Shown: positions 1-64,000 of the stretch, piece after piece
How the letters are laid out: each line of letters starts with the position of its first letter
How positions within the stretch are numbered: position 1 is the stretch's first letter
DNA from: Prevotella sp.
Lineage (GTDB): Bacteria; Bacteroidota; Bacteroidia; Bacteroidales; Bacteroidaceae
Direction of reading: 5' to 3'
Assembly: GCA_017941345.1 (NCBI GenBank)
Contig: JAGAWQ010000005.1
Coordinates: forward strand, 1-64,000
Length of the DNA: 64,000 nucleotides
Translations under genes and position numbers: made by a program
The notes under the pieces: generated by a model
The model's database searches: none
Told to the model about the DNA's origin: nothing
What the model saw: the letters and a program-made list of their open reading frames with translations, nothing else

Positions 1-358
1 TATAATATATAATATTAATATATATATATATTAATAATTACCTACCCCTACCTATCCATCTGCCCCTTCATTCCGACTGGACAATTCAAAAAACTCAAAT
101 GTCAAAAGTGAGTAAGTTGTAAGTGAGTAACTTTTTTATAAGTTTTAGGACACGAGGGGTCAGGACACGATGGGTCTCTCCCTCTGTGTCCTCTACCTCC
201 GGCCTCACTACCAGAGGTTTGCATGCCTTCAAGGTGTGGGTGAAACGAGGATAGAGTAATATAATGCATAATTCGATAAAAAGAATTTCTGCAAATTCTG
301 CCTTTTTTACGAAAAAAATGTTTACCTTTGCACAAAATACGTAATATATTAAAACAAA
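1..358. other. AT-rich spacer upstream of the pectin locus
   Basis: No convincing gene is seen. The first 45 bases are an almost pure AT tract of alternating TA/AAT words. A 15-bp unit (AGGACACGAGGGGTC, then AGGACACGATGGGTC) is repeated in tandem at 147-176. The end of the stretch holds the promoter of the first enzyme gene. The reverse-strand ORF crossing this region has no recognisable protein features and runs through the promoter. Confidence 0.6.
323..330 (+). promoter_or_regulatory. -7 promoter element TACCTTTG
   Basis: TACCTTTG matches the Bacteroidota sigma-70 -7 consensus TAnnTTTG exactly. It lies 28 bases before the ATG at 359. No clear TTTG -33 element is present; the closest is TTCTG ending at 300. 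It probably drives the plus-strand pectin enzyme operon. Confidence 0.6.
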
Positions 359-2443
359 ATGATGAATACGCTATTAATGACACTGGCCTTGACAATGACC
401 AACTACTTGTTTGTCTACTTCACGGGAAATGCTCCGGAGAAAGAGCAGATATGCTATGCCGTGAGTGATGACGGCTTTAACTACACACCCCTGAATGATG
501 GGCTCCCCATCATAGGCAGCGATACCATAGCCCGTAGCAAGGGGGTACGCGACCCGCATATCCTGCGGTGTGCTGACGGCTGGTATCGTATGACGGTGAC
601 GGACATGCGTTGTCGCTTAGGATGGGACAGCAATCGCGGCGTGGTGCTGTTGCGCTCTCGCGACTTAGTGCATTGGGAACATCATACCGTGCATTTCCCG
701 GAGCGCTTTGCCGGTACGACGTTTGCAAACGTGACACGTGTCTGGGCGCCTCAGACCTTCTACGACGAGAAGGCGGGCAAGTATATGGTCTACTTCTCCT
801 TGCTCACCAACGACGGGTCTATTCCCTACGACCGTGTGTATTGGTGCTATGCCAATGATGACTTCACCGACCTGGAGGGTGAGCCACAGGTGTTGTTCGA
901 TTTCGGGTCGCCTTCTATCGACTCTGACATCGTGAAGGATGAGAAGGGCCTTTATCATCTCTTCTTTAAGACGGAGGCTGACGGCAGGCATAAGGGCATC
1001 CGCCAATATGTGTTCAAAGACCTGCATAAGCCTGAGACCTGGCAGCTGCTTGACGGCTTCTGCGAGGCGACGAAGAGCGATGTGGAGGGTGCAGGCGTGT
1101 TCCCCTTGATAGGTGGGGGCTGGTGTCTGATGTACGACTGTTACCGCGACCACCATTACCAGTTTACCAAGAGTAAGGACCTGAAGCAGTTCGCCTTTGT
1201 TCAGAATACGAAGACAGAGGGCGTGTTTACGCCTCGTCACGGTACGGTGATGCAGATTACCCGTGAGGAATACCAGCGACTGATAACCAGTTTCCCCAGC
1301 AAGGATGTCTATAAGACGATGAAGCCGATGGAAGTGACGCTGAATAAAGCCTCAGACAGACCTTTTACCTATAGTGTTCCTGTACCAGACGGCAACTATC
1401 GGGTGACGGTAACCTTAGGTGCCAAGAAGCGTGCGGCACAGACGGTGGTCAGAGCTGAGAGCCGTCGCCATTACTTCGATGTCGTATCGACTAAGAAAGG
1501 AAAGTATGAGACGGTCACCTTTGTGGTCAACAAGCACAATCCGCAGATTGACGCCAAGACGAAGGTGAAGCTGAAGCCCCGCGAATGGAGCTATAAGAAC
1601 TGGGACGACTCGCTGACCATTGCGTTCTGTGGTCCTTCACCAGCAGTGAAGAGCATCCGCATAGAACCCGATACGACGGCAACAACCATTTTCCTTTGTG
1701 GAAACAGTACGGTGGTCGACCAGGAGGATGAGCCTTGGTCGTCGTGGGGACAGATGTTTACCCGCTGGCTTGACGACAACGTTGTAGTAGCCAATTTCGC
1801 CGAGAGTGGCCTGTCGTGTACCACATTCCTGGCTCAGTTGCGTCTGGATAAGATACTGACGCAGCTCAAGAAGGGCGACTATGTGATAGTGGAGTTCGGA
1901 CATAATGACGAGAAGGAGAAGAAACCGGGCGACGGTGCGTGGTATTCGTACACTCGCAACTTGAAAATCTTTGCCGACCGTGTGAAGGCTGCTGGTGGCA
2001 ACATCATCTTCTGCACCCCAACGGCGCGTCGGGCATTCGAGAAAGACCACAAGACCAACCGCAATACACATGGTGACTATCCTGATGCCATGAAGGCGGT
2101 GGCTCAGCGTGAGGGTGTGCCTGTCATTGACCTGACCAGCATGTCGACAACATTCTATGAGGCGCTGGGCGAGGAAGGTTCGAAGAAGGCGTTGGTTCAC
2201 TATCCGATGGGCTCCTTCCCCGGACAGGACCGTGTCTTAGCCGACAATACCCACTTCAATCCCTACGGAGCCTGGGAGATAGCCAAGATGATAGTGATGG
2301 GACTGAAAGAGATGCACTCTCCCCTCACAGACCATCTGCGTAGCGACTGGCAAGACTTCAACCCTGCCCAGCCTGACAATCCTGATGCCTTCGTATGGCA
2401 CATGTCGGCGGGTAGTAATTTAACAAAACCTGACGGAAACTAA
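359..2443 (+). CDS. GH43-like hydrolase fused to SGNH rhamnogalacturonan acetylesterase
   Basis: This is a two-enzyme fusion of 694 aa. Residues about 30-320 look like a GH43-type five-bladed propeller: VRDPHIL near residue 63, SIDSDIVKD, and VEGAGVFPL resemble the conserved acidic stations of arabinan/galactan-cleaving GH43 enzymes. A linker of about 110 residues follows. The C-terminal part is an SGNH/GDSL esterase of the rhamnogalacturonan acetylesterase (CE12-like) type, with CGNSTVVDQ near residue 449 (nucleophile Ser), FGHND near 514 and DNTHFNPYG near 628 (catalytic Asp and His). It would remove side-chain sugars and acetyl groups from rhamnogalacturonan. The N-terminus is hydrophobic but only a weak signal peptide. 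Two ATGs overlap in tandem (359, 362). The esterase call is firm; the exact specificity of the GH43-like half is not. Confidence 0.85.
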   Translation: MMNTLLMTLALTMTNYLFVYFTGNAPEKEQICYAVSDDGFNYTPLNDGLPIIGSDTIARSKGVRDPHILRCADGWYRMTVTDMRCRLGWDSNRGVVLLRSRDLVHWEHHTVHFPERFAGTTFANVTRVWAPQTFYDEKAGKYMVYFSLLTNDGSIPYDRVYWCYANDDFTDLEGEPQVLFDFGSPSIDSDIVKDEKGLYHLFFKTEADGRHKGIRQYVFKDLHKPETWQLLDGFCEATKSDVEGAGVFPLIGGGWCLMYDCYRDHHYQFTKSKDLKQFAFVQNTKTEGVFTPRHGTVMQITREEYQRLITSFPSKDVYKTMKPMEVTLNKASDRPFTYSVPVPDGNYRVTVTLGAKKRAAQTVVRAESRRHYFDVVSTKKGKYETVTFVVNKHNPQIDAKTKVKLKPREWSYKNWDDSLTIAFCGPSPAVKSIRIEPDTTATTIFLCGNSTVVDQEDEPWSSWGQMFTRWLDDNVVVANFAESGLSCTTFLAQLRLDKILTQLKKGDYVIVEFGHNDEKEKKPGDGAWYSYTRNLKIFADRVKAAGGNIIFCTPTARRAFEKDHKTNRNTHGDYPDAMKAVAQREGVPVIDLTSMSTTFYEALGEEGSKKALVHYPMGSFPGQDRVLADNTHFNPYGAWEIAKMIVMGLKEMHSPLTDHLRSDWQDFNPAQPDNPDAFVWHMSAGSNLTKPDGN

Positions 2444-2470
2444 GGGAAATGAAAGTAATCGACGAAGTCG

Positions 2471-2488
2471 CTTTGACCTCGGTCAAAG
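2471..2488. other. Small palindrome CTTTGACC-TC-GGTCAAAG
   Basis: A perfect 8-bp dyad with a 2-base centre lies just before the likely rhaM start. A related CTTTG..CCT/AGG..CAAAG hairpin occurs in the SusC/SusD spacer near 21761. It could form a short RNA hairpin between the first two genes of the operon. Confidence 0.4.
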
Positions 2489-2508
2489 AAATGAAAGGAA
2501 TGAAAGAA

Positions 2509-2826
2509 ATGAAGAGATTTGGATTTAAGATGTACCTGAAACCTGGGTGCGAGAAAGAGTATGAGCGTCGGCATGCTGCCATCTGGCCCGAGCTGGTGAA
2601 GATGATACACGACGCTGGAGTGAAGAACTACAGCATTTTCTGGGACAAGGATACCAATCTGCTGTTTGCCTATCAGGAGTGTGAGGGTGAAGGCAGTTCG
2701 CAGGATACTGACCATGTTGACCCCATCACACAGCGTTGGTGGGACATGATGGCAGACATCATGGAGGTGAACCCAGACAACTCGCCTGTTACGATTCCCA
2801 TTCAAGAGGTGTTCCATCTGGATTGA
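2509..2826 (+). CDS. rhaM: L-rhamnose mutarotase
   Basis: It interconverts the alpha and beta anomers of L-rhamnose in the cytoplasm, feeding rhamnose isomerase. The family signature is clear: YERRHAAIWPELVKMI, NYSIFWDKDTNLLFAY, RWWDMMADIMEVNPDNSP and the closing EVFHL match RhaM/RhaU over its whole length. Starting at ATG 2509 (MKRFGFKM) gives 105 aa, the usual family size of about 104. The longer reading frame from 2449 would add 20 residues of low-complexity KEMKGMKEM type encoded by a short repeat and a palindrome, so it is probably leader DNA. A rhamnose-specific enzyme inside this gene run is strong evidence that the locus targets a rhamnose-containing pectin such as rhamnogalacturonan I. 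Confidence 0.9.
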   Translation: MKRFGFKMYLKPGCEKEYERRHAAIWPELVKMIHDAGVKNYSIFWDKDTNLLFAYQECEGEGSSQDTDHVDPITQRWWDMMADIMEVNPDNSPVTIPIQEVFHLD

Positions 2827-2833
2827 AAGGCTT

Positions 2834-4870
2834 ATGATAAAGTGGTTGCTGGCGATAGCCCTTTTCATGGGAAGCCTGACGGTATGCCAGGCTGTTCCAG
2901 AGGTGAAATGGGACAAGTATGGGCTGATGATAGACGGCAGACGCGTCTGTCCCGTCATGGGCGAAATCCACTATTCCCGTCTGCCTGTCGACGAGTGGCA
3001 ACGTGAGGTGCGGAAAATGAAGGAGGGTGGGGTGACCATTGTGGCTACCTACGTGTTCTGGAATCATATCGAAGAGCGTGAGGGCATCTTCCGCTGGGAT
3101 GGTCAGCGGTGCCTGCGCCGATTCCTTGAGATATGCAAGCAGGAAGATATGCCCGTAGTGTTGCGCATGGGACCGTTCTGTCACGGCGAGGTGCGCAATG
3201 GTGGCATTCCCGACTGGATGTTTCAGAAGGGCTGTAAGCTGCGCGAGCAGAACCCTGTGTTTCTCGGTTTTGCTGAGAAACTATACCGTCAGATATTCAC
3301 ACAGGTGCAAGGGTTGCAATGGAAAGACGGAGGCCCTGTGATTGCTGCCCAGTTTGATAATGAGTATCGTGGACGGGGCGAATACCTGATGGCGCTGAAG
3401 AAAATAGCCCAAGAGACAGGCTTCGACCTGCCTTTCTATACCCGTACGGGGTGGCCTGAACTGCGCACACCTGTCCCCTTTGGCGAGATGCTGCCACTCT
3501 ATGGCGACTATGCCGATGGCTTCTGGGACAAGGAGACTACGGAGACCTGCGGAAACTACTATAAGGCATTTAACTTCAAGGCTTTCCGCTCGTCAACGGC
3601 AATAGGTACCGACCTCCTGGGCAAGCAAGAGGAGAAGGTGAACAAGGGCGACGAACAGTATCCTTATTTCACCTGTGAACTGGGAGGAGGAATGGCTACC
3701 GCCTACCACCGCCGTCCTTACGTCTATCCGGAAGATGCCTATTCGATGGCATTGGTAAAGTTAGGCAGCGGTAGCAATCTGTTAGGCTATTATATGTATC
3801 ATGGAGGCTCTAATCCTGAGGGAGAGCTGCATACGTTGAACGAATGCCAGACATCGCCGGGAACGGCCAATAACGACCTGCCTGTGGTGACTTACGACTT
3901 CCAGGCACCGTTGGGCGAGTTCGGGCAGACTTATCCACATTATTATATATTGAGGCCCCTTCATCTGTTCATGCGCGACTATGGTCATGAGCTGTCAACG
4001 ATGGAGGCAACATTCCCTGTTTCTCAGGATATCAGGAAAGGAGATGACAGTCAGCTGCGCTGGGCCTGTCGCTCAGCGGATGGCAGCGGCTTTATCTTCG
4101 TTAATAACTACGAACGTCTGCAAAACCTCTCTGCTAAGAAGAGTGTAGAACTCTCGCTGGGCGATGTCCGCTTGCCCAAGATGCAGATTCCTGCTGGCAC
4201 AATGGCCATCTTCCCCGTCAATATCGACGGTATCCGCTATGCCACAGCTCAGTTGGTGGCTAAACGTGATGGCAAGATTTATATGATGCAGATTAAGGGC
4301 ATTCCCACAACCATCGCCCTTCAGAACGGTAAAACGTTGAAGAAAGTAAAGCCTCTGGGGATGGATAAGCCGGTATATGGCAATATATACCTGCTGACGC
4401 GCCATGAGGCAGAGCACTTCGGATTGCCTGAGCAAGCTCCTCAAAAGGTGAGCCAGCTGACATGGAAGCAGGAGAAAGAGGCAGGGGAACTGCGTACGAT
4501 AAAGAAAGGAAAGGCTAAGGTGGCAGAGGCTCCAACGGAGCAAGACTGGCAACAGGCAGCCGTCTATCGTATCGAGCTCCCTGTAGCGGAAGCAAATTCT
4601 TCACTCTTCACTCTTCATTCTTCACTCCTCAGCATCAGCTATCGTGGCGATTGTGCCAGACTGTATGCCGACGGCAAGCTGATAGCCGACAATTTCTACT
4701 ATGGTCGTCCGTTCCTGTATGGTTTGTGGCGACTGCCCAAGCATGTGAATTGTCTGGAGCTGCGCATACTGCCCCTGCAACCCGATGCTCCTATCTATTT
4801 GCCTCGTGAGGCAGACAAGACGGCAGGAGAGCATGTCCACAAAATAGAAATCGTAAGCGTAGAACAATGA
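2834..4870 (+). CDS. GH35 beta-galactosidase
   Basis: A secreted family 35 glycoside hydrolase of 678 aa, expected to trim beta-linked galactose from pectin side chains. An N-terminal signal peptide ends near VCQA (residue 21). GEIHYSRLP and YVFWNHIE are GH35 hallmarks. The acid/base glutamate is in FDNEYRG (about E177) and the nucleophile in TCELGGG (about E282). The C-terminal half carries the usual beta-sandwich domains. Residues 586-596 (NSSLFTLHSSL) are encoded by four tandem 7-bp CTTCACT-like units (4599-4626), an unusual in-frame low-complexity insert. The stop codon overlaps the next start as ATGA, indicating translational coupling with the GH2 gene. Confidence 0.88.
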   Translation: MIKWLLAIALFMGSLTVCQAVPEVKWDKYGLMIDGRRVCPVMGEIHYSRLPVDEWQREVRKMKEGGVTIVATYVFWNHIEEREGIFRWDGQRCLRRFLEICKQEDMPVVLRMGPFCHGEVRNGGIPDWMFQKGCKLREQNPVFLGFAEKLYRQIFTQVQGLQWKDGGPVIAAQFDNEYRGRGEYLMALKKIAQETGFDLPFYTRTGWPELRTPVPFGEMLPLYGDYADGFWDKETTETCGNYYKAFNFKAFRSSTAIGTDLLGKQEEKVNKGDEQYPYFTCELGGGMATAYHRRPYVYPEDAYSMALVKLGSGSNLLGYYMYHGGSNPEGELHTLNECQTSPGTANNDLPVVTYDFQAPLGEFGQTYPHYYILRPLHLFMRDYGHELSTMEATFPVSQDIRKGDDSQLRWACRSADGSGFIFVNNYERLQNLSAKKSVELSLGDVRLPKMQIPAGTMAIFPVNIDGIRYATAQLVAKRDGKIYMMQIKGIPTTIALQNGKTLKKVKPLGMDKPVYGNIYLLTRHEAEHFGLPEQAPQKVSQLTWKQEKEAGELRTIKKGKAKVAEAPTEQDWQQAAVYRIELPVAEANSSLFTLHSSLLSISYRGDCARLYADGKLIADNFYYGRPFLYGLWRLPKHVNCLELRILPLQPDAPIYLPREADKTAGEHVHKIEIVSVEQ

Positions 4871-7731
4871 AACCTATCCTGACATCATTATTGACCATTG
4901 TCCTCTGGGTGTCTTCATGGAGCCCGGTGAAGGCACAGGAGACGCTCTCCTTGGCGGGAGCGTGGGACTTTGCAACGGGAGAGCAACCGATATACAAGGA
5001 CTACGTGATGTTGCCGGGTTCTATGCTGACCAACGAGAAAGGCAACCTTGTCAATGTCAATACCCAATGGACAGGTTCACTCTATGACTCGTCGTTCTAC
5101 TTCAACCCCTATATGGAGAAATATCGCCATGAGGGAGAGATGAAGTTTCCCTTTTTCCTGACTCCAAAATACCATTATACGGGCAAGGCATGGTATCGCA
5201 AATTGGTCTATGTACCCCGTGACTGGCGTTATGCACGGGCTTTCCTCTTCTTGGAGCGCCCCCATATCGAGACTACCGTCTATGTCAATGGACACAAGGT
5301 GGGGCATCAGATGTCACTATCGGCACCGCATGAGTACGAGGTGACGAAATGGTTGAAGCCCGGTGAGAAGAACGAGATAGCTATCTGTGTGTATAATGGT
5401 ATCGAGAATGTCTGCGTAGGACAGGACTCCCATTCCGTTACCGACCAGACTCAAGGTAACTGGAATGGTATTGTGGGACGCATCGAGCTACAGGGGAAAC
5501 CGGCAGATGTCTGTATCCGTAGCGTGCGCGTCTATCCGGATTTGTCGAAAAAGGTGGCTAATATCTTGGTGAAAGTTGACAATAAGTCAGCCTATCTGCC
5601 ACAGTTCATTACTTACGCAGAGGCTGTCCTCGTGGAGTCAGACAGTGTGTTGCGAGTGGCGTGCAAGCCCACTCTTGTCGATGCCGACGAATATGTGATA
5701 CAGCTCGATATGTCGAAGGCTTTTCGCACCTGGGACGAGTTCTCGCACAAAGTATACCAGCTGACGGTCCATGCCCATAACGACAGCTATCAGACGCAGT
5801 TTGGCATGCGACAGATGACGGTTGATGGCTCTCGGTTGCTGATGAACGGAAAACCGGTGTTCCTGCGTGGAACGTTAGACAACTGCTGTTTCCCCGAGAC
5901 AGGCTATCCCCCCACTGATGAGGCATCGTGGGAGCACGTGTTCCGCAAATGCAAGGAGTATGGCATCAACCATATCCGTTTCCACTCCTATTGTCCACCG
6001 GAAGCAGCGTTCAACGTCGCTGACAGGCTGGGACTCTATCTCCAGCCTGAAGGTCCTACGTGGCCTAATCATGGTGTCAAGCTGCGTCGTGGAATGGCTA
6101 TCGACCAGTACCTGTTGGATGAGAGTCGGCGTATCATCGATACTTACGGCAATCATCCTTCCTTTACGATGATGGCGGCAGGCAACGAACCTGCAGGTGA
6201 CTGGGTGAGCTATTGTCGTGACTGGGTAAAGCTGATGAAGCAGTACGACTATTCCAAAGTCTATTGTGGCGCTTCTGTTGGGGGCGGCTGGGCTTGGGAT
6301 GACGGTTCCGAATACCATGTCAAGGCGGGAGCCAGAGGTCTCGACTGGGACAGGCAGGCACCCCATAGCGATGATGACTATTACCAGCAGTTGCTCTTCC
6401 CTCGGAATTATAAGGATACCGTTCCTAACAACTCGCCCATTGTAGCCCATGAGCAGGGGCAGTGGTGTGCCTTCCCTGATTTCAAGGAAATATCCCAATA
6501 CAAAGGGGTGTACAAGGCTCGGAACTTTGAAATCTTCCAAGACCTGTTGCGCGATAACGGTATGGCTTCCCAGGCAGAACATTTCCTGATGGCCAGCGGG
6601 CGTCTGCAGGTGTTAGCCTATAAATACGAGATAGAGCGTAACTTACGGACGAAAGACTATGCTGGTTTCCAGCTCTTAGGACTCAACGACTATAGTGGTC
6701 AGGGTACTGCACTTGTCGGTCCGCTGAATGTCTTTTGGCGTGAGAAAGGCTATTGTACGGCCAGTGACTGGCGTCAGTTCTGTAGTGCCATAGTACCCTT
6801 GGCCCGATTCCCCAAATTCGTCTACACCAACAATGAGACGCTTCGCATTCCTGTCGAGGTCTATAATGCTTTCGCCACGAGTCTGAAGGATGCCCATGCC
6901 CTCTATACCATCAGCGATGGTGAAAAAGTGCTCTGTCAGGGCGATTTGTTTGCTGGCACATTGCCTGTTGGTAAGAATATAGCCATTGGTACTGTTGAAC
7001 AGTCCCTGACCACCATCACCGAACCACGCAAACTGACGCTGACGGTTCAGTTGTCTGAGAATATAAAGAACCAGTGGGAGTTCTGGGTTTATCCCGAAAC
7101 GCTTGACGACATAGACGCCAAGAATGTGTATATCAGCGATACGCTGGATGCCAAAGCGCAGAACATACTGGCCAAGGGGGGCATGGTGCTGTTGACGGCT
7201 GCTGGCAAGGTGAAATACGGTAACGATGTACGACATACCTTCCTGCCCGTGTTCTGGAATACCTCGTGGTTCAAGATGCGACCGCCTCATACCACAGGGG
7301 CTTATATCCAGAGAGAACATCCTCTGTTCCGCAGTTTCCCGACAGACGACTGGCAGAATCTGAACTGGTGGGAGTTGACCAACAAGGCGCAGGTCATGAA
7401 TCTGGCAGAGTTCCCCGTGGATTATCAGCCGTTGGTGCAGCCTATCGACACATGGCATGTCAGTCGGAAGTTAGGCATGCTGATAGAGGTGAAGGTGCTG
7501 AAAGGACGTCTGCTCATGACAACGATGGATATTACTCGTCATCTCAGCAGTCGACCGGTTGCCCGCCAGTTGCGCCATAGTATTTTGCGCTACATGCAAA
7601 GTCCTGATTTTAATCCTAAGACCACAGTGGCGCCAGACGTTATCCGCCACCTCTTCGAGCAGGAAGCCCCTGCAATTAACATGTACACCAAGGATTCGCC
7701 CGATGAATTAAAGCCAAAATTAAATAATTAA
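4867..7731 (+). CDS. GH2 family glycoside hydrolase
   Basis: A secreted 954-aa enzyme of the GH2 fold. A signal peptide ends near VKAQ (residue 24). Next come a sugar-binding jelly roll (LSLAGAWDF, AWYRKLVYVP, HIETTVYVNGHKVG), an immunoglobulin-like domain and a TIM barrel beginning near FLRGTLDNCCFPETGYPP. The acid/base is the Glu of AAGNEPAGDW (about E441) and the likely nucleophile the Glu of VAHEQGQW (about E529). A long C-terminal region of about 300 residues follows the barrel. GH2 members act as beta-galactosidases, beta-glucuronidases or related exo-enzymes; in this context a side-chain or unsaturated-oligosaccharide activity is plausible but not determined. It overlaps the GH35 gene by 4 bases and is followed 2 bases later by the GH28 gene. 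Confidence 0.85.
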   Translation: MKPILTSLLTIVLWVSSWSPVKAQETLSLAGAWDFATGEQPIYKDYVMLPGSMLTNEKGNLVNVNTQWTGSLYDSSFYFNPYMEKYRHEGEMKFPFFLTPKYHYTGKAWYRKLVYVPRDWRYARAFLFLERPHIETTVYVNGHKVGHQMSLSAPHEYEVTKWLKPGEKNEIAICVYNGIENVCVGQDSHSVTDQTQGNWNGIVGRIELQGKPADVCIRSVRVYPDLSKKVANILVKVDNKSAYLPQFITYAEAVLVESDSVLRVACKPTLVDADEYVIQLDMSKAFRTWDEFSHKVYQLTVHAHNDSYQTQFGMRQMTVDGSRLLMNGKPVFLRGTLDNCCFPETGYPPTDEASWEHVFRKCKEYGINHIRFHSYCPPEAAFNVADRLGLYLQPEGPTWPNHGVKLRRGMAIDQYLLDESRRIIDTYGNHPSFTMMAAGNEPAGDWVSYCRDWVKLMKQYDYSKVYCGASVGGGWAWDDGSEYHVKAGARGLDWDRQAPHSDDDYYQQLLFPRNYKDTVPNNSPIVAHEQGQWCAFPDFKEISQYKGVYKARNFEIFQDLLRDNGMASQAEHFLMASGRLQVLAYKYEIERNLRTKDYAGFQLLGLNDYSGQGTALVGPLNVFWREKGYCTASDWRQFCSAIVPLARFPKFVYTNNETLRIPVEVYNAFATSLKDAHALYTISDGEKVLCQGDLFAGTLPVGKNIAIGTVEQSLTTITEPRKLTLTVQLSENIKNQWEFWVYPETLDDIDAKNVYISDTLDAKAQNILAKGGMVLLTAAGKVKYGNDVRHTFLPVFWNTSWFKMRPPHTTGAYIQREHPLFRSFPTDDWQNLNWWELTNKAQVMNLAEFPVDYQPLVQPIDTWHVSRKLGMLIEVKVLKGRLLMTTMDITRHLSSRPVARQLRHSILRYMQSPDFNPKTTVAPDVIRHLFEQEAPAINMYTKDSPDELKPKLNN

Positions 7732-7733
7732 AT

Positions 7734-9056
7734 ATGATGAGAAAAGTAGTATTATGTTTGTTGGCTGTGCTGACATTGACAGCAACTGCCAAGCCAAAGG
7801 CAAAGAAAGCTGTAGAGACATGGCCGGATGGCACAGTGATGGATGCATGGTTCAAAGACACCACAAAAGTTGAAGTCGGCAAACTGGGCAAGCAGTATGT
7901 GTTGACTGATTATGGGGTGGTGGCTGGTAGTCCGCAGGTGCAGACTCAGCTGATTCAGGCTGTCATTGACCGTTGCGCCCAAGAGGGAGGAGGCGTGGTT
8001 GTCGTTCCTCAGGGTACATTCATGACGGGAGCACTGTTCTTCAAGCAGGGTACTCATCTGCATCTCCGTGAGAGTGCCACGTTGAAAGGCTCCGACCGCA
8101 TCATCGACTATCCTATTCTCACTACCCGCATCGAGGGTGAGACCTGCAAGTATTTCTCTGCGCTCATCAATGCCGATGGGCTTGATGGCTTCACCATCAG
8201 TGGCCGGGGGACTATTGATGGCAATGGCTTGCAGTACTGGCAGGAGTTCTGGATTCGTCGCAAGTGGAATCCTCAGTGTACCAACAAGGATGCCCAGCGT
8301 CCTCGCCTGACCTATGTGTCTAATTCCAAGAACGTCACCATTCAGGATGTGCATCTTGTCAACTCCCCTTTCTGGACTAACCATGTCTATAAGAGCCACC
8401 ATGTGCGCTATTTGGACTGTTACATCTATGCACCCACAGAGAATATCTTCGCTCCTGACCCCAAACGCGGAGCTCCCTCTTCTGATGCGATAGATATCGA
8501 CGTCTGCACGGATGTGCTCATCAACGGTTGCTTTATGCATGTCAACGACGACGCGGTAGTGCTGAAAGGCGGTAAGGGCACATGGGCTGACAAGGATGAG
8601 ACCAATGGCCCTTGCGAGCGTATCATCATCCAGAACTGCCGTTATGGTCGCGTTCATGGCTGTCTGACGTTAGGCTCCGAGTCACTTCACGACCGTAACA
8701 TCATTCTGCGTAACTGCCATACCGAGAATGCCAATCGTGTGTTGTGGCTCAAGATGCGTCCTGACACTCCTCAGCATTACGAGTACGTCACCGTAGAAGG
8801 CATCACCGGCCGGTGCGAGCGTTTCCTCTTTATTCAGCCGTGGACACAGTTCTTCAAGCCAGGCGACCGCGAGATGCCGTTGTCACGCTGCAACAACATC
8901 ACGCTGCGCAACATTCAGGTGAAAACAAAGAAGATGCTGGATGTGAAGACCTCCGACAAGTACGAACTGATAGATTTCACCCTCGACGGCCAGCCCATCG
9001 ACTTCACGCAGTTTGCTCCGGCCACTAAGGAAACGACACCAAAGGTGTACTTATAG
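7734..9056 (+). CDS. GH28 polygalacturonase / rhamnogalacturonase family enzyme
   Basis: A right-handed beta-helix hydrolase of pectin backbones, 440 aa, with a short signal peptide (to TATAK). The GH28 catalytic stations appear in order: SSDAIDIDVC (near residue 249, equivalent to the NTD station), VNDDAVVLKGG (near 270, the paired Asp) and RVHGCLTLGSES (near 306, the His station). The ordered GTIDGNG and PFWTNHV motifs fit galacturonidase/rhamnogalacturonan galacturonohydrolase-type members. It closes the first tight block of the operon; a new promoter lies before the next gene. Exo versus endo action cannot be read from the sequence. Confidence 0.88.
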   Translation: MMRKVVLCLLAVLTLTATAKPKAKKAVETWPDGTVMDAWFKDTTKVEVGKLGKQYVLTDYGVVAGSPQVQTQLIQAVIDRCAQEGGGVVVVPQGTFMTGALFFKQGTHLHLRESATLKGSDRIIDYPILTTRIEGETCKYFSALINADGLDGFTISGRGTIDGNGLQYWQEFWIRRKWNPQCTNKDAQRPRLTYVSNSKNVTIQDVHLVNSPFWTNHVYKSHHVRYLDCYIYAPTENIFAPDPKRGAPSSDAIDIDVCTDVLINGCFMHVNDDAVVLKGGKGTWADKDETNGPCERIIIQNCRYGRVHGCLTLGSESLHDRNIILRNCHTENANRVLWLKMRPDTPQHYEYVTVEGITGRCERFLFIQPWTQFFKPGDREMPLSRCNNITLRNIQVKTKKMLDVKTSDKYELIDFTLDGQPIDFTQFAPATKETTPKVYL

Positions 9057-9086
9057 CTCTATCAGTCAAAAAAAACAGGTAAAAAG

Positions 9087-9117
9087 TTGCTTGTTTGGAA
9101 TATTTTTTGTTACTTTG
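9087..9117 (+). promoter_or_regulatory. Promoter upstream of the 900-aa secreted protein
   Basis: TTG (9087-9089) and TTACTTTG (9110-9117) are separated by 20 bases, close to the TTTG-N20-TAnnTTTG pattern of Bacteroidota promoters. A leader of about 65 bases follows. It would start a second transcription unit in the locus. Confidence 0.5.
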
Positions 9118-9189
9118 CACCGCATTAGTAATGTTTTTACACTTTTGTACTATAAACGGAGAAATACTTAACAACTAACATTTATGCTT

Positions 9190-11889
9190 ATGAAGAAAAT
9201 TTTTACGCTAACAATGCTCGCCCTGCTTGCGGTGGGGAGCGCAAATGCACAAGGTCTTCGCAAGACGTGGGATTTCACCAAGGGATTCAGTTCGAAGACA
9301 GTTAATGCACTGAAAGCAGACCAGGAAGAGTTTGGTGATAACAAGTACTGGCGAAACTATGAGGGTGATGCCACGAAAGCTGATCAACAACACTTTTGGA
9401 ATGCAAGCAAAGATGCTAAAAACAGTGAAGGTTATGCCTGTACCCATAATGGTGGTGTGGAGAAAGTAATAGAGGAACTGGATGGCCTGGTACTTGGTAT
9501 GAGCAATGCCAAAAAGTTTGTCGTTACTTATGATGGTGCTCAGACTGATGATCAAACTGGACAGGCTCCCGGTGGAAAGGTTCCATATGGGAAAAGTTAT
9601 ATTTGGCTGAATGGAAGCAATGAAACCATTAAGTTTAAAGCTGCGGTTAATCAGACGATAAAAATTGGTGTTGAGTCTCATGCTGCAACCTATAAAGAAG
9701 CTGCACCTGAAGATAAAACTCATAAAAACTGGCGCGGTATCTCTTTGGCAACTTCAACAGGTTCTTTGGTATTGAAACAAGGCGAACCGGTTACTTATTA
9801 TTATTCAGAATGTGAATGGGAACTAACTGGCACAGAGGGAGATATAGCGGAATTGACTATCAAGTCAACGAGTGGATGTCATATTTATTATATTATTGTA
9901 GGAGAAGGTGATGACCCCAATGCTAACAAGACCAAGGTTTCATATCTGACTAATGGTGATGCTACTCAGGAGACTGCATATCAGAAACTGACTGCTAATG
10001 AGTCGCTTGTAGTGACAGCGATGGATGCCGCTACTGTAACAGCTGATGCCTTAAAGGCTAACAATGTAACCGTAATCAGCCCCTCACTTCCTGCTGACCA
10101 TGCTGCTGTTTCTGTCTTGAAAGAAGCCATGCCCTTTACTCCAATTCTAAACCTGAATGCTGACCTCTATGCCGCCTGGGGCTATGGTGAGAAGGCAACA
10201 GGTGAGCCTTTTGCCCTTATTAAGAACTTGAAGAGTGATATGTTTGCAGACTTTGTTAAGGATGAGGACTACATTGAGACGGATGGCTTAAACGGTATGA
10301 CGTTTGATGTTGCCCAGCTGACTGGTGTAAAGCCTGGTGATTATTTTAAGGATGATGATATATTGTCTGAGGACGTTTCTGGGAGCATAGTATATATTCA
10401 TACTCATAATCCTTATCACAATGGTTACGTTTATCTGCCTCAAGAGGCAACGAGCTCTGCTAAACTGCTGGCCAATGCCATTGATATGCTGAAGAGTTCC
10501 AAGGCTGAAGTGACTCAGGTGTCTGCTCCTAAGATAAAGCTTGAGTATAAGAACCTGAATACAAATATCGTGCTGTCAATGGCTGCATCAAATATGCCTA
10601 AGCCACATATTTATTACACGCTGGACGGAACAGACCCAACGACAGCCAGTGCAGAATACACCGATGTTATCAATGTGACTTCAGCTTGTACGGTAAAGGC
10701 TGTAGCCATAGCAGAAGGCTATACGCTGAGTGACGTGGCTTCTGCTACAGTCGAGATTTTCTCCCAGCCGGCAACTCCTACTATGAGCAAGAATTTTGAA
10801 GACGGAAAGACAACAGTTACTCTTGCCTGCGCTACAGAGGGAGTAGATATCTGGTACAACTATAGTGCGACCAATGATACAACCAAGTCCATGAAGTACG
10901 CTGAGCCATTAGTTATCACGGCACCTGTTACGCTGACCGCTTTTGCTGTAGTCAATCGACAGGTGTTCTCAGAGTTAGCTACTGAGCGTGTATTGGTTAA
11001 GGATGCTGTTGTTCGTCAGGATGTGATAGGTCATTTCGATGCTAATGCAACTGATTGGCAAAGTGGTAGCGGTAGTACTATCTATTATTTCTCATGGGGT
11101 AAGAACGCAGCAAGCATCTATGATACAACAAAAGACCCTGTTTCTAAGACGACAGACCCGGAGACTGGTGATGAGAAAAATGTTTATCCTGAAAAGGATT
11201 ATGAGGTTTATGTTCCTGAATCTGAGACAAATGTTTGGGAAGTTATGTCTAAGGGTCAGGTTATGATATGGCAGAGTCTAAGTGCAGGTAAGGATGCAGG
11301 AAATGCTGAGGGATATAATCCTGAAACATCAGGCGACATTATTGACTACGCTCCTATTACGAATAATGATATCCAGTTTGGAGGAAAAACAAGTGGCGAG
11401 CCTTGTACAGGTGCTATCCAATCGCTTGGTAAGTTCCAAGGCCCATTCAACTTTGTGACGTATGTAGGTACTGCTGCCGGTGGTGAAAATGTAGGTCGCA
11501 TGCAGCTGCAAGTGTCTGCTGATGGATCTAACTGGACTAATGTTGGCGATGAGATGGTGACATCTACTGTTAAGCGTCTCTGGAAGGGTTATGTTCGTAG
11601 TTATGAGGTCACAGACGAAGTTTATGTACGTCTTGTCCAGGTAGGCGGTGGATCCAGCGTTCAGATTTACGATATCTATGTACTGAACTATGGTGAGAAG
11701 TCTGCTGAACTCAAGGCACAGTATGATGAAGAGTATACAACTGGAATTGAGACCGTAGTCGACAAGAAGGCTAATGCCGCTGCTACAGGCATCTACAATA
11801 TCAATGGTATTCGTCAGCAGACATTGCGTCGCGGACTGAACATCGTTGTGATGAGCGATGGCAGTGTACGTAAGGTGATGGTGAAGTAA
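9190..11889 (+). CDS. Large secreted protein with chitobiase-type repeat
   Basis: Not assigned to an enzyme family. A signal peptide ends at SANAQ. The N-terminal third (TWDFTKGFSSKTVNAL...) resembles surface glycan-binding or lyase-associated proteins of Prevotella. Residues about 450-530 contain a chitobiase C-terminal-like beta-sandwich (PHIYYTLDGTDPT...YTDVINVTSACTVKAVAIAEGY), and a second degenerate copy follows (VTLACATEGVDIWYNY). The last 200 residues form a discoidin-like beta domain. The tail (GIYNINGIRQ...VRKVMVK) is the short C-terminal motif shared by secreted proteins here. No catalytic motif is recognised. Its place before two rhamnogalacturonan lyases suggests carbohydrate binding or an unrecognised lyase. 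ATG 9184 is an alternative start two codons upstream. Confidence 0.7.
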   Translation: MKKIFTLTMLALLAVGSANAQGLRKTWDFTKGFSSKTVNALKADQEEFGDNKYWRNYEGDATKADQQHFWNASKDAKNSEGYACTHNGGVEKVIEELDGLVLGMSNAKKFVVTYDGAQTDDQTGQAPGGKVPYGKSYIWLNGSNETIKFKAAVNQTIKIGVESHAATYKEAAPEDKTHKNWRGISLATSTGSLVLKQGEPVTYYYSECEWELTGTEGDIAELTIKSTSGCHIYYIIVGEGDDPNANKTKVSYLTNGDATQETAYQKLTANESLVVTAMDAATVTADALKANNVTVISPSLPADHAAVSVLKEAMPFTPILNLNADLYAAWGYGEKATGEPFALIKNLKSDMFADFVKDEDYIETDGLNGMTFDVAQLTGVKPGDYFKDDDILSEDVSGSIVYIHTHNPYHNGYVYLPQEATSSAKLLANAIDMLKSSKAEVTQVSAPKIKLEYKNLNTNIVLSMAASNMPKPHIYYTLDGTDPTTASAEYTDVINVTSACTVKAVAIAEGYTLSDVASATVEIFSQPATPTMSKNFEDGKTTVTLACATEGVDIWYNYSATNDTTKSMKYAEPLVITAPVTLTAFAVVNRQVFSELATERVLVKDAVVRQDVIGHFDANATDWQSGSGSTIYYFSWGKNAASIYDTTKDPVSKTTDPETGDEKNVYPEKDYEVYVPESETNVWEVMSKGQVMIWQSLSAGKDAGNAEGYNPETSGDIIDYAPITNNDIQFGGKTSGEPCTGAIQSLGKFQGPFNFVTYVGTAAGGENVGRMQLQVSADGSNWTNVGDEMVTSTVKRLWKGYVRSYEVTDEVYVRLVQVGGGSSVQIYDIYVLNYGEKSAELKAQYDEEYTTGIETVVDKKANAAATGIYNINGIRQQTLRRGLNIVVMSDGSVRKVMVK

Positions 11890-11905
11890 TAATCGTCGGA
11901 ATATG

Positions 11906-11942
11906 AAAAATCGGTGCATCCTTTGGTGGTGTACCGATTTTT
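11906..11942 (+). terminator. Rho-independent terminator overlapping the next promoter
   Basis: Arms 11906-11918 and 11930-11942 pair over 13 bases (AAAAATCGGTGCA with TGTACCGATTTTT, one G-U pair) around an 11-base loop, and the stem runs into a T tract. It would end transcripts of the upstream secreted protein gene. The next promoter's -33 element lies in the loop. Confidence 0.75.
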
Positions 11943-11953
11943 TTGTACCTTTG
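11922..11953 (+). promoter_or_regulatory. Consensus promoter of the PL11 pair
   Basis: TTTG (11922-11925), 20 bases, TACCTTTG (11946-11953): an exact match to the Bacteroidota -33/-7 architecture, 32 bases before the ATG at 11986. The -33 element sits in the loop of the preceding terminator. Confidence 0.75.
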
Positions 11954-11985
11954 TCACCTTGAATCATATAAATAATGTACGCGAT

Positions 11986-14295
11986 ATGAACAAACTACGA
12001 CTTTTTATGATGGCTTTGCTGACCGAAGCTGCTATCAGTATCAATGCCCAAGTGACTCCTGTGAGCCAGATGGAGAAGCTGGACCGTGGCCTTGTGGCTG
12101 TTCCTGTTTCTGCCACTTCCAATTTTGTCAGTTGGCGATTGTTAGGAACCGACAATAAGGCAGCTATATCCTTTGACTTGCTGCGCGATGGCAGTGTGAT
12201 AGCCTCTGGGCTTACCAAGACTAACTATCAAGACAATGCGGGTTCTGCTTCGTCTAAGTATCAGGTGGTAACCAAGGTAAACGGAGAGACTGTTGAGATC
12301 TCAGCCGAGATTCAACCATGGGCAGCCAAATACAAAACCCTGAAGCTGGACCGTCCACAGGGCGGCACAGACTCAAAGTGGACGAATAGCGATGTCACCG
12401 TTGGTCCCACGAGTGCCACCTATGCCTATTATCCCAACGATATGAGTGTTGGCGATGTGGATGGTGACGGACAATACGAATTGTTCCTTAAGTGGGAGTC
12501 TACCCATGCTCAGGACAACTCACGTAGTTTGGGAGCAACGGGCAATACGATTATTGACTGCTACAAGATGGACGGAACACGTCTCTGGCGTATCGATTTA
12601 GGAAAAAACATCCGCGATGGTGCTCATTATACCCAGTTTATGGTCTATGACTTCGATGGTGATGGTAAAGCCGAAATGATGTGCAAGACGGCAACCGGCT
12701 CTGTCGACGGCTTGGGTAATTATGTGAATCAGGCTGCTACTGATGCTACCATCAAGGGTCACGATAATACCAAAGACTATCGTAATTCGGGTGGGCATAT
12801 CCTCAGTGGACCGGAATACCTGACCGTATTTGAAGGATTGACAGGTAAGGCTATCCATACCACTTGGTATCTGCCAGGACGTGCGGGAACAGGTGATAGT
12901 GGTTCCACATTGGAAAGAGGTGTTGAGTTAGGCAAGGTAAGTACCTTCCCCTCAGGATTCTGGGGTGATAACTATGGCGGTCGTTCTGAGCGTTTCTTGG
13001 CAGCTGTAGCCTATATCAATGGTGCAGACAAGCCTGCTTGTGGCATCTTCTGTCGTGGTTATTACTCTAAAGCTTATGTATGGGCAGTAAGTTTTGATGG
13101 TACTCGCCTCCACACCGAGTGGCTCCATGCCTCGCCCAATTCTAAAGAGTGGTTGGTCTTTGCCTCTAAATGGGAAGATGGTCAGGCTGGCCTGGAATAT
13201 ACTATTGACGGCGATAAGTTGAAGCGTATACCTATAAAAACAGCATCTGCTAATACCAGTGGCGCCAAGTCATCGGATGGTACTCAGAATGTGGGCAGTA
13301 ACACCCTCTTTGGTAATGGAAACCATAATATGTCCGTTGCCGATGTCGATGGTGATGGCTGTGACGAGATTCTCTGGGGGGCAGGTGCCTTGAATAATGA
13401 TGGTTCGCTGCTTTATGCTACGGGCTATGGTCATGGCGACGCTATTCACGTGGGAAAGATGATTCCTGACCGTGAGGGCTATCAGGTGTTCGATGTTCAT
13501 GAGGAAAAGTTGGTTGCTGCTCATGGCTCATGGGATTTGCACGATGCTCGAACTGGTGAAATTATCTGGCATGGTGGCAATGCAGGAGCAGACAATGGTC
13601 GAGGCATGGCGGGTGACCTGACGGGTCAGAATGGTTATGAGTTCTGGTCGAGTGATGAGCACAATCCCCGCAATGCGGTATCGGGGGCAACTGCTATCAA
13701 TAAAAGTTGCTCTGTTAACTACCGCATCTATTGGGATGGCAGCTGCCAGGACCAGTTGTTTGATGGCTCTTACAAATACAGCAATAGTGACAGCTGGGCA
13801 CAGACTGCTCATGCTGAACCGGTAATCACCAAATGGAATGGAAGTAGTTTCTCTACTATTCAGTCGTTCTATAGTGAAGCCTATAAATATGCGCAGACTG
13901 CCAACTATACCAAGGCTACACCTTGTCTGCAGGCAGATATCCTGGGTGACTGGCGTGAGGAACTGATTATGTGGAACAAGAAAGATTCTGCTGAGATTAT
14001 GATTTTCTCGACTTGGACACCTACAGAATATGCTGTGCCAACCCTGATGCACGATCATACCTATCGCATGGGTGTGGCTTGGCAGAACACGGCTTACAAC
14101 CAGCCGCCTCATCTGGGTTACTATCTGCCAGATTATATCAACGGTAAGATAACAGGAATTATTGGAATACATGAAGACAAGAATACAGGAAAGCAAGACG
14201 GTAGCTGGTATACTCTCAGTGGTATGCGACTGAATGGCATGCCTACCCAGAAAGGATTGTATATTAAGAACGGACGAAAGATAGTGATTAAATGA
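11986..14295 (+). CDS. Rhamnogalacturonan lyase, PL11 family (first copy)
   Basis: A secreted endo- or exo-lyase of the rhamnogalacturonan-I backbone, 769 aa from this ATG, which follows a consensus promoter. The signal peptide ends at SINAQ. MEKLDRGLVAVPV...FVSWRLLGTD is the characteristic N-terminal beta domain. Repeated calcium-binding DVDGDGQYEL, DFDGDGKAEM and DVDGDGCDEI motifs mark the eight-bladed propeller of the YesW/YesX family. MHDHTYRMGVAWQNTAYNQ PPHLGYYLPD closes the fold. It exceeds the 600-620 aa of Bacillus YesW through inserts and the C-terminal tail. The stop overlaps the next PL11 start as ATGA. Two copies in tandem suggest an endo/exo division of labour, as with YesW/YesX; which is which is not visible. 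Confidence 0.93.
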   Translation: MNKLRLFMMALLTEAAISINAQVTPVSQMEKLDRGLVAVPVSATSNFVSWRLLGTDNKAAISFDLLRDGSVIASGLTKTNYQDNAGSASSKYQVVTKVNGETVEISAEIQPWAAKYKTLKLDRPQGGTDSKWTNSDVTVGPTSATYAYYPNDMSVGDVDGDGQYELFLKWESTHAQDNSRSLGATGNTIIDCYKMDGTRLWRIDLGKNIRDGAHYTQFMVYDFDGDGKAEMMCKTATGSVDGLGNYVNQAATDATIKGHDNTKDYRNSGGHILSGPEYLTVFEGLTGKAIHTTWYLPGRAGTGDSGSTLERGVELGKVSTFPSGFWGDNYGGRSERFLAAVAYINGADKPACGIFCRGYYSKAYVWAVSFDGTRLHTEWLHASPNSKEWLVFASKWEDGQAGLEYTIDGDKLKRIPIKTASANTSGAKSSDGTQNVGSNTLFGNGNHNMSVADVDGDGCDEILWGAGALNNDGSLLYATGYGHGDAIHVGKMIPDREGYQVFDVHEEKLVAAHGSWDLHDARTGEIIWHGGNAGADNGRGMAGDLTGQNGYEFWSSDEHNPRNAVSGATAINKSCSVNYRIYWDGSCQDQLFDGSYKYSNSDSWAQTAHAEPVITKWNGSSFSTIQSFYSEAYKYAQTANYTKATPCLQADILGDWREELIMWNKKDSAEIMIFSTWTPTEYAVPTLMHDHTYRMGVAWQNTAYNQPPHLGYYLPDYINGKITGIIGIHEDKNTGKQDGSWYTLSGMRLNGMPTQKGLYIKNGRKIVIK

Positions 14296-16463
14296 AGAAA
14301 GTAATATTTTCATTGTTGATGACGATGGTGGCATCTACTGTCGGTGCCCAGATTACCCCTGTCAGCCAGATGGAGAAACTGGATAGAGGTGTGGTGGCAC
14401 TGCCTGTAAACAGTGGAAGTGGCAATTTCGTCAGTTGGCGATTCCTCGGTACTGACGATAACAAAACTTGCTTCGACCTGTTGCGTAATGGTACAACCAT
14501 TGCTAATGACCTGACGGTAACGAATTACACCGATGCTGGCGGTAATAGTAGTTCGACCTATCAAGTCAAAGCAAAGGTAGACGGGGAAGTAGTCAGCACT
14601 TCCGAGTCTGTAAAAACTTGGGAGATGCCCTATAAGCAGTTGAAGTTAGATCGTCCTACTGGTGGAACGTATCCTTGGCGCGATCAATACAAAGAGAATG
14701 GCAAAACCCTTTATACGGATTTCTATGATAAAGAATACACCTATTCCCCCAACGACTGTTCTGTAGGCGATATAGACGGTGATGGGCAGTATGAGCTAAT
14801 TGTCAAATGGGCTCCAAGTAATGCTCAAGACAACTCACAAACGTTCGGTAAGACAGGAAATGTGTATCTGGACTGCTATAAATTTGATGGAACCAAATTA
14901 TGGCGCATCGATTTGGGTATGAACATCAGAGCCGGTGCCCACTATACCCAATTCCAAGTATTCGATTTCGATGGCGACGGCAAAGCAGAAATGATATGTA
15001 AGACAGCCCCAGGCTCTATAGATGGTATAGGGAACTATGTCAGCCAAGCGGCCACAGACGAAAGAATCCTGAAAGTGGATAATAGCAAAGAGTGGCGCAA
15101 CCAATATGGTGTTGTTGATGGCGGACAGGAATACCTGACCGTATTCAACGGCGAGACGGGTGCTGCCATTCATACCATCGCATACTATCCCAACCGTAAT
15201 GCGAAGGCAGAACTGAGTGAGGCAACAGGGACATTCAACTGGGACGACCGTTCAGGAAAGAGCGATAAGGGAAACTATGGTAACCGAGGCGAACGTTTTT
15301 TAGCTGCTACTGCCTATTTGGACGGACCAGACAAGAATCCTAGTGGAATCTTCTGCCGTGGCTATTATACCTACGCCTACGTCTGGGCTGTAGATTTCGA
15401 TGGAAAGGAACTGAAGACCAAGTGGCTACATTCCTCAGATACCAAGACAACGTATAAGGTGATGGATGCTGAGGGAGCGACAAAACAATATACTGGTACT
15501 ATCTGCACCTCAGGATTGGGACGCTATACCATGTATGCCAACGGAAATCATAACATGAGTATTGCCGATGTGGATGGCGATGGCAAAGATGAAGTCATTT
15601 GGGGTTCTGCAGCGCTTGACGATGATGGTAAGATGCTCTATTCCGTAGGATTTGGTCATGGTGATGCCATACATCTGGCTGATCATTGCCCTGATCGCCC
15701 TGGCTTGGAGCTTTTCGATGTACATGAGGAGAAAGGAACATATGCCTGGGACCTGCATGATGCTGCCACAGGTGAGATTATTTTGAAGGGTGGTCCTGAG
15801 GGTGTTGATAATGGCAGAGGTATGGCTGGAAACTTCTACGATAATGAGCGTGGCTCACTCTTCTGGTCCGCAGCAGATGGTCAGCAGCGTAGTGCTGCTA
15901 CTGGAGAGGTTGTCGCTAGTGGAGGCGTCACAACAAATTTCCGCATCTATTGGGATGGTGACCTTCAGGAAGAACTTCTGGATGGAACAAAAATCGACAA
16001 GTGGACGATGAACGGTAAGAATCGCCTGTATATCAAAGGGAAGAACCCTTATGACTATAATTCTTCAAGCAGCTGCAACGGGTCGAAAGCTACTCCGAAC
16101 TTGCAGGCTGACCTTTTTGGTGACTGGCGTGAGGAAATTATTCTGTGGTCTACAGCAGATAATGCCACGCTTAATATATTCTCTACCAATACTCCTACAG
16201 AATACCGAGTACCAACGCTGATGCACGATCATACCTATCGCATGGGTGTGGCTTGGCAGAACACGGCTTACAACCAGCCGCCGCATCTGGGTTACTATTT
16301 GCCAGACTATATCAGTGGCAAGCTAAATACAGGTATCACCGAGGTACGGCATGCTGATGTCAAGGTTGACCGTTGGTTTACCCTTGGTGGACAGCAGTTG
16401 GATGGAGAACCTACTCAGAAAGGACTTTATATTAAGAACGGACGTAAAATCATTATCAAATAA
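14292..16463 (+). CDS. Rhamnogalacturonan lyase, PL11 family (second copy)
   Basis: A paralogue of the preceding gene, 723 aa, same family and layout: signal peptide to VGAQ, MEKLDRGVVALPV, DIDGDGQYEL, DFDGDGKAEM, DVDGDGKDEV and the MHDHTYRMGVAW block, then the KGLYIKNGRKIIIK tail. The two proteins are clearly homologous throughout but diverged, except for a 93-bp stretch (16212-16304) that is nearly identical to the same stretch of copy one. The start overlaps the stop of the first copy (ATGA), so the two lyases are probably made together. The next gene starts 2 bases after its stop. Confidence 0.93.
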   Translation: MKKVIFSLLMTMVASTVGAQITPVSQMEKLDRGVVALPVNSGSGNFVSWRFLGTDDNKTCFDLLRNGTTIANDLTVTNYTDAGGNSSSTYQVKAKVDGEVVSTSESVKTWEMPYKQLKLDRPTGGTYPWRDQYKENGKTLYTDFYDKEYTYSPNDCSVGDIDGDGQYELIVKWAPSNAQDNSQTFGKTGNVYLDCYKFDGTKLWRIDLGMNIRAGAHYTQFQVFDFDGDGKAEMICKTAPGSIDGIGNYVSQAATDERILKVDNSKEWRNQYGVVDGGQEYLTVFNGETGAAIHTIAYYPNRNAKAELSEATGTFNWDDRSGKSDKGNYGNRGERFLAATAYLDGPDKNPSGIFCRGYYTYAYVWAVDFDGKELKTKWLHSSDTKTTYKVMDAEGATKQYTGTICTSGLGRYTMYANGNHNMSIADVDGDGKDEVIWGSAALDDDGKMLYSVGFGHGDAIHLADHCPDRPGLELFDVHEEKGTYAWDLHDAATGEIILKGGPEGVDNGRGMAGNFYDNERGSLFWSAADGQQRSAATGEVVASGGVTTNFRIYWDGDLQEELLDGTKIDKWTMNGKNRLYIKGKNPYDYNSSSSCNGSKATPNLQADLFGDWREEIILWSTADNATLNIFSTNTPTEYRVPTLMHDHTYRMGVAWQNTAYNQPPHLGYYLPDYISGKLNTGITEVRHADVKVDRWFTLGGQQLDGEPTQKGLYIKNGRKIIIK

Positions 16464-16465
16464 CG

Positions 16466-19400
16466 ATGAGAAAAATAATTATTGGGGCTTTGCTGGCTAT
16501 CTGCACAACTGTAAGTGCCCAGCAACTGGCCTTCCCTGAAGCGCAAGGCTGGGGACGTTATGCTACAGGTGGCAGAACGGGTAGTGTCTATCACGTTACA
16601 AATCTGAACGACTCTGGTTCAGGCTCTTTGCGCGATGCTGTGAGTCAACCTAACCGTATTATAGTATTCGATGTGTCTGGTGTCATTCGCATTAACTCGC
16701 GTATGGTGTTCAAGAACAACCTTTATGTGGCTGGTCAGACTGCTCCAGGAGAAGGCATCACGGTGTATGGCGACGGCGTGTCGTTCTCAGGAGCCGACAA
16801 TATCATTGTGCGCTATATGCGTTTCCGAATGGGTGCTGTGGGCACGAAGGACAAGGATGCCGGAGGCATAGCCAATGGACAGAACATGATATTCGACCAT
16901 TGCTCCTTCTCATGGGGACAGGACGAGAACTTCTCCATCAACTGGGATAACAAAGGGACTGCTCCTCAGAATATCACTCTGATGAACTGCATCGTGGGAC
17001 AGGGACTGATGACTCACTCGGCAGGCGGACTGATGCAGGCCGACAACATCTCCCTTTACCGTATCCTGCTGGTGGACAACTCTACGCGTAACTTCAAGGT
17101 GAAGGGTACTAATCAGTATGTCAACAACCTGGTGTATAACTGGAAGAATGCTGCTTATAACATGGGAGGCGACTCGGAGGGACAGTCGTATGCCAATATC
17201 GAGTCGAACCTCTTCATCAACGGCCCTGCTGTGGGTGGCAACTGCCTGACGGGTGGTAATGCCAACTTCCATTTCTATGGAACAGACAACTGGCAGGACT
17301 CGAACCGTGATGGTGTTTACAACCCGGAGGAGTTTACGGGTGATGGCGGTGGAGACCGTCAGGCCACGCCCTACGACTATCCTGCGTTGGAGAAGTGGGC
17401 TGCTAATGATTTGGTGGAGAAACTGCTGCCTGATGTGGGTGCTTCGCTGCCTTATCGTGATTTGGCTGACTGCTATATGATTGACGAGGTGCTGTCTTTC
17501 GGTAAGAAAGGCAATCTGATTACCAACGAGAACGAACTGCCTATCGGGGTTCCTACTTCATGGTCATGGTTTAAGGGTGAAAAGCTGGCTGACAGTGACA
17601 ATGATGGAATGCCAGATACCTGGGAGAACGCCCATGGCTTGAAACCTAATGACGCATCAGACGCCATGGAGATTGCAGAAAACGGCTATGCCAATATTGA
17701 GAATTATATCAATGGCATCACCAAGGCTGACCGCCAATTCTTCCTGCGTGCTCCGATGTTGCTGGAACTCACGGAAGCCACGACAAACAGCCTGACCTTG
17801 ACGTGGGCAGACTATTCTGACAACGAGGAGGGTTTCATTGTAGAGATGAAACAAGGTGATGACTTCGTGGAGATGGGACGAACGAAGGGAAGTGCCTTTA
17901 CCATTGAGAATGCTGGGCTGCAGCCCGCCACAGCCTATGTGGTCAGGGTATGTGCTTATCAGGGAGAAACGAAGTCGGAGTATACCGCAGAACTGACGGT
18001 GAAGACACGCCCCGAACAGGTGGATATCATTGATGTGGAGACCTTTAAGGGAGATGGTGACGGTGAATGGCTCATCAATCCGTTGGACGATGAGGTTGTC
18101 ACACTGGCTGAGGCCACACCTAAAAAAGCGGTGGTCGTTTATTCGGATGCCCACGTTACCATCAATGGTGATGGCTATCTCAGTGGCTCAGCCTCTTTGA
18201 ACAAGGCTGGTGAGGGAACACTCACCATCGCCACCGACCAGCAGTATGAGGGTGCTACAGTGCTGCATCAGGGAGTCTATGAGTTCTCAACGCTGAAGAA
18301 TGGTGGCGTTGCCAGTGGCTTAGGCATGAGTCAGGAGTTTGCCCAGAACTGGATTATGGACGGAGGTGTCTACAAATACACAGGAGCAACAACGTCTACC
18401 AACCGCTCAGCCCGTCTGTATAATGACACCGAACTGAATATCGCCAACAAGGATGCCAAAGTTACCATGAGTGGTTCTATAGAAGGTCAGGGTAACCTTA
18501 TCATAGACGGTGAGGGATGTATCACCGTAGCAAAGGATAATACGTCTTTCTTCGCTTTCGATGGTAATTTGACTATGCGTGGTGGATCCATAGTGCTGGA
18601 GGGAGAGAAAGCTTCAAAGGCTGCATTGGGTACTGCTTCCAAACTTATTATGGCTGGTGGAGAGTTTATTACTCACAGCGAGAACGATAAGAATCCAAAG
18701 TACACCTTCCCCATAGAGACCTTAGCTGGTACAACATCTAAAATCTCTTTTTACCGCAATTGTGAGATGGCTAATAAGGTAAGTGGAGCAGGTACCTTGG
18801 AGTGGGAGGTCAACTGGGTTCGTGAATATCTGGAAGGAGACTGGACTGGTTTTACAGGAACAGTTATAGTCAACGGTACAGGAACGGCAGGTAATAGCCA
18901 GTTTGCAATGAGCAAGAGTGATAGTTGGGTTGGTATACCTAATGGAACGCTCTATTTGAAAGGTAATGCACAGGTTGTAGGCTCAAAGAACCAGTCGACA
19001 CGTCAGTTGGGCGGTCTTTCTGGTGATAAGGGAACTTACCTGTCTGGATTCGATGTGAAGAATGCAGGAAGTGGTACCTGGGTTGTTGGAACAGCCAATA
19101 CCAATGAGACATTCAACGGAGTAATAGATAATCGTAGTCAGAGTGGAAAAAATGGCACGACCTCTATTGAGAAGCAGGGCAGTGGTGAATGGCGACTGAC
19201 GGGTGCCAATGTGTATAGCGGTACGACGTATGTTACTGCCGGAAAACTGATTGTGAACGGCAAGCATACCGGTACAGGCGCGATTACTGTCCGTAAGGGA
19301 GCCACGCTGGCTGGTAAGGGAACGTTAGCTGCCAAAACAACGGTCAACGTGGGTGGTATGCTGCAAATAGGCGACACACTGGCTACAGACAAGGGACTGA

Positions 19401-19765
19401 CCTTTAGCGGTGGACTCCAGCTGAATACAGGTGCTATCCTGAAACTCAACGATGCCATGGCCGAGGCTGTCTGGCAGGCAGGTGATGAAATCCAGGCTTT
19501 TACCGGTACGGTTACGGGGCAGTTTGCTGAGATTCAGCCAGCCACCCCAGGTGAAGGCTTGATGTGGGATACTACCGACCTCTATACCAACGGTGTCCTG
19601 AAGGTGGCTGTAAATACGGCTATCAGTGCTGTTCAGGCCGATGAAACCGCTTCTGAATACTTCACGCTAAAGGGCGAGCGCACGATGACTCCTGGCAAGG
19701 GGCTCTATCTGAAGCGCACGATGACCGCTGACGGTCGCATCGTAACGAAGAAAGTCGTCCGCTGA
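16466..19765 (+). CDS. PL1-like pectate lyase with Fn3 and autotransporter-type repeats
   Basis: A 1099-aa secreted beta-helix lyase. Signal peptide to VSAQ. The lyase domain (residues about 20-420) has AFPEAQGWGRYATGGR, VYHVTNLNDSGSGSLRDAV, YVAGQTAPGEG and FDHCSFSWGQDE, the pattern of pectate trisaccharide-lyase-like PL1 enzymes, with a possible calcium loop DSDNDGMPDTWE. An Fn3-like domain follows (residues about 430-515). The last 500 residues are a second beta-helix with passenger-type repeats (SGTTYVTAGKLIVNG, GATLAGKGTL) seen in type V autotransporter passengers, but no beta-barrel translocator is present. The tail is GKGLYLKRTM...VTKKVVR. It is the last gene of the plus-strand run and is followed by a strong terminator. 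The homogalacturonan/rhamnogalacturonan preference is not resolved. Confidence 0.85.
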   Translation: MRKIIIGALLAICTTVSAQQLAFPEAQGWGRYATGGRTGSVYHVTNLNDSGSGSLRDAVSQPNRIIVFDVSGVIRINSRMVFKNNLYVAGQTAPGEGITVYGDGVSFSGADNIIVRYMRFRMGAVGTKDKDAGGIANGQNMIFDHCSFSWGQDENFSINWDNKGTAPQNITLMNCIVGQGLMTHSAGGLMQADNISLYRILLVDNSTRNFKVKGTNQYVNNLVYNWKNAAYNMGGDSEGQSYANIESNLFINGPAVGGNCLTGGNANFHFYGTDNWQDSNRDGVYNPEEFTGDGGGDRQATPYDYPALEKWAANDLVEKLLPDVGASLPYRDLADCYMIDEVLSFGKKGNLITNENELPIGVPTSWSWFKGEKLADSDNDGMPDTWENAHGLKPNDASDAMEIAENGYANIENYINGITKADRQFFLRAPMLLELTEATTNSLTLTWADYSDNEEGFIVEMKQGDDFVEMGRTKGSAFTIENAGLQPATAYVVRVCAYQGETKSEYTAELTVKTRPEQVDIIDVETFKGDGDGEWLINPLDDEVVTLAEATPKKAVVVYSDAHVTINGDGYLSGSASLNKAGEGTLTIATDQQYEGATVLHQGVYEFSTLKNGGVASGLGMSQEFAQNWIMDGGVYKYTGATTSTNRSARLYNDTELNIANKDAKVTMSGSIEGQGNLIIDGEGCITVAKDNTSFFAFDGNLTMRGGSIVLEGEKASKAALGTASKLIMAGGEFITHSENDKNPKYTFPIETLAGTTSKISFYRNCEMANKVSGAGTLEWEVNWVREYLEGDWTGFTGTVIVNGTGTAGNSQFAMSKSDSWVGIPNGTLYLKGNAQVVGSKNQSTRQLGGLSGDKGTYLSGFDVKNAGSGTWVVGTANTNETFNGVIDNRSQSGKNGTTSIEKQGSGEWRLTGANVYSGTTYVTAGKLIVNGKHTGTGAITVRKGATLAGKGTLAAKTTVNVGGMLQIGDTLATDKGLTFSGGLQLNTGAILKLNDAMAEAVWQAGDEIQAFTGTVTGQFAEIQPATPGEGLMWDTTDLYTNGVLKVAVNTAISAVQADETASEYFTLKGERTMTPGKGLYLKRTMTADGRIVTKKVVR

Positions 19766-19768
19766 CGG

Positions 19769-19828
19769 CATTACGGCTCACTCTTCACGAGATTACGGCT
19801 CACCATCGACGAGATTACGGCTCGTTAC
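19769..19828. repeat. 22-bp tandem repeat, about 2.7 copies
   Basis: Units begin at 19769, 19791 and 19813 and share (G/C)ATTACGGCTCAC then ACGA; the third is cut short. The array lies between the pectate lyase stop and a terminator. Three other spacers in the window hold 21-22-bp tandem arrays of unrelated sequence. Confidence 0.8.
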
Positions 19829-19875
19829 AAAAGAGAATCCCCGCAGCTTCTGATGAGCTCCGGGGATTCTCTTTT
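19829..19875. terminator. Bidirectional terminator between convergent operons
   Basis: Perfect 15-bp arms at 19829-19843 and 19861-19875 (AAAAGAGAATCCCCG and its complement) around a 17-base loop, A-rich on one side and T-rich on the other. It can stop the plus-strand enzyme operon and the minus-strand Sus/FAS1 operon. Confidence 0.9.
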
Positions 19876-19907
19876 ATCTATGTCGTAAGGAACGATTGGT
19901 GTCTGCC

Positions 19908-21728
19908 TTATTTGAAGGGCAGATACCAATTGCTCTCTTCTTCCAGTGCAACGGTAGGCTGCTTGTAAGCTAACTTCTTGGCCAGCCACTGGCCTCCGAA
20001 GTTGGCGCTATAGGTGCCGGCAGCATTCTTATGACGCGCCAGACGCATCAGGTCGTTGAAGCGATTGCCCTCGAAGGCAAACTCCAGGGCGTACTCGTCG
20101 CAGAGCAGGTCCTCAACGGCATTGATAGAGTCGGCAGCGGTTGTTCCAACGTTGACATTGAATGTAGTGCCTATCTCAGCCATCTTCTTGCCTACTATGT
20201 CTGCCATCTGGTAAGGTGACAAGCCTGGATTATAGACATTGCTGACGGCATCGTTGGCATAGCCTGTTCCATGGCAATGTACACCATACATGAAAAGCTC
20301 GGTGTTGAACTTCGACATGTTGGCATCTGAGAGTAGGGGATAGGTGGTCTGCAGTTTCTGCAGAGTAGCATCGCTCAGATAGTTTGCTGCAAAGAGTCCT
20401 GTGGAGATACCGTCCTTGAGGATGGCAAAGGCGGCGTCATACATACCCAGACGATTGAAGGCCTCAGCCAGATGGAGCAGCACCGTGGTGTTGCGATAAA
20501 GGGCAACGCGGGCAGTATTGTACTTCGTAATCCATACCGTAATGGAGTCACTCTCATCATCGGTAGTGGTGTGAGTGATGCCAGTATAACGCTGGTCACC
20601 CAGGGTGCTGGCATTGATTACCGTTGTCGATGCCGTGCTTGCGGTGGAGAGATAGTAGAATGGCTGTGCCTCCGACAGGGCTACGTAACCTTCACTGGGC
20701 TGAATCTGGATTTCGTCAATGTAGCGGCTGTTACCCGTGAGGTCGGTAGAGTAGTAGTCATAGCCAAAGGTCTTGGGCAGACTGGTGGTGAGACCTCTCT
20801 GTGAATTGGTAGCCATAGGGATGTAAGTGATATACTCATCGCCAATAGTGCTAAAGATGGTCTGCCACAGCCCGGCACCGCGCGTATTGAAATTGGAATA
20901 ATCAAAGTCAGAGGGTATCTGGTCCAAGTAGATGACGCGCCCATTTCCCATGTATGGCATGAGCCACGCCGTATGGCGCTGGTTGTCGTTGGCCACCTCA
21001 GTCAGATAGGTGATGTAGTGCTGGGCAGCCTTGCTAAACTGCTCTGTCTCCAGGTACATATCGCCAAGGACAACATCCACAGGGATGAACAGCTTGGAAT
21101 ACGTAATGGCGCTTCCCGCAGGATATGTGTTAGCTGCCGTCGGAGTGGGGTACGTGGTGTACTGCTCCAAGTCGGGAGCCAGCCTGTCTACGATGCCTGA
21201 GAGGTTCAGCTCGGGGAACTGGCTGTTGTCAATATCGGAAATCTTTGTCAGTGGCTGCGTGAAGAAAGGTACCTTGCCATAAGTACGTGCCAGCTGCATA
21301 TAAGCCCAGGCACGGATGGCCTTGATGGCTGCATACTCCTTCATGACAACCAGGTCAGAGCCTGTGCGCAGCGTGGTGTCACGGTGTGCGATGTAATAGT
21401 TACAGTTGTTGATGACACGGTAGTAAACGTAAGCCGAGTCGTATCTGTTAGCCGTGGTGGCCGAGAAGTTGGCCAGCTGGCGAAGGTTGTTATCTGTGTA
21501 GACCGTTGTCTTGACGAGGTCTCCACGCATCTCTCCCTGATAGACATACTGGTCGGCCAGCTGCTGCAGTCCCTGGAGGATACCGATGGCATAGAACAGC
21601 GAGTCGGTCTTGTCATTCAGTTGAGGGTCAAACACCTGACGCTCGCTGTCTGTCTCCAGCATGTCAGAGCAGGAATAGGAACCGCAGAGGATGCAGATTG
21701 CACTGATAAATATTGCTATCTTTTTCAT
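19908..21728 (-). CDS. susD: SusD-like outer-membrane glycan-binding lipoprotein
   Basis: 606 aa, surface lipoprotein partner of the adjacent SusC. The signal peptide ends in a lipobox (GSYSC, Cys about 20). The helical TPR-like N-terminal part and the RagB/SusD signatures YQGEMRGD, ...RAWAYMQLARTYGKVPF, VLLHLAEAFNRLG, EFAFEGNRFNDLMRLARH and the final NWYLPF are all present. It caps the SusC barrel and captures oligosaccharide, here presumably rhamnogalacturonan fragments released by the convergent lyases. It is the last gene of the seven-gene minus-strand operon, 85 bases after SusC; that spacer carries hairpins and a 7-bp repeat array which could lower or tune its expression relative to SusC. 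Confidence 0.92.
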   Translation of the reverse strand: MKKIAIFISAICILCGSYSCSDMLETDSERQVFDPQLNDKTDSLFYAIGILQGLQQLADQYVYQGEMRGDLVKTTVYTDNNLRQLANFSATTANRYDSAYVYYRVINNCNYYIAHRDTTLRTGSDLVVMKEYAAIKAIRAWAYMQLARTYGKVPFFTQPLTKISDIDNSQFPELNLSGIVDRLAPDLEQYTTYPTPTAANTYPAGSAITYSKLFIPVDVVLGDMYLETEQFSKAAQHYITYLTEVANDNQRHTAWLMPYMGNGRVIYLDQIPSDFDYSNFNTRGAGLWQTIFSTIGDEYITYIPMATNSQRGLTTSLPKTFGYDYYSTDLTGNSRYIDEIQIQPSEGYVALSEAQPFYYLSTASTASTTVINASTLGDQRYTGITHTTTDDESDSITVWITKYNTARVALYRNTTVLLHLAEAFNRLGMYDAAFAILKDGISTGLFAANYLSDATLQKLQTTYPLLSDANMSKFNTELFMYGVHCHGTGYANDAVSNVYNPGLSPYQMADIVGKKMAEIGTTFNVNVGTTAADSINAVEDLLCDEYALEFAFEGNRFNDLMRLARHKNAAGTYSANFGGQWLAKKLAYKQPTVALEEESNWYLPFK

Positions 21729-21813
21729 AATCTCTTAACTTTTCGCTCGACCTTCGGTCGCTTTGTACCTTTAGGTCAAAGAGCTTTTAACTTTTAGCTT
21801 TTAACTTTTAACT
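21729..21813 (-). promoter_or_regulatory. SusC/SusD spacer with hairpins
   Basis: The 85-base gap, read on the minus strand, contains a CTTTGACCT/AGGTACAAAG hairpin (one bulged base) and a CGACC-GAA-GGTCG hairpin just before the SusD start, after an array of 7-bp units. No promoter element is seen, so these are more likely to act on the mRNA (stability, pausing or partial termination). Confidence 0.4.
21784..21811. repeat. 7-bp tandem array, CTTTTAA type
   Basis: Four consecutive heptamers (CTTTTAA, CTTTTAG, CTTTTAA, CTTTTAA) begin 3 bases after the SusC stop codon on the operon strand. It belongs to a set of heptamer arrays at gene borders in this window. Confidence 0.8.
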
Positions 21814-24800
21814 TTAGAGGTTAATCTTTACACCGGCATAGAATGCACGTCCAAGTGCAAGAGCACCACAGTCGATACCCTGATACATCACGCCATTGCC
21901 AATGCTGAATTCGGGGTCGCTGCCTTTGTACTTCGTAAACGTGAGCAGATTCTGTGCTTCAGCCCAGACGGACAATCCCTGAAGCCAAGTCCATGTACCT
22001 GGAATAGGAATCTTATAACTGATGTTAACCGTCTTGAGTCTGAGGTAGCTACCTTTTTCAATCCATCGGTCGCTGAAGCGGTTGTTGCCCATCGGGTCAC
22101 CATAGGTGGCACGTGGCAGCTCTGCCTGCTGTCCCTCATAGCGCCAGCGGCCTGTGCTGGATACCTGCTGGTTATAGAATGTGGCACCGCTGTTCAGGAT
22201 TGAGCGCTGGTAGTTATATACATCATTACCCAGTGAGTAATTGAATGCTAACGAGAGTGTCAGGTCTTTCCATCCTACTGTAGCGAAGATGTTGCCATAG
22301 AGGTCAGGGTTCGGATTGCCAATGATGGTCTTGTCTTTTTCGTCAATCTTTCCGTCATTGTTCCTATCCACGAAGTGTACATCACCAGCCTTGAAATACT
22401 GAGGATTGCCCGATTCGTCTTCCATGTACAGATATGTTCCATTGCCAGCGGCTTTTGCCTCGGCGTCGGTTGAGAAGACGCCTGCTGTCTCATAGCCATA
22501 GAACATGGCTACAGCGTTGCCTACGCTTGTCAGGATGCTGTTGTCGCCATAGACGGAGGTGGTGTAGTCGCCGTCAGACAACTTGGTGACCTCGTTCTTG
22601 TAATGGCCCATGGTGGCACCGATTTCTACGTGCCAGTCTTTGGAAACAACGGGCTTGCCGTTGATGGCAAGTTCAAAACCAGTATTCTTCAGTGAGCCGC
22701 CATTGCTCCAGTAGTTGTTGATACCTCCAACGGGGTTGGAGAACTTCTTCAGCATGAGCAGGTCGTCTGTCTTGTGGATATAGTAATCGAAGCTTACACC
22801 CAAACGGTTGTTGAACAGATAGCTCTGCAGTCCTACGTTGAACTTCTTGGTTGTCTCCCATTTGATGTTGTCGTTACCGATGTTGGTCATCTGGATACCC
22901 ATGACATTGTTGAAGTATTTGACAGCCGTGAAGCTGGTGCGGGCAGCATAGTTGGAGATGTTGTCGTTACCGCTGACGTCAAATCCTGCATTAAGACGCA
23001 GATAGTTCACTACTGAATGCTTGGGGAACCAGTTTTCATTGGTCATCACCCAACCAGCCTGAATGCTGGGGAAGATAGCCCATTTCACACCGAAGAGACC
23101 CAGTCCGTCAGCATTATCACCAAAACGGCTGTTGGCCTCGGCCATGAGCGACAGGGTGACGAAGTAGCGGTTCATGTAGTTATAGTCCACATTGCCATAC
23201 CACTGCAGGTTCTTCCACACGTCATTAGCACCCTCGATACCGGCAATACCGCTGGTAGAAAGTGTCGGGTTCTTGTCGCTGGTCTTGCCTTGATATTCCG
23301 TGCTCAGGTCGCTGTTGTCGTAGGAGAAGTAATTGTAGCGGCCACCAATGAAGGCATTGACGGTATGCTTGCCAAACTGACGGCCCCAGTCAACTTGTAT
23401 TTTACCCATGAGGTTTTGCTCCTTGGCAAACATTGACATGGTCTGTGAGGTGACATTGCCAATCTCAGCAACATTGAACGTAGGAACTCCTGAATAGGGA
23501 CGGAAGTAGCGCTGGGCATTACGATTCAGCATATAGTAAATATCTGCGGAAAGTTTAAAGCCTTTGCCCATGAGCAGTACTGGAGCCAGACGGAGTGTGA
23601 AATAGGTGTTCTCTGCCTTGTTCTTATTATCGCCATTACCATTCTCAATCAGCGAAACGGGGTTGGCCAACTGAGTATTCGTGACAGGATTGCGTGGTGT
23701 CTCGCTTGCGGCCAGGATGTCGTCATAGCCGCTAAGCAGGGTCGTGAAACCACCCACGATACTATTATATTGATGGGGTGCCACGAGTGGTGACTTGATG
23801 AGAGCCAGGGCTGTCAGCGATGTGATGGTACTTGAAGTGAAATCGGAGGGCAGTCCGTCATCAAATACGTAGTTGTTGGTGCGCGAAATGGCAATGTCGA
23901 ACTTTGTCGTGAGGTTCCAAAGGATTTTCAGGTCCGTATTGAAACGTACGTTCATGCGGTCAAAGCTGGTCTCCTTAATGGTGTTCTTGGCATCCACATA
24001 GCCTACAGAGAGGTTGTACATACCAATGTCATCACCACCCTGCACGTTGATGCTGTAGTTCTGCGTCATGGCATTGCGATACACATCCTTCGTCCAGTCT
24101 GTATCATTATGATAGGTATGATAATAATAGTTGGTGGGGTCGTCATTGAGGAAACGGAAACCCTTATACTCGTTGGCATAGGGTAATGTGCCAATCAGCT
24201 CAGCAGCATAGGTGCGATATTGGCTGGCATTCATCATGGTCGGCAGGCGCGGAATGAGTTGTACACCAGCGGAAATGTTGGCATCAATGCGCGTTGCCAT
24301 TGAATGTCCACGCTTGGTGTCGATAATCACTACACCATTGGCACCACGAGCTCCATACAGGGTTGTGGCGTTCTTCAGCACGGTCACTTTCTCGATGTCA
24401 TCGGGAGAGATGTTGGCGAGCATGTTGTTAAACTGGCAGTCGTGCAACGAGACACGGTTGCGCTGCATGTCCATTTCTACACCGTCGATGATGATGAGTG
24501 GCTGGGCATCACTCGTGATGCTGTTCAGACCACGGATAAACATCGAGGCACCGCCATCAGCGGCTGCTGTATGGAGGATGCTGCGTATGTCACCGCCTAA
24601 CTTGCTGGCCACCTCATTGTCTACAGTCACGCCAAAGCGATTAATCTGTGCCGTGCGTTTGGCTGTATAGTCGGTTCCTGCGTGATACATCGGCTGGAAT
24701 TTATCGCCCAGCATCTTCACATTGATAGTCATGGTGCTGTCATAGGCAGCCACGCCGACCTGCTGGGGGAGGTATCCTGCGCTATGTACATAGAGAGCGG

Positions 24801-25134
24801 TGGCAAAGGTGGGCACCTTGATGGTGAAATGACCTTTCTCATCAGTCATCGCCGTATATTGCTCGTTGCCTAATGCCTGCAGCTGCACACCTGCCAGAGG
24901 GGTGTTCAAGGCTTGGTCAATGACAACACCCTGTAGGGTCTTGGTTGGATAGACTGCCTGCTTCACCTGTGTGCGCTTGGGCTGCTTGATGGTAGTTGTA
25001 GTCTCTTCCTCAAACGTGTCATCATCGTCCGTCTGGGCATAGATGACAGTAGTGAGTCCCAAAGTCATGGTGCAGACGGCAAGCCTCAGACCGCAAGTCT
25101 GCCAAAGATGGAATATAGTACGCTTCATAATCAT
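21814..25134 (-). CDS. susC: SusC-like TonB-dependent outer-membrane transporter
   Basis: 1106 aa. Order: signal peptide (to VIYAQ), an acidic/Thr-rich stretch, a carboxypeptidase-regulatory-like beta domain (LQGVVIDQALNTPLAGVQL...), the plug (GGASMFIRGLNSITSDAQPLIIIDGVEM; VTVLKNATTLYGARGANGVVIIDTKRG) and a 22-stranded barrel ending LGRAFYAGVKINL. It imports oligosaccharides across the outer membrane using TonB energy, with the downstream SusD. The start overlaps the stop of the preceding FAS1 gene as ATGA; ATG 25128 is an alternative start two codons in. It is the second SusC in the same operon; the two are clearly different in sequence, so they may take different oligosaccharides. Confidence 0.93.
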   Translation of the reverse strand: MIMKRTIFHLWQTCGLRLAVCTMTLGLTTVIYAQTDDDDTFEEETTTTIKQPKRTQVKQAVYPTKTLQGVVIDQALNTPLAGVQLQALGNEQYTAMTDEKGHFTIKVPTFATALYVHSAGYLPQQVGVAAYDSTMTINVKMLGDKFQPMYHAGTDYTAKRTAQINRFGVTVDNEVASKLGGDIRSILHTAAADGGASMFIRGLNSITSDAQPLIIIDGVEMDMQRNRVSLHDCQFNNMLANISPDDIEKVTVLKNATTLYGARGANGVVIIDTKRGHSMATRIDANISAGVQLIPRLPTMMNASQYRTYAAELIGTLPYANEYKGFRFLNDDPTNYYYHTYHNDTDWTKDVYRNAMTQNYSINVQGGDDIGMYNLSVGYVDAKNTIKETSFDRMNVRFNTDLKILWNLTTKFDIAISRTNNYVFDDGLPSDFTSSTITSLTALALIKSPLVAPHQYNSIVGGFTTLLSGYDDILAASETPRNPVTNTQLANPVSLIENGNGDNKNKAENTYFTLRLAPVLLMGKGFKLSADIYYMLNRNAQRYFRPYSGVPTFNVAEIGNVTSQTMSMFAKEQNLMGKIQVDWGRQFGKHTVNAFIGGRYNYFSYDNSDLSTEYQGKTSDKNPTLSTSGIAGIEGANDVWKNLQWYGNVDYNYMNRYFVTLSLMAEANSRFGDNADGLGLFGVKWAIFPSIQAGWVMTNENWFPKHSVVNYLRLNAGFDVSGNDNISNYAARTSFTAVKYFNNVMGIQMTNIGNDNIKWETTKKFNVGLQSYLFNNRLGVSFDYYIHKTDDLLMLKKFSNPVGGINNYWSNGGSLKNTGFELAINGKPVVSKDWHVEIGATMGHYKNEVTKLSDGDYTTSVYGDNSILTSVGNAVAMFYGYETAGVFSTDAEAKAAGNGTYLYMEDESGNPQYFKAGDVHFVDRNNDGKIDEKDKTIIGNPNPDLYGNIFATVGWKDLTLSLAFNYSLGNDVYNYQRSILNSGATFYNQQVSSTGRWRYEGQQAELPRATYGDPMGNNRFSDRWIEKGSYLRLKTVNISYKIPIPGTWTWLQGLSVWAEAQNLLTFTKYKGSDPEFSIGNGVMYQGIDCGALALGRAFYAGVKINL

Positions 25135-26942
25135 TTCTTATTTTTTTCTTCAAATTCCACGAGTTCTTTCGGCTTCAGCAGGATGCCTGCAATGCGGAGG
25201 TCGCGTGAGAAGTCGTTACGGACAGTGCCTGTGACGGCTGAGAACGGAGAAGTGATTTTTATGTTAGGACAATAACCATCGCCCAGACCTCTGTAGCATA
25301 CAGGGAAGGTAAACTCACCGACATAAAGGGTGTCGACCTTCGAGGTGTCGTTGGTGAAGGCATAGATGGTGTTCTTGTTAGTGGCTGTATTGGTCAGCTT
25401 ATACTTCGTCCTGAAGGCTTCTGCATCCTGATTCTCGTCGAGGAATACCTGGTCCTTCAGCGTGCCGTTCTTGTCACAGTAGTTCAGCGTGAAGATGACA
25501 CGATTGGGCTTTGTTACTGCCGTCGATTTAGTCTTGTCAACATTCTCAGGGACAAAGATACAATAGATTTCGTAGGTCGTGCTCAGCACATCTTCAAGAT
25601 AGAGGTCGAGTTCGGGCTTCGAATAGTTGCCGCTGGGCTCTATCCACAGATAGCGATAGTTCGTTTCGTAAGAATCTGTGAGGTCTACCTTTGTAGCATC
25701 TACATTGGTGCTTGTTACCTGCACAGACGTTGTGGAGCCATTGAGGATGCGCGCCTGGTTGTAGGAAGAACTTGCTGAGTAATAAAGCCCAGGATTATAG
25801 GTCTCCCACGATGAGACGGCCAGACTGTCAACGATGCGTGCCATACCGTTGCTCATCTTTACATCAGCAATGGTCTGTGCTAAGATGTCGCTTGGGTTGG
25901 AAAGTTTGTTGCGAGTCGTCGTATAGAGCGTATCGGTACCTAAGTACGAGGGCTCTCCAATCAGCCAGCGATTATAGCCGTTGTTATTGCTGAAAGAGAG
26001 ATAGCGTGTCATGTAGCGCGTAGCCAATGAGTCAGCCAGCATACTGCCATCCATAGTAATGGATATCGGAGACGATGCTATCGTGGCACCCTCAGCACCT
26101 TTTCTTGCATCAGGAATAAAGGCCTGTGCCAATGTGGTTCCGATATAGTTGAAGCTGTTCTTAATCTTGTTGTATGTACTAATCCACGCCTTGTTCGTGG
26201 GAACCAGCATCGTATAGGTACTGTCCTCGTTGTTCATCTTGAAGTTGAGTGAACTCCATAGCGTGTTCTCCGTAATAATCACAGAGTCGACATAGGTCTG
26301 GTAGCCATTCACAATAGGACCTGGCACCGAATTCTCCGTGTCCAGATAGGATTGCTCATAGCGGCGGAAGAAGCGACTCAGGGAGTCGATGCTGTAAGCC
26401 TTGTTCTGCACGGTGTCGGTGACAAACTCATAGAGGTTGGGGTAGAAAGTAGCCACTCCGTTGAGCGTATGCATCACACCGTTGTTGCTGGGCACGTTGG
26501 CAGTGTTCAGCGACACCCCGTCGAAAGTGAATTTGCCAGAACCCGTGAAATCGTAAGACTTCTCGTTGAGCATCAGGATGCGCTCATTGATATTGCCGGA
26601 AGCCAGATGGCTGTAGTTGGCAATGTGGTTGTTGACAAACTGTCGCAGCAACGCGCTCTTCCCTAAGCTTTGGAATGTAGAGGCATCATAGGTATTATTC
26701 AGTGGCGCCCATACCGTATAACACTGAGTGGCATTAAGGATGCTGTCATAGCCTACCGTCTTCAACAGGTTGGCAAAGTCGCTCAGCTGATCGTTCTGCT
26801 GGATGTTCTGCCACAGCGTCTGGTTGGCAGCAGGCACAGTGTCTACTACCGCCTTGTTGTAGTCGTCGAAATCAGAACATGACGTGGCAGTCAGCATCGT
26901 GGCTGCCAGCATCATCATTCCTATATATTTATTCTTCTTCAT
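25131..26942 (-). CDS. FAS1 (fasciclin) domain lipoprotein
   Basis: 603 aa from ATG 26942. Lipoprotein signal with lipobox ATSC. Two fasciclin-type modules are visible: DFANLLKTVGYDSILNATQCYTVWAPLNNTYDAS...NNGVMHTLNGVATFYPNLYEF, and a second beginning near TYTMLVPTNKAWISTY. The C-terminal 200 residues are an all-beta region with no clear family. FAS1 proteins encoded beside SusC/SusD are probably surface-exposed accessory binding proteins, in the place usually held by SusE/SusF; their ligand is unknown. The gene is translationally coupled to the SusC behind it, and a 7-bp CAATTNT array abuts its start codon. The upstream ATG at 26960 would place this array inside the coding sequence and put residues before the signal peptide, so it is less likely. 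Confidence 0.8.
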   Translation of the reverse strand: MKKNKYIGMMMLAATMLTATSCSDFDDYNKAVVDTVPAANQTLWQNIQQNDQLSDFANLLKTVGYDSILNATQCYTVWAPLNNTYDASTFQSLGKSALLRQFVNNHIANYSHLASGNINERILMLNEKSYDFTGSGKFTFDGVSLNTANVPSNNGVMHTLNGVATFYPNLYEFVTDTVQNKAYSIDSLSRFFRRYEQSYLDTENSVPGPIVNGYQTYVDSVIITENTLWSSLNFKMNNEDSTYTMLVPTNKAWISTYNKIKNSFNYIGTTLAQAFIPDARKGAEGATIASSPISITMDGSMLADSLATRYMTRYLSFSNNNGYNRWLIGEPSYLGTDTLYTTTRNKLSNPSDILAQTIADVKMSNGMARIVDSLAVSSWETYNPGLYYSASSSYNQARILNGSTTSVQVTSTNVDATKVDLTDSYETNYRYLWIEPSGNYSKPELDLYLEDVLSTTYEIYCIFVPENVDKTKSTAVTKPNRVIFTLNYCDKNGTLKDQVFLDENQDAEAFRTKYKLTNTATNKNTIYAFTNDTSKVDTLYVGEFTFPVCYRGLGDGYCPNIKITSPFSAVTGTVRNDFSRDLRIAGILLKPKELVEFEEKNKK

Positions 26943-26943
26943 A

Positions 26944-26977
26944 CAATTTTCAATTATCAATTATCAATTTTCAATTG
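26944..26977. repeat. 7-bp tandem array, CAATTAT type
   Basis: Nearly five consecutive heptamers (CAATTTT, CAATTAT, CAATTAT, CAATTTT, CAATTG) fill the gap between two FAS1 genes and end one base from the start codon of the second, that is, in its ribosome-binding region. Confidence 0.85.
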
Positions 26978-26980
26978 TTT

Positions 26981-29068
26981 TTAGTACCAGTCCTCCGTGT
27001 ATTGCTGGTTGTCGAGCACACTGGTGGGACAGAACTCTACAAAGTCGAGGCCAACGGGGAGCAATGGGTTGTCAGGGTTCAGCGTCTTGATGCGCAACCA
27101 GTTCTCCTGACCCTGCTTGAGCTCGATACGTCCTAATACGTAGCGAACCGTCATGCTGGCTCCATACTCAAAGCGTCCGTTGTTGGTGGTAGTCCATCCT
27201 GTTGACTCAGCATGTCCGCAATAGCTGTACGGACCACGCATGTAGCCACGGTTATGCATGGCGATGTCGGAGGATACACCCATATCGTCTTCCTCAGTGG
27301 CATTCGTCAGACCGATTCGTGGGTCGGTTACCTGCACTGAGGCATCAAAGGGCAGTCCAATGGCCTGCATCGAGGTCACACTGGGTGAGCTGCCGATGTA
27401 GTACTGCATGAATCCGCCATAACTCATCGGGGCATATACCACTCGAATCTCATAGATGCCTGAAGGTACACTGGGCAGTTTGAAAGCCATGTCATAGCGG
27501 CCCCAGAACTGTACCTGGTCTGACTCGAAGCAACGCCATGCGCCATGCAGACAGTATGCCAGACAGAAGTAGTCATCGTACAGCACCATGTTGTCAAAAT
27601 ACTTCGATGGGATACCTGCACGCGAGCCGTCATATGCACTGCCGATGTTACCGTCGCCTGTTGCCCAGTAGCGCTGGCGGTTGTTAATCAGCTCAGGGAA
27701 CAGTGAGGTACAGTTGACGCGTATACGTTCGTTCAGCACTCCCTTCGGCACGATGCGGTTGTATACCAGCATCTTGTTGATGGGGTGTACGTATCCGTTA
27801 TAAGCCAGCAGACTTCCAGTACGGAGCACCATTACACCTTCGTCTACCACGGTGTGCATCGACTCAGAGCCTTGCGAGGCCAGCTGGTCTGTCAGCGTAT
27901 TATTCATGCGGTAGCGGTTGATGTAGAGGTTCTTTCCGTTGCCTATGTTAGAGGGTTCCCAGATTTTCATCATGGTGTGGGGAAGCATCGTCTCATAGTA
28001 GTCGTAGGGGTCGGCATCGGGAGCATAGTTCCAGTAAGCGTTCGAACCCTTCTCATACACCAGCTGGTTGACCGACATCGAGGCATACAGGATATGGTAG
28101 GCCACAAACATATTGAGTGCATTGAAGCGGTTGGTGTAGTCATCGCCGGTGCTTACCGTAATGCCGTTTTCGCTCAGATAGTCGTACCAGTCTGCGGCGT
28201 TAGCATATTGCTCGTTGGCAAATTTTACCAGGTCCTCAAAAGACTTGATATTGTTGGCTTCCATGACTGCGTCTGACTCTGCAAACACGGTAAAGCCCAC
28301 CTTACAGGTCGTCTCTGCTGAGAGTGCGCTGCTGTAATTCTCACGTGGCAGTTGGGTGAAGCTGAAGGTGCCATCGGCGTTGTCGCCCTTCTTCATAAAG
28401 GTAAGCACGGAATCACAGAGACCAGTTCGATGGAAAGCCTCATTGAAGATGGCGTAGGTATCCTTGTTACGCTCCAGCATGTCACCGATGAAGCGCGTGA
28501 AGCGTGGGATGACATTATCTATAACATGGAGCAGACCGTTTGTTGCCTGCTTGTCGGAAGCAGTGATGGTGGCCTTGTTGCCAAGGATGGTATTTCCCGT
28601 GTCCGAAGAGTAGGAGAACTCATAGCCCAGCATAGTGGATATCTCACCGTTACCTGTCATGGAGACGAGGTCGCGGTAAGTCGTCGTGATGTGGTACTTG
28701 ACAATGTTGATGCAAAGGCTGTCGGTGAGTCCCTCAAGTGAGTTCTCTGTCATGCCGTTGTGATCAATGACAGCCTCTTTATCATTGTAAAGACTGTCGA
28801 TATATGCCTGCACACCTTCGTTGGTGGGGGCAAAACAGGTGTAACTTCCATAGGCTGCCATCATTTTGTCATAGCCCACGCGCCCCAGTATGTAGTTGAA
28901 GTCGGTGAGCGTGCTGTCCTGTGCAATGAGTGACTCAATGGTCTCGCCTGTGAAGGTATAGAGGTCTGACTCGTCAGGCTCGGGGTTACAGGCTGTGAAT
29001 GTGGCAGCCAGTATGCATACCCCTGTCAGGAGTGTACTCTTGGTTATATTGATGATGTTAATCTTCAT
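26981..29068 (-). CDS. FAS1 (fasciclin) domain lipoprotein
   Basis: 695 aa lipoprotein with lipobox TFTAC (Cys about 27). The first FAS1 module reads DSTLTDFNYILGRVGYDKMMAAYGSYTCFAPTNEGVQAYI...NGLLHVIDNVIPRF; a second spans about residues 190-370 with its closing VHPINKMLVYN. The C-terminal portion is a predicted beta-sandwich (FKLPSVPSGIYEIRVVYAPM...WLRIKTLNPDN) resembling a carbohydrate-binding or malectin-like domain, which would fit a surface glycan-binding role. It lies between SusD and a second FAS1 gene in the operon, with spacing of 17 bases from SusD. Function is inferred from context only. Confidence 0.78.
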   Translation of the reverse strand: MKINIINITKSTLLTGVCILAATFTACNPEPDESDLYTFTGETIESLIAQDSTLTDFNYILGRVGYDKMMAAYGSYTCFAPTNEGVQAYIDSLYNDKEAVIDHNGMTENSLEGLTDSLCINIVKYHITTTYRDLVSMTGNGEISTMLGYEFSYSSDTGNTILGNKATITASDKQATNGLLHVIDNVIPRFTRFIGDMLERNKDTYAIFNEAFHRTGLCDSVLTFMKKGDNADGTFSFTQLPRENYSSALSAETTCKVGFTVFAESDAVMEANNIKSFEDLVKFANEQYANAADWYDYLSENGITVSTGDDYTNRFNALNMFVAYHILYASMSVNQLVYEKGSNAYWNYAPDADPYDYYETMLPHTMMKIWEPSNIGNGKNLYINRYRMNNTLTDQLASQGSESMHTVVDEGVMVLRTGSLLAYNGYVHPINKMLVYNRIVPKGVLNERIRVNCTSLFPELINNRQRYWATGDGNIGSAYDGSRAGIPSKYFDNMVLYDDYFCLAYCLHGAWRCFESDQVQFWGRYDMAFKLPSVPSGIYEIRVVYAPMSYGGFMQYYIGSSPSVTSMQAIGLPFDASVQVTDPRIGLTNATEEDDMGVSSDIAMHNRGYMRGPYSYCGHAESTGWTTTNNGRFEYGASMTVRYVLGRIELKQGQENWLRIKTLNPDNPLLPVGLDFVEFCPTSVLDNQQYTEDWY

Positions 29069-29085
29069 ATCGTAGTCCTCCTTAA

Positions 29086-30813
29086 TTAATAGTTCTTGTT
29101 AGTGTTATCGTTAGAACTGTAACCTGGGTTTTGCCTTAGCGAAGGACAAATATTCAGGTCAGAGAGCGGTATAGGCATATATAGCCTCGGCTCTGTGTTC
29201 ATCTTGGCTGCTACGGCATTGCCCTTGCCTGAGAGCTTACGCTTCATAAGATTCAGCATTTCGTCGTAGACTGCTACAAACGACTGGCCTGATTCGTTCT
29301 GGTCTGCCAGTACGGTCGTATAGTCGACACCTTCCATGTGTCGATAGCTGTATCGCATCAGGTCGTACCATCGCTTGCCTTCGAAGGCCAACTCGCGTAG
29401 GCGCTCAGCAAGGATGAGCTTCTCCATCGTGCTGATGCCGTCGCTGTAGGTGTTCCACTTCAACGAGTCCGACTCCATCTGCTTAGAGCGGAGGTTGACA
29501 AACTTCACCAAGTCGAAGGCAGCGTGCAGGTGAGAGACGTCAGCGTCATCTTCAGCCAGAGCTGTCAAGGCTTCTGCCTTCATCAGCATGATGTCGGAGA
29601 GTCGGTAGACGATATAGTTCATGTCCAGCGTACTGTTGTAGCCTGGGGCAGTACCCACCTGGCTGGGAGCATTCACGTAAGAATCACCGGCTACATATTT
29701 GCGGATGCGGAGTCCGTCGAAATCGCCAACGGTGACCGTAGCACCGGCAGTATTCGTATAGGTGTTGTTCATTGCACGGTAGTCGGTCATAGTACTTCCG
29801 CTGGTATACACCTCACCACCATATTTGAAAATAGAGGAAGCATAGAGGAAGGGTACAGTTGCGTCTTTTCCATCGTTATGGTTGAAGTACTGTGCCACGC
29901 CTACATTGCCATTGGTGCCATACTGGAACTGTAGCTCAAAGATACTCTCTTCGGCATTTTTGCTGATAAAGACGTTGCTGAATGATTGTCTTCCTTCGCT
30001 CAGATAGTAGTCCTTTTCTTCCGTCTCACCACGTTGGCGGATGTGCTGTGACTTTTTGGAGGCGATAATCTTATTGCAGTAGTTTACTGCCTGCTCATAG
30101 TCAGTAGCCTGATGTCTTACGCTGCCCAGCCAGAGGTAGATGTCTGCCTGCAGGGCATTGATGGCATCGCGTGTGAAATAGCCCACGCGTCGCCAGTCGG
30201 TAAAGGCTGAGGCTGAGATGGCATTCTGCTCGGCTTCCTCCAGGTCTACCAGACAGGCCTTCAACACGCTTTCGGGGTCAGACTGAGCCACGTTGCGGTC
30301 TTGGCTGCTGTCGGAGTAGGCATCTGTGATGTATGGTACATCACGGAAGTTGCGTACGAGATAGAAGTAACACAATGAGCGCAATGCCAGCATCTGTGCA
30401 CGGTCTGACATGTAGTCGCCATTGGTGTAGTTGGGGTCTTCACTCATTACGTCACCTGCGCGATGCAATACGAGATTGCAACGGTTGATGACCGCATAGA
30501 TGGAAGCCCATGTGGCAAATGTGTTGTCAACCTGAGTGTTACCTAAGTTAATCTCCTCAAGGTCTTCCTTGACGGTGCCGGTGATGCTGGCAACGGGAAT
30601 GGCTTCTTCTGAGCGCAGGTCGCCCCATACAATCAGTCGTGAGACAACGTCGGCATTCAGCATACGCTGGTAGGCGGCGTTAACCATCAGTTGCACGTCA
30701 GCCTTCGACTTCCAGAAGTCCTCGTCTACGGTCTTGTCATCAGGCAAGATGAGGGTGTCAACGCATGATACCATCATGATGCTGGCGACAATCATATATA
30801 AATATGTCTTCAT
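29086..30813 (-). CDS. susD: SusD-like outer-membrane glycan-binding lipoprotein
   Basis: 575 aa from ATG 30813, which gives a compact lipoprotein signal (MKTYLYMIVASIMMVSC). An in-frame ATG at 30849 overlaps the SusC stop (TGATG) and would add 12 polar residues; it may serve for coupling. RagB/SusD features: FWKSKADVQLMVNAAYQRM, RAQMLALRSLCYFYLVRNFRDVPYI, LSDIMLMKAEALTALAE, RLRELAFEGKRWYDLMRYSYRH and a closing RLYMPIPLSDLNICPSLRQNPGY. It pairs with the SusC immediately upstream. It differs strongly from the other SusD of this operon. Confidence 0.92.
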   Translation of the reverse strand: MKTYLYMIVASIMMVSCVDTLILPDDKTVDEDFWKSKADVQLMVNAAYQRMLNADVVSRLIVWGDLRSEEAIPVASITGTVKEDLEEINLGNTQVDNTFATWASIYAVINRCNLVLHRAGDVMSEDPNYTNGDYMSDRAQMLALRSLCYFYLVRNFRDVPYITDAYSDSSQDRNVAQSDPESVLKACLVDLEEAEQNAISASAFTDWRRVGYFTRDAINALQADIYLWLGSVRHQATDYEQAVNYCNKIIASKKSQHIRQRGETEEKDYYLSEGRQSFSNVFISKNAEESIFELQFQYGTNGNVGVAQYFNHNDGKDATVPFLYASSIFKYGGEVYTSGSTMTDYRAMNNTYTNTAGATVTVGDFDGLRIRKYVAGDSYVNAPSQVGTAPGYNSTLDMNYIVYRLSDIMLMKAEALTALAEDDADVSHLHAAFDLVKFVNLRSKQMESDSLKWNTYSDGISTMEKLILAERLRELAFEGKRWYDLMRYSYRHMEGVDYTTVLADQNESGQSFVAVYDEMLNLMKRKLSGKGNAVAAKMNTEPRLYMPIPLSDLNICPSLRQNPGYSSNDNTNKNY

Positions 30814-30848
30814 AACTCTTAGTTCTAAATTATTATTTCTTGTCTCCA

Positions 30849-33800
30849 TCAGAATCCAACATTGAGAGTAAACGTAAACTGCTTCGAACGCGGAGTCTGC
30901 GAAGCATCGGCAGCCACACCATAGCCCTGTGGGGATACTTCTGGGTCTACGCCGCTATACTTCGTCCAGATATAGAGGTTGTTCAGTGATGCATAGGCCT
31001 GTAGCTGGTTCAGTCCCCACTTGCTAATCATTTTCTTGGGAAAGTTGTAGGTTATCTGCAAGTTCTGGAAACGCACGAAACCACCGTCTTCCACATATCG
31101 GTCGGAGGGCTGGAAGTTGTAAGAGGTGTTGTACATGGCACGTGGAATCGGTGTCATGTCGCCATCCTTACGCCAGCGATAGTTCACTGATGAACATTGG
31201 TTGTACGTATTGTACATCTGCTCCAGGTTCTGGCGGGCCAGGTTCACCACCTTGTTGCCGAATCGGTACATGAAGCGCGTCTTGACGCTCCAGTTGCCAT
31301 AGCGGAAGGTGAAGTTGAAACCACCGTTCACCTTAGGCAGCGAGTTGCCTAAGTAGACGATATCCAGCTCATTGATTTGTCCATCGTGGTTGATATCCTC
31401 ATAGATGGCATCACCACCCTGGAAGGTATATGTTGACGAACCGGTACCGTTGTTGTTCTCGTAGTTGTAGACAAGACGCTTGGGATGTCCCTGACCGTCC
31501 ATCAGCACGTTTCCGTTCTCATCGCGTACTACGGGGAAGGTCTGGCCTGCAGCCAGGCGGTTGTTGATTTCACGCTCGTAGGTGGCGGCATCCCAGTTGT
31601 TCTCCTTCCTCAGGTTCTCCAGATAGTCATAGGTGTATTGGTAGACACCTTTGTAACGGAAACCGTAGATGGAGCCCAGCGAGTTGTTCAGTTGTACGCG
31701 CAAAGGCCAGTTGCCTCGCTGTGTGACAGCCCATGGGGAGCCAGACTTACCTGTGGAGTAATTGGTATAGGTGTTGTTGAGGGCGTCAAGCACGCTCTCA
31801 TCCATCTCCTTCAGCAGGTTCTCGTTTTGTGCGATGTTGAAGCTGGCATCCATCGAGAACTTACCAATCTTGATGAATTTCTTGGCTGTGAAGTTCAGCT
31901 CCCATCCGTCATTGTTCATCTGGCCTACGTTCATGTAAGACAGGGTGCTGTAACCTACATACGACGGAATGGCCACGCTCTGCATCAGCAGGTCTTTGGT
32001 GACCTTGTGGTAGTAGTCGAAGTCTATCTCAATCATGTCGTGCAGAAGACCGATGTTGAAACCGAGGTTCAAACTCGTCGTCTTCTCCCAGCGGAGGTCG
32101 TCGAGCTTCAGGCCGTCGAGTGTTCCGATAGGCTGCAGATTGGTACCGTAGCCATAGTAGCCTGCCGACGTGTTGTACGTGTTGTAGAACAGGTAATTGG
32201 AGCTGGGGGCCTTACCGTTGATACCCCATGAGGCGCGCAGACCCAACATGGAGAGCCAGTTGCCCTTAATCTTCGTAAAGAAAGGCTCGTCGCTGATGTT
32301 GTATCGGGCAGAGATACCGGGGAAGAGCGCCCACTTGTTCTTGGGACCGAACTTAGAGTCACCGTCAGCACGTAGCGAGAATCCTAAGCTATAGAGTCCG
32401 TCCTTATAGGAGATGTGTCCATTGTAGAGCAGGTTCTGCGAAGCGGAACGTGAATTGCTGCTGGTCATCGACTCGTTGTCATACAGCCATGCGAAGATGG
32501 TGGATGCCGTAATGCCCGGAGGCAGCATGCTCATCTCCAGGAACTGCTTGTTGTACTTCTCTGTGCTCATCTCGTAGCGGGCGAGCATGGTAGCCGACCA
32601 GTCTTCGTTCTTGAAGTGCGGAGTGTAGATTAATTCCAAGCGTCCACCCACCTTGAAGCGGTTGACTTCCGTATTGGTAGCATAGTTGTACATCTGGTTA
32701 GACCAGGTGTTGCTGGCCAGTGAGGCGGGGTAGTAGATGGGACGGCTCGAAGCATAGATATCGAAATCCACGCGACCGTTCAGCGTCAGTCGGCTCTTGT
32801 CGGGCTCTGTGCCCAGCAGTTCGTACTTGACACTGAAGTCTGGGGTCAGACGATAGGTCTCTTCACGGTCTTTGGCCAGGTTGGCAATCGCTACGGGGTT
32901 GCCTAAGCCACGGATGGCATTCAGCTCGTAAGAGGAGTAGTTGCCGTCTTTCGGATATTTGCCTGACTCACTGGGGTTCATGATATAGTATTCATCTGTA
33001 TCAGAGCCATCGGCATTCTGGCGATAGATGCTCATGTTGGGAGCCATCTTCTGCGCCAGTCCGAGAATGTTGTTGCCGTAGTTCCTGTTGTTGTTCGTAT
33101 AGGTCAGTGCGAAGTTGGTCGAGAAGCGGATGCGGTCTGACACGTTGTAGTCGAGCACCAGACGCGTGGTGAACTGCTGGAACTTCTGCTTGATGATTGT
33201 ACCTGTCTGGTGCTTGTAACCAGCAGAGATACGGAAGGTGGCCTTCTCACCACCACCCGACAGGTTCAGGTTATAGTCGTGCTGTCCACCGAATTGTGTC
33301 ACAGCACCCACCCAGTCGGTGTTGTTGTTCCAGTTCTCGTATTCTGACCATGCGGTGTTGTAGTTCAGTTCCTCGATGTTCGTGGTGGCATCAGCCTTCT
33401 GAGTGGGGTTGTAGAATGCCTCCTTCATCAACATGGTATAGTCGTCACCGCTCAGCAGGTTATAGCCGCTGGGCTGCCATGTTCCGGTAAACTTATAGGA
33501 GAAGTTCAAACGGGGTTTTCCGCGTGAACCGTGCTTCGTTGTGATGAGCAGCACACCGTTAGAGCCTTTAGAACCCCATACGGCTGTGGCGGCAGCATCC
33601 TTCAGAACGGTGATGCTGGCAATATCCTCCACGTTCACCGACAGCAGCGAGGCGTATTGCTCCTCGTTGGCATTGGCGAAGTCGAAGTCCTCGTCGGGGT
33701 TGTCGAAGATTTTGTCGTCTACGACAATCAGAGGGTTGGCATCACCGGTAATGGTGGTCACACCACGGAGTCGCATTGAGGTACCGGCACCCAGGTTACC

Positions 33801-34292
33801 TGAGTTGGCCACGATGTCAAGTCCGGCAATCTCACCCTGCAGGGCCTCGTCGGCAGAGGTGAAGGCCATACCCTTCACATTGTCGAGGTCGAAGGTCTGC
33901 TGCGAAACGGATACCTCTTTCTTGGAAATCATCAGTCCGCCAGAGTTCGAGCGCTTGGCCTTGATGACCACTTCCTGCAGCTGGGTTCCCTCAGCTTCCA
34001 ATTTGATGTTGAACACTGTGCGGTTACCGATGGGTAAGACTTGAGTCTTGTCTCCAACATACGAGAAGACCAGTTTGTTCTTGGTGCTCTTCACCTGCAT
34101 AGAGAAGTTACCGTTGAAGTCGGTCTGTACGGCCGACACGATACGGTTGTTGGCATCGCGCTCCACAACGTTGGCCATCATAATGGGACCCTCAGCGTCG
34201 GACAGCGTACCCGATATGCGGACACCCTGTGCCATCAGTGGCAGACAGACGATGTCCAGCAGGACCGTAAATAGTATTTTCTTGATAGTCAT
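30849..34292 (-). CDS. susC: SusC-like TonB-dependent outer-membrane transporter
   Basis: 1147 aa from ATG 34292; the frame extends to a GTG at 34313 but the ATG start gives a clean signal peptide (to PLMAQ). Carboxypeptidase-regulatory-like domain (VRISGTLSDAEGPIMMANVVERD), plug with TSMRLRGVTTITGDANPLIVVDDKIF and SITVLKDAAATAVWGSKGSNGVLLITTKHG, then a long barrel ending FTFTLNVGF. With the following SusD it forms an outer-membrane import complex. It is the second gene of the operon, 46 bases after the first FAS1 gene. Confidence 0.93.
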   Translation of the reverse strand: MTIKKILFTVLLDIVCLPLMAQGVRISGTLSDAEGPIMMANVVERDANNRIVSAVQTDFNGNFSMQVKSTKNKLVFSYVGDKTQVLPIGNRTVFNIKLEAEGTQLQEVVIKAKRSNSGGLMISKKEVSVSQQTFDLDNVKGMAFTSADEALQGEIAGLDIVANSGNLGAGTSMRLRGVTTITGDANPLIVVDDKIFDNPDEDFDFANANEEQYASLLSVNVEDIASITVLKDAAATAVWGSKGSNGVLLITTKHGSRGKPRLNFSYKFTGTWQPSGYNLLSGDDYTMLMKEAFYNPTQKADATTNIEELNYNTAWSEYENWNNNTDWVGAVTQFGGQHDYNLNLSGGGEKATFRISAGYKHQTGTIIKQKFQQFTTRLVLDYNVSDRIRFSTNFALTYTNNNRNYGNNILGLAQKMAPNMSIYRQNADGSDTDEYYIMNPSESGKYPKDGNYSSYELNAIRGLGNPVAIANLAKDREETYRLTPDFSVKYELLGTEPDKSRLTLNGRVDFDIYASSRPIYYPASLASNTWSNQMYNYATNTEVNRFKVGGRLELIYTPHFKNEDWSATMLARYEMSTEKYNKQFLEMSMLPPGITASTIFAWLYDNESMTSSNSRSASQNLLYNGHISYKDGLYSLGFSLRADGDSKFGPKNKWALFPGISARYNISDEPFFTKIKGNWLSMLGLRASWGINGKAPSSNYLFYNTYNTSAGYYGYGTNLQPIGTLDGLKLDDLRWEKTTSLNLGFNIGLLHDMIEIDFDYYHKVTKDLLMQSVAIPSYVGYSTLSYMNVGQMNNDGWELNFTAKKFIKIGKFSMDASFNIAQNENLLKEMDESVLDALNNTYTNYSTGKSGSPWAVTQRGNWPLRVQLNNSLGSIYGFRYKGVYQYTYDYLENLRKENNWDAATYEREINNRLAAGQTFPVVRDENGNVLMDGQGHPKRLVYNYENNNGTGSSTYTFQGGDAIYEDINHDGQINELDIVYLGNSLPKVNGGFNFTFRYGNWSVKTRFMYRFGNKVVNLARQNLEQMYNTYNQCSSVNYRWRKDGDMTPIPRAMYNTSYNFQPSDRYVEDGGFVRFQNLQITYNFPKKMISKWGLNQLQAYASLNNLYIWTKYSGVDPEVSPQGYGVAADASQTPRSKQFTFTLNVGF

Positions 34293-34338
34293 ATCTATAG
34301 GATATATTTTCACTTTTTACTTTTGTTCTTCTCGCATA

Positions 34339-37092
34339 TTACTGACCTGAGTCAAGTGCCTCGGAGAGTTCATGAATCACGCAGAATGACGACGTGTAGA
34401 TGGCTGTGGCCTGCGTACGGGATCTGTTGAACCAGTAGTCACGTGTCATCAGGTTGCTCAGCTTGGAAGAGTCGTTGGCATTGATGGTGTGCGTCTTGCC
34501 AGCACCGTCTGTGACGGTCAGCGTACCGTTGCCGCCGCTGACACGCAGCTCGAGAGCCAGACCGAGGTTGTCGGTACACAGGCTGTTGAAACGACCGCCA
34601 GCTACAACATTGTCGGCATATACCGAATTGCTCTGGAAGTGATAGTGGGTAAAGTCGCGCATCTTGTTAATCATGTCCTTGGCTTTCTTCTTGGCTGCCT
34701 CTGCAGCAGAGCCTTCTTCCGTAGCGTATGCTTCATAAAGTTTCTGGACTTGTTCCCAAGTGGGAAGTCCTGCCTCGTAGGCCTTCTTCATGGCATCGTT
34801 GTTGGGGGCATAGAGCGTGTAATTATAGGTGTTGAACATCTTCACGTTGTAGTCAAGACATCCGTGACCGTCCTTGTCCTGGTTCTGGAAGATGATATAG
34901 GCATCCTGCTCGGTAGTACCGAAATCATTCTTCTCGCTGCTGATGCCTGCCCACTCCAGCAAGTCGCTGTCACCGAATCCTGAGCAGAGGTCATAGAATT
35001 CTGAGAAGCGGCTGTTGCTCTCCAGTGTCTTGCTGACACTGTTTCGCGGAGCCTGGATGACATGGTCGATACGGTAGGCCGTACCGTTCTTCTCGCTATA
35101 TACGTTCTTGATGGTCGGTGCTGTCAAGCCGTTGTCTATCTGCTGACCGCTCATCACCTTGTCGCCAACGTTACCGCCGCTGACCATGATTTCACCACCA
35201 TGTTTCGTCTTGTAATACTTGTTGGTGCCCAGCTTCTCGCCGTCTTCCAGCACTACGGTATGGTAGTTGAGAATGTCGACCATCAGCGACTGCCACTGGG
35301 CAAACTCTACGTTACCACCGCCGTTGAGTATTTCACCAACGGTATTCGTCTCAGGATAGTATCTGTAAGCTTTGGCATGTACGGTAGCTTTCGAGCCTGT
35401 CGTGTCGTAGAAGAATTTAAGTACACGTGGCTCGGCGTGTCCCAGATAGCAGGGGTCTACATAGTAGTTCTCAAAGGCTGCACTGTCGGGGATGAAGAAG
35501 GCAAAGTTGGAACTCATGGACATCAGGTAGTATCTGAACTGCACATTGAGTGGCTGTTGGGAGTCTGGCTCCTTGATGGCCCAGTTGAATACCTTCATGT
35601 CAGGATATACCGACGAAGGAGCCATGACGCTCTGGTACTCGTCGGGGGCTATCAGCTCCAGCATCTTGTAGATGACGCCGTTGTTGGCCATCTTGATGTC
35701 GTATTCCTTCTCAGTGCCTTTGGCTATCTTGTCAAGGGTGATGCCCATATACTCGTTGGCATCGTTCTGTATGGTCTCAAACTTGCTGGGTACGGTAGCG
35801 GTGAATGACGACTTCATCAGGTTGTTGATGAAGGCGGTGAGGATTTCCGGCATCGTGTTATGCAGGGCGTCCAGATTCTCTAACAGGTGAGCCTCGTTGT
35901 TCGCGCTGCCATGGTATTTACCGTAGAGGTCGATGAGGTATGCACCGTCGCCACCCTCGCAGAAGAAGTCGACCATAGCCTTGTTGGTAGGCACGAACAT
36001 CGTAGCGACGTCGGCCAGCGTGTAGTCAACAGGTGATGTCTGGCTGTTGGGGCTGTATTGGTTCCATCCCGGGTCGTAGTTCAGCAGGTAGGTGCTGCTG
36101 ACGATGTTGCCGTCGGGGTCGGTATTCTGTCGGTGGCCTGCCTTGTTGTTCAGGTAGCGCACCTCATAGATGTGGTCGATAGTTGGCCTGCCGTTCTCCT
36201 GTGCCCAGGCATTATAGTTGTTGGTTACCGTGGTATTCTCGTAGGGAGCGCAGAAATAGTCGAGGATGTGACTGAAGTAGGTGGTCTCGTTATCGCTGCG
36301 CAGCACCTGTGCCATATTGCCCGGAGGCACGATGACATCCTCCATCTGGTGGATATATCCGTTTTGGCAGGTGATGTCTCTGTTGATAATGGCATTGTCA
36401 AAGATATAAGCCGAGAGGTCCTCGCTGTAGGGCGTGCCGGTCAGGATGGCAAAGTCGCTCTCGTCACCCAGTGTCGTGATGTCGTTGTTCAACAGGTGCT
36501 CACGGGTGAAGTGTACCATCATGGGACGCGTAGCATCGCTCACCACGTACATGTTGCCCTGAGAGCGGTAGGCATCCCAGTAGCGGTTGTTCTGTGGCAT
36601 CTGGTCAGCACTTGTCAGGCACTGCACCGTGTCGATGACGTTCAGGTTGGTCTGGTGTTTCATGGCAATACCTTGCGACACCTGACTTTCGGTGCTGCTG
36701 GTATTGCTGACGTTGGAGAGCATGCTCACCAATAGGGCATTGTCGAGCATCGAAGAGTAAAGCAACATCTTCTTCTGGGCGTTCGAGAGCTGCTCATAGC
36801 TCGTGACTCCCCAAGAATTGGACTGGAAAAACCTCTGGAATGCCTCGTCGTTAGCAGGGAAAACGGTCTTTGAACCTGTACGGTTGAGCGTCTCGGAATA
36901 GCCGAGGTCGTCAATCAGCCGCAGATAGGTGTTGAATGTTCCCTCCAAGGTTCTGGGGTTCTTCAGTTCCTGATAGATGCTTTCACCAAGCCAGTCGGGC
37001 TTGCTGTCTTCATCCACTGCCTGGTTCTTTTCCACACAAGCAGTCATCAGTCCCGTTAAAGCGAGAGAGATACAGAAAATGAATTTTTTCAT
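34339..37092 (-). CDS. Multi-domain FAS1 (fasciclin) lipoprotein
   Basis: 917 aa, first gene of the FAS1/Sus operon. Lipobox LMTAC (Cys about 19). Several fasciclin modules can be followed: TFNTYLRLIDDLGYSETLNRTGSKTVFPANDEAFQRFF with CQNGYIHQMEDVIVPP; DVATMFVPTNKAMVDFF with NGVIYKMLELIAP; SNFAFFIPDSAAFENY; and YNYTLYAPNNDAMKKAYEAG near the end. Roughly three to four modules make it the largest of the three FAS1 proteins here. Being first, it should be the most abundant transcript of the operon, consistent with a structural surface role. Ligand and mechanism are unknown; the FAS1 call is firm, function is inference. Confidence 0.82.
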   Translation of the reverse strand: MKKFIFCISLALTGLMTACVEKNQAVDEDSKPDWLGESIYQELKNPRTLEGTFNTYLRLIDDLGYSETLNRTGSKTVFPANDEAFQRFFQSNSWGVTSYEQLSNAQKKMLLYSSMLDNALLVSMLSNVSNTSSTESQVSQGIAMKHQTNLNVIDTVQCLTSADQMPQNNRYWDAYRSQGNMYVVSDATRPMMVHFTREHLLNNDITTLGDESDFAILTGTPYSEDLSAYIFDNAIINRDITCQNGYIHQMEDVIVPPGNMAQVLRSDNETTYFSHILDYFCAPYENTTVTNNYNAWAQENGRPTIDHIYEVRYLNNKAGHRQNTDPDGNIVSSTYLLNYDPGWNQYSPNSQTSPVDYTLADVATMFVPTNKAMVDFFCEGGDGAYLIDLYGKYHGSANNEAHLLENLDALHNTMPEILTAFINNLMKSSFTATVPSKFETIQNDANEYMGITLDKIAKGTEKEYDIKMANNGVIYKMLELIAPDEYQSVMAPSSVYPDMKVFNWAIKEPDSQQPLNVQFRYYLMSMSSNFAFFIPDSAAFENYYVDPCYLGHAEPRVLKFFYDTTGSKATVHAKAYRYYPETNTVGEILNGGGNVEFAQWQSLMVDILNYHTVVLEDGEKLGTNKYYKTKHGGEIMVSGGNVGDKVMSGQQIDNGLTAPTIKNVYSEKNGTAYRIDHVIQAPRNSVSKTLESNSRFSEFYDLCSGFGDSDLLEWAGISSEKNDFGTTEQDAYIIFQNQDKDGHGCLDYNVKMFNTYNYTLYAPNNDAMKKAYEAGLPTWEQVQKLYEAYATEEGSAAEAAKKKAKDMINKMRDFTHYHFQSNSVYADNVVAGGRFNSLCTDNLGLALELRVSGGNGTLTVTDGAGKTHTINANDSSKLSNLMTRDYWFNRSRTQATAIYTSSFCVIHELSEALDSGQ

Positions 37093-37153
37093 AAATAGCT
37101 ATTTGTTAATAATTTGATTAGTTCCAAAAGACATTTTAGTAGCTTTAACCGTG

Positions 37154-37161
37154 CAAAGGTA
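37154..37161 (-). promoter_or_regulatory. -7 promoter element of the FAS1/Sus operon
   Basis: TACCTTTG on the minus strand, 62 bases before the first FAS1 ATG at 37092, with TTG about 16 bases upstream. No other good promoter is seen down to 19908, supporting a single seven-gene operon. Confidence 0.65.
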
Positions 37162-37253
37162 TGCAAAAAAAGTGAAACAAGAAAATAAATAACTGAAAAT
37201 TTATTAATAGGATGCAAAATAACCTATAAATGATTAATATCAAATGAATACAG

Positions 37254-37302
37254 CAGTCCCCCTGTACCACGACGGGTACAGGGGGACTGTCAGTTTTTTT
37301 TT
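37254..37302. terminator. Strong hairpin after left phase-variable lipoprotein
   Basis: Perfect 15-bp arms (37254-37268 and 37275-37289, CAGTCCCCCTGTACC type) with a 6-base loop. The T tract (about 37294-37302) is on the plus-strand side, so for the minus-strand lipoprotein gene it is a hairpin preceded, not followed, by the A/T run. It probably still limits read-through into the FAS1 promoter region. Confidence 0.6.
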
Positions 37303-37311
37303 AGAAGGGAT

Positions 37312-39045
37312 TTACTCAGCAGCAGGCTTGGTGACCTTCAGACAGTCGTAGCCGATTCCGTTTAATGTGGTCTCGTTAACAAACTTCAACTTGGCACCAG
37401 CGGGGATGGTGACACCTGCGAAGGTGAACCAGCCCATGCCGGCATTTCCATAAGACTCAGGAGAAGAAGCAACTTCCACCTTGGTCTCGGTGCCGTCAGC
37501 AGCAACGATGTAAGGCGTTACAGATGTTGATGTAGTCTTACTGTCATTACGGACATAAAGTGCGATATCGTAGGTGCCAGCGGTAGAAATAGCATCCTTT
37601 GTAGTCATGCTTGTACCGGCATTCAGACGGATGTGCTTACCCTGAGATACACGGTTGAATGTGCCCCATGAGAATCCATTTTCGAACCCACCGACAATCT
37701 CCATGTCCTCGCAGTCAGCGAAGTAAACCATGTTCTCGTCCAAAGAATAATTGATGGTGGTAAGGATGTAACCCTGCGTCTTAGCCTCAGTGCCGTTGAC
37801 AGCAGCTGTCTTACCGTTATACTGGGCGGGAGCAGTAGTGTAGCACTTTCCATTTTTGTAGTAACCGATAGGCAGGTAAACGGTAGTCGTCTTGCCTTCG
37901 AATTCCTCACCTCTAATCTGGGCAAGGATAGCGTCAGCACCTGTAGCACCCTCAATCATGCAGTTGAAGATATACTGATACTTGGGAACCACTTCACTCT
38001 TATAGACAATCTTAATCTGAGTGCCTTCTGCGGTAATGGTAGCACCCTCAGAGTTGTCTGACTGATAGGTGTATTTTATAGAACCGTCAGCATTGCTGAA
38101 GTCAGCCTTGTCAGCATCCAGCAGTGTGATGGCATCGCCTACCTTTCCACGACGGGTAATAGTGGTCTTCAAGTCCTCGGGGATGGCATTGCCCTCGGTA
38201 TCAACATAGCTGATGGTGTAGTCGGCATATTCAACATTGGGGTCACCTGAAGTCTTGGTGATTTTAACATTGTCAATCTTATATGTACCAGAGTAGCCGA
38301 CATAAAGAGACAATTGGGTGAAGGACTGAACATTTTCGCTAACGAAAGCTACATCTTCGCCTTCCCACCATATCTCATTGCCTTTGCTGATGGCATAGTT
38401 TACAGTCTTGTTGGTGATATCGATTTCAAAATCTGCATGGAACCAATTGCCCCATACATCAGCTGCGAGATGTTCCTCCTGGCTGGCAGCAGCGGGAACT
38501 CCATTGATTTGGAAGTAATTCTCGTTACTTTTGCCATAAGCCTTGCCGCGGAAAGCACCCATATAGAAAATGGCGCCATTGGTGCCAAAGCCATACTGAC
38601 CAGAGGTGGTGTTAAATCCACCATTTGTAGCGTTGTGAACATTGGCGTCACCCAGTGAAATGGCACTCTGACCAAGAATCTCAGCAGGAATCATGAAGTC
38701 AAAAGCAACTTTTGCCTTGGTAGCGTCCTCTAACTCTGGCATCTTAAGAGCAGCGAAGCCAAAGCCGCTTGAACCAGAACGTACGAACTGAGCCACCTTA
38801 GAGCCAGCAGCCTCGTCTTCCACTACTGATGCAGCCAGTTTTGATGCGTCAGCAACTTCAAATTTAGTAAGGTCGTCCTCGTTCTCGAAATTAGCTTCCG
38901 TTGAGGAGTTGGTGCTATAATTACCCCAACCAGAATCAGGATCGTTCCAAGGTGTAGGATAGTCTTGTTTAGCACAAGATGTGAAAGCCATGCCGCAAGT
39001 CAGCGCAGCAGCAAGCGTCCAAATAAAACTTTTTTTCATAGACAT
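37312..39045 (-). CDS. Surface lipoprotein, left variant of an invertible pair
   Basis: 577 aa. Lipoprotein signal with lipobox FTSC (Cys about 25), then YPTPWNDPDSGW. Residues about 50-270 are a variable beta-rich, LamG-like domain. Residues about 272-350 (YTISYVDTEGNAIPEDLKTTI...) resemble a MucBP-type repeat. Next is a domain nearly identical to that of its paralogue (YIFNCMIEGATGADAILAQIRGEEF). The C-terminal 110 residues are a variable carbohydrate-binding-module-like sandwich. Its start region matches that of the gene at 40406 in inverted orientation. A consensus promoter inside the adjacent invertible segment reads into it through a leader of about 120 bases, so this is the variant predicted to be ON in the present orientation. 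Probable surface glycan-binding protein; no enzyme motif. ATG 39039 is an equally possible start. Confidence 0.8.
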   Translation of the reverse strand: MSMKKSFIWTLAAALTCGMAFTSCAKQDYPTPWNDPDSGWGNYSTNSSTEANFENEDDLTKFEVADASKLAASVVEDEAAGSKVAQFVRSGSSGFGFAALKMPELEDATKAKVAFDFMIPAEILGQSAISLGDANVHNATNGGFNTTSGQYGFGTNGAIFYMGAFRGKAYGKSNENYFQINGVPAAASQEEHLAADVWGNWFHADFEIDITNKTVNYAISKGNEIWWEGEDVAFVSENVQSFTQLSLYVGYSGTYKIDNVKITKTSGDPNVEYADYTISYVDTEGNAIPEDLKTTITRRGKVGDAITLLDADKADFSNADGSIKYTYQSDNSEGATITAEGTQIKIVYKSEVVPKYQYIFNCMIEGATGADAILAQIRGEEFEGKTTTVYLPIGYYKNGKCYTTAPAQYNGKTAAVNGTEAKTQGYILTTINYSLDENMVYFADCEDMEIVGGFENGFSWGTFNRVSQGKHIRLNAGTSMTTKDAISTAGTYDIALYVRNDSKTTSTSVTPYIVAADGTETKVEVASSPESYGNAGMGWFTFAGVTIPAGAKLKFVNETTLNGIGYDCLKVTKPAAE

Positions 39046-39079
39046 TTTTAATTAGTTATAGTTAATATTGATAGTAAAT
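38905..39079. repeat. Left arm of long inverted repeat (leader plus signal peptide)
   Basis: About 175 bases covering the last 34 bases of leader and the first codons of the left lipoprotein match 40372-40546 in inverted orientation with about five mismatches. The arms lie outside the 27-bp recombination repeats and keep leader and secretion signal the same for both variants. Confidence 0.85.
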
Positions 39080-39121
39080 ACCTTATTTATATTATATATA
39101 GGGCTGTTTTATACTCATTGC

Positions 39122-39148
39122 GTGCATAGTTGGCGGCCAACAGTGTAC
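39122..39148. repeat. Left 27-bp inverted repeat, putative recombinase site
   Basis: It is identical, as reverse complement, to 40304-40330 over 27 of 27 bases. It contains an internal dyad GTTGGC-G-GCCAAC with a single centre base, typical of paired binding sites of a tyrosine recombinase. Confidence 0.85.
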
Positions 39149-39169
39149 ATCCAAGCCCATAAAACGATA

Positions 39170-39177
39170 CAAAGGTA
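39170..39177 (-). promoter_or_regulatory. Promoter element inside the invertible segment
   Basis: TACCTTTG on the minus strand, 22 bases inside the left 27-bp repeat, reading outward to the lipoprotein at 39045. Upstream is GTGTTT about 17-20 bases away rather than a perfect TTTG. The mirror position at the right edge has only AATTTTTG, a poor match. Confidence 0.7.
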
Positions 39178-39312
39178 AGTTAATTTTTAATAAACACATC
39201 CTTTTTTCTGAATATTTCCTGCGATTTTTAGATTTTTTAATGTTTGAACCCTTTTATGTAACTATTCACTCCTCTCATTTATTAGGCACGGATTCCACGG
39301 ATTTCACGGATT

Positions 39313-40233
39313 TTAGATTTGCAAAGTGCAGAATGATTGTAGTTTGTCCATGTCGGCAGAAAGCTTCTCCGTAGTAATACGGGCATAGATTTGTGTGGTA
39401 GAGATATTGCTGTGACCAAGGATGCGGCTAATACTCTCGATGGGCATACCGGCACAGAGAGAAGCGATAGCGAACGAGTGGCGTGCACAATGGAAGGAAA
39501 TATGCTTCTGAATTCCACAGGCTTTGACGATTAGCGGAATATGTTTGGCAACAGTCCTGTAGCAGAGAGAACCGAAGATGGGGTCGCTGCCCTCTCTGTA
39601 GGTGTTGAGTATACGTAGTGCCGTAGGCAACAGCCGCACCACGTAAGGTGTGTGGGTTTTCTGACGAAGGGCAGATATCCAGACTTGTTCGTTAATCGTA
39701 TGGATATCTGAGGCTTTCAGACTACAGATATCGGCAAAGGCTATTCCCGTCAGTGCGGAAAACACAAAGATGTCGCGATGACGAGCCATCAGCGGACTGG
39801 CAAGCGGCAGACTGGCAACCTGTTGCAGTTCTTGCCAATTAAGATATTGACGTGGACGAATCATTTTCTTGGCATGGTATTCATAGAAGGGATTGCTGGA
39901 AATGAGTCCCCTCTGGAAAGCCCTTGATACTGTGCTCTTCAATTGTTGGCATGTCAGCCAAATGGTTCCTGGGCGGTAATGTCGGCTAATGCTTAGCCAC
40001 GAGGCAAAGTCACGGATAAAACATGGGACGAGCGTTGCAAGTGGTACATCGTCAACCTGCATGGTTTTATGGATGAAGTCAGCCACGACATTGCGTATCT
40101 GCAACTGTCTGACGTAAGTGTTTAAGGTGCGGTCAATACCTATACGTTGTTGAAGTGTCATAAGGTCGTTGTCGAATACTTCAAGCAGTGTAGCACCCTT
40201 TTGAGGTCTTTTCTTTTCAGGATTCTTTGTCAT
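39313..40233 (-). CDS. Tyrosine recombinase (invertase) of the flip-flop cassette
   Basis: 306 aa from ATG 40233; the frame opens upstream with a TTG at 40287. A SAM-like N-terminal core-binding domain (LNTYVRQLQIRNVVADFIHKT...RPGTIWLTCQQLKSTVSRAFQRGLI) is followed by a catalytic domain with SALTGIAFADICSLKASDI, HISFHCARHSFAIASLCAGMPIESISRILGHSNISTTQIYARI. The H-x-x-R box, the second His (LGHSN) and the nucleophile Tyr (QIYARI) are present. The usual first catalytic Arg is replaced by Ala (TGIAFADI instead of TGLR), as occurs in some Bacteroidota integrases such as IntDOT, where Ser occupies that place. It has no Xis, tra or cargo genes beside it and lies entirely within the 27-bp inverted repeats, so a site-specific invertase is more likely than a conjugative-element integrase. 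Confidence 0.88.
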   Translation of the reverse strand: MTKNPEKKRPQKGATLLEVFDNDLMTLQQRIGIDRTLNTYVRQLQIRNVVADFIHKTMQVDDVPLATLVPCFIRDFASWLSISRHYRPGTIWLTCQQLKSTVSRAFQRGLISSNPFYEYHAKKMIRPRQYLNWQELQQVASLPLASPLMARHRDIFVFSALTGIAFADICSLKASDIHTINEQVWISALRQKTHTPYVVRLLPTALRILNTYREGSDPIFGSLCYRTVAKHIPLIVKACGIQKHISFHCARHSFAIASLCAGMPIESISRILGHSNISTTQIYARITTEKLSADMDKLQSFCTLQI

Positions 40234-40303
40234 AATTGTTGTTGTTTTGTCATTAAATGTTTTTTTCCTTATTTTAATTTTTGGCAAGTTTTATCCATCA
40301 ATG

Positions 40304-40330
40304 GTACACTGTTGGCCGCCAACTATGCAC
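40304..40330. repeat. Right 27-bp inverted repeat, putative recombinase site
   Basis: Exact reverse complement of 39122-39148, with central dyad GTTGGC-C-GCCAAC. The bases immediately inside it carry no consensus outward promoter, in contrast to the left side. Confidence 0.85.
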
Positions 40331-40371
40331 ACAACGAGTGTAAAAGAGTCCTTTAATATAATATAAAAAGG

Positions 40372-40546
40372 ATTTACTATCAATATTAACTATAACTAAT
40401 TAAAAATGTCTATGAAAAAAAGTTTTATTTGGACGCTTGCTGCTGCGCTGACTTGCAGCATGGCTTTCACATCTTGTGCTAAACAAGACTATCCTACACC
40501 TTGGAACGATCCTGATTCTGGTTGGGATAATTATAGTACTAACTCC
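40372..40546. repeat. Right arm of long inverted repeat (leader plus signal peptide)
   Basis: Counterpart of 38905-39079: same leader bases (ATTTACTATCAATATTAACT onward) and the same codons through YSTNSST, with about five mismatches in 175 bases. Confidence 0.85.
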
Positions 40547-42202
40547 TCAACGGTGATTGATTTCGAGGATGAGGACGACCTTTCCAAGTTTACAGTTGCT
40601 GACGCATCAAAGATGACGACATCAATAGTGGAAGACGAGACTACCGGCTCTAAGGTAGCACAATTCGTACGTTCTGGTTCCAGCGGCTTAGGCTTAGCTA
40701 CACTGAATTTCTCAGAACAAACTGAAGATGCTACAACAGTCAAAGTGGCTTTTGACTTTAACATTAAGAACTATATTCAAGGTGCAAGTGGCATCGCCAT
40801 CGGTGACGCAGCCGTAAATACGAAGGATTTGGGTGGTTTCTCTGATGGTCAGTGGGGCTTTGGAGCCAACGGTGTGATTATGTATTTTGGCGGCGGACGT
40901 AGCCGTATTGTTCCTGGAAGCACTACCAACTATGATTATTTCCAGATTAACGGAGTATGTGTCGCTGCACCAGAAGACGATGCTGTAAAGGCTGTAGCTG
41001 AACCGACATGGAATCGTTTCACAACAGAGATTTGGGACAATTGGCTGCACTTTGAAGCTGATGTTGATGTTGCTAATCAAACAGTATCATATACCATTAA
41101 TAAAGGTGATGAAGTATTATATGCAGGGAATGACATTCCATTTGTTAGCGACCAAGCTCTTACTTGCACACAATTAAGTTTCCATTCTGGAAATGCAGCG
41201 ACCGTTTTGTTTGATAACATCAACATCACCACGACTTCTGGTGATGCCAGCATCCAGTATGCCGACTACACCATCAGCTATGTTGACACCGAGGGCAATG
41301 CCATCCCAGAGGACTTGAAGACCACTATCACCCGTCGCGGCCGGATTGGCTCTGCCGTCACACTGTTGGATGCTGACAAGGCCAACTTCTCCAATGCTGA
41401 TGGTTCTGTAAAGTACATCTATCAGTCAGACAACACTGAGGGTGCTACCATTACCAAAGAAGGCACTCAGATAAAGATTGTATATAAGAGTGAAGAGGCT
41501 CCCAAGTACCAATACATCTTCAACTGCATGATTGAGGGTGCTACAGGTGCAGACGCTATCCTTGCCCAGATTAGAGGTGAGGAATTCGAAGGAAAGGCGA
41601 CTACCGTTTACCTGCCCATCGGTTACTACAAGGACGGAAAGTGCTACATGACTACTCCCGCCCAGTACAATGGTAGGACAGTTTCTGTCAACGGTACAGA
41701 GGCTAAGACCCAGGGATATATCCTTACTACTATCAACTATGCGCTGGACGAGAGCATCGTTTATTTTGGTGAATGTGAGGACCTCCAGCAGGAGGGCGAA
41801 TTCGCCGAGGGATACCATTTCGGATACTTCGATCGAGTTTCTCAAGGAAAGACAATTATTCCAAAGACTAATGCTGCCCTTACTACTCCGGTTATTACAG
41901 CAGGAACGTATGATGTCAATATTTTCTGTCGTAGTGACAAAGGTGAAGTCCATGTTGACATGCTCTACGTAAAGTTGGCAGATGGAACACTTCAGAAAGT
42001 TGAGGCATTGCCAGACTTCGTAGAATATACTAAAATGAAATTCCATGAAAGTATGGCAACGCTTTGGAATGCTGGTATGGGTTGGCTTACCTTTAAGAGT
42101 GTAACTATTCCCGAAGGTGCTTCATTGGTCATCAAGAACGAAACAACAGAAAGTGCTCTTGCCTTCGACTGCATAAAAGTCACCAAGATTGCTGCTGAGT
42201 AA
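40406..42202 (+). CDS. Surface lipoprotein, right variant of an invertible pair
   Basis: 598 aa paralogue of the left lipoprotein, in opposite orientation. The signal peptide and first 49 residues are almost the same (lipobox FTSC, YPTPWNDPDSGW). Residues about 50-280 diverge strongly. The MucBP-like and following domains (YADYTISYVDTEGNAIPEDLK...GATGADAILAQIRGEEFEGK) are again nearly identical. The C-terminal module differs (AGTYDVNIFCRSDKGEVHVDMLYVKLADG). This mosaic pattern, conserved frame with variable ligand-facing modules, fits antigenic or ligand variation. In the present orientation no consensus promoter reads into it, so it is predicted to be OFF or weakly expressed until the adjacent segment inverts. 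A strong terminator follows. Confidence 0.8.
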   Translation: MSMKKSFIWTLAAALTCSMAFTSCAKQDYPTPWNDPDSGWDNYSTNSSTVIDFEDEDDLSKFTVADASKMTTSIVEDETTGSKVAQFVRSGSSGLGLATLNFSEQTEDATTVKVAFDFNIKNYIQGASGIAIGDAAVNTKDLGGFSDGQWGFGANGVIMYFGGGRSRIVPGSTTNYDYFQINGVCVAAPEDDAVKAVAEPTWNRFTTEIWDNWLHFEADVDVANQTVSYTINKGDEVLYAGNDIPFVSDQALTCTQLSFHSGNAATVLFDNINITTTSGDASIQYADYTISYVDTEGNAIPEDLKTTITRRGRIGSAVTLLDADKANFSNADGSVKYIYQSDNTEGATITKEGTQIKIVYKSEEAPKYQYIFNCMIEGATGADAILAQIRGEEFEGKATTVYLPIGYYKDGKCYMTTPAQYNGRTVSVNGTEAKTQGYILTTINYALDESIVYFGECEDLQQEGEFAEGYHFGYFDRVSQGKTIIPKTNAALTTPVITAGTYDVNIFCRSDKGEVHVDMLYVKLADGTLQKVEALPDFVEYTKMKFHESMATLWNAGMGWLTFKSVTIPEGASLVIKNETTESALAFDCIKVTKIAAE

Positions 42203-42229
42203 AACATCTGCTTAGAAACAGAATCAACG

Positions 42230-42264
42230 AAGCCCTCCTGTGCCGCTGTGGCGCAGGAGGGCTT
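42230..42264 (+). terminator. Terminator after right phase-variable lipoprotein
   Basis: 15-bp arms (42230-42244 and 42250-42264; AAGCCCTCCTG type, one G-U pair) with a 5-base loop, followed by TTATTG, 27 bases after the stop. Confidence 0.8.
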
Positions 42265-42273
42265 TATTGTGAC

Positions 42274-42336
42274 ACTCCGTAAGTAATGATAATTACTCCG
42301 TAAATAATAAAAATTATTCCGTAAGTTTTGAAAATT
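42274..42336. repeat. 21-bp tandem repeat, three copies
   Basis: Units at 42274, 42295 and 42316 share A(C/T)TCCGTAA followed by an AT-rich tail ending in AATT. It lies between the terminators of the right lipoprotein and the glycosyltransferase. Confidence 0.85.
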
Positions 42337-42350
42337 ATGTTCGAAGAAAC

Positions 42351-42376
42351 AGCGGAGGGCTGTTGGGCTCTCCGCT
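42351..42376 (-). terminator. Hairpin after glycosyltransferase gene
   Basis: 10-bp arms (AGCGGAGGGC and GCTCTCCGCT, one wobble pair) with a 6-base loop, 6 bases beyond the minus-strand stop codon; only a weak T run follows (GTTTCTTC). Confidence 0.55.
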
Positions 42377-42381
42377 AAAAA

Positions 42382-43230
42382 TCAGGCATTCCTTGCAGTT
42401 TCAACCAAGGTACGTAGCTGTTCTTTCTTTCCTGCTAACAATTGATAGAGTAGTTTGCCATTACGCTCAGCCTGTTCGTTGGTGAAGGCGGTGTTCCAAA
42501 GGCGCATGCCGCCTGCTGTCAGGCTGCGGAATCCGGCATCATACCAACCCACCTGCAGGCCGGAAAGCCACGTGCGGGCACAGAGTTCGTAGTCGTCGAA
42601 CTGGAAGGGGGCAAAGCGGAAGTCGATATGGTGCAGGTGCTGTTCGTAAAGTGTTTTGTTAATCCACATCGGGGCGCGGTTGACCGAGGTGACATAGCAG
42701 AAATCGCCTTCTGCTTGCGAGGGACCGCCATGTGCCCACTGACGGTCTTCTTCAAATGCAATCTCCAGCCCGTCTTTCCCCCCAAGTATAGCCATTTGGG
42801 GATGCTCTTCAAACAATCTGACAGCTCGCTCTACCCAGTTCGTGCCGTCGAAATCGTCATCGTCCTGCATCAGGGCGATATACTTGCCGTTGGCCAGCCG
42901 GATGGCCTTGTCGTAAGTGACGTTCTCAAACAGGTCGTTGGCTCTCAGCAGAAACTCGTTGGCTCCTGTCAGCGCTGCGACCAGCCGTTCTGTATGCTCC
43001 TTGTCGGAACCGTCGTCAATGACGATAATCTCCGCATCGCCATACTGCCGTAGCTTGGGCAGGACGTGGCATACCTGTAGGCTCTTGTTGTGCGACTGAA
43101 TGATAAACGTCACGGTAGGCTCGTTCCGGTAGCCTTTATCCACCCATGACTGATGGTCTTTTTTCTTCTGCGAAGTGCCTGAACGCTTCAGCAATGCTAA
43201 CTTTATTTTTTCAAGAAATAGTCTCATCAT
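42382..43230 (-). CDS. Family 2 glycosyltransferase
   Basis: 282 aa from ATG 43230 (ATG 43227 equally possible); the longer frame would run through the promoter. GT-A fold: PTVTFIIQSHNKSLQVCHVLPKL, EIIVIDDGSDKEHTERLV, NGKYIALMQDDDDFDGTNWVERAV. The acidic DDDD is the metal/nucleotide-sugar site. GGPSQAEGDFCYVTSVNRAPMWI and DDYELCARTWLSGLQVGWYDAGF form the acceptor half. No membrane segment, so it acts at the cytoplasmic face. With the divergent second glycosyltransferase, a flippase and an acyltransferase it suggests a small surface-glycan (O-antigen or capsule-like) cluster. The sugar transferred is unknown. Confidence 0.85.
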   Translation of the reverse strand: MMRLFLEKIKLALLKRSGTSQKKKDHQSWVDKGYRNEPTVTFIIQSHNKSLQVCHVLPKLRQYGDAEIIVIDDGSDKEHTERLVAALTGANEFLLRANDLFENVTYDKAIRLANGKYIALMQDDDDFDGTNWVERAVRLFEEHPQMAILGGKDGLEIAFEEDRQWAHGGPSQAEGDFCYVTSVNRAPMWINKTLYEQHLHHIDFRFAPFQFDDYELCARTWLSGLQVGWYDAGFRSLTAGGMRLWNTAFTNEQAERNGKLLYQLLAGKKEQLRTLVETARNA

Positions 43231-43241
43231 ACTCTTATTTT

Positions 43242-43297
43242 GTGCAAAAATACGAAGAATTGTGCTAAGTTCAAAATTATTCTTCGTATTTTTGCAC
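43242..43297. promoter_or_regulatory. Dyad-symmetric divergent promoter region of two glycosyltransferases
   Basis: Perfect 19-bp inverted arms (43242-43260 and 43279-43297) with an 18-base centre. Each arm contains a TATTTTTG -7 element pointing outward: minus strand at 43245-43252 for the left gene and plus strand at 43287-43294 for the right gene. The predicted transcript starts are only about 10-20 bases from the start codons. Confidence 0.7.
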
Positions 43298-43317
43298 GCG
43301 AAATGATGTTTAAGCAA

Positions 43318-44298
43318 ATGAAGAACGTATCTGTAGTCTTGTGTACATTCAATGGTGAGAAGTATCTGCGCCAGCAGCTGGACAGCGTGTTAGCCCAGAC
43401 TTATCCCTTGTACGAGCTTATCATTCAAGACGACGGGTCTACGGACGGAACAAAGGCCGTGATAGCAGAATATGCATCCCGCTATACTTTTATCAAATAC
43501 TACGAAAATGAGGGAGAGCACGGCGTAAATGGTAATTTCTATTCTGCTATGCGTCATGCGACTGGCGACCTGATAGCTATCTGTGACCAAGACGATGTGT
43601 GGCAGCCTGAAAAACTGGCCTTGCAGGTGGAGGCTATTGGAGACAAGATGCTGTGTGGCGGACGAAGCAGGCCTTTTTCGGGAGACGGCTCGTTTGTCTA
43701 TGACGACCCACGGATTCCCAACATCACTTTGTTGCGGATGCTACATTGTGCAGAAATTGCAGGTCATACGATGCTTGTCAGACGGGAACTGATAGCGCTG
43801 CTCCCTTCGCCGCAAGACTCTTGGGCTGTGCGCCATCGCTGTTATGATATTGTGTTTTCAGTTGTGGCCGCTGCCTTTGACAGCATTGTCTGGCTTGACC
43901 GTGTGTTGGTAGAGCAGCGCCGTCATGCTTTGGCAAATACTTATACGTCAACGGAGGACAGTCTGCCTACGGCTCATAATGCCGTCCACATGCTGGGTTG
44001 GTGTATGCGTCATTACAAGGAGGTCAAGCACAGTTCATATCCATATTATCATGCCTGGGAAGAACTCTTGAAAGCCATAGATGCCCCAACTGCGGTATGT
44101 AAGCAGGGTATCAAGATGATGCAACTGCAGTCGTCAAGCCGTTTGCTGGACTTTTTCCGTTTGGCTTGGTTTTGCTTGCAACATCGTGAAGAAATCTGTC
44201 ATACTCGTGGGAAATGGCCAGTCAATGCGGTCAGGGCGTTGCTCTTCCCATTGACATCGTGTTACTATTGGCGTGGCCTAATCCGGACCAAGAAGTAG
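43318..44298 (+). CDS. Family 2 glycosyltransferase
   Basis: 326 aa from ATG 43318, the typical family start MKNVSVVLCTFNGEKYLRQQL; in-frame ATGs at 43303/43306 would leave almost no leader. GT-A signatures: LIIQDDGSTDGTKAVI, RHATGDLIAICDQDDVWQPEKL (DQDD metal site), HCAEIAGHTMLVRRELIALLP. It resembles rhamnosyl/glucosyl transferases of O-antigen or capsule clusters. A hydrophobic stretch near the C-terminus (LLDFFRLAWFCLQH) may associate with the membrane. Its last 34 bases overlap the 3' end of the convergent flippase gene. Confidence 0.87.
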   Translation: MKNVSVVLCTFNGEKYLRQQLDSVLAQTYPLYELIIQDDGSTDGTKAVIAEYASRYTFIKYYENEGEHGVNGNFYSAMRHATGDLIAICDQDDVWQPEKLALQVEAIGDKMLCGGRSRPFSGDGSFVYDDPRIPNITLLRMLHCAEIAGHTMLVRRELIALLPSPQDSWAVRHRCYDIVFSVVAAAFDSIVWLDRVLVEQRRHALANTYTSTEDSLPTAHNAVHMLGWCMRHYKEVKHSSYPYYHAWEELLKAIDAPTAVCKQGIKMMQLQSSSRLLDFFRLAWFCLQHREEICHTRGKWPVNAVRALLFPLTSCYYWRGLIRTKK

Positions 44299-45713
44299 TT
44301 GACGCACTCTTCGAATATCTTGGCATGGGTTAGTTTCATGACGCATGCATACAGTAATCCCATGATGATGATTTTTGTAGCGATGCAGGGAATGACGCTA
44401 TGAATGTTTTGCGACAGCATATAGGCTGTTGCGGCACATGTAAAGGCTATCAAGAAGAATGGCGTGATATCCTTTAAGACGTCGGAGTGGCGTAACCCCA
44501 TAAAATGATGAGCCAGAATTTGCCAGATGCCCACCCAGATAATGGTTATGGTAGAGTAGGCGGCTACCATGTAGAGGATGCCCCATTGGCTGCAAACAAG
44601 GATAGAGCAGAGGATGGTGACGATTTGTGCTATGGTGAGCCACATATATACATTAGATTGTCCGTGACTGATAAACAGGTTCTGGTAAAGGGTCTGCAAG
44701 GGGAGAAAAGCTCCGCCAACACACAAGATGCGTAATAGGGTGACGCTGTCACTCCATTGCTCGCCTAATAGTACAACGACAAACTCGGCGACGAGTGCCA
44801 GTCCGAACATGATGGGCATGCTGAGAAAGGCGGTGAAGCGCAGGAGTTTGCGGAAGACGTTAAGCTGTCGTTGCCCTTCTTCGTTGACTGATGCCAGGAT
44901 GGGCTGTGCTACCTGTTGGATGGTACTTGAAATAAAGGAATGCCCCATAGCATTCCACTTAGATGCTTGTGTATAGCTACCTACGGCTTGTGCTGTCAGC
45001 AGTCGACCGAAGATGAACGACAGCAGGTTTTGGTTCACTTGATTGATGATGTTGGTAATGAGCAGTTTGCTGCTGAATCCAAACATCTCGCGAATGGGAG
45101 TCAGGTCGATGTGCAACGAGGGCAGCCAGCGGACATAGTAGAGTCGTCCGAGGTCGATGATGCAGATGTAGGTGAACTGCTGCCACGCCAGACTCCAGTA
45201 GCTGTAGCCTCGTAAGGCCAGTGTGATGCCTACCGTACCGCTCCCCAGCAGGGCGATGATGTTGATGACGGCTTTTTCGCGGTTGAGCATGTTACGGAAC
45301 ATGTAGGCCGAGTGTGCCGTGCCGATGCCTGCCACAACGAAGGAGGCAAACACCAGTCGTGACAGACTGATGAGTTCGGGCTGATGGAAGAAGCGGGCTA
45401 TGAGTGGGGCCGACAGATATAAGATAAGGTATAGGGACAGGGAGACGGTGGTGCTGAACCAGAACACGGCGTTGTACTCGCGGTGGGTGGCTTGCTTCAG
45501 ATTGGTCAGGGCGGCTGTGAATCCGCTCTCTTGCAGCGACCCGGCTATGGCTGTGAAGATAGCCAGCATGCCCACTATGCCATATTCGCCAGGTGAGAGC
45601 AGGCGTCCCAGCACAATGCCTATCAAGGCCATCAACACCTGTGTAGACAGGTTGTTCACAGCTCCCCAAAGCAGGCCTGAGGCTGTTTTCTCCTTAAGTC
45701 TCTTTTCGCTCAT
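44265..45713 (-). CDS. Wzx-type oligosaccharide flippase
   Basis: 482 aa, a polytopic membrane protein of the MOP (Wzx/TuaB-like) exporter family with about 12-14 hydrophobic segments. It starts with KEKTASGLLWGAVNNLSTQVLMALIGIVLGRLLSPGEYGIVGMLAIFTAIAGSLQESGFTAAL, the family's conserved N-terminal module. It would flip undecaprenyl-linked sugar units across the inner membrane. An ATG five codons upstream (45728) is possible. The 3' end overlaps the convergent glycosyltransferase by 34 bases. No Wzy polymerase or ligase is seen, so the cluster is either minimal or part of a pathway encoded elsewhere. Confidence 0.88.
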   Translation of the reverse strand: MSEKRLKEKTASGLLWGAVNNLSTQVLMALIGIVLGRLLSPGEYGIVGMLAIFTAIAGSLQESGFTAALTNLKQATHREYNAVFWFSTTVSLSLYLILYLSAPLIARFFHQPELISLSRLVFASFVVAGIGTAHSAYMFRNMLNREKAVINIIALLGSGTVGITLALRGYSYWSLAWQQFTYICIIDLGRLYYVRWLPSLHIDLTPIREMFGFSSKLLITNIINQVNQNLLSFIFGRLLTAQAVGSYTQASKWNAMGHSFISSTIQQVAQPILASVNEEGQRQLNVFRKLLRFTAFLSMPIMFGLALVAEFVVVLLGEQWSDSVTLLRILCVGGAFLPLQTLYQNLFISHGQSNVYMWLTIAQIVTILCSILVCSQWGILYMVAAYSTITIIWVGIWQILAHHFMGLRHSDVLKDITPFFLIAFTCAATAYMLSQNIHSVIPCIATKIIIMGLLYACVMKLTHAKIFEECVNYFLVRIRPRQ

Positions 45714-45742
45714 TTTTCTGCCTCTCATCGATTATTTGCCTG

Positions 45743-45750
45743 CAAAATTA
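45743..45750 (-). promoter_or_regulatory. -7 promoter element TAATTTTG of the flippase gene
   Basis: TAATTTTG on the minus strand fits TAnnTTTG and lies about 30 bases before the flippase start. It is divergent from the acyltransferase promoter 43 bases away. Confidence 0.55.
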
Positions 45751-45792
45751 CAAAATTTCTCTTAACTCTGGCGTTCACTCTAAACTTTTTTG

Positions 45793-45800
45793 TATCTTTG
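45793..45800 (+). promoter_or_regulatory. -7 promoter element TATCTTTG of the acyltransferase gene
   Basis: Exact TAnnTTTG match, 18 bases before the ATG at 45819. It excludes the upstream in-frame start at 45798, which lies inside the element. Confidence 0.65.
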
Positions 45801-45818
45801 CAGCAGAATTTAATCTCT

Positions 45819-46913
45819 ATGGAAACAAATATGCAACCCGTCAGGAAACCACGTTTGGAGTGGCTTGATGCCCTTCGTGGCTTTACAATGATTATGGTAG
45901 TGGCTAATCATGTATGCCAGCAAGGTTTCATGCTCGACGCCAAGGTGTCATCGTCGATGTCGTTCCTCGTGCTGTTCCGTATGCCGCTGTTCTTCTTTGT
46001 CAGCGGCTTCCTGGCATACAAGATGTCTATCAAATGGGACTTGCCTACATTATTGAAAATGACAGGTAAGAAAATGCGAGTCCAGCTGATTCCCACTATT
46101 GTGTTCTTTCTTTTTGCGGCAGCGGTACTTGGCACAGGTCCCTATCTCGATACGGTGACGACAAGGTTCATTTCGCCTACCAAGGGCGGCTATTGGTTTA
46201 CGTTGGCCCTGCTTTATATGTTCATCATCTATTACGTGTTCGCGTATCTGGAGAGTAAGCTGAAGTGGAAGTCGTGTGTTCCCATCCTCTTGTTTTTCAT
46301 CGCTTCCCTGTTTGTCTATGAGACGTGTTTCCTGCCCAAGCAATTCTGGTGGGCGTTCGGACGTAAGGGGCTGCATAACGATACGTGGCTGCACGTAACC
46401 AGTCTGATACAGGTGATGCAGTATATGCCGTTCTTCCTCTATGGTAATATTGTGCATCGCTATTGGCAACAGTCGAAGCAACTCATGGATTCCAAGTGGT
46501 TCTTTCCACTCATCGTCGTTATCGTTGCCTTCTGTACGCTCGATGTGCTGAAGTGGCACACCCTGCGGATGCAATGGACCAATCTGCCGATGACGCTGGC
46601 TAAGTTCATCTTGCTCACCATCGTGTTCATGTATTTCCGCCATTATCACCAGTATTTCACAAAAATGACGTGGATAGGACGTTCGTTGCAGTATATCGGA
46701 CGCCGCACGCTGGATATCTATCTCATTCATTTCCTGTTTCTGCCCAACCTGCCGTTCATTGGTACTTTCTTTGCTACCAATCGCCATAACTTCATCGTCG
46801 ACACGACATTATCGGTGCTGATAGGAATGGTGATAATAGGCTTCTGCATCATCACGTCGAACATTCTGCGTGTAAGCCCGTTGTTTAAGAAATACCTCTT
46901 CGGTAGAACATAA
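45819..46913 (+). CDS. Acyltransferase family 3 membrane protein
   Basis: 364 aa, about ten membrane segments. RLEWLDALRGFTMIMVVANHV is the acyltransferase_3 signature (conserved R/E...D..RG and the active-site His), followed by FRMPLFFFVSGFLAYK. Members such as OafA/YeeZ-like and fucose O-acetylases acetylate surface glycans or related sugars. Next to glycosyltransferases and a flippase, an O-acetylation role for the surface glycan is likely. An alternative is a general membrane acyltransferase of unrelated lipid-linked substrates. A terminator follows. Confidence 0.85.
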   Translation: METNMQPVRKPRLEWLDALRGFTMIMVVANHVCQQGFMLDAKVSSSMSFLVLFRMPLFFFVSGFLAYKMSIKWDLPTLLKMTGKKMRVQLIPTIVFFLFAAAVLGTGPYLDTVTTRFISPTKGGYWFTLALLYMFIIYYVFAYLESKLKWKSCVPILLFFIASLFVYETCFLPKQFWWAFGRKGLHNDTWLHVTSLIQVMQYMPFFLYGNIVHRYWQQSKQLMDSKWFFPLIVVIVAFCTLDVLKWHTLRMQWTNLPMTLAKFILLTIVFMYFRHYHQYFTKMTWIGRSLQYIGRRTLDIYLIHFLFLPNLPFIGTFFATNRHNFIVDTTLSVLIGMVIIGFCIITSNILRVSPLFKKYLFGRT

Positions 46914-46922
46914 TCAAATCAA

Positions 46923-46951
46923 AAAAGGCTGCGAAATCCTCGCAGCCTTTT
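46923..46951 (+). terminator. Terminator after the acyltransferase gene
   Basis: Perfect 12-bp arms AAAAGGCTGCGA / TCGCAGCCTTTT with a 5-base loop, starting 10 bases after the stop. Confidence 0.85.
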
Positions 46952-46956
46952 ATAAT

Positions 46957-47135
46957 ATTACTCAAGTTTCGCATTCGCTCAACTTCTTTGTAGTTAAGGA
47001 GTTAAGTAGTTATCGCTTCGTTCGTCCTTTCGGACAGTAGATAAGCCATTACTTCTATCGGCTGCTTTCCACCACGCAGTCATTTGGCTTAACTACTTAA
47101 CTACTGACTACTTATCTACTTCAGAAAGTTGAATA
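46957..47135. repeat. Imperfect inverted repeat spacer with 8-bp words
   Basis: The two ends (AATATTACTCAAGTTTC near 46954-46970 and GAAAGTTGAATAATATT near 47118-47134) are inverted copies with a few mismatches. Inside them AGTTAAGT-type 8-bp units on one side mirror TTAACTAC units on the other. No ORF. It could be a miniature element remnant or a slippage-derived spacer. Confidence 0.5.
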
Positions 47136-47138
47136 ATA

Positions 47139-49205
47139 TTATCCTACCTGACTACCAGGCTTGACGTCCTTGGTGGTGGTGACCACGCTGAGGCTCTCGT
47201 CGAAGTCGACAGCGGAGAGTATCATGCCCTGGCTCTCGATGCCCATCATCTTGCGAGGCGCGAAGTTGGCCACGAAGAGGATGCGCTTGCCAACCAATAC
47301 GGACGGGTCTTCATAGAAGGCGGCGATGCCGCTGAGGATGGTGCGGTCGGTACCTGAGCCATCGTCGATGGTGAACTGCAGCAACTTCTTGCTCTTGGGG
47401 ACGCGTTGGCAGTCTTTGATAAGACCTACACGGATGTCCAGCTTCTCGAAGTCCTCGAAGGAGCAGGTGTCCTTCACGGGTGCTGCTTGATGGGCAGCAG
47501 CCTCGTTGGCTTTCTTGGTTGCCTCCAACTTGTCGAGCTGCTTCTGGATGACGTCGTCCTCAATCTTCTCGAATAGCAGGGCGGGCTCGCCTAACTGATG
47601 TCCGGCTTTCAGGAGGTCGGTGCTGCCCAGCTCGTTCCAGTCAAAGCTTTCAAGGTTCAGCATGTCACGCAGCTTCTTCGAAGAGAACGGCAGGAAGGGC
47701 TCGAAGGCAATGGCGAGGTTGGCTGTCAGTTGCAGACAGATGTTCAGGATGGTCTCGCAACGCTTGGGGTCTGTCTTCCAAACCTTCCAGGGCTCGCATT
47801 CCGTGATGTAACGGTTACCGATACGGGCCAGGTTCATGGCCTCGAACTGGGCATCGCGGAACTTGAACTGGTCGAGCAATGCTTCCACCTTCTGTTTCAC
47901 GTCCTTGAACTCATTAAGAGCGACCAAATCGCTCTCCGCAAGTTCGCCACAGGCAGGAACCACTCCATTCCAGTATTTCTTGGTGAGCTGCAGAGCGCGG
48001 TTGACGAAGTTGCCATAGATAGCTACCAACTCGTTGTTGTTGCGGTCCTGGAAGTCCTTCCACGTGAAGTTGTTGTCTTTGGTTTCAGGGGCATTGGCGG
48101 TCAGCACATATCTTAATACGTCCTGCTTGCCAGGCATGTCTTCCAAGTATTCGTGCAGCCAGACAGCCCAGTTGCGCGAGGTCGAAATCTTGTCGTTCTC
48201 CAAGTTCAGGAACTCGTTCGACGGCACGTTGTCAGGCATGATGTACTTGCCGTGAGCACGCATCATGACGGGGAAGATGATGCAATGGAACACAATATTG
48301 TCCTTGCCGATGAAGTGTACCAGACGGGTGTCCTCGTCCTGCCACCACTGCTGCCAAGAACCCCAACGCTCAGGCTCCTTCTCGCACAGCTCTACCGTGT
48401 TCGACACATAGCCGATGGGGGCGTCGAACCACACGTACAGCACCTTGCCTTCAGCACCCTCGATGGGCACGGGAATACCCCAGTCCAAGTCGCGAGTCAT
48501 CGCACGGGGCTTCAGGTCCATCTCCAGCCACGACTTACATTGTCCATAGACGTTGGGGCGCCACTCCTTGTGACCCTCTAAAATCCATTGTTTCAGCCAC
48601 TCCTGATACTCGTTCAGGGGCAGATACCAGTTCTTGGTCTCCTTCAGCACGGGTGTCTCCCCTGTCTCCTTTGAACGGGGATTGATTAACTCGGTGGGCT
48701 CCAGAGCGCGACCGCAGCCCTCTTCACATTGATTGCCGTAGGCTTGTTTGTGACAATAGGGACATTCGCCCACCACATCACGGTCGGTAAGGAACTTGCC
48801 AGTCTTCTCGTCAAAAAACTGTTTGGTGGTCTGCTCCACCAATTTCCCATCGTCGTAGAGCTTGCGGAACCACTCGGCGGCAAACTTGTGATGGGTTTTC
48901 GAGGTGGTACGGCTGTAGATGTCGAACGAGATGCCGAATTCCTCGAACGATTTCTTAATCATCGTATGGTAGCGGTCTACCACATCCTGCGGGGTGATGC
49001 CCTCCTGTCGGGCACGCTGGGTGACGGGCACTCCATGTTCGTCACTTCCGCCAATGAACATCACGTCTTCTTTCTTCAAGCGCAGATAGCGCACATAAAT
49101 ATCGGCTGGCACGTAAACGCCGGCAAGGTGACCGATATGCACGCCGCCATTGGCGTAGGGCAGCGCAGAGGTCACAGTAGTCCTTTTAAATTTCTTTTCT
49201 GTCAT
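47139..49205 (-). CDS. metG: Methionyl-tRNA synthetase
   Basis: 688 aa, charges tRNA-Met. [18 protein letters not shown] carries the class I HIGH motif (residues about 23-26). The zinc knuckle reads [17 protein letters not shown]. The KMSKS-equivalent loop is [11 protein letters not shown]. An anticodon-binding helical domain follows, and the C-terminal 110 residues are the tRNA-binding OB-fold ([26 protein letters not shown]...[16 protein letters not shown]), as in dimeric bacterial enzymes. The start is ATG 49205; an upstream in-frame start at 49229 falls inside the -7 promoter element. It is a housekeeping gene with no functional link to the neighbours. Confidence 0.97.
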
Positions 49206-49226
49206 TCTTTTATGCAATTTTGCGTG

Positions 49227-49234
49227 CAAAATTA
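49227..49234 (-). promoter_or_regulatory. -7 promoter element TAATTTTG of metG
   Basis: TAATTTTG on the minus strand, 22 bases before the metG ATG. Confidence 0.6.
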
Positions 49235-49283
49235 CAAAAAATAGGAATAATATCCAAAAGAATAAGGAATTATTGTTTTATTC

Positions 49284-50354
49284 TCATGGTGTAGTGAAAA
49301 GCGGGCCCCACGGATAACTGCCAGGTTTCAGCGTCACCAATGTTCCGTTGGTAGCACGCATTTGTACGATGCCAGGGGCTATCTGCCGTACTATCTGGAA
49401 ATCTTTCCATCCTAGGGCTTGAAGGGTGGCCCATGCCGTAGCTCCACCCTCAATAATCAGGTGGTCAGGCTGTTGCTCGCCGACGAGCTGACAGGCCATC
49501 TCTGCCATTACCGAGCGGAGATGGACGGCAACCTCCTTGCCTGTGCGATGCGTGTGGGGAATGGTGAGGATGAGGCTGCCACTTTTGGCGTAAGCTTCTG
49601 TGTCCCAAAGGCTGAGGTCGCTTGAACCGTCGTATATCTCAAGAGGCATCGGAGCAACGGGTATGCCCAGTTTGAGTGCCTTGCTCTGTGTTGAGCCGCA
49701 AAGGATGAGGGTGTCTTTAGAGGTTAGAGGTGAAGGGTGAGAGGTGAGAGGATTGACTTGAGGCGACAGCAAAGCAGAAAACAAGTCTGCGGCTCCAGCG
49801 AAGAGGGTCTCCTCGTCGTTATACTGGGCGATGATGTAGCGGATATCCTCCTCGCTGCAAGCATCAGGCATGACGATGCCTTTCTCCTCAGCATCAGGGA
49901 AGCGCTCTCTGAGCACGGAGGTCTTGGCAGGAAACTCTGGGTCGAACGAGAAATCGGTCTCGTGGATAGGTTTCCCGTTGATATAGTAAACCCCATTCTT
50001 GATGATGCGCCCTTTCGAGGGGTTGGCAGGCAGATAGACGGCACACCGGTAACCCGTAGCCTGCATGAGTGCTTCAAGTTCGGCGACGACATGTCCGCGC
50101 AGGGCGGAGTCCGTCTTTTTGAAAATGAGGAATGAGGAATGAGGAATGAGAAATGGAAATGAGGAATGAGAAATGATACGACGAGTCTCTGCGACAGCTT
50201 CGGCCTCGCTCATCGAACGGGTGTCGGTGGCAATGACGGTTGTCCCGTTTGTGGCTGTGTCACAGCCACAAACCAAACTCACCTGCTGCCCCTTCGAGAA
50301 AGCAATGCCTGCTATCTCAGCAGCTCCCGTAATGTCATCAGCAATGACAATCAT
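49284..50354 (-). CDS. DUF1537 four-carbon acid sugar kinase
   Basis: 356 aa from ATG 50354; a GTG at 50372 lies inside a 7-bp repeat array. The N-terminal domain starts MIVIADDITGAAEIAGIAF, the family's characteristic DD(L/I)TGA motif, and FKKTDSALRGHVVAEL follows. The C-terminal nucleotide-binding domain has LIIEGGATAWATLQAL and PGIVQMRA. Related kinases phosphorylate D-threonate, D-erythronate or 3-oxo-tetronate. With the PdxA2-like dehydrogenase upstream, a D-threonate/D-erythronate 4-kinase role is likely. It is about 60-70 aa shorter than many members. Two coding stretches (SHSSFPFLIPHSSF and NPLTSHPSPLTSK) come from 7-bp tandem arrays (50124-50171, 49719-49751) and look like recent low-complexity inserts. 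Confidence 0.82.
   Translation of the reverse strand: MIVIADDITGAAEIAGIAFSKGQQVSLVCGCDTATNGTTVIATDTRSMSEAEAVAETRRIISHSSFPFLIPHSSFLIFKKTDSALRGHVVAELEALMQATGYRCAVYLPANPSKGRIIKNGVYYINGKPIHETDFSFDPEFPAKTSVLRERFPDAEEKGIVMPDACSEEDIRYIIAQYNDEETLFAGAADLFSALLSPQVNPLTSHPSPLTSKDTLILCGSTQSKALKLGIPVAPMPLEIYDGSSDLSLWDTEAYAKSGSLILTIPHTHRTGKEVAVHLRSVMAEMACQLVGEQQPDHLIIEGGATAWATLQALGWKDFQIVRQIAPGIVQMRATNGTLVTLKPGSYPWGPLFTTP
49719..49751. repeat. 7-bp tandem array inside the kinase gene (AGAGGTG type)
   Basis: About 4.7 heptamers (AGAGGTT, AGAGGTG, AAGGGTG, AGAGGTG, AGAGG). Read on the gene strand they encode the interdomain stretch NPLTSHPSPLTS. Confidence 0.8.
50124..50171. repeat. 7-bp tandem array inside the kinase gene (AATGAGG type)
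   Basis: About seven units (AATGAGG/AATGAGA, one unit of 6 bases) encode SHSSFPFLIPHSSFLI-like residues on the gene strand, just before the conserved FKKTDSALRG motif. Confidence 0.8.
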
Positions 50355-50365
50355 CCGCCCCCACT

Positions 50366-50407
50366 TTTTCACTTTTCACTTTTCTCTTTTCACTATTCAC
50401 TTTTCAC
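50366..50407. repeat. 7-bp tandem array at the pdxA2/kinase junction (TTTTCAC type)
   Basis: Six contiguous heptamers (TTTTCAC, TTTTCAC, TTTTCTC, TTTTCAC, TATTCAC, TTTTCAC). On the gene strand the array covers the last codons and stop of the PdxA2-like gene and the ribosome-binding region of the kinase. Confidence 0.85.
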
Positions 50408-51442
50408 TAGGGCTTTAGCCCGCCTATATATCGCCATTCTCGTGGCGTAATCTATCGACAGCGTCATCGCCGAGTCATTGGCAATACCCTTGCCGGCTAC
50501 GTCGAAAGCCGTTCCGTGATCCACAGAGACGCGGATAATCGGCAGGCCCAGCGTGATGTTGACACCAGAGGCGCTGTCCATCTTACCCGTCTCCTTGTTC
50601 CAGTTGAAGGCGCACACCTTCAAGGGGATATGTCCCTGGTCGTGGTACATCGCCACGCATCCATCGAACTTTCCACACTTGGCCTTAGCGAAGATGCTGT
50701 CAGGGGGAACGGGACCTTCGACATCAAAGCCGCGCTGGCTCAGCTCTTCAATGGCGGGGATAATTTCCTGTGCCTCCTCCCAGCCGAACATGCCGTTCTC
50801 GCTGCTATGGGGATTGAGACCAGCCACACCGATGTGAGGCTTCTCGATACCAAACTGACGGCAGGCGTCGTCGATGAGTTCTACGCACTCCATGACGCGC
50901 TGCTTCTTCACCAGGTCGCAGGCCTTTCTCAAGGGCACATGCGTCGAGACGTGGATGACGCGGATATTCTCGTCTGCCAGCATCATGGCGTACTTCTTCG
51001 TATTGGTGAAGGTGGCGTAAATCTCGGTATGTCCGTCGTAGTGATGCCCGGCCAGATTCAGCGCCTCCTTATTCAGCGGAGCCGTCACGGTACCATCCAC
51101 CTCGTCAGCCATCGCCAACTCGATGGCCTTCTTGATATACTGGAAGGCGGCGTTGCCACATTGGGGTTGTACCTTGCCGAACTCAAATGTCGAGAGGTCG
51201 ACGCACTTCAAGTCAATGACATCGATGGTGCCGTACTCGAACTTGGCGTCCTTGACGCTCTGGATGGCGTTGACCTGCAGGTCGAAGCCCAACAGCTTAA
51301 CGGCTTGCTCCATAATAGCGGCATCGCCAGTAACAACGGGTTGGCACTTCTCGTAAGTCTCTTTTCTGTTCAGGGCGCGAACGGTAATCTCAGGACCGAT
51401 GCCTGCGGGGTCGCCCATCGTGATGGCTAATATTGGCTTCAT
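50393..51442 (-). CDS. pdxA2: PdxA2-like D-threonate 4-phosphate dehydrogenase
   Basis: 349 aa of the PdxA family: ITMGDPAGIGPEITVRAL, GTVTAPLNKEALNLAG with HYDGHTEIYA, GLNPHSSENGMFGWEE, VAMYHDQGHIPLKV (metal-binding His) and PIIRVSVDHGTAFDVAGKG. PdxA oxidises 4-phospho-hydroxy-L-threonine in vitamin B6 synthesis, while PdxA2 paralogues oxidise 4-phospho-D-threonate/erythronate to dihydroxyacetone phosphate and CO2. Its place between an alcohol dehydrogenase and a DUF1537 kinase argues for the catabolic PdxA2 role. The last codons (VKSE, stop) come from a heptamer array, so the original C-terminus may have been altered. Confidence 0.85.
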   Translation of the reverse strand: MKPILAITMGDPAGIGPEITVRALNRKETYEKCQPVVTGDAAIMEQAVKLLGFDLQVNAIQSVKDAKFEYGTIDVIDLKCVDLSTFEFGKVQPQCGNAAFQYIKKAIELAMADEVDGTVTAPLNKEALNLAGHHYDGHTEIYATFTNTKKYAMMLADENIRVIHVSTHVPLRKACDLVKKQRVMECVELIDDACRQFGIEKPHIGVAGLNPHSSENGMFGWEEAQEIIPAIEELSQRGFDVEGPVPPDSIFAKAKCGKFDGCVAMYHDQGHIPLKVCAFNWNKETGKMDSASGVNITLGLPIIRVSVDHGTAFDVAGKGIANDSAMTLSIDYATRMAIYRRAKALVKSE

Positions 51443-51443
51443 A

Positions 51444-52589
51444 TCAATACAATGAATTATAAATGTCGCGAGCGTCTTGCTCAGTTACTTCTCTCGGATT
51501 GTTCTTCAGCAGGCGCTGTACCTGCATGGCAGCTTTGGCCATGCCTGGTACGGCTGTCTGGGGGATGCCCAGGTCGGTCAGTTTTTGGGGAATGCCCACA
51601 GCTTCGGCCAAGCGATAGATGAACTCAACGCCACGCTGGGCGGTCTCTTGGGCGTTCTTGCCTGGCTCGCATCCTAAAGCGATAGCCACCTCGGCATGGC
51701 GCTTCACGTTGGCAGGCATGTTGAACTTCATGACGCTGGGTAACAGGATGGCGTTCGACAACCCATGAGGAATGTGGAACTCGCCGCCGAGCGGGTAGGA
51801 GAGGGCATGCACAGCGGCGGTGTTGACGGGGCCGAGGCACATGCCGCCGTACAGCGAACCGAAGGCCAATGCCTCGCGAGCCTCGACATCTTTGCCGTCC
51901 TTCACGGCGCGCTCCAGATTAGCGGCAATCAGTCGGATGCCTTGCAGGGCGTAAATATCTACCGACGGATGGGCAAACTTATTGGTATATGCCTCGATAC
52001 AATGCGTCAGCGCGTCCATACCCGTATCGGCAGTCACCTTCGCAGGTACCGTCCACGTCAGTTTGGGGTCGACGTAGGCCGCATCGGCAATGAGATAGGG
52101 TGACACTATACCTTTCTTCAGGTGGTCGCGCTCATCCAACAAGATGGCATTGGGTGATACCTCGCTGCCCGTTCCTGCCGTCGTGGGCAGACAGGCAAAC
52201 CAAAGCCCCTTTGCCTTGATAAATCCTGTACCGAAGCAGTCCTCTACCTGCTGGTCGCTGTTGATAAATGCTGCTACCAGCTTTGTCACGTCGAGCACGC
52301 TACCGCCTCCGATACCCACCACGCTGTCGGCCTTGAAATCGCGAGCCACCTGCAGGATGGCCTTAAAGTCGTTGACCGTTGGCTCCGCCAGTATATTCTG
52401 GAATATCTCGATGCTCACACCTGCCGCCTTGAGGCTTGCCAGCGGCTCCTCAATCAGGGGCAGGATAGGAGGTGCTGTCAGCACCATCAGCCGCTGAACC
52501 CCCATCTTCTTATAATCTTCCGTAAATGTCTCGATGCAGCCCGTGCCGAACACAATCTTCTGCGGCTGCAGTAGTGTAATTGCTTTCAT
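51444..52589 (-). CDS. Iron-containing alcohol dehydrogenase
   Basis: 381 aa, group III Fe-ADH fold. ADSVVGIGGGSVLDVTKLVAAF is the NAD-binding GGGS motif. LPTTAGTGSEVSPNAIL and the metal ligands in DALTHCIEAYTNKFAHP and AAVHALSYPLGGEFHIPHG are present. First gene of a three-gene operon (1 base before the PdxA2-like gene). It most likely makes or uses an intermediate of four-carbon acid sugar breakdown, perhaps oxidising a tetronate or a related alcohol. The actual substrate, for example lactaldehyde, a tetronate or 1,2-propanediol, cannot be told from sequence. A lactaldehyde role would also fit rhamnose breakdown. Confidence 0.82.
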   Translation of the reverse strand: MKAITLLQPQKIVFGTGCIETFTEDYKKMGVQRLMVLTAPPILPLIEEPLASLKAAGVSIEIFQNILAEPTVNDFKAILQVARDFKADSVVGIGGGSVLDVTKLVAAFINSDQQVEDCFGTGFIKAKGLWFACLPTTAGTGSEVSPNAILLDERDHLKKGIVSPYLIADAAYVDPKLTWTVPAKVTADTGMDALTHCIEAYTNKFAHPSVDIYALQGIRLIAANLERAVKDGKDVEAREALAFGSLYGGMCLGPVNTAAVHALSYPLGGEFHIPHGLSNAILLPSVMKFNMPANVKRHAEVAIALGCEPGKNAQETAQRGVEFIYRLAEAVGIPQKLTDLGIPQTAVPGMAKAAMQVQRLLKNNPREVTEQDARDIYNSLY

Positions 52590-52643
52590 AATCTTTGCTT
52601 ATATACCTTATTATATATAATAGACGAACACCCCTCCGTTTTG

Positions 52644-52751
52644 TCACTCCTCACGATGAGCTACCAGCAAGAAATGCAAATGCTCAGGCATGATAACGTA
52701 GACTTGTACTTCCAACGATTGCGCCGTTTCATCGTATGAACTGTTGGCTTC
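52644..52751 (-). pseudogene. Fragment resembling a Y1 (HUH) transposase
   Basis: A 35-codon open stretch bounded upstream by a stop reads ...LEVQVYVIMPEHLHFLLVAHREE. The block YVIMPEHLHFLL matches the HUH metal-binding core (usually YVIMPNHFHLL) of IS200/REP-associated Y1 transposases. The catalytic Tyr helix and the rest of the protein are missing, so it is a remnant at most. The match is short and could be fortuitous. Confidence 0.45.
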
Positions 52752-52843
52752 CTAAAGTCTTTATTCATTGGCGTATTCTGTTTTTCAAACGTCGCTCTAT
52801 CCATCGTTTTGCAGCGCAAAGATACAAATTTTCCTGCTATTTT

Positions 52844-52874
52844 TTTGCTGTTTCAGAAATTATTCATATATTTG
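52844..52874 (+). promoter_or_regulatory. Consensus promoter of the small lipoprotein
   Basis: TTTG (52844-52847), 19 bases, TATATTTG (52867-52874). A leader of about 75 bases follows. Confidence 0.7.
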
Positions 52875-52953
52875 CACTGTGTTTGTCTTTACAAAGTTTG
52901 GACGATCGGAACAATTTTTAATCCTAATACAGTTTATTAACAACTTAAAACAA

Positions 52954-53340
52954 ATGATTATGAACAAGAAGACTATGAAATGGCTTGGCGCATTGGCCTT
53001 GATGGTGATGTGCATGTTTACGTTTAGTGCCTGTGGTGGCGATGATGACAACGGAGGCGGGAGCAGCACTTCTGCCCTTGTGGGTACGTGGAGAATGGAC
53101 TTTGGGACAAGTTCCTATTCCCTGCTAATAGTCAATCAAAATGGAACAGGGCAATACAAAGAATTTGATAAGGGCTCTTGGGAATTTGATTTTTCTTTCA
53201 CTTACACTTACAACGATGGCGTTATTTATGCTAATGGTAATGGAAAGACACTAAAAATCGAAGTGTTGAGCGTCAGCAATACGATGCTTGTGTTAAATGA
53301 CTTTCCTGACAAAGGAGCGAATACGTTCATAAAACAATGA
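52954..53340 (+). CDS. Small lipoprotein, lipocalin-like
   Basis: 128 aa (ATG 52960 is equally possible). Lipoprotein signal with lipobox FSAC, followed by GGDDDNGGGSS, an acidic/glycine linker seen in many surface lipoproteins of this phylum. The body LVGTWRMDFG...LLIVNQNGTGQYKEF...SWEFDFSFTYTYNDGVIYANG has the pattern of a lipocalin-like/DUF4923-type beta-barrel domain. Function unknown. It has its own consensus promoter and terminator, so it is monocistronic. The longer frame upstream is leader DNA. Confidence 0.75.
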   Translation: MIMNKKTMKWLGALALMVMCMFTFSACGGDDDNGGGSSTSALVGTWRMDFGTSSYSLLIVNQNGTGQYKEFDKGSWEFDFSFTYTYNDGVIYANGNGKTLKIEVLSVSNTMLVLNDFPDKGANTFIKQ

Positions 53341-53354
53341 TTGAACAATATCAC

Positions 53355-53394
53355 AAGAGGAGGATGTGTCAAAAAATAGGCATATCCTCCTCTT
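53355..53394. terminator. Bidirectional terminator
   Basis: 14-bp arms (AAGAGGAGGATGTG and CATATCCTCCTCTT, one wobble pair), T tract TTTTACTATTTTTT on the plus side; it serves the small lipoprotein and, in reverse, the HU-like gene ending at 53398. Confidence 0.75.
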
Positions 53395-53397
53395 TTA

Positions 53398-54000
53398 CTA
53401 TTTTTTGCTCACCCATACTTTGTGTGAGGCAGCACCTTTGACCTTGATGCCTGAATTGGGGTCAATGACGAGCTTGGCGAGTTCGCGTGAGGCTGAGGTG
53501 TAGCTGAGGCTGTTGAGGTTGGCGTATTCTTGTAGGGTAATGAAGCCGTGACGGTCGATGTGCTGGAGTGCGCGTTGCAGGCGTTCTTCAGGGCTGTAGG
53601 GCGAGGGCTGCTGTGGGGTGCTGGGCGTCAGTTCGAAGGTCTCCTCGCGGTTGATGGCATCCACCAATTTCCTGTCTACCTTGAAATTCACATCCTTCAC
53701 CCTCACGTGGTGGTATTTCTTCTGCGTTTCATTGTCGACAAATTCCAGCGAGAGCGAGAATACGCCTAGGTTGTCGATTTTCATGGTGTGTCCCATTGGG
53801 AGATATGACTTCAGCACAACAGCCAGCGTGTCGAGCACACCACGAACGGTTGCCTTGCTGAAGGCTGGCGAATTGGCATTGATGAGCTCAACGACCTTGT
53901 CGTAGTCGAACTCCGTATAGACTTGCATCTTAGGGAATGCCTTTCCCTCACTACCGTTGCCCATGCCTGCGGGCATTTCCTTGATTACATAATTTGCCAT
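53398..54000 (-). CDS. HU-like DNA-binding protein with extra C-terminal domain
   Basis: 200 aa. Residues about 1-125 match the HU/HIG-type histone-like fold of Bacteroidota (FPKMQVYTEFDYDKVVELINANSPAFSKATVRGVLDTLAVVLKSYLPMGHTMKIDNLGVFSLSLEFVD). A Pro/Ser-rich linker (TPSTPQQPSPYSPE) leads to a 70-residue helical end (RLQRALQHIDRHGFITLQEYANLNSLSYTSASRELAKLV) that looks like a winged helix-turn-helix. A DNA-binding or nucleoid-associated role is likely; targets are unknown. A consensus promoter stands upstream and its leader contains four 21-bp repeats. The protein at 60073 has the same architecture. Confidence 0.75.
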   Translation of the reverse strand: MANYVIKEMPAGMGNGSEGKAFPKMQVYTEFDYDKVVELINANSPAFSKATVRGVLDTLAVVLKSYLPMGHTMKIDNLGVFSLSLEFVDNETQKKYHHVRVKDVNFKVDRKLVDAINREETFELTPSTPQQPSPYSPEERLQRALQHIDRHGFITLQEYANLNSLSYTSASRELAKLVIDPNSGIKVKGAASHKVWVSKK

Positions 54001-54022
54001 ATTACCTATGTTTTTTTTGTTT

Positions 54023-54106
54023 CACGTCCTGCAATCTATATTGCACAACCTGAAATTTGCATTCCACGACCTGCAATTTACATTTCACGACCTGCAATTA
54101 AAATTT
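54023..54106. repeat. 21-bp tandem repeat, four copies, in the leader of the HU-like gene
   Basis: Units at 54023, 54044, 54065 and 54086, each starting CAC(G/A)(T/A)CCTG(C/A)AAT. They fall between the promoter and the start codon, so they would be transcribed as the 5' leader of the HU-like gene. Confidence 0.9.
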
Positions 54107-54110
54107 TCTG

Positions 54111-54142
54111 CAAAGGTACAAAAAAATATCCCCAAATGCAAA
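54111..54142 (-). promoter_or_regulatory. Consensus promoter of the HU-like gene
   Basis: On the minus strand TTTG (54142-54139), 20 bases, TACCTTTG (54118-54111): exact Bacteroidota architecture, giving a leader of about 105 bases. Confidence 0.75.
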
Positions 54143-54190
54143 ACATTCAGGGATTATTCTTCGCCAAATTCTAAAAAAGTCTCTGTCTTT

Positions 54191-55774
54191 CTATAATACT
54201 TGGTCTGACGGCTGCTCTTGATGCCCAGTCTTTTTTTCCTCCAGATAGCCCCAGATGGTGAGCTCCTTGTCGGCCAGCGGCGTCTTAAAGCAGAAACTGG
54301 CCAGATAGCCTACGACGAGGACGATGAGGTGGCTGTATACACCCAGCATGTATTTATGGTGCGAGAAGTTCCAGTCGCCCAGGTCGAGCAGCGTCTGCTT
54401 GATGCCGTCGCCGTCGATGTCGACCTTTGTCGATGTCAGCACAGCATAGGCCGTATAGATGACGGCAGCGGCGATGCCGATATAGAGGCCTTGCTTGTTG
54501 GCACGACGGCTGAACAGGCCCAGCACGAAGATGCCCACAATGCCTGCAGAGAAGATGGCGTAGAGCGAGAATAGGGCTCCCAGTACGCCCTCGCCGCCCC
54601 ATGAGATGTAGAGGCAGGCGACGCCGATGGCGCCAATGCCTGAAGCCACGACCATCCACTTGCCAAAGCGCAACTGTTGCTGGTCGGTAGCATCCTTCTT
54701 GAAGCGCTTGTAGTAGTCTTGAACGGCAATGGCCGACAAACAGTTCAGGTCAGAGTCCAGCGACGAGATGGCGGCAGCAGCCAAAGCCGCGATGATGAGG
54801 CCTCGAATGCCTACGGGCAACTCATGGGCGATGAAGTAGGGGAATACCTCGTCGGCCTTGATGCCCTCAGGCAACAGAGGGGCTCCTTGCGCATGATAGT
54901 AGGCAAAGAGTGCCGTGCCGATGAACATAAACAGCGCCCAGATGGGAACCGACATCAGCACGCCGATATAGGCCGCCTTCTTCGCTTCCTTGTCGTTCTT
55001 GGCAGCCAGATAGCGTTGCACGATGGTCTGGTCGGTGCCGTATTTCTGCAAGGCGTAGAAGATGCCGTTGAGCACCATCACTAAGAAGCAGAGCTCAGAC
55101 AGGCTCCAGTCGTAGGGGCCGAAGCTGATTTTGTTGTATTCAGAGGCGATGCGGAAGGTCTCGGCAGGTCCACCCTCAATGCCGAACATGAGGATGCCGA
55201 TACAGATGATGCCTCCGCCGATGAGCAGGAAGCCTTGTGCCACATCCATCCACACGATAGCCTCCATACCGCCAAACAGCGTCAGGATGATAATCGTAAT
55301 GCCTAAGATGAGTACGATGCTATAGATGTTCATGTTCAGGAACGTCGCCAGCGCCATCGATACGAGGAAGAATACGGTGCCGGCCTTCGAGAAATGGCCC
55401 AACGTGAAGGCGAACGACGAATAGAGACGTGCAAAGAGTCCGAAGCGGCGTTCGAAGTATTCGTACGTCGACAGGCGGATGACCTTACGGAACAGCGGCA
55501 CGATGATGCCGATGAGTGCCAACAGTACGATGGGGACCATCAGGCCTTGCACCAAGAGTATCCAGTTGTCGGCATACGCGGCACCAGGATAGGCGAGGAA
55601 CGTCACACTCGAAATCAGCGTGGCGAAGATGGAGATGCCTACCGCCCAGGCCGGAATCTTGCCTCCGCCAGCGAAGTATTGCGAGGTGTCCTTCTGCTTA
55701 TGGGCGAACCAGACGCCTGTGCCGATAGCTGCCAAGATGGACAGCAAGACAATAATGTAGTCAATGATATGCAT
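54191..55774 (-). CDS. Sodium/solute symporter (SSS family)
   Basis: 527 aa with about 13-14 membrane segments. SSS family signatures: DYIIVLLSILAAIGTGVWFAHKQKDTSQYFAGGGKIPAWAVGISIFATLISSVTFLAYPGAAYADNW, FGGMEAIVWMDVAQGFLLIGGG, QTIVQRYLAAKND and AALAAAAISSLDSDLNCLSAI. Relatives in this phylum carry sialic acid, glucose/galactose or uronates. It lies 50 bases after a DapA-family aldolase gene in the same direction, which suggests uptake of an acidic sugar cleaved by that aldolase. The actual substrate is not determined. The spacer to the aldolase gene is made of ATTTCTTTC-like words. Confidence 0.85.
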   Translation of the reverse strand: MHIIDYIIVLLSILAAIGTGVWFAHKQKDTSQYFAGGGKIPAWAVGISIFATLISSVTFLAYPGAAYADNWILLVQGLMVPIVLLALIGIIVPLFRKVIRLSTYEYFERRFGLFARLYSSFAFTLGHFSKAGTVFFLVSMALATFLNMNIYSIVLILGITIIILTLFGGMEAIVWMDVAQGFLLIGGGIICIGILMFGIEGGPAETFRIASEYNKISFGPYDWSLSELCFLVMVLNGIFYALQKYGTDQTIVQRYLAAKNDKEAKKAAYIGVLMSVPIWALFMFIGTALFAYYHAQGAPLLPEGIKADEVFPYFIAHELPVGIRGLIIAALAAAAISSLDSDLNCLSAIAVQDYYKRFKKDATDQQQLRFGKWMVVASGIGAIGVACLYISWGGEGVLGALFSLYAIFSAGIVGIFVLGLFSRRANKQGLYIGIAAAVIYTAYAVLTSTKVDIDGDGIKQTLLDLGDWNFSHHKYMLGVYSHLIVLVVGYLASFCFKTPLADKELTIWGYLEEKKTGHQEQPSDQVL

Positions 55775-55824
55775 TACTTCATTTCTTCATTTACATTTCT
55801 TTCATTTTTCATTTCTTTCTTTTC

Positions 55825-56712
55825 TCATTTGAGCTTATTGACGATGTCTTGCTCTTCTTCGGCTGACAGACGGGTCAGCGGCATCAGCATCCAAGGCTCG
55901 CAGAGTCCTTTCGTACTCATCATCACCTTCAGGGCGGTAAGGCTCTGTCCGAGGGTACGGTCCTTCTGGTAAATCTTGGCTATCTCGTTGGTCTCGTCCT
56001 GTAAGCGGTTGGCAGTCTGCATATCACCCTTGATGGCAGCCTCGTACAGTTCATTGAACATCTCCGGCACGAAGTTGCCCGTAGAGGGCACGATACCGTT
56101 GCCGCCCAATTCCAACGAGTGGGCACTCTGGGCAGCCCATCCGCAGAAGTAGGCGAAGTCGGGGTGCGTCTTGGTAATCTCGATGCACTGCGCCATACGC
56201 TCCAAGTCGCGCTCGGAGTCTTTCAGACCGACAATGTTGGGATGGTCAGCCAGCTTATTAATAATAGGTACGGGTATGGACATGTGCGTCGTGGCCAAGA
56301 TGTTGTAGAGCATCAGCGGCCCTGTGATGCAGTCGGCCAACGTCTTGTAGTACTCGTACATCTGGTCTTCTGTCAGCGCATAGTAGGTAGGCAGCGTGGC
56401 TACAATCACGTCGGCCCCTAATGCGGTATACACCTCAGCCTGACGCACTTGCTCGCTGAAGCAGTTGCCCGTCAGTCCGGCATAAATGGTGATGCGCTTG
56501 TTGGCAGCCTTGACCGCTGTCTCCACAAACAACTGTCCGTCAGCCTGACTCACGCTGTTGCCCTCGCCGGTAGTGCCCATCAGCAGGGGCGAAACGTTAT
56601 TCTCGGCAAAAAAGTTAATGATTCGCTCGACAGCCTGGGTGTCCAGCTGTCCGTCCTGGGTGACTGGGGTGACCATCGGCACCACCACACCACGATACTT
56701 ACTCTTATTCAT
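55825..56712 (-). CDS. DapA/NanA-family aldolase
   Basis: 295 aa TIM-barrel lyase of the dihydrodipicolinate synthase/N-acetylneuraminate lyase superfamily. VVVPMVTPVTQDGQLD, LLMGTTGEGNSVS, the proton-relay Tyr in LMLYNI (about Y136) and the Schiff-base Lys in VGLKDS (about K164) are all in register. Conserved positions do not settle between DapA, sialate lyase and keto-deoxy sugar acid aldolase. The pairing with a sugar-type SSS symporter and the lack of lysine genes nearby favour a catabolic aldolase for a 2-keto-3-deoxy acid or sialic acid. A weak minus-strand AATATTTG lies about 95 bases upstream. Confidence 0.82.
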   Translation of the reverse strand: MNKSKYRGVVVPMVTPVTQDGQLDTQAVERIINFFAENNVSPLLMGTTGEGNSVSQADGQLFVETAVKAANKRITIYAGLTGNCFSEQVRQAEVYTALGADVIVATLPTYYALTEDQMYEYYKTLADCITGPLMLYNILATTHMSIPVPIINKLADHPNIVGLKDSERDLERMAQCIEITKTHPDFAYFCGWAAQSAHSLELGGNGIVPSTGNFVPEMFNELYEAAIKGDMQTANRLQDETNEIAKIYQKDRTLGQSLTALKVMMSTKGLCEPWMLMPLTRLSAEEEQDIVNKLK

Positions 56713-56846
56713 ACGCTTTAAAAGTTTTTGTTATCTGTTTATATATGAATGACGTACGAGAGTCGGAAACGTAATCGCTCTTCTTAATTAACTATTTTTT
56801 GCAAATATTTCTCTATGAAACATGCATAAGATTTGGGTAATTTTTG

Positions 56847-56854
56847 TACCTTTG
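56847..56854 (+). promoter_or_regulatory. -7 promoter element TACCTTTG of nrdDG
   Basis: Exact TAnnTTTG match with a leader of about 120 bases before the nrdD ATG. No matched TTTG at the usual distance. Confidence 0.65.
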
Positions 56855-56871
56855 CAGTCGATTCGGGTTTA

Positions 56872-56935
56872 CCAAAACGGGAAACTTTTTCCGGAATCGA
56901 AGCTGAAAAGTTTTCCAAAACGGACAACTTTAACC
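56872..56935 (+). promoter_or_regulatory. nrdD leader with direct repeats and hairpin
   Basis: Two 21-base copies starting CCAAAACGG (56872-56892 and 56915-56935, 17 of 21 identical) lie in the 5' leader. The first copy's GGGAAACTTTTTCC can also pair with GAAAAGTTTTCC at about 56905-56916. No NrdR box was found. It may be a regulatory leader. Confidence 0.45.
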
Positions 56936-56977
56936 AGGAAGAAGAGAGAATTATTAACTAAAAACGAACGATATAAA

Positions 56978-59077
56978 ATGGAGATGAAGAATTTCACCAT
57001 TACCAAGCGAGACGGCTCTAAAGACCAGTTTTCATTGGACAAAATCATGAACGCGATAGTTAAGGCGTTCGAGAGTGTAGAGGTTCCTGCTGACCTCGGA
57101 ACAATTTCAAAAATTCTCAGCCACCTGGATATCAAGGACGATATCACGGTTGAGGATATTCAGAACCAAGTGGAGGAGTCGCTGATGAGCGAAGGCTTCT
57201 ACAAGGTGGCCAAGTCGTTCATGCTTTACCGTCAGGCTCACACCGAGGACCGTGAGACGCTGCAGAAGCTCCAGTTCCTGTCAGAGTACTGCGAGTCGGC
57301 CAATGCCGCTACCAGTTCGAAGTTCGATGCCAATGCCAATGTGGAGCACAAGAACATTGCCACGCTGATTGGTGAGCTGCCTAAGTCAAACTTCATCCGC
57401 CTGAACCGTCGCCTGCTGACCGAGCGCATCAAGAAGATGTACGGCAAGGAGCTGGCCGACGAGTATATCGACAAGCTGACACACCACTTTATATATAAGA
57501 ACGACGAGACCTCGCTGGCCAACTACTGTGCGTCCATCACCATGTATCCTTGGCTCATCGGCGGCACGACAGCCATTGGTGGCAACTCGACGGCTCCCAC
57601 CAACCTGAAGTCGTTTGCCGGTGGTTTCATCAACATGGTCTTCATGGTCAGCTCCATGCTGGCTGGTGCATGTGCCACCCCTGAGTTCCTGATGTACATG
57701 AACTACTTCATCGGCAACGAGTACGGCAAGGACTATTGGAAGCATCCTGAGCAGCAGGCCGACCTCTCGCTGAAGAAGCGTACCATCGACAAGGTGATTA
57801 CCGACTACTTCGAGCAGATTGTCTATTCGCTGAACCAGCCCACCGGTGCACGCAACTACCAGGCGGTGTTCTGGAATGTGGCATACTACGATAAGTACTA
57901 CTTCGAGAGCATCTTCGGCGAGTTCTACTTCCCCGATGGCTCACAGCCCGACTGGGAGGGACTCTCTTGGCTGCAGAAGCGCTTCATGAAGTGGTTCAAC
58001 CAAGAGCGTACGAAGACCCTGCTGACCTTCCCTGTAGAGACGATGGCTCTGCTCGTCGACGAGAATGGCGAGCCGAAGGATAAGGAGTGGGGCGACTTCA
58101 CGGCAGAGATGTATGCTGAGGGCCACTCGTTCTTCACCTATATGAGCGACAATGCCGACTCGCTCTCATCATGCTGCCGTCTGCGCAACGAGATAACCGA
58201 CAACGGCTTCTCTTACACGCTGGGTGCCGGTGGTGTCTCCACGGGTTCGAAGTCGGTGCTCACCATCAACCTGAACCGTTGCATCCAGTATGCTGTCAAC
58301 CATAAGATAGACTATCTGGAGTATCTGGCTCACGTCATCGACCTGTGCCACAAGGTGCAGCTGGCTTACAACGAGAACCTGAAGGAACTGCAGGAGCACG
58401 GCATGCTACCGCTGTTCGATGCCGGCTACATCAACATTGCCCGTCAGTATCTGACCATCGGTATCAACGGTCTGGTGGAGGCTGCTGAGTTCATGGGCCT
58501 GAAGATTACGCCTAACGATGACTACAAGAAGTTCGTACAGGGCATTCTGGGTCTGATTGAGAAGTACAACAAGCAGTACCGCACGAAGGATGTGATGTTC
58601 AACTGCGAGATGATTCCTGCCGAGAATGTGGGTGTGAAGCATGCCAAGTGGGACCGTGAGGACGGTTACTTCGTACCTCGCGACTGCTACAACAGCTATT
58701 TCTATGTCGTTGAGGATGACTCGCTGAGCGTGATTGATAAGTTCAAACTGCACGGACGCCCCTATATCGAGCACCTGACTGGTGGCTCCGCCCTGCATAT
58801 GAATCTGGAGGAGCACCTGTCGAAGCAGCAGTATCTGCACCTGCTGAAGGTGGCTGCCCAGGAGGGATGCAACTACTTCACGTTCAACATCCCCAACACC
58901 GTCTGCAACGAGTGCGGCCATATCGACAAGCGTTATCTGCATGAGTGTCCGCATTGCCACTCGAAGAATGTGGACTACATGACCCGCATCATTGGCTACC
59001 TGAAGCGTGTCTCTAATTTCTCGCAGGCACGTCAGGAAGAGGCCTCTCGTCGTTACTACGCTCACGCTGCTAAGTAA
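56978..59077 (+). CDS. nrdD: Anaerobic ribonucleoside-triphosphate reductase
   Basis: 699 aa from ATG 56978 (MEMKNFTITKRDGSKDQFSLDKI); the frame extends upstream through the leader and promoter, which rules out earlier starts. An N-terminal ATP-cone (residues about 5-90) gives allosteric control. The ten-stranded barrel follows (FAGGFINMVFMVSSMLAGACATPEFLMYMNYF; SCCRLRNEI...TLGAGGVSTGSKSVLTINLNRC). The C-terminal zinc site is CNECGHIDKRYLHECPHCHSKN and the glycyl-radical loop is RIIGYLKRVSNFS (Gly about 673), with Ile-Ile where many NrdD have Cys-containing RxCGYL. It makes dNTP precursors without oxygen, as expected for a strict anaerobe. Its activase gene follows 4 bases later. Confidence 0.96.
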   Translation: MEMKNFTITKRDGSKDQFSLDKIMNAIVKAFESVEVPADLGTISKILSHLDIKDDITVEDIQNQVEESLMSEGFYKVAKSFMLYRQAHTEDRETLQKLQFLSEYCESANAATSSKFDANANVEHKNIATLIGELPKSNFIRLNRRLLTERIKKMYGKELADEYIDKLTHHFIYKNDETSLANYCASITMYPWLIGGTTAIGGNSTAPTNLKSFAGGFINMVFMVSSMLAGACATPEFLMYMNYFIGNEYGKDYWKHPEQQADLSLKKRTIDKVITDYFEQIVYSLNQPTGARNYQAVFWNVAYYDKYYFESIFGEFYFPDGSQPDWEGLSWLQKRFMKWFNQERTKTLLTFPVETMALLVDENGEPKDKEWGDFTAEMYAEGHSFFTYMSDNADSLSSCCRLRNEITDNGFSYTLGAGGVSTGSKSVLTINLNRCIQYAVNHKIDYLEYLAHVIDLCHKVQLAYNENLKELQEHGMLPLFDAGYINIARQYLTIGINGLVEAAEFMGLKITPNDDYKKFVQGILGLIEKYNKQYRTKDVMFNCEMIPAENVGVKHAKWDREDGYFVPRDCYNSYFYVVEDDSLSVIDKFKLHGRPYIEHLTGGSALHMNLEEHLSKQQYLHLLKVAAQEGCNYFTFNIPNTVCNECGHIDKRYLHECPHCHSKNVDYMTRIIGYLKRVSNFSQARQEEASRRYYAHAAK

Positions 59078-59081
59078 GGCT

Positions 59082-59567
59082 ATGCTGAAATACGTCAATA
59101 CAGGAGTTGTTTTTCAGGAGATACCCGACGAAGTGACACTGGCAATCAATATTTCAAATTGCCCGTGTCACTGCCCGGGTTGTCATAGCCATTATCTGTG
59201 GGAAGACATCGGCATGCCGCTGGATACCGATGCCATCGACCAGTTTGTCGACCAGTATGGTACCGACATTACGTGTATCTCCTTTATGGGAGGCGATGCC
59301 GACCCGAGGGCTGTCAACTCGCTGGCACAATACATCCACGAGTACCATCCGCAGTTCCATGTGGCGTGGTACAGCGGACGTATTCGTATTCCGTCTCTTG
59401 TCAACAAGTCTGATTTCGATTATATCAAGGTCGGACCCTACATCCAACACTTAGGTCCCCTGAAGTCGCCTACCACCAACCAGCGCATGTATCGGCTGAA
59501 GGAGGATGGCAGCTTCGAGGACATCACCTACCGCTTCTGGCGTAAACCGGCAGGCCAGCTGGCCTAA
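59082..59567 (+). CDS. nrdG: Anaerobic ribonucleotide reductase activating protein
   Basis: 161 aa radical-SAM activase that installs the glycyl radical on NrdD. The Fe4S4 motif is CPCHCPGC (Cys-x3-Cys-x2-Cys) near residue 27, followed by HSHYLWEDIG. ISFMGGDADP is the SAM-binding GGE-equivalent (GGD here). DYIKVGPYIQHLGPLKSPTTNQRMYRL is the conserved C-terminal block. The start at 59082 is set by spacing (4 bases after the nrdD stop); an in-frame ATG at 59007 lies inside nrdD. Confidence 0.95.
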   Translation: MLKYVNTGVVFQEIPDEVTLAINISNCPCHCPGCHSHYLWEDIGMPLDTDAIDQFVDQYGTDITCISFMGGDADPRAVNSLAQYIHEYHPQFHVAWYSGRIRIPSLVNKSDFDYIKVGPYIQHLGPLKSPTTNQRMYRLKEDGSFEDITYRFWRKPAGQLA

Positions 59568-59569
59568 AG

Positions 59570-59671
59570 TCATAATGCGTTCTTATATTCCGTAGGTGTC
59601 TGTCCTGTGGAGGCCTTAAAACACTTGCTGAAATACTTGGGGTCGGAGAATCCGCAGAGATAGCTATATCG
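59570..59671 (-). pseudogene. 3' remnant of an AraC-type (or hybrid two-component) regulator
   Basis: The minus strand reads SYLCGFSDPKYFSKCFKASTGQTPTEYKNAL then a stop. This is the second helix-turn-helix of the AraC family (GFsdpkYFSrcFKk..G.tPseYr) and the normal C-terminal end. A stop codon lies in frame at 59674-59672 and no upstream part exists. It is therefore the last 34 codons of a lost regulator, possibly of a hybrid two-component PUL sensor. Confidence 0.8.
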
Positions 59672-59840
59672 TTACAAAGGTACGAAATCTTTTTGAGAAC
59701 ATAGCGGTTTGCCGCAAAAATACACACTATTTAAGAGATACGTGAATAAAGAGCATTTCTGTAAGGGTCTCGCAGGGGTACGCAAGGCTGCTGACGATGG
59801 GCGAGAGGCTGTAGCGCAAGGAGCGAGAAGATATCTGGCA

Positions 59841-59906
59841 ACCTTTCGGGCACGCGCAAAATACCTTTCGGGCATACCCAAAACGCTTTGCGGGCACGCG
59901 CAAAAT
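59841..59906. repeat. 22-bp tandem repeat, three copies
   Basis: Units at 59841, 59863 and 59885 with core (A/G)C(C/T)TT(T/G)CGGGCA and CAAAA near the end. Same period as three other arrays in the window, unrelated sequence. Confidence 0.85.
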
Positions 59907-59956
59907 AGTGTAAAAGCATGAGCAAAATCAACTGTCTTTTTTGTGTTGAGTAAACT

Positions 59957-59989
59957 ATAGCATAGTTATAGCACAGTTATAGTATAGTT
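59957..59989. repeat. 11-bp tandem repeat, three copies
   Basis: ATAGCATAGTT, ATAGCACAGTT, ATAGTATAGTT in direct succession; AACTGTGCTATA follows as an inverted copy of the middle unit, and further ATAGCATAGTT words occur near 60054. Half the period of the 22-bp array next to it. Confidence 0.8.
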
Positions 59990-60072
59990 TTTAGAAACTG
60001 TGCTATAGGATAATAGACTATAAATGAGGTGGTTATAGCGAACTATAGCACCCATAGCATAGTTTGACGCTA

Positions 60073-60696
60073 TTATATCTCTGTATAGATGTATTCCTGA
60101 CCTCGGCGAGTCTTCAACAGTTTGGGATTCTCGCCTTGTGTCCATTGGTTCAATTGCTTGCGGGCCGAATAGTAGGTTAGGCCGGAAGTGCGGGCAAAGG
60201 AGCCGACGGTGACGTAGCCATTGTAGCGTTGCAGGCAATTCTGTAGTACGTCTTCCAAACGTTTTTTATCAGCCAGCAGTTCCAGTGTGTTCGTATTCTC
60301 TATGCGTCGGAATCCGTTGTTCCATCTTTCAAGAGACTCGTCCCATCGCTTGCCAGGCTGGTAGTCGACACCGTTGAATCGGATGTCGCGGGACTTCACG
60401 TCGTCGGGGTCGGTGATTTCACGTATCAGTTCCAGACGTGGGGCAAACGAGCCGATAGGGGTGTCGACACGATAGCCCATAGCCATCAGTTCACCAGCAG
60501 CACTGAGAAACACGTCGAAGGCTCTGGACAGTTCACCATAGCGCAAGCCGTAGTTGCGGCTACAGAAGTCCTCGACACCCTGCATGGTCATCTTGTAGCG
60601 CATAGCAGGTTTGGCATAAACAATGTTCTTCCCATCCTTGCCCTTGGCAGGCGTGGGGTGTACTTCGTAGGGCATTCCGTCTTTTTTCCTTGGCAT
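60073..60696 (-). CDS. HU-like DNA-binding protein with C-terminal winged-helix-like domain
   Basis: 207 aa from ATG 60696 (MPRKKDGMPYEVHP). Residues about 20-130 (IVYAKPAMRYKMTMQGVEDFCSRNYGLRYGELSRAFDVFLSAAGELMAMGYRVDTPIGSFAPRLEL) follow the HU/HIG-type fold. The end (KKRLEDVLQNCLQRYNGYVTVGSFARTSGLTYYSARKQLNQW) looks like a winged helix, as in the related protein at 53398. Probably a nucleoid-associated or regulatory DNA-binding protein. Two copies of a consensus promoter 75 bases apart stand upstream. Longer frames run through these promoters and are not used. Confidence 0.7.
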   Translation of the reverse strand: MPRKKDGMPYEVHPTPAKGKDGKNIVYAKPAMRYKMTMQGVEDFCSRNYGLRYGELSRAFDVFLSAAGELMAMGYRVDTPIGSFAPRLELIREITDPDDVKSRDIRFNGVDYQPGKRWDESLERWNNGFRRIENTNTLELLADKKRLEDVLQNCLQRYNGYVTVGSFARTSGLTYYSARKQLNQWTQGENPKLLKTRRGQEYIYTEI

Positions 60697-60719
60697 ATCG
60701 CTTTCCTTAATTTTTCCTG

Positions 60720-60826
60720 CAAAGATACGAATAAGCGAGCGAAATCCCAAATTTAATTGAGTATTTCCGAGCGTAAGTATCATCGAGCGAAGCTCAAAGA
60801 TACGAATAAGCGAGCGAAATTCCAAA
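60720..60826 (-). promoter_or_regulatory. Duplicated consensus promoter of the HU-like gene
   Basis: Two minus-strand promoters, each TTTG-N20-TATCTTTG: one at 60751-60720, the other at 60826-60795. They lie in a direct repeat of about 32 bases (words GATACGAATAAGCGAGCGAA) offset by 75 bases. Confidence 0.75.
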
Positions 60827-60851
60827 GAAATATGTATATTATTCTATGTTG

Positions 60852-60971
60852 CTATTTCACTGTTATTTGTTTCAATTGCCCTTCCACGATACGCCCTCGG
60901 TTAGTGATTCTCGACTTAGCCATCCTGCGCCATCCGTCGTGGTCAGAAATCAGTCCATCCTCAAAAGCCAT
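60852..60971 (-). CDS. Possible 39-aa small ORF
   Basis: An open frame MAFEDGLISDHDGWRRMAKS... ending in a TAG stop begins 5 bases after the stop of the upstream pectate-lyase-like gene. Polar and basic, no signal peptide, no recognised family. It could be a short co-transcribed protein or a gene remnant; too short to judge from one sequence. Confidence 0.25.
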   Translation of the reverse strand: MAFEDGLISDHDGWRRMAKSRITNRGRIVEGQLKQITVK

Positions 60972-60976
60972 TTACA

Positions 60977-63652
60977 TTACTTGATAACTATCTTTTTACC
61001 GTTTTGTATGTTGATACCCTTTTGCGGTTCACAGAGACGCTGCCCTTGGAGGTTATAGATGACGCTGGGTTTCTCTCCGCTCAGACTTCTAATCTCTTGA
61101 ACACCTGTCGGGGCAGCACCGGTGACGGCCACGCCAAAGCGCTGGGTGAAGGTGGTCTCGCCGTCGTTGACGGTGATGTTGTAGTTATGGACGCAGGGCG
61201 AGGTCGAGCTGGACGTCGTGACGAGCATCGTCGCACCGTCGAAGCTGATGCTCACATCGTTGTCGGTCTGTGTGTCGCAGGTGAAGGTGGGTGTCACGCT
61301 CTGCCCATTCTGTCCGAAGAAGCCTGCAAAGTGCTCTTTGAGGTTGATGGTACCGTTAGTGCCTGGCTTCAGCAGAATGTACGGATGCGCCATGAAGTCT
61401 AAGTAGTCTTCCAGCAGTGTCCAGCCGTCGCCGTCGGGGTCGTCGTTCTGGTTGGCCACACTGGCATTGCTGCCTGTGGTCTGCTCCCACCAGTCGGGCA
61501 TACCGTCCTGGTCGGTGTCGAAGTCGGCGGCACGGTGCTCTTCAGGATACTCCTCCCAACCCTTGCCTGCGGCATGTTCGGTAATATCTTCCTCGGTATC
61601 TATCTCGCCCTTGATTTTCGACTTGCTACCCACATAAGTGTATGTGCCTTGCAGCGTCTCACGGACGTTACGCTGGTGGTGTTCGTCACGCTGTGGCATA
61701 GTGGCTCCGCTATAGCTGGTCACAATCTTCATAGCGTCTTTGGCCGTGTGGATGGTGGCGTAAGAGGGGAACAGCGGTTCGTTGATGAAGTACTGATAGT
61801 CGGTTGGGACATATCCGTTTGCATTGTAGGTGTCGTTCAGTTTGTCGTTAGTCAACGTGTGGGTCTTGTTTTCACGGATGTTACCAGCAACGTAAGCCGT
61901 GTTGGTTCGGTTGTCAGCCAAGTCGGTTTTCAGCTCAAACTGCAGGGTAATCAGTTTGGTCTGTTTGGTGTCAGGTCCCATCTTGTAGTAGTTATTCACG
62001 AAGTTCACCTCGTGACAATTGCCGTCGGTGGTACGTCCGTTCCAGTTGTAGCAGACGTTGTTGAAGAGGTCGAGACCTCCGATGGGCCGGTTTTGTCCGT
62101 CCATCCCGCCGCCCATCGACCAGTTACGTCCGTTGCAGTTGACCAACAGGTTATGGTGCCACGAACCAATACGCCCGTCTATGGTGGCTGCAAAGCCGTG
62201 GTTCTTGCCGTCTTCATAGTTTTTATGACCTGCAATGCCCAGGGCCTCGCTGATGACGCTGTACTGGAAAGAAACGTTTAGTGCGCCACGACCGCTGACC
62301 GTCTCGTCAGTACCCCATGCTGCCGTACAGTGGTCGACAATAGCATGGTCAGCTCCCGACATACCCATCGCATTACCCGTATTCTCGCCATAGACACCCA
62401 AGCCACGCTTGAAGCGCATGTGACGGCAGATGACGTCGGAGCCGATGTTGATGTTCGACGCTTTGATACAGATACCCTTTCCGGGGGCTGTCTGACCGGC
62501 TATGTAGGCGTAGGGCTTGGTAAAGCGTGACTTGAAGTCCAACTCAATAAGACCGCTCACATCAAAGACGATGTAGCGTGGACCCTCCATCTCCACCAGT
62601 CCGTAGAGCAGCGTGCCGGGTTCCAGACCACCGCTCAGGCTCGTCACGTGATATACTACGCCGCCACGTCCGCCGATAGCATAGCGACCATAGCCCTCGG
62701 CACCGGGGAAAGCCAGTTTGCGGGGTTGGAAGGTCCATACCTTTCCTTGATGTACCGTACCCTCGGCATCCACCTCATCAACGCGCCACCAATACTTCTG
62801 CATCGACGACAGACCGCCCTTCACATACGTTGCCTCCGTACCTTCATATTCATAGGTGGTAGCATTGACCACCTCAAGAGAGTCGGTGCCTAACACCATC
62901 TTATGGCTGACGATACCCTCAGGAGCTATCCATGAGAAGCTGACCGTACCGTCGTCCGTACCGGCATGGAAGTCGTGGTTTTCAGGCTGCGGGTCGGTGG
63001 CTACTATGGCGGCGACATCAAACTCCAAACCGTTAATCATCACGCGGGTGTTGGTATAGGTCTTGCCCTCCTCCGGCACCGTGCTATAGGTGATGACCAC
63101 CGGCTGACCCTCCGTGACGTTGAACGTGATGAACGACGTGCCTGCCTCAGCATTGCTTTGTGCTGCTGAGGTAAACTTCACACCTGTGGCAGCCACCTGT
63201 CCGTCGACACGCACCTCGATGTCAGGCTGCGTCTGGTTCTTGTCCGAGTTGTTGTGGTAGGCCTTCAGCGTATGCAGTCCAGCTGTCATACCCGTGATGG
63301 TCAGGATGAGCGAGGTGGAGCCTTCCGTAATCGCTGACAGGTTACCATCCACAATGTTGGTGGCCAACACCTCGTCGGCTATCACCCTCAGACCGTTGTT
63401 CTCCACATCGGTCTTGTTCCAGCTGCTGCCCACATCGCCGGCAGCACCACCAGCTGTAATAGTGATGCTCATGCCATTGTCCAGCGTCTTCGTATGACTC
63501 TGAGCACGGGGCACCGCCCATGAGATGTAGTTCACCTCCGTGTGCTTACCCGGTGTCGTCTTTCCCGGCAGGTCAAAGTCGATGTTCTGTGCTGTAACGC
63601 CCATTGCCATCAAGACCAAGGCAGTTGCTATGAGTAGTCGTTTCTGTTTCAT
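60977..63652 (-). CDS. Secreted PL1-like pectate lyase with N-terminal binding domains
   Basis: 891 aa from ATG 63652; the frame opens upstream only with a TTG. Signal peptide to GVTAQ. An N-terminal malectin/CBM-like domain (residues about 20-215: GLHTLKAYHNNSDKNQTQPDIEVRVDGQVAATG) is followed by an Fn3-like domain (to about 320: YWWRVDEVDAEGTVHQGKVWTFQ). The lyase domain is KLAFPGAEGYGRYAIGGRGGVVYHVTSLSGG...YIAGQTAPGKGICIKASN...VDHCTAAWGTDE, parallel to the PL1-like enzyme at 16466. A DQDGMPDWWEQTTG segment resembles a calcium loop. The tail CEPQKGINIQNGKKIVIK is the shared secretion-type end. It is distant from the main pectin locus but likely acts on the same polymer. A minus-strand TACTTTTG (63689-63682) may be its -7 element. 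Confidence 0.85.
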   Translation of the reverse strand: MKQKRLLIATALVLMAMGVTAQNIDFDLPGKTTPGKHTEVNYISWAVPRAQSHTKTLDNGMSITITAGGAAGDVGSSWNKTDVENNGLRVIADEVLATNIVDGNLSAITEGSTSLILTITGMTAGLHTLKAYHNNSDKNQTQPDIEVRVDGQVAATGVKFTSAAQSNAEAGTSFITFNVTEGQPVVITYSTVPEEGKTYTNTRVMINGLEFDVAAIVATDPQPENHDFHAGTDDGTVSFSWIAPEGIVSHKMVLGTDSLEVVNATTYEYEGTEATYVKGGLSSMQKYWWRVDEVDAEGTVHQGKVWTFQPRKLAFPGAEGYGRYAIGGRGGVVYHVTSLSGGLEPGTLLYGLVEMEGPRYIVFDVSGLIELDFKSRFTKPYAYIAGQTAPGKGICIKASNINIGSDVICRHMRFKRGLGVYGENTGNAMGMSGADHAIVDHCTAAWGTDETVSGRGALNVSFQYSVISEALGIAGHKNYEDGKNHGFAATIDGRIGSWHHNLLVNCNGRNWSMGGGMDGQNRPIGGLDLFNNVCYNWNGRTTDGNCHEVNFVNNYYKMGPDTKQTKLITLQFELKTDLADNRTNTAYVAGNIRENKTHTLTNDKLNDTYNANGYVPTDYQYFINEPLFPSYATIHTAKDAMKIVTSYSGATMPQRDEHHQRNVRETLQGTYTYVGSKSKIKGEIDTEEDITEHAAGKGWEEYPEEHRAADFDTDQDGMPDWWEQTTGSNASVANQNDDPDGDGWTLLEDYLDFMAHPYILLKPGTNGTINLKEHFAGFFGQNGQSVTPTFTCDTQTDNDVSISFDGATMLVTTSSSTSPCVHNYNITVNDGETTFTQRFGVAVTGAAPTGVQEIRSLSGEKPSVIYNLQGQRLCEPQKGINIQNGKKIVIK

Positions 63653-63764
63653 TGTCGTTTGTTTCAGTAGATTTCCGTCGGCAAAAGTAGCACGATTACC
63701 ACAAAATGGGGTGGAATAGAATTTCAAAAGGGTGGAAATCTGTGTCAAACACCCATGCTGACTG

Positions 63765-64000
63765 CTATTTTGTCCTTACATAGGTGCGCCAGCCATAGAC
63801 GATAATCACCAGGAAGCAGATGAGGGGCAGCACGAACGATACGTTGACGGCGGGCATGCCGAACATGGTGCCCTGGTCGATGATGTTGGCCTGCAACGGT
63901 GGCAGCACAGAGCCGCCTAAGATGGCCATAATCAGACCTGCCGCACCAAACTTCGCGTCGTCGCCCAGTCCTTGCAGGGCAATACCGTAGATGGTGGGGA
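63765..64000 (-). CDS. FucP-type sugar:H+ symporter, C-terminal part
   Basis: Only the 3' end is in the window, about 78 residues, reading PTIYGIALQGLGDDAKFGAAGLIMAILGGSVLPPLQANIID...VNVSFVLPLICFLVIIVYGWRTYVRTK and a TAG stop. GLG(D/E)..K.GA..L.M.I.GG...PP is the C-terminal signature of the FucP/GlcP family of major-facilitator sugar symporters in Bacteroidota. It imports a monosaccharide across the inner membrane; L-fucose or L-rhamnose is possible next to a pectin enzyme, but the specificity residues lie outside the window. Confidence 0.8.
   Translation of the reverse strand, partial: PTIYGIALQGLGDDAKFGAAGLIMAILGGSVLPPLQANIIDQGTMFGMPAVNVSFVLPLICFLVIIVYGWRTYVRTK

Follow-up and report, generated by a model that had tools for sequence, protein, structure and literature searches.

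The window, a 64,000-nucleotide stretch of a Prevotella sp. contig, contains two paralogous genes, A and B, which stand head to head and encode predicted lipoproteins that are 62% identical (Table 1). Between them, perfect 27-bp inverted repeats bound a segment that holds an intact tyrosine recombinase gene and a single outward promoter match, TACCTTTG. No other reading frame of at least 80 aa lies inside this segment. The first-pass annotation had described this locus as a flip-flop cassette, and the paralogues, repeats, recombinase and promoter match were all found as it placed them. The hairpin beyond gene A is unproven as a terminator of that gene because of the strand of its T-rich tail, and the hairpin beyond gene B is absent from the list of the terminator scan. 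Rfam returned nothing in the window between 37000 and 42500 at E up to 1, and nothing at gathering score in nine relatives. The window comes from an assembly bin of 60% completeness, and the comparisons below draw on a single genome for each species.

Table 1. Features of the cassette, with positions in the window
Feature	Position	Strand	Remark
Hairpin beyond gene A	37253..37290		strong, 16 pairs; T-rich tail on plus strand
Gene A	37312..39045	-	predicted lipoprotein, 577 aa; faced by the promoter match at present
Leader of gene A	39046..39121	-	outside the segment; resembles the gene B leader
Left inverted repeat	39122..39148		predicted recombination site, core GTTGGCGGCCAAC
Predicted invertible segment	39149..40303		1,155 bp
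Promoter match	39170..39177	-	TACCTTTG, TAnnTTTG match facing gene A
Tyrosine recombinase gene	39313..40233	-	306 aa (ATG form); same strand as gene A at present
Right inverted repeat	40304..40330		predicted recombination site
Leader of gene B	40331..40405	+
Gene B	40406..42202	+	predicted lipoprotein, 598 aa
Hairpin beyond gene B	42225..42269		20-nt arms 85% complementary; possible transcript end

Both lipoproteins have Cys24 in a lipobox-like FTSC. The structure model of lipoprotein A (mean pLDDT 87, pTM 0.55) predicts a lectin-like domain (residues ~47-267), a MucBP-like and a second stalk domain (268-445) and a CBM6-like domain (~438-575); the MucBP match scored 21.3 bits, under the 23-bit cut-off. 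The lectin-like and CBM6-like folds were recovered in the predicted structure, with a fold alignment covering the two window proteins and 49 of 72 found proteins. A and B are 96% identical in the signal sequence and 83-87% in the stalk, 53% in the lectin-like domain and 47% in the C-terminal domain, the last two being the most divergent. The same leader and signal peptide had been ascribed to both variants at first; this is nearly right for the signal peptide, with 29 identities in the first 30 residues, and too strong for the leaders, which are similar but not identical. A and B are predicted surface lipoproteins with two domains of sugar-binding type, a shared fold by itself showing no ligand.

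A domain search with the 307-residue translation of the recombinase, one codon longer than the ATG form, matched PF00589 at 74 bits (cut-off 27) and PF13102 at 32 bits. In this numbering His249, Arg252, His275 and Tyr284, which we take to be catalytic, are invariant in 7/7 sequences. Ala or Ser stands at the expected place of the classic motif's first catalytic Arg, as is usual in IntDOT-like enzymes. The catalytic domain PF00589 and the conserved active-site residues together identify a tyrosine recombinase.

Although the locus was first taken to be a single case, with the layout set out above, it proved to be one of a family. Among 398 genus genomes, 11 of the 14 best-matching recombinase loci lie between head-to-head paralogues, comprising four exported-protein pairs and seven SusC-type pairs. 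At L083 and L153 SusC flanks just one side, L085 is a shorter copy of L157, and L154 is a possible assembly artefact, its SusC proteins being nearly identical and its 9.4-kb contig palindromic. As a control, class loci and next-best recombinases were passed through one script (the window was not rerun). Head-to-head paralogues were detected at 10/13 class loci compared to 0/22 next-best recombinases, and a flanking inverted repeat of at least 16 bp was found at none of the 22. The control set held 23 loci, from which L238, having no recombinase frame, was left out; 15 of the 22 had 4.9 kb or more on each side, and the other seven (L232-L234, L236, L239, L241 and L242) had less than 2 kb on one side. 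The family counts are lower bounds because the genus searches were draws from a larger group with at most five candidates scored per genome. A score gap separates the class only within the 398-genome draw and was closed by the family draw, in which ~406-aa integrases, some of the same genus, reach 439 bits; the lowest cassette member scores 440. One relative in G388, 314 aa long, does not belong to a cassette. Score and length alone are thus no marker, and the class is defined by profile rank and layout. Recombinase searches of genome contigs gave seven loci, all at most 35% identical, and those of viral contigs gave 30 loci at 37-42% identity. A search of 119 related genomes returned the window's own locus, G035, and G710, which is no cassette.

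The Bacteroidota -7 promoter consensus is TAnnTTTG, and TACCTTTG is the only match to it at either segment edge; the locus therefore resembles an inverton in having a promoter between inverted repeats, the promoter being a consensus match rather than a mapped start. No TAnnTTTG faces gene B in its leader or at the right edge of the segment, where, in agreement with the first-pass annotation, TANNTTTG has no match and just AATTTTTG occurs. None precedes the recombinase gene itself, which is a point against reading the locus as a switch. Among the two-sided loci of the family, an outward promoter match was found on the C-terminal side of the recombinase in 11/11 and on the N-terminal side in 2/11 (Fisher p 0.0002; 10/10 versus 1/10 and p 0.0001 when the doubtful L154 is omitted), the p values being a guide only because the loci are related. 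L083 departs from this rule. A scan for sigma-70-type promoters listed 20 sites, where shuffled sequences had 10.8 on average; some of the 20 lie in the leaders and are directed into the segment. The scan was set aside because this consensus is not the usual one of the phylum. The earlier statement that the recombinase always points toward the gene in use holds trivially, as recombinase and promoter share one segment; what is not automatic is the fixed placement of the two relative to each other at every two-sided locus.

The 27-bp repeat is part of a longer inverted duplication, in which another perfect inverted stretch, of 75 bp (39005-39079 / 40372-40446), covers leader and signal sequence. 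The repeat alone is therefore no proof of a recombination site, and its identity may partly reflect ancestry. Conservation of the core in other species supports a recombination site where the repeat alone cannot. The core GTTGGCSGSCAAC is common to all four loci of one recombinase clade (the window, L080, L081 and L155), which form one supported group (98/96) in a tree of 22 rows, into which L081, L153 and L156 entered as pieces; CTTAAGTATT is the core of the SusC-type cassettes. Scanning of ten chosen genomes revealed the inverted site pair in the four carriers, there at the cassette only, and no site pattern in the other six. An exact 16-base site matched in seven of 396 genus genomes, namely the carriers G000, G129 and G392 and four others with one match each, every one of these within a reading frame; the carrier G170 has no exact match and was matched by the degenerate pattern. 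Single matches to the degenerate pattern with one mismatch, three in the window's own genome besides the two repeats and four in G392, were considered as distant targets of the recombinase and rejected. The site pattern had 0 matches in viral contigs.

Related genomes were compared for both orientations, as the first-pass annotation had proposed. The window, L080, L081 and L155 have the same fasciclin-domain gene as a neighbour; the first three point toward it and L155 points away. L084 and L157 have a SusC/SusD-type set in common (79%/75%), which is faced in L157 and not faced in L084. These opposite states are differences between species, not strains. Two further matching pairs, L086/L152 and L082/L156, are each in the same state, which counts against a switch. 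At L072 and L073 a single such lipoprotein lies beside the same fasciclin-domain gene, with no recombinase there.

Collectively, these results make it very probable that the locus is a self-contained either/or inversion switch, in which the segment would be flipped by its own recombinase and its promoter would drive A or B. The either/or design proposed at the outset is upheld by the conserved site, the same-side promoter match, the contrast in paralogue pairs (11/14 versus 0/22) and the opposite orientations seen between matching loci. As assembled, the segment has its putative promoter directed at gene A; once inverted, this promoter would instead serve gene B, reading across the same site and through a leader of similar sequence. 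Presumably the recombinase acts at the paired site with core GTTGGCSGSCAAC, to which it is assigned because this core goes with its clade. A premature stop in the recombinases of L081 and L153 is a further point against the switch. Switching may change the glycan that is held, or the surface shown to phages or host defences. A broader reading, for and against which we see the case as evenly balanced, is that of a portable 'switch cartridge', a lineage of short tyrosine recombinases, with promoter and paired site, that has been fitted repeatedly between duplicated surface genes and makes of each pair a self-contained two-state selector, always expressing exactly one of the two. Its cargo would comprise lectin lipoproteins, large exported proteins and SusC/SusD-type receptors.

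Three other explanations were weighed and rejected on the evidence that follows. The locus could be a static inverted duplication, the perfect repeat being a remnant and the recombinase an integrated passenger, and the 75-bp stretch would fit this, as would the mosaic make-up of A and B, in which near-identical parts stand beside divergent ones as duplication followed by gene conversion would leave them. However, similarity between the two sides drops in the outer leader, is complete again at the site (27/27) and does not extend beyond it. Four species share the site core, yet the window cargo differs from that of the other three, with no BLASTP match at E 1e-5 to the cargo of L080, L081 or L155. 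The one-sided promoter match, the occurrence of both orientations between species and the lack of such pairs around all 22 next-best recombinases likewise speak against a static duplication, which we regard as unlikely. Still less probable is inversion by RecA recombination between the long repeats or by a recombinase coded elsewhere. The outer repeats of at least 75 bp are long enough for homologous recombination, but the longest perfect repeat between the L155 genes is 19 bp, and a recombinase of one supported group lies inside all four GTTGGCSGSCAAC cassettes, although in L081 it is interrupted by a premature stop. An enzyme acting from a distance has a precedent in the master invertases of Bacteroides fragilis, which act on distant loci (PMC4747536), but the next best recombinase in the window's own genome, a bin 60% complete, shows 30% identity along part of the protein.

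Very improbable is the third explanation, in which an ordinary mobile-element integrase has landed between two surface genes. The ~406-aa integrases come within a bit of the lowest cassette member, and midpoint rooting nests the mobile set inside the cassette set. However, the eight mobile rows (8/10 mobile loci passed the motif filter) form their own group (100/100) without the window, and neither the head-to-head paralogues nor the flanking repeats of the class recur among the 22 next-best recombinases. The segment ends in inverted repeats with no second frame of the stated length, and no accompanying mobility genes were found in it or among the five proteins that were domain-searched.

The inversion switch thus favoured shares parts with known systems. 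In the Hin switch the promoter lies within the invertible segment, and the enzyme belongs to the DNA-invertase family of serine recombinases; the window's enzyme is a tyrosine recombinase, so the locus is alike in working and not a Hin-type member. In SusC/SusD shufflons, multiple inversions bring coding parts into one expressed site; here there is one site pair, and both coding regions are whole and lie outside the segment. As generally described, the sapA system of Campylobacter fetus inverts a promoter segment that lies between genes for S-layer proteins and has no recombinase gene inside; it is like the present locus in its either/or choice and different in lacking an internal recombinase. 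The Salmonella flagellin switch carries the recombinase gene inside its segment, as here (PMC5903667), and its second flagellin is governed by repression of another gene (PMC11868660), whereas here the second paralogue lies at the other segment end. The phase-variable S-layer protein BT1927 of Bacteroides thetaiotaomicron is likewise a surface protein with an invertible promoter between inverted repeats, but is described with ON/OFF control of one gene (PMC12548429), whereas at the present locus either orientation would have a paralogue of its own to express. In Bacteroides fragilis, invertases select outer-membrane proteins by inversion at the Tsr0667 SusC/SusD shufflon and the Tsr19/BF2766 promoters, BF2766 being a tyrosine recombinase (PMC4747536); there, master enzymes act on several, also distant, regions with shufflon-type multiple inversions, in contrast to the present locus, where a single recombinase inside a single segment would give two outcomes. 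As far as these texts extend, the described Bacteroides cases (BT1927; IVp-I/IVp-II) are a gene or operon turned ON/OFF, or many segments shuffled under a master enzyme. No description of a cassette that combines two paralogues and an internal tyrosine recombinase was found in the available text of the open-access literature searched, including PMC12632263 and PMC11892184, with bioRxiv and most subscription papers outside the scope, and the earlier term 'undescribed' stands within that literature.

One compact module of this kind would impose an obligatory choice between two variants. Since the site is short and recognisable, the pairing of recombinase and target can be tested from sequence alone. 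With one recombinase group and different cargo across species, the family lets one ask how phase switches are built and re-used. For laboratory Bacteroidota the cassette is also a candidate for a compact DNA switch with two outputs.

The two predicted-lipoprotein genes of the window, A and B, stand head to head on the two sides of a candidate invertible segment, and their products are 62% identical (BLASTP). Both edges of the segment were scanned for TANNTTTG (TAnnTTTG), which we take to be the promoter consensus of Bacteroidota, and the sole match was TACCTTTG, which now faces A. No TAnnTTTG match was found upstream of the recombinase gene in the window. In the window's own bin (2.05 Mb, 60% complete; the window sits in contig C163), we found no further copies of lipoproteins A or B and no second close recombinase, the next best being 30% identical over a part.

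Positions of the cassette and of neighbouring features in the window
Feature	Coordinates	Strand	Details
Fasciclin-domain gene, then SusC- and SusD-like genes	29086-37092		all in one direction
Predicted-lipoprotein gene A	37312-39045	-	577 aa
Inverted repeats	39122-39148 / 40304-40330		27 bp, perfect; enclose 1,155 bp between A and B
Promoter match TACCTTTG	39170-39177	-	inside the segment
Tyrosine recombinase gene	39313-40233	-	306 aa; inside the 1,155-bp segment
Predicted-lipoprotein gene B	40406-42202	+	598 aa
Tandem repeats	42274-42336		21 bp, three copies; downstream of B
Inverted repeat	43242-43297		19 bp, perfect, 18-bp gap; TAnnTTTG matches around; between two divergent genes (left, family 2 glycosyltransferase; right looks similar by eye)

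The 27-bp repeat is embedded in a larger inverted duplication, with an extra 75-bp perfect stretch over the leader and signal sequence. Similarity along the duplication falls in the outer leader, is perfect across the 27 bp and ends there; the 60 nt inward of the two sites are alignable only with many gaps. Since the repeat, as part of this larger duplication, is insufficient by itself, a comparison with other species was used. A profile built from an alignment of seven sequences, the recombinase of the window plus six close relatives of it, was run on 398 genomes of the genus. The top 13 loci, from 12 genomes, scored at least 440 bits with open frames of 296-355 aa, and a 14th (in genome G302), truncated by a contig edge, scored 423 bits over 251 positions. 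The next score below this class was 425, with frames mostly of ~400 aa or above and some of 314-361 aa.

Head-to-head paralogues lie on both sides of the recombinase in 11 of the 14 class loci. Four of these loci carry exported-protein pairs (the window, L080, L081 and L155) and seven carry SusC-type pairs (L082, L084, L086, L151, L152, L154 and L157), each SusC gene being followed by a SusD-type gene, a label given from position and weak similarity (L154 has only part of this gene, and in L152 it is split). L083 and L153 have SusC at one side only, and the sequence of L156 stops at the recombinase. Some segments hold further genes: L155 has one for an AAA-ATPase/PDDEXK protein, L080 has one for a DUF6169 protein, and L157 has three reading frames. 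As a control, 20 loci from below the class and L087-L089 were run through the same script as the 13 class relatives, and 22 were testable. Head-to-head paralogues were detected in 10/13 class relatives compared to 0/22 controls, 15 of which have at least 4.9 kb either side, and inverted repeats of at least 16 bp flanked the recombinase in 11/13 compared to 0/22. As this new control supports a self-contained either/or inversion switch, our confidence in that reading was kept. The window's cassette is one of a family and not an isolated curiosity. In L154 (G392 contig C20) the 9.4-kb contig is palindromic, with nearly identical SusC proteins on the two sides; the duplication is either of very recent date or the product of misassembly at an invertible locus.

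All 11 two-sided loci have an outward TAnnTTTG match between the C-terminal end of the recombinase and the nearby site, compared to two with a match on the N-terminal side (L081, and L154, there within the repeat itself; Fisher p 0.0002, a guide given that the loci are related). Without L154 the counts were 10/10 and 1/10 (p 0.0001, likewise a guide for related loci). Among the remaining loci, L153 obeys this rule and L083 breaks it, and L156 is cut off. The recombinases of L081 (about 5863-6817) and L153 (frame 6518-7306) have a premature TAG. A second site was looked for in L153 and none was found; its promoter match faces SusC, and the locus resembles a locked switch. The ~200-nt leaders of L082, L084, L151 and L157 contain a conserved stretch, CCATTGCGGGTCCYAGGGGCTTGGCRTGGAAGGRG, between the promoter match and the site. 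These leaders matched no Rfam family at gathering score, and the stretch could encode a leader peptide or act as an RNA element of the leader.

The core GTTGGCSGSCAAC is present at both ends of all four exported-protein cassettes, and the recombinases of these four loci group together in the tree (98/96), so that in these cassettes the site tracks the recombinase group and not the cargo. In 10 chosen genomes, a longer degenerate site pattern, allowing one mismatch, occurred as an inverted pair in all four carriers and had 0 matches in the other six; single matches elsewhere numbered three in the window's genome (G000) and four in G392. Five SusC-type cassettes (L082, L084, L086, L151 and L157) have a second core in common, CTTAAGTATT, which reads ATACTTAAGTATT in L084, L086 and L157. 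The core of L152 is ATACTTAACGGTTAAGTAT, and that of L154 is different again. In L084 and L157 the ATACTTAAGTATG site extends into the SusC start codon, and inversion would therefore keep the translation start unchanged.

The first-pass annotation had proposed looking for both orientations in related genomes, and both were seen, between species. Three of the recombinases, those of the window, L080 and L081, are directed toward the fasciclin gene, whereas that of L155 has the opposite direction. L084 and L157 have a SusC/SusD-type set in common (79% and 75% identical); the L157 copy is faced and the L084 copy is not, the remaining sets showing no clear orthology. L086 and L152 share one pair and do not differ in state, and L156 and L082 likewise agree. 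Because the loci are from different species, these data demonstrate that both states exist, not that a population switches.

A fasciclin-domain gene adjoins all four exported-protein cassettes. At E 1e-5, BLASTP matched the window's cargo to none of the 910-979-aa cargo proteins of L080, L081 and L155. At two other loci, L072 and L073, one gene of each cargo kind lies adjacent, next to the same fasciclin gene, and no recombinase was found at the locus beside it. This arrangement plausibly represents an unswitched form; the large gene of L072/L073 shares only 26-29% identity with its L155 counterpart. Relatives of the window's fasciclin-domain and SusC-like genes also sit together in L072 and L073.

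The score gap around the recombinase class is not general beyond the 398-genome draw. In a family-wide profile search (301 genomes, 30 genera) the window's own locus alone exceeded 440 bits, and 406-aa integrases, some from the same genus, scored up to 439 bits. A protein-database search gave 252 relatives at a threshold of E 1e-70; among the 120 listed, lengths are 293-346 aa and one is labelled Prevotella sp. by its source. In the unrooted recombinase tree, eight mobile rows form one group (100/100), which midpoint rooting puts inside the cassette set, and the tree therefore does not establish that all cassettes had a single origin. For these two reasons, we have gone from leaning slightly towards one portable recombinase lineage, fitted repeatedly between duplicated surface genes, to regarding its chances as evenly balanced.

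Our searches of open-access papers found no description of the cassette design. The Hin recombinase also lies inside its segment (PMC5903667), whereas the window's cassette has a tyrosine recombinase and would serve one paralogue at each end. Phase-variable S-layer promoters (PMC12548429) have a similar kind of target, the cassette differing from them in its paralogue at each end together with its tyrosine recombinase, and the B. fragilis master invertases and shufflon (PMC4747536) are organised differently. In the either/or switch, the internal recombinase is predicted to invert the segment at the paired site, and the lone promoter would serve A or B according to orientation. The two predicted surface lectins would then bind different glycans, or present different faces to phages or the host.
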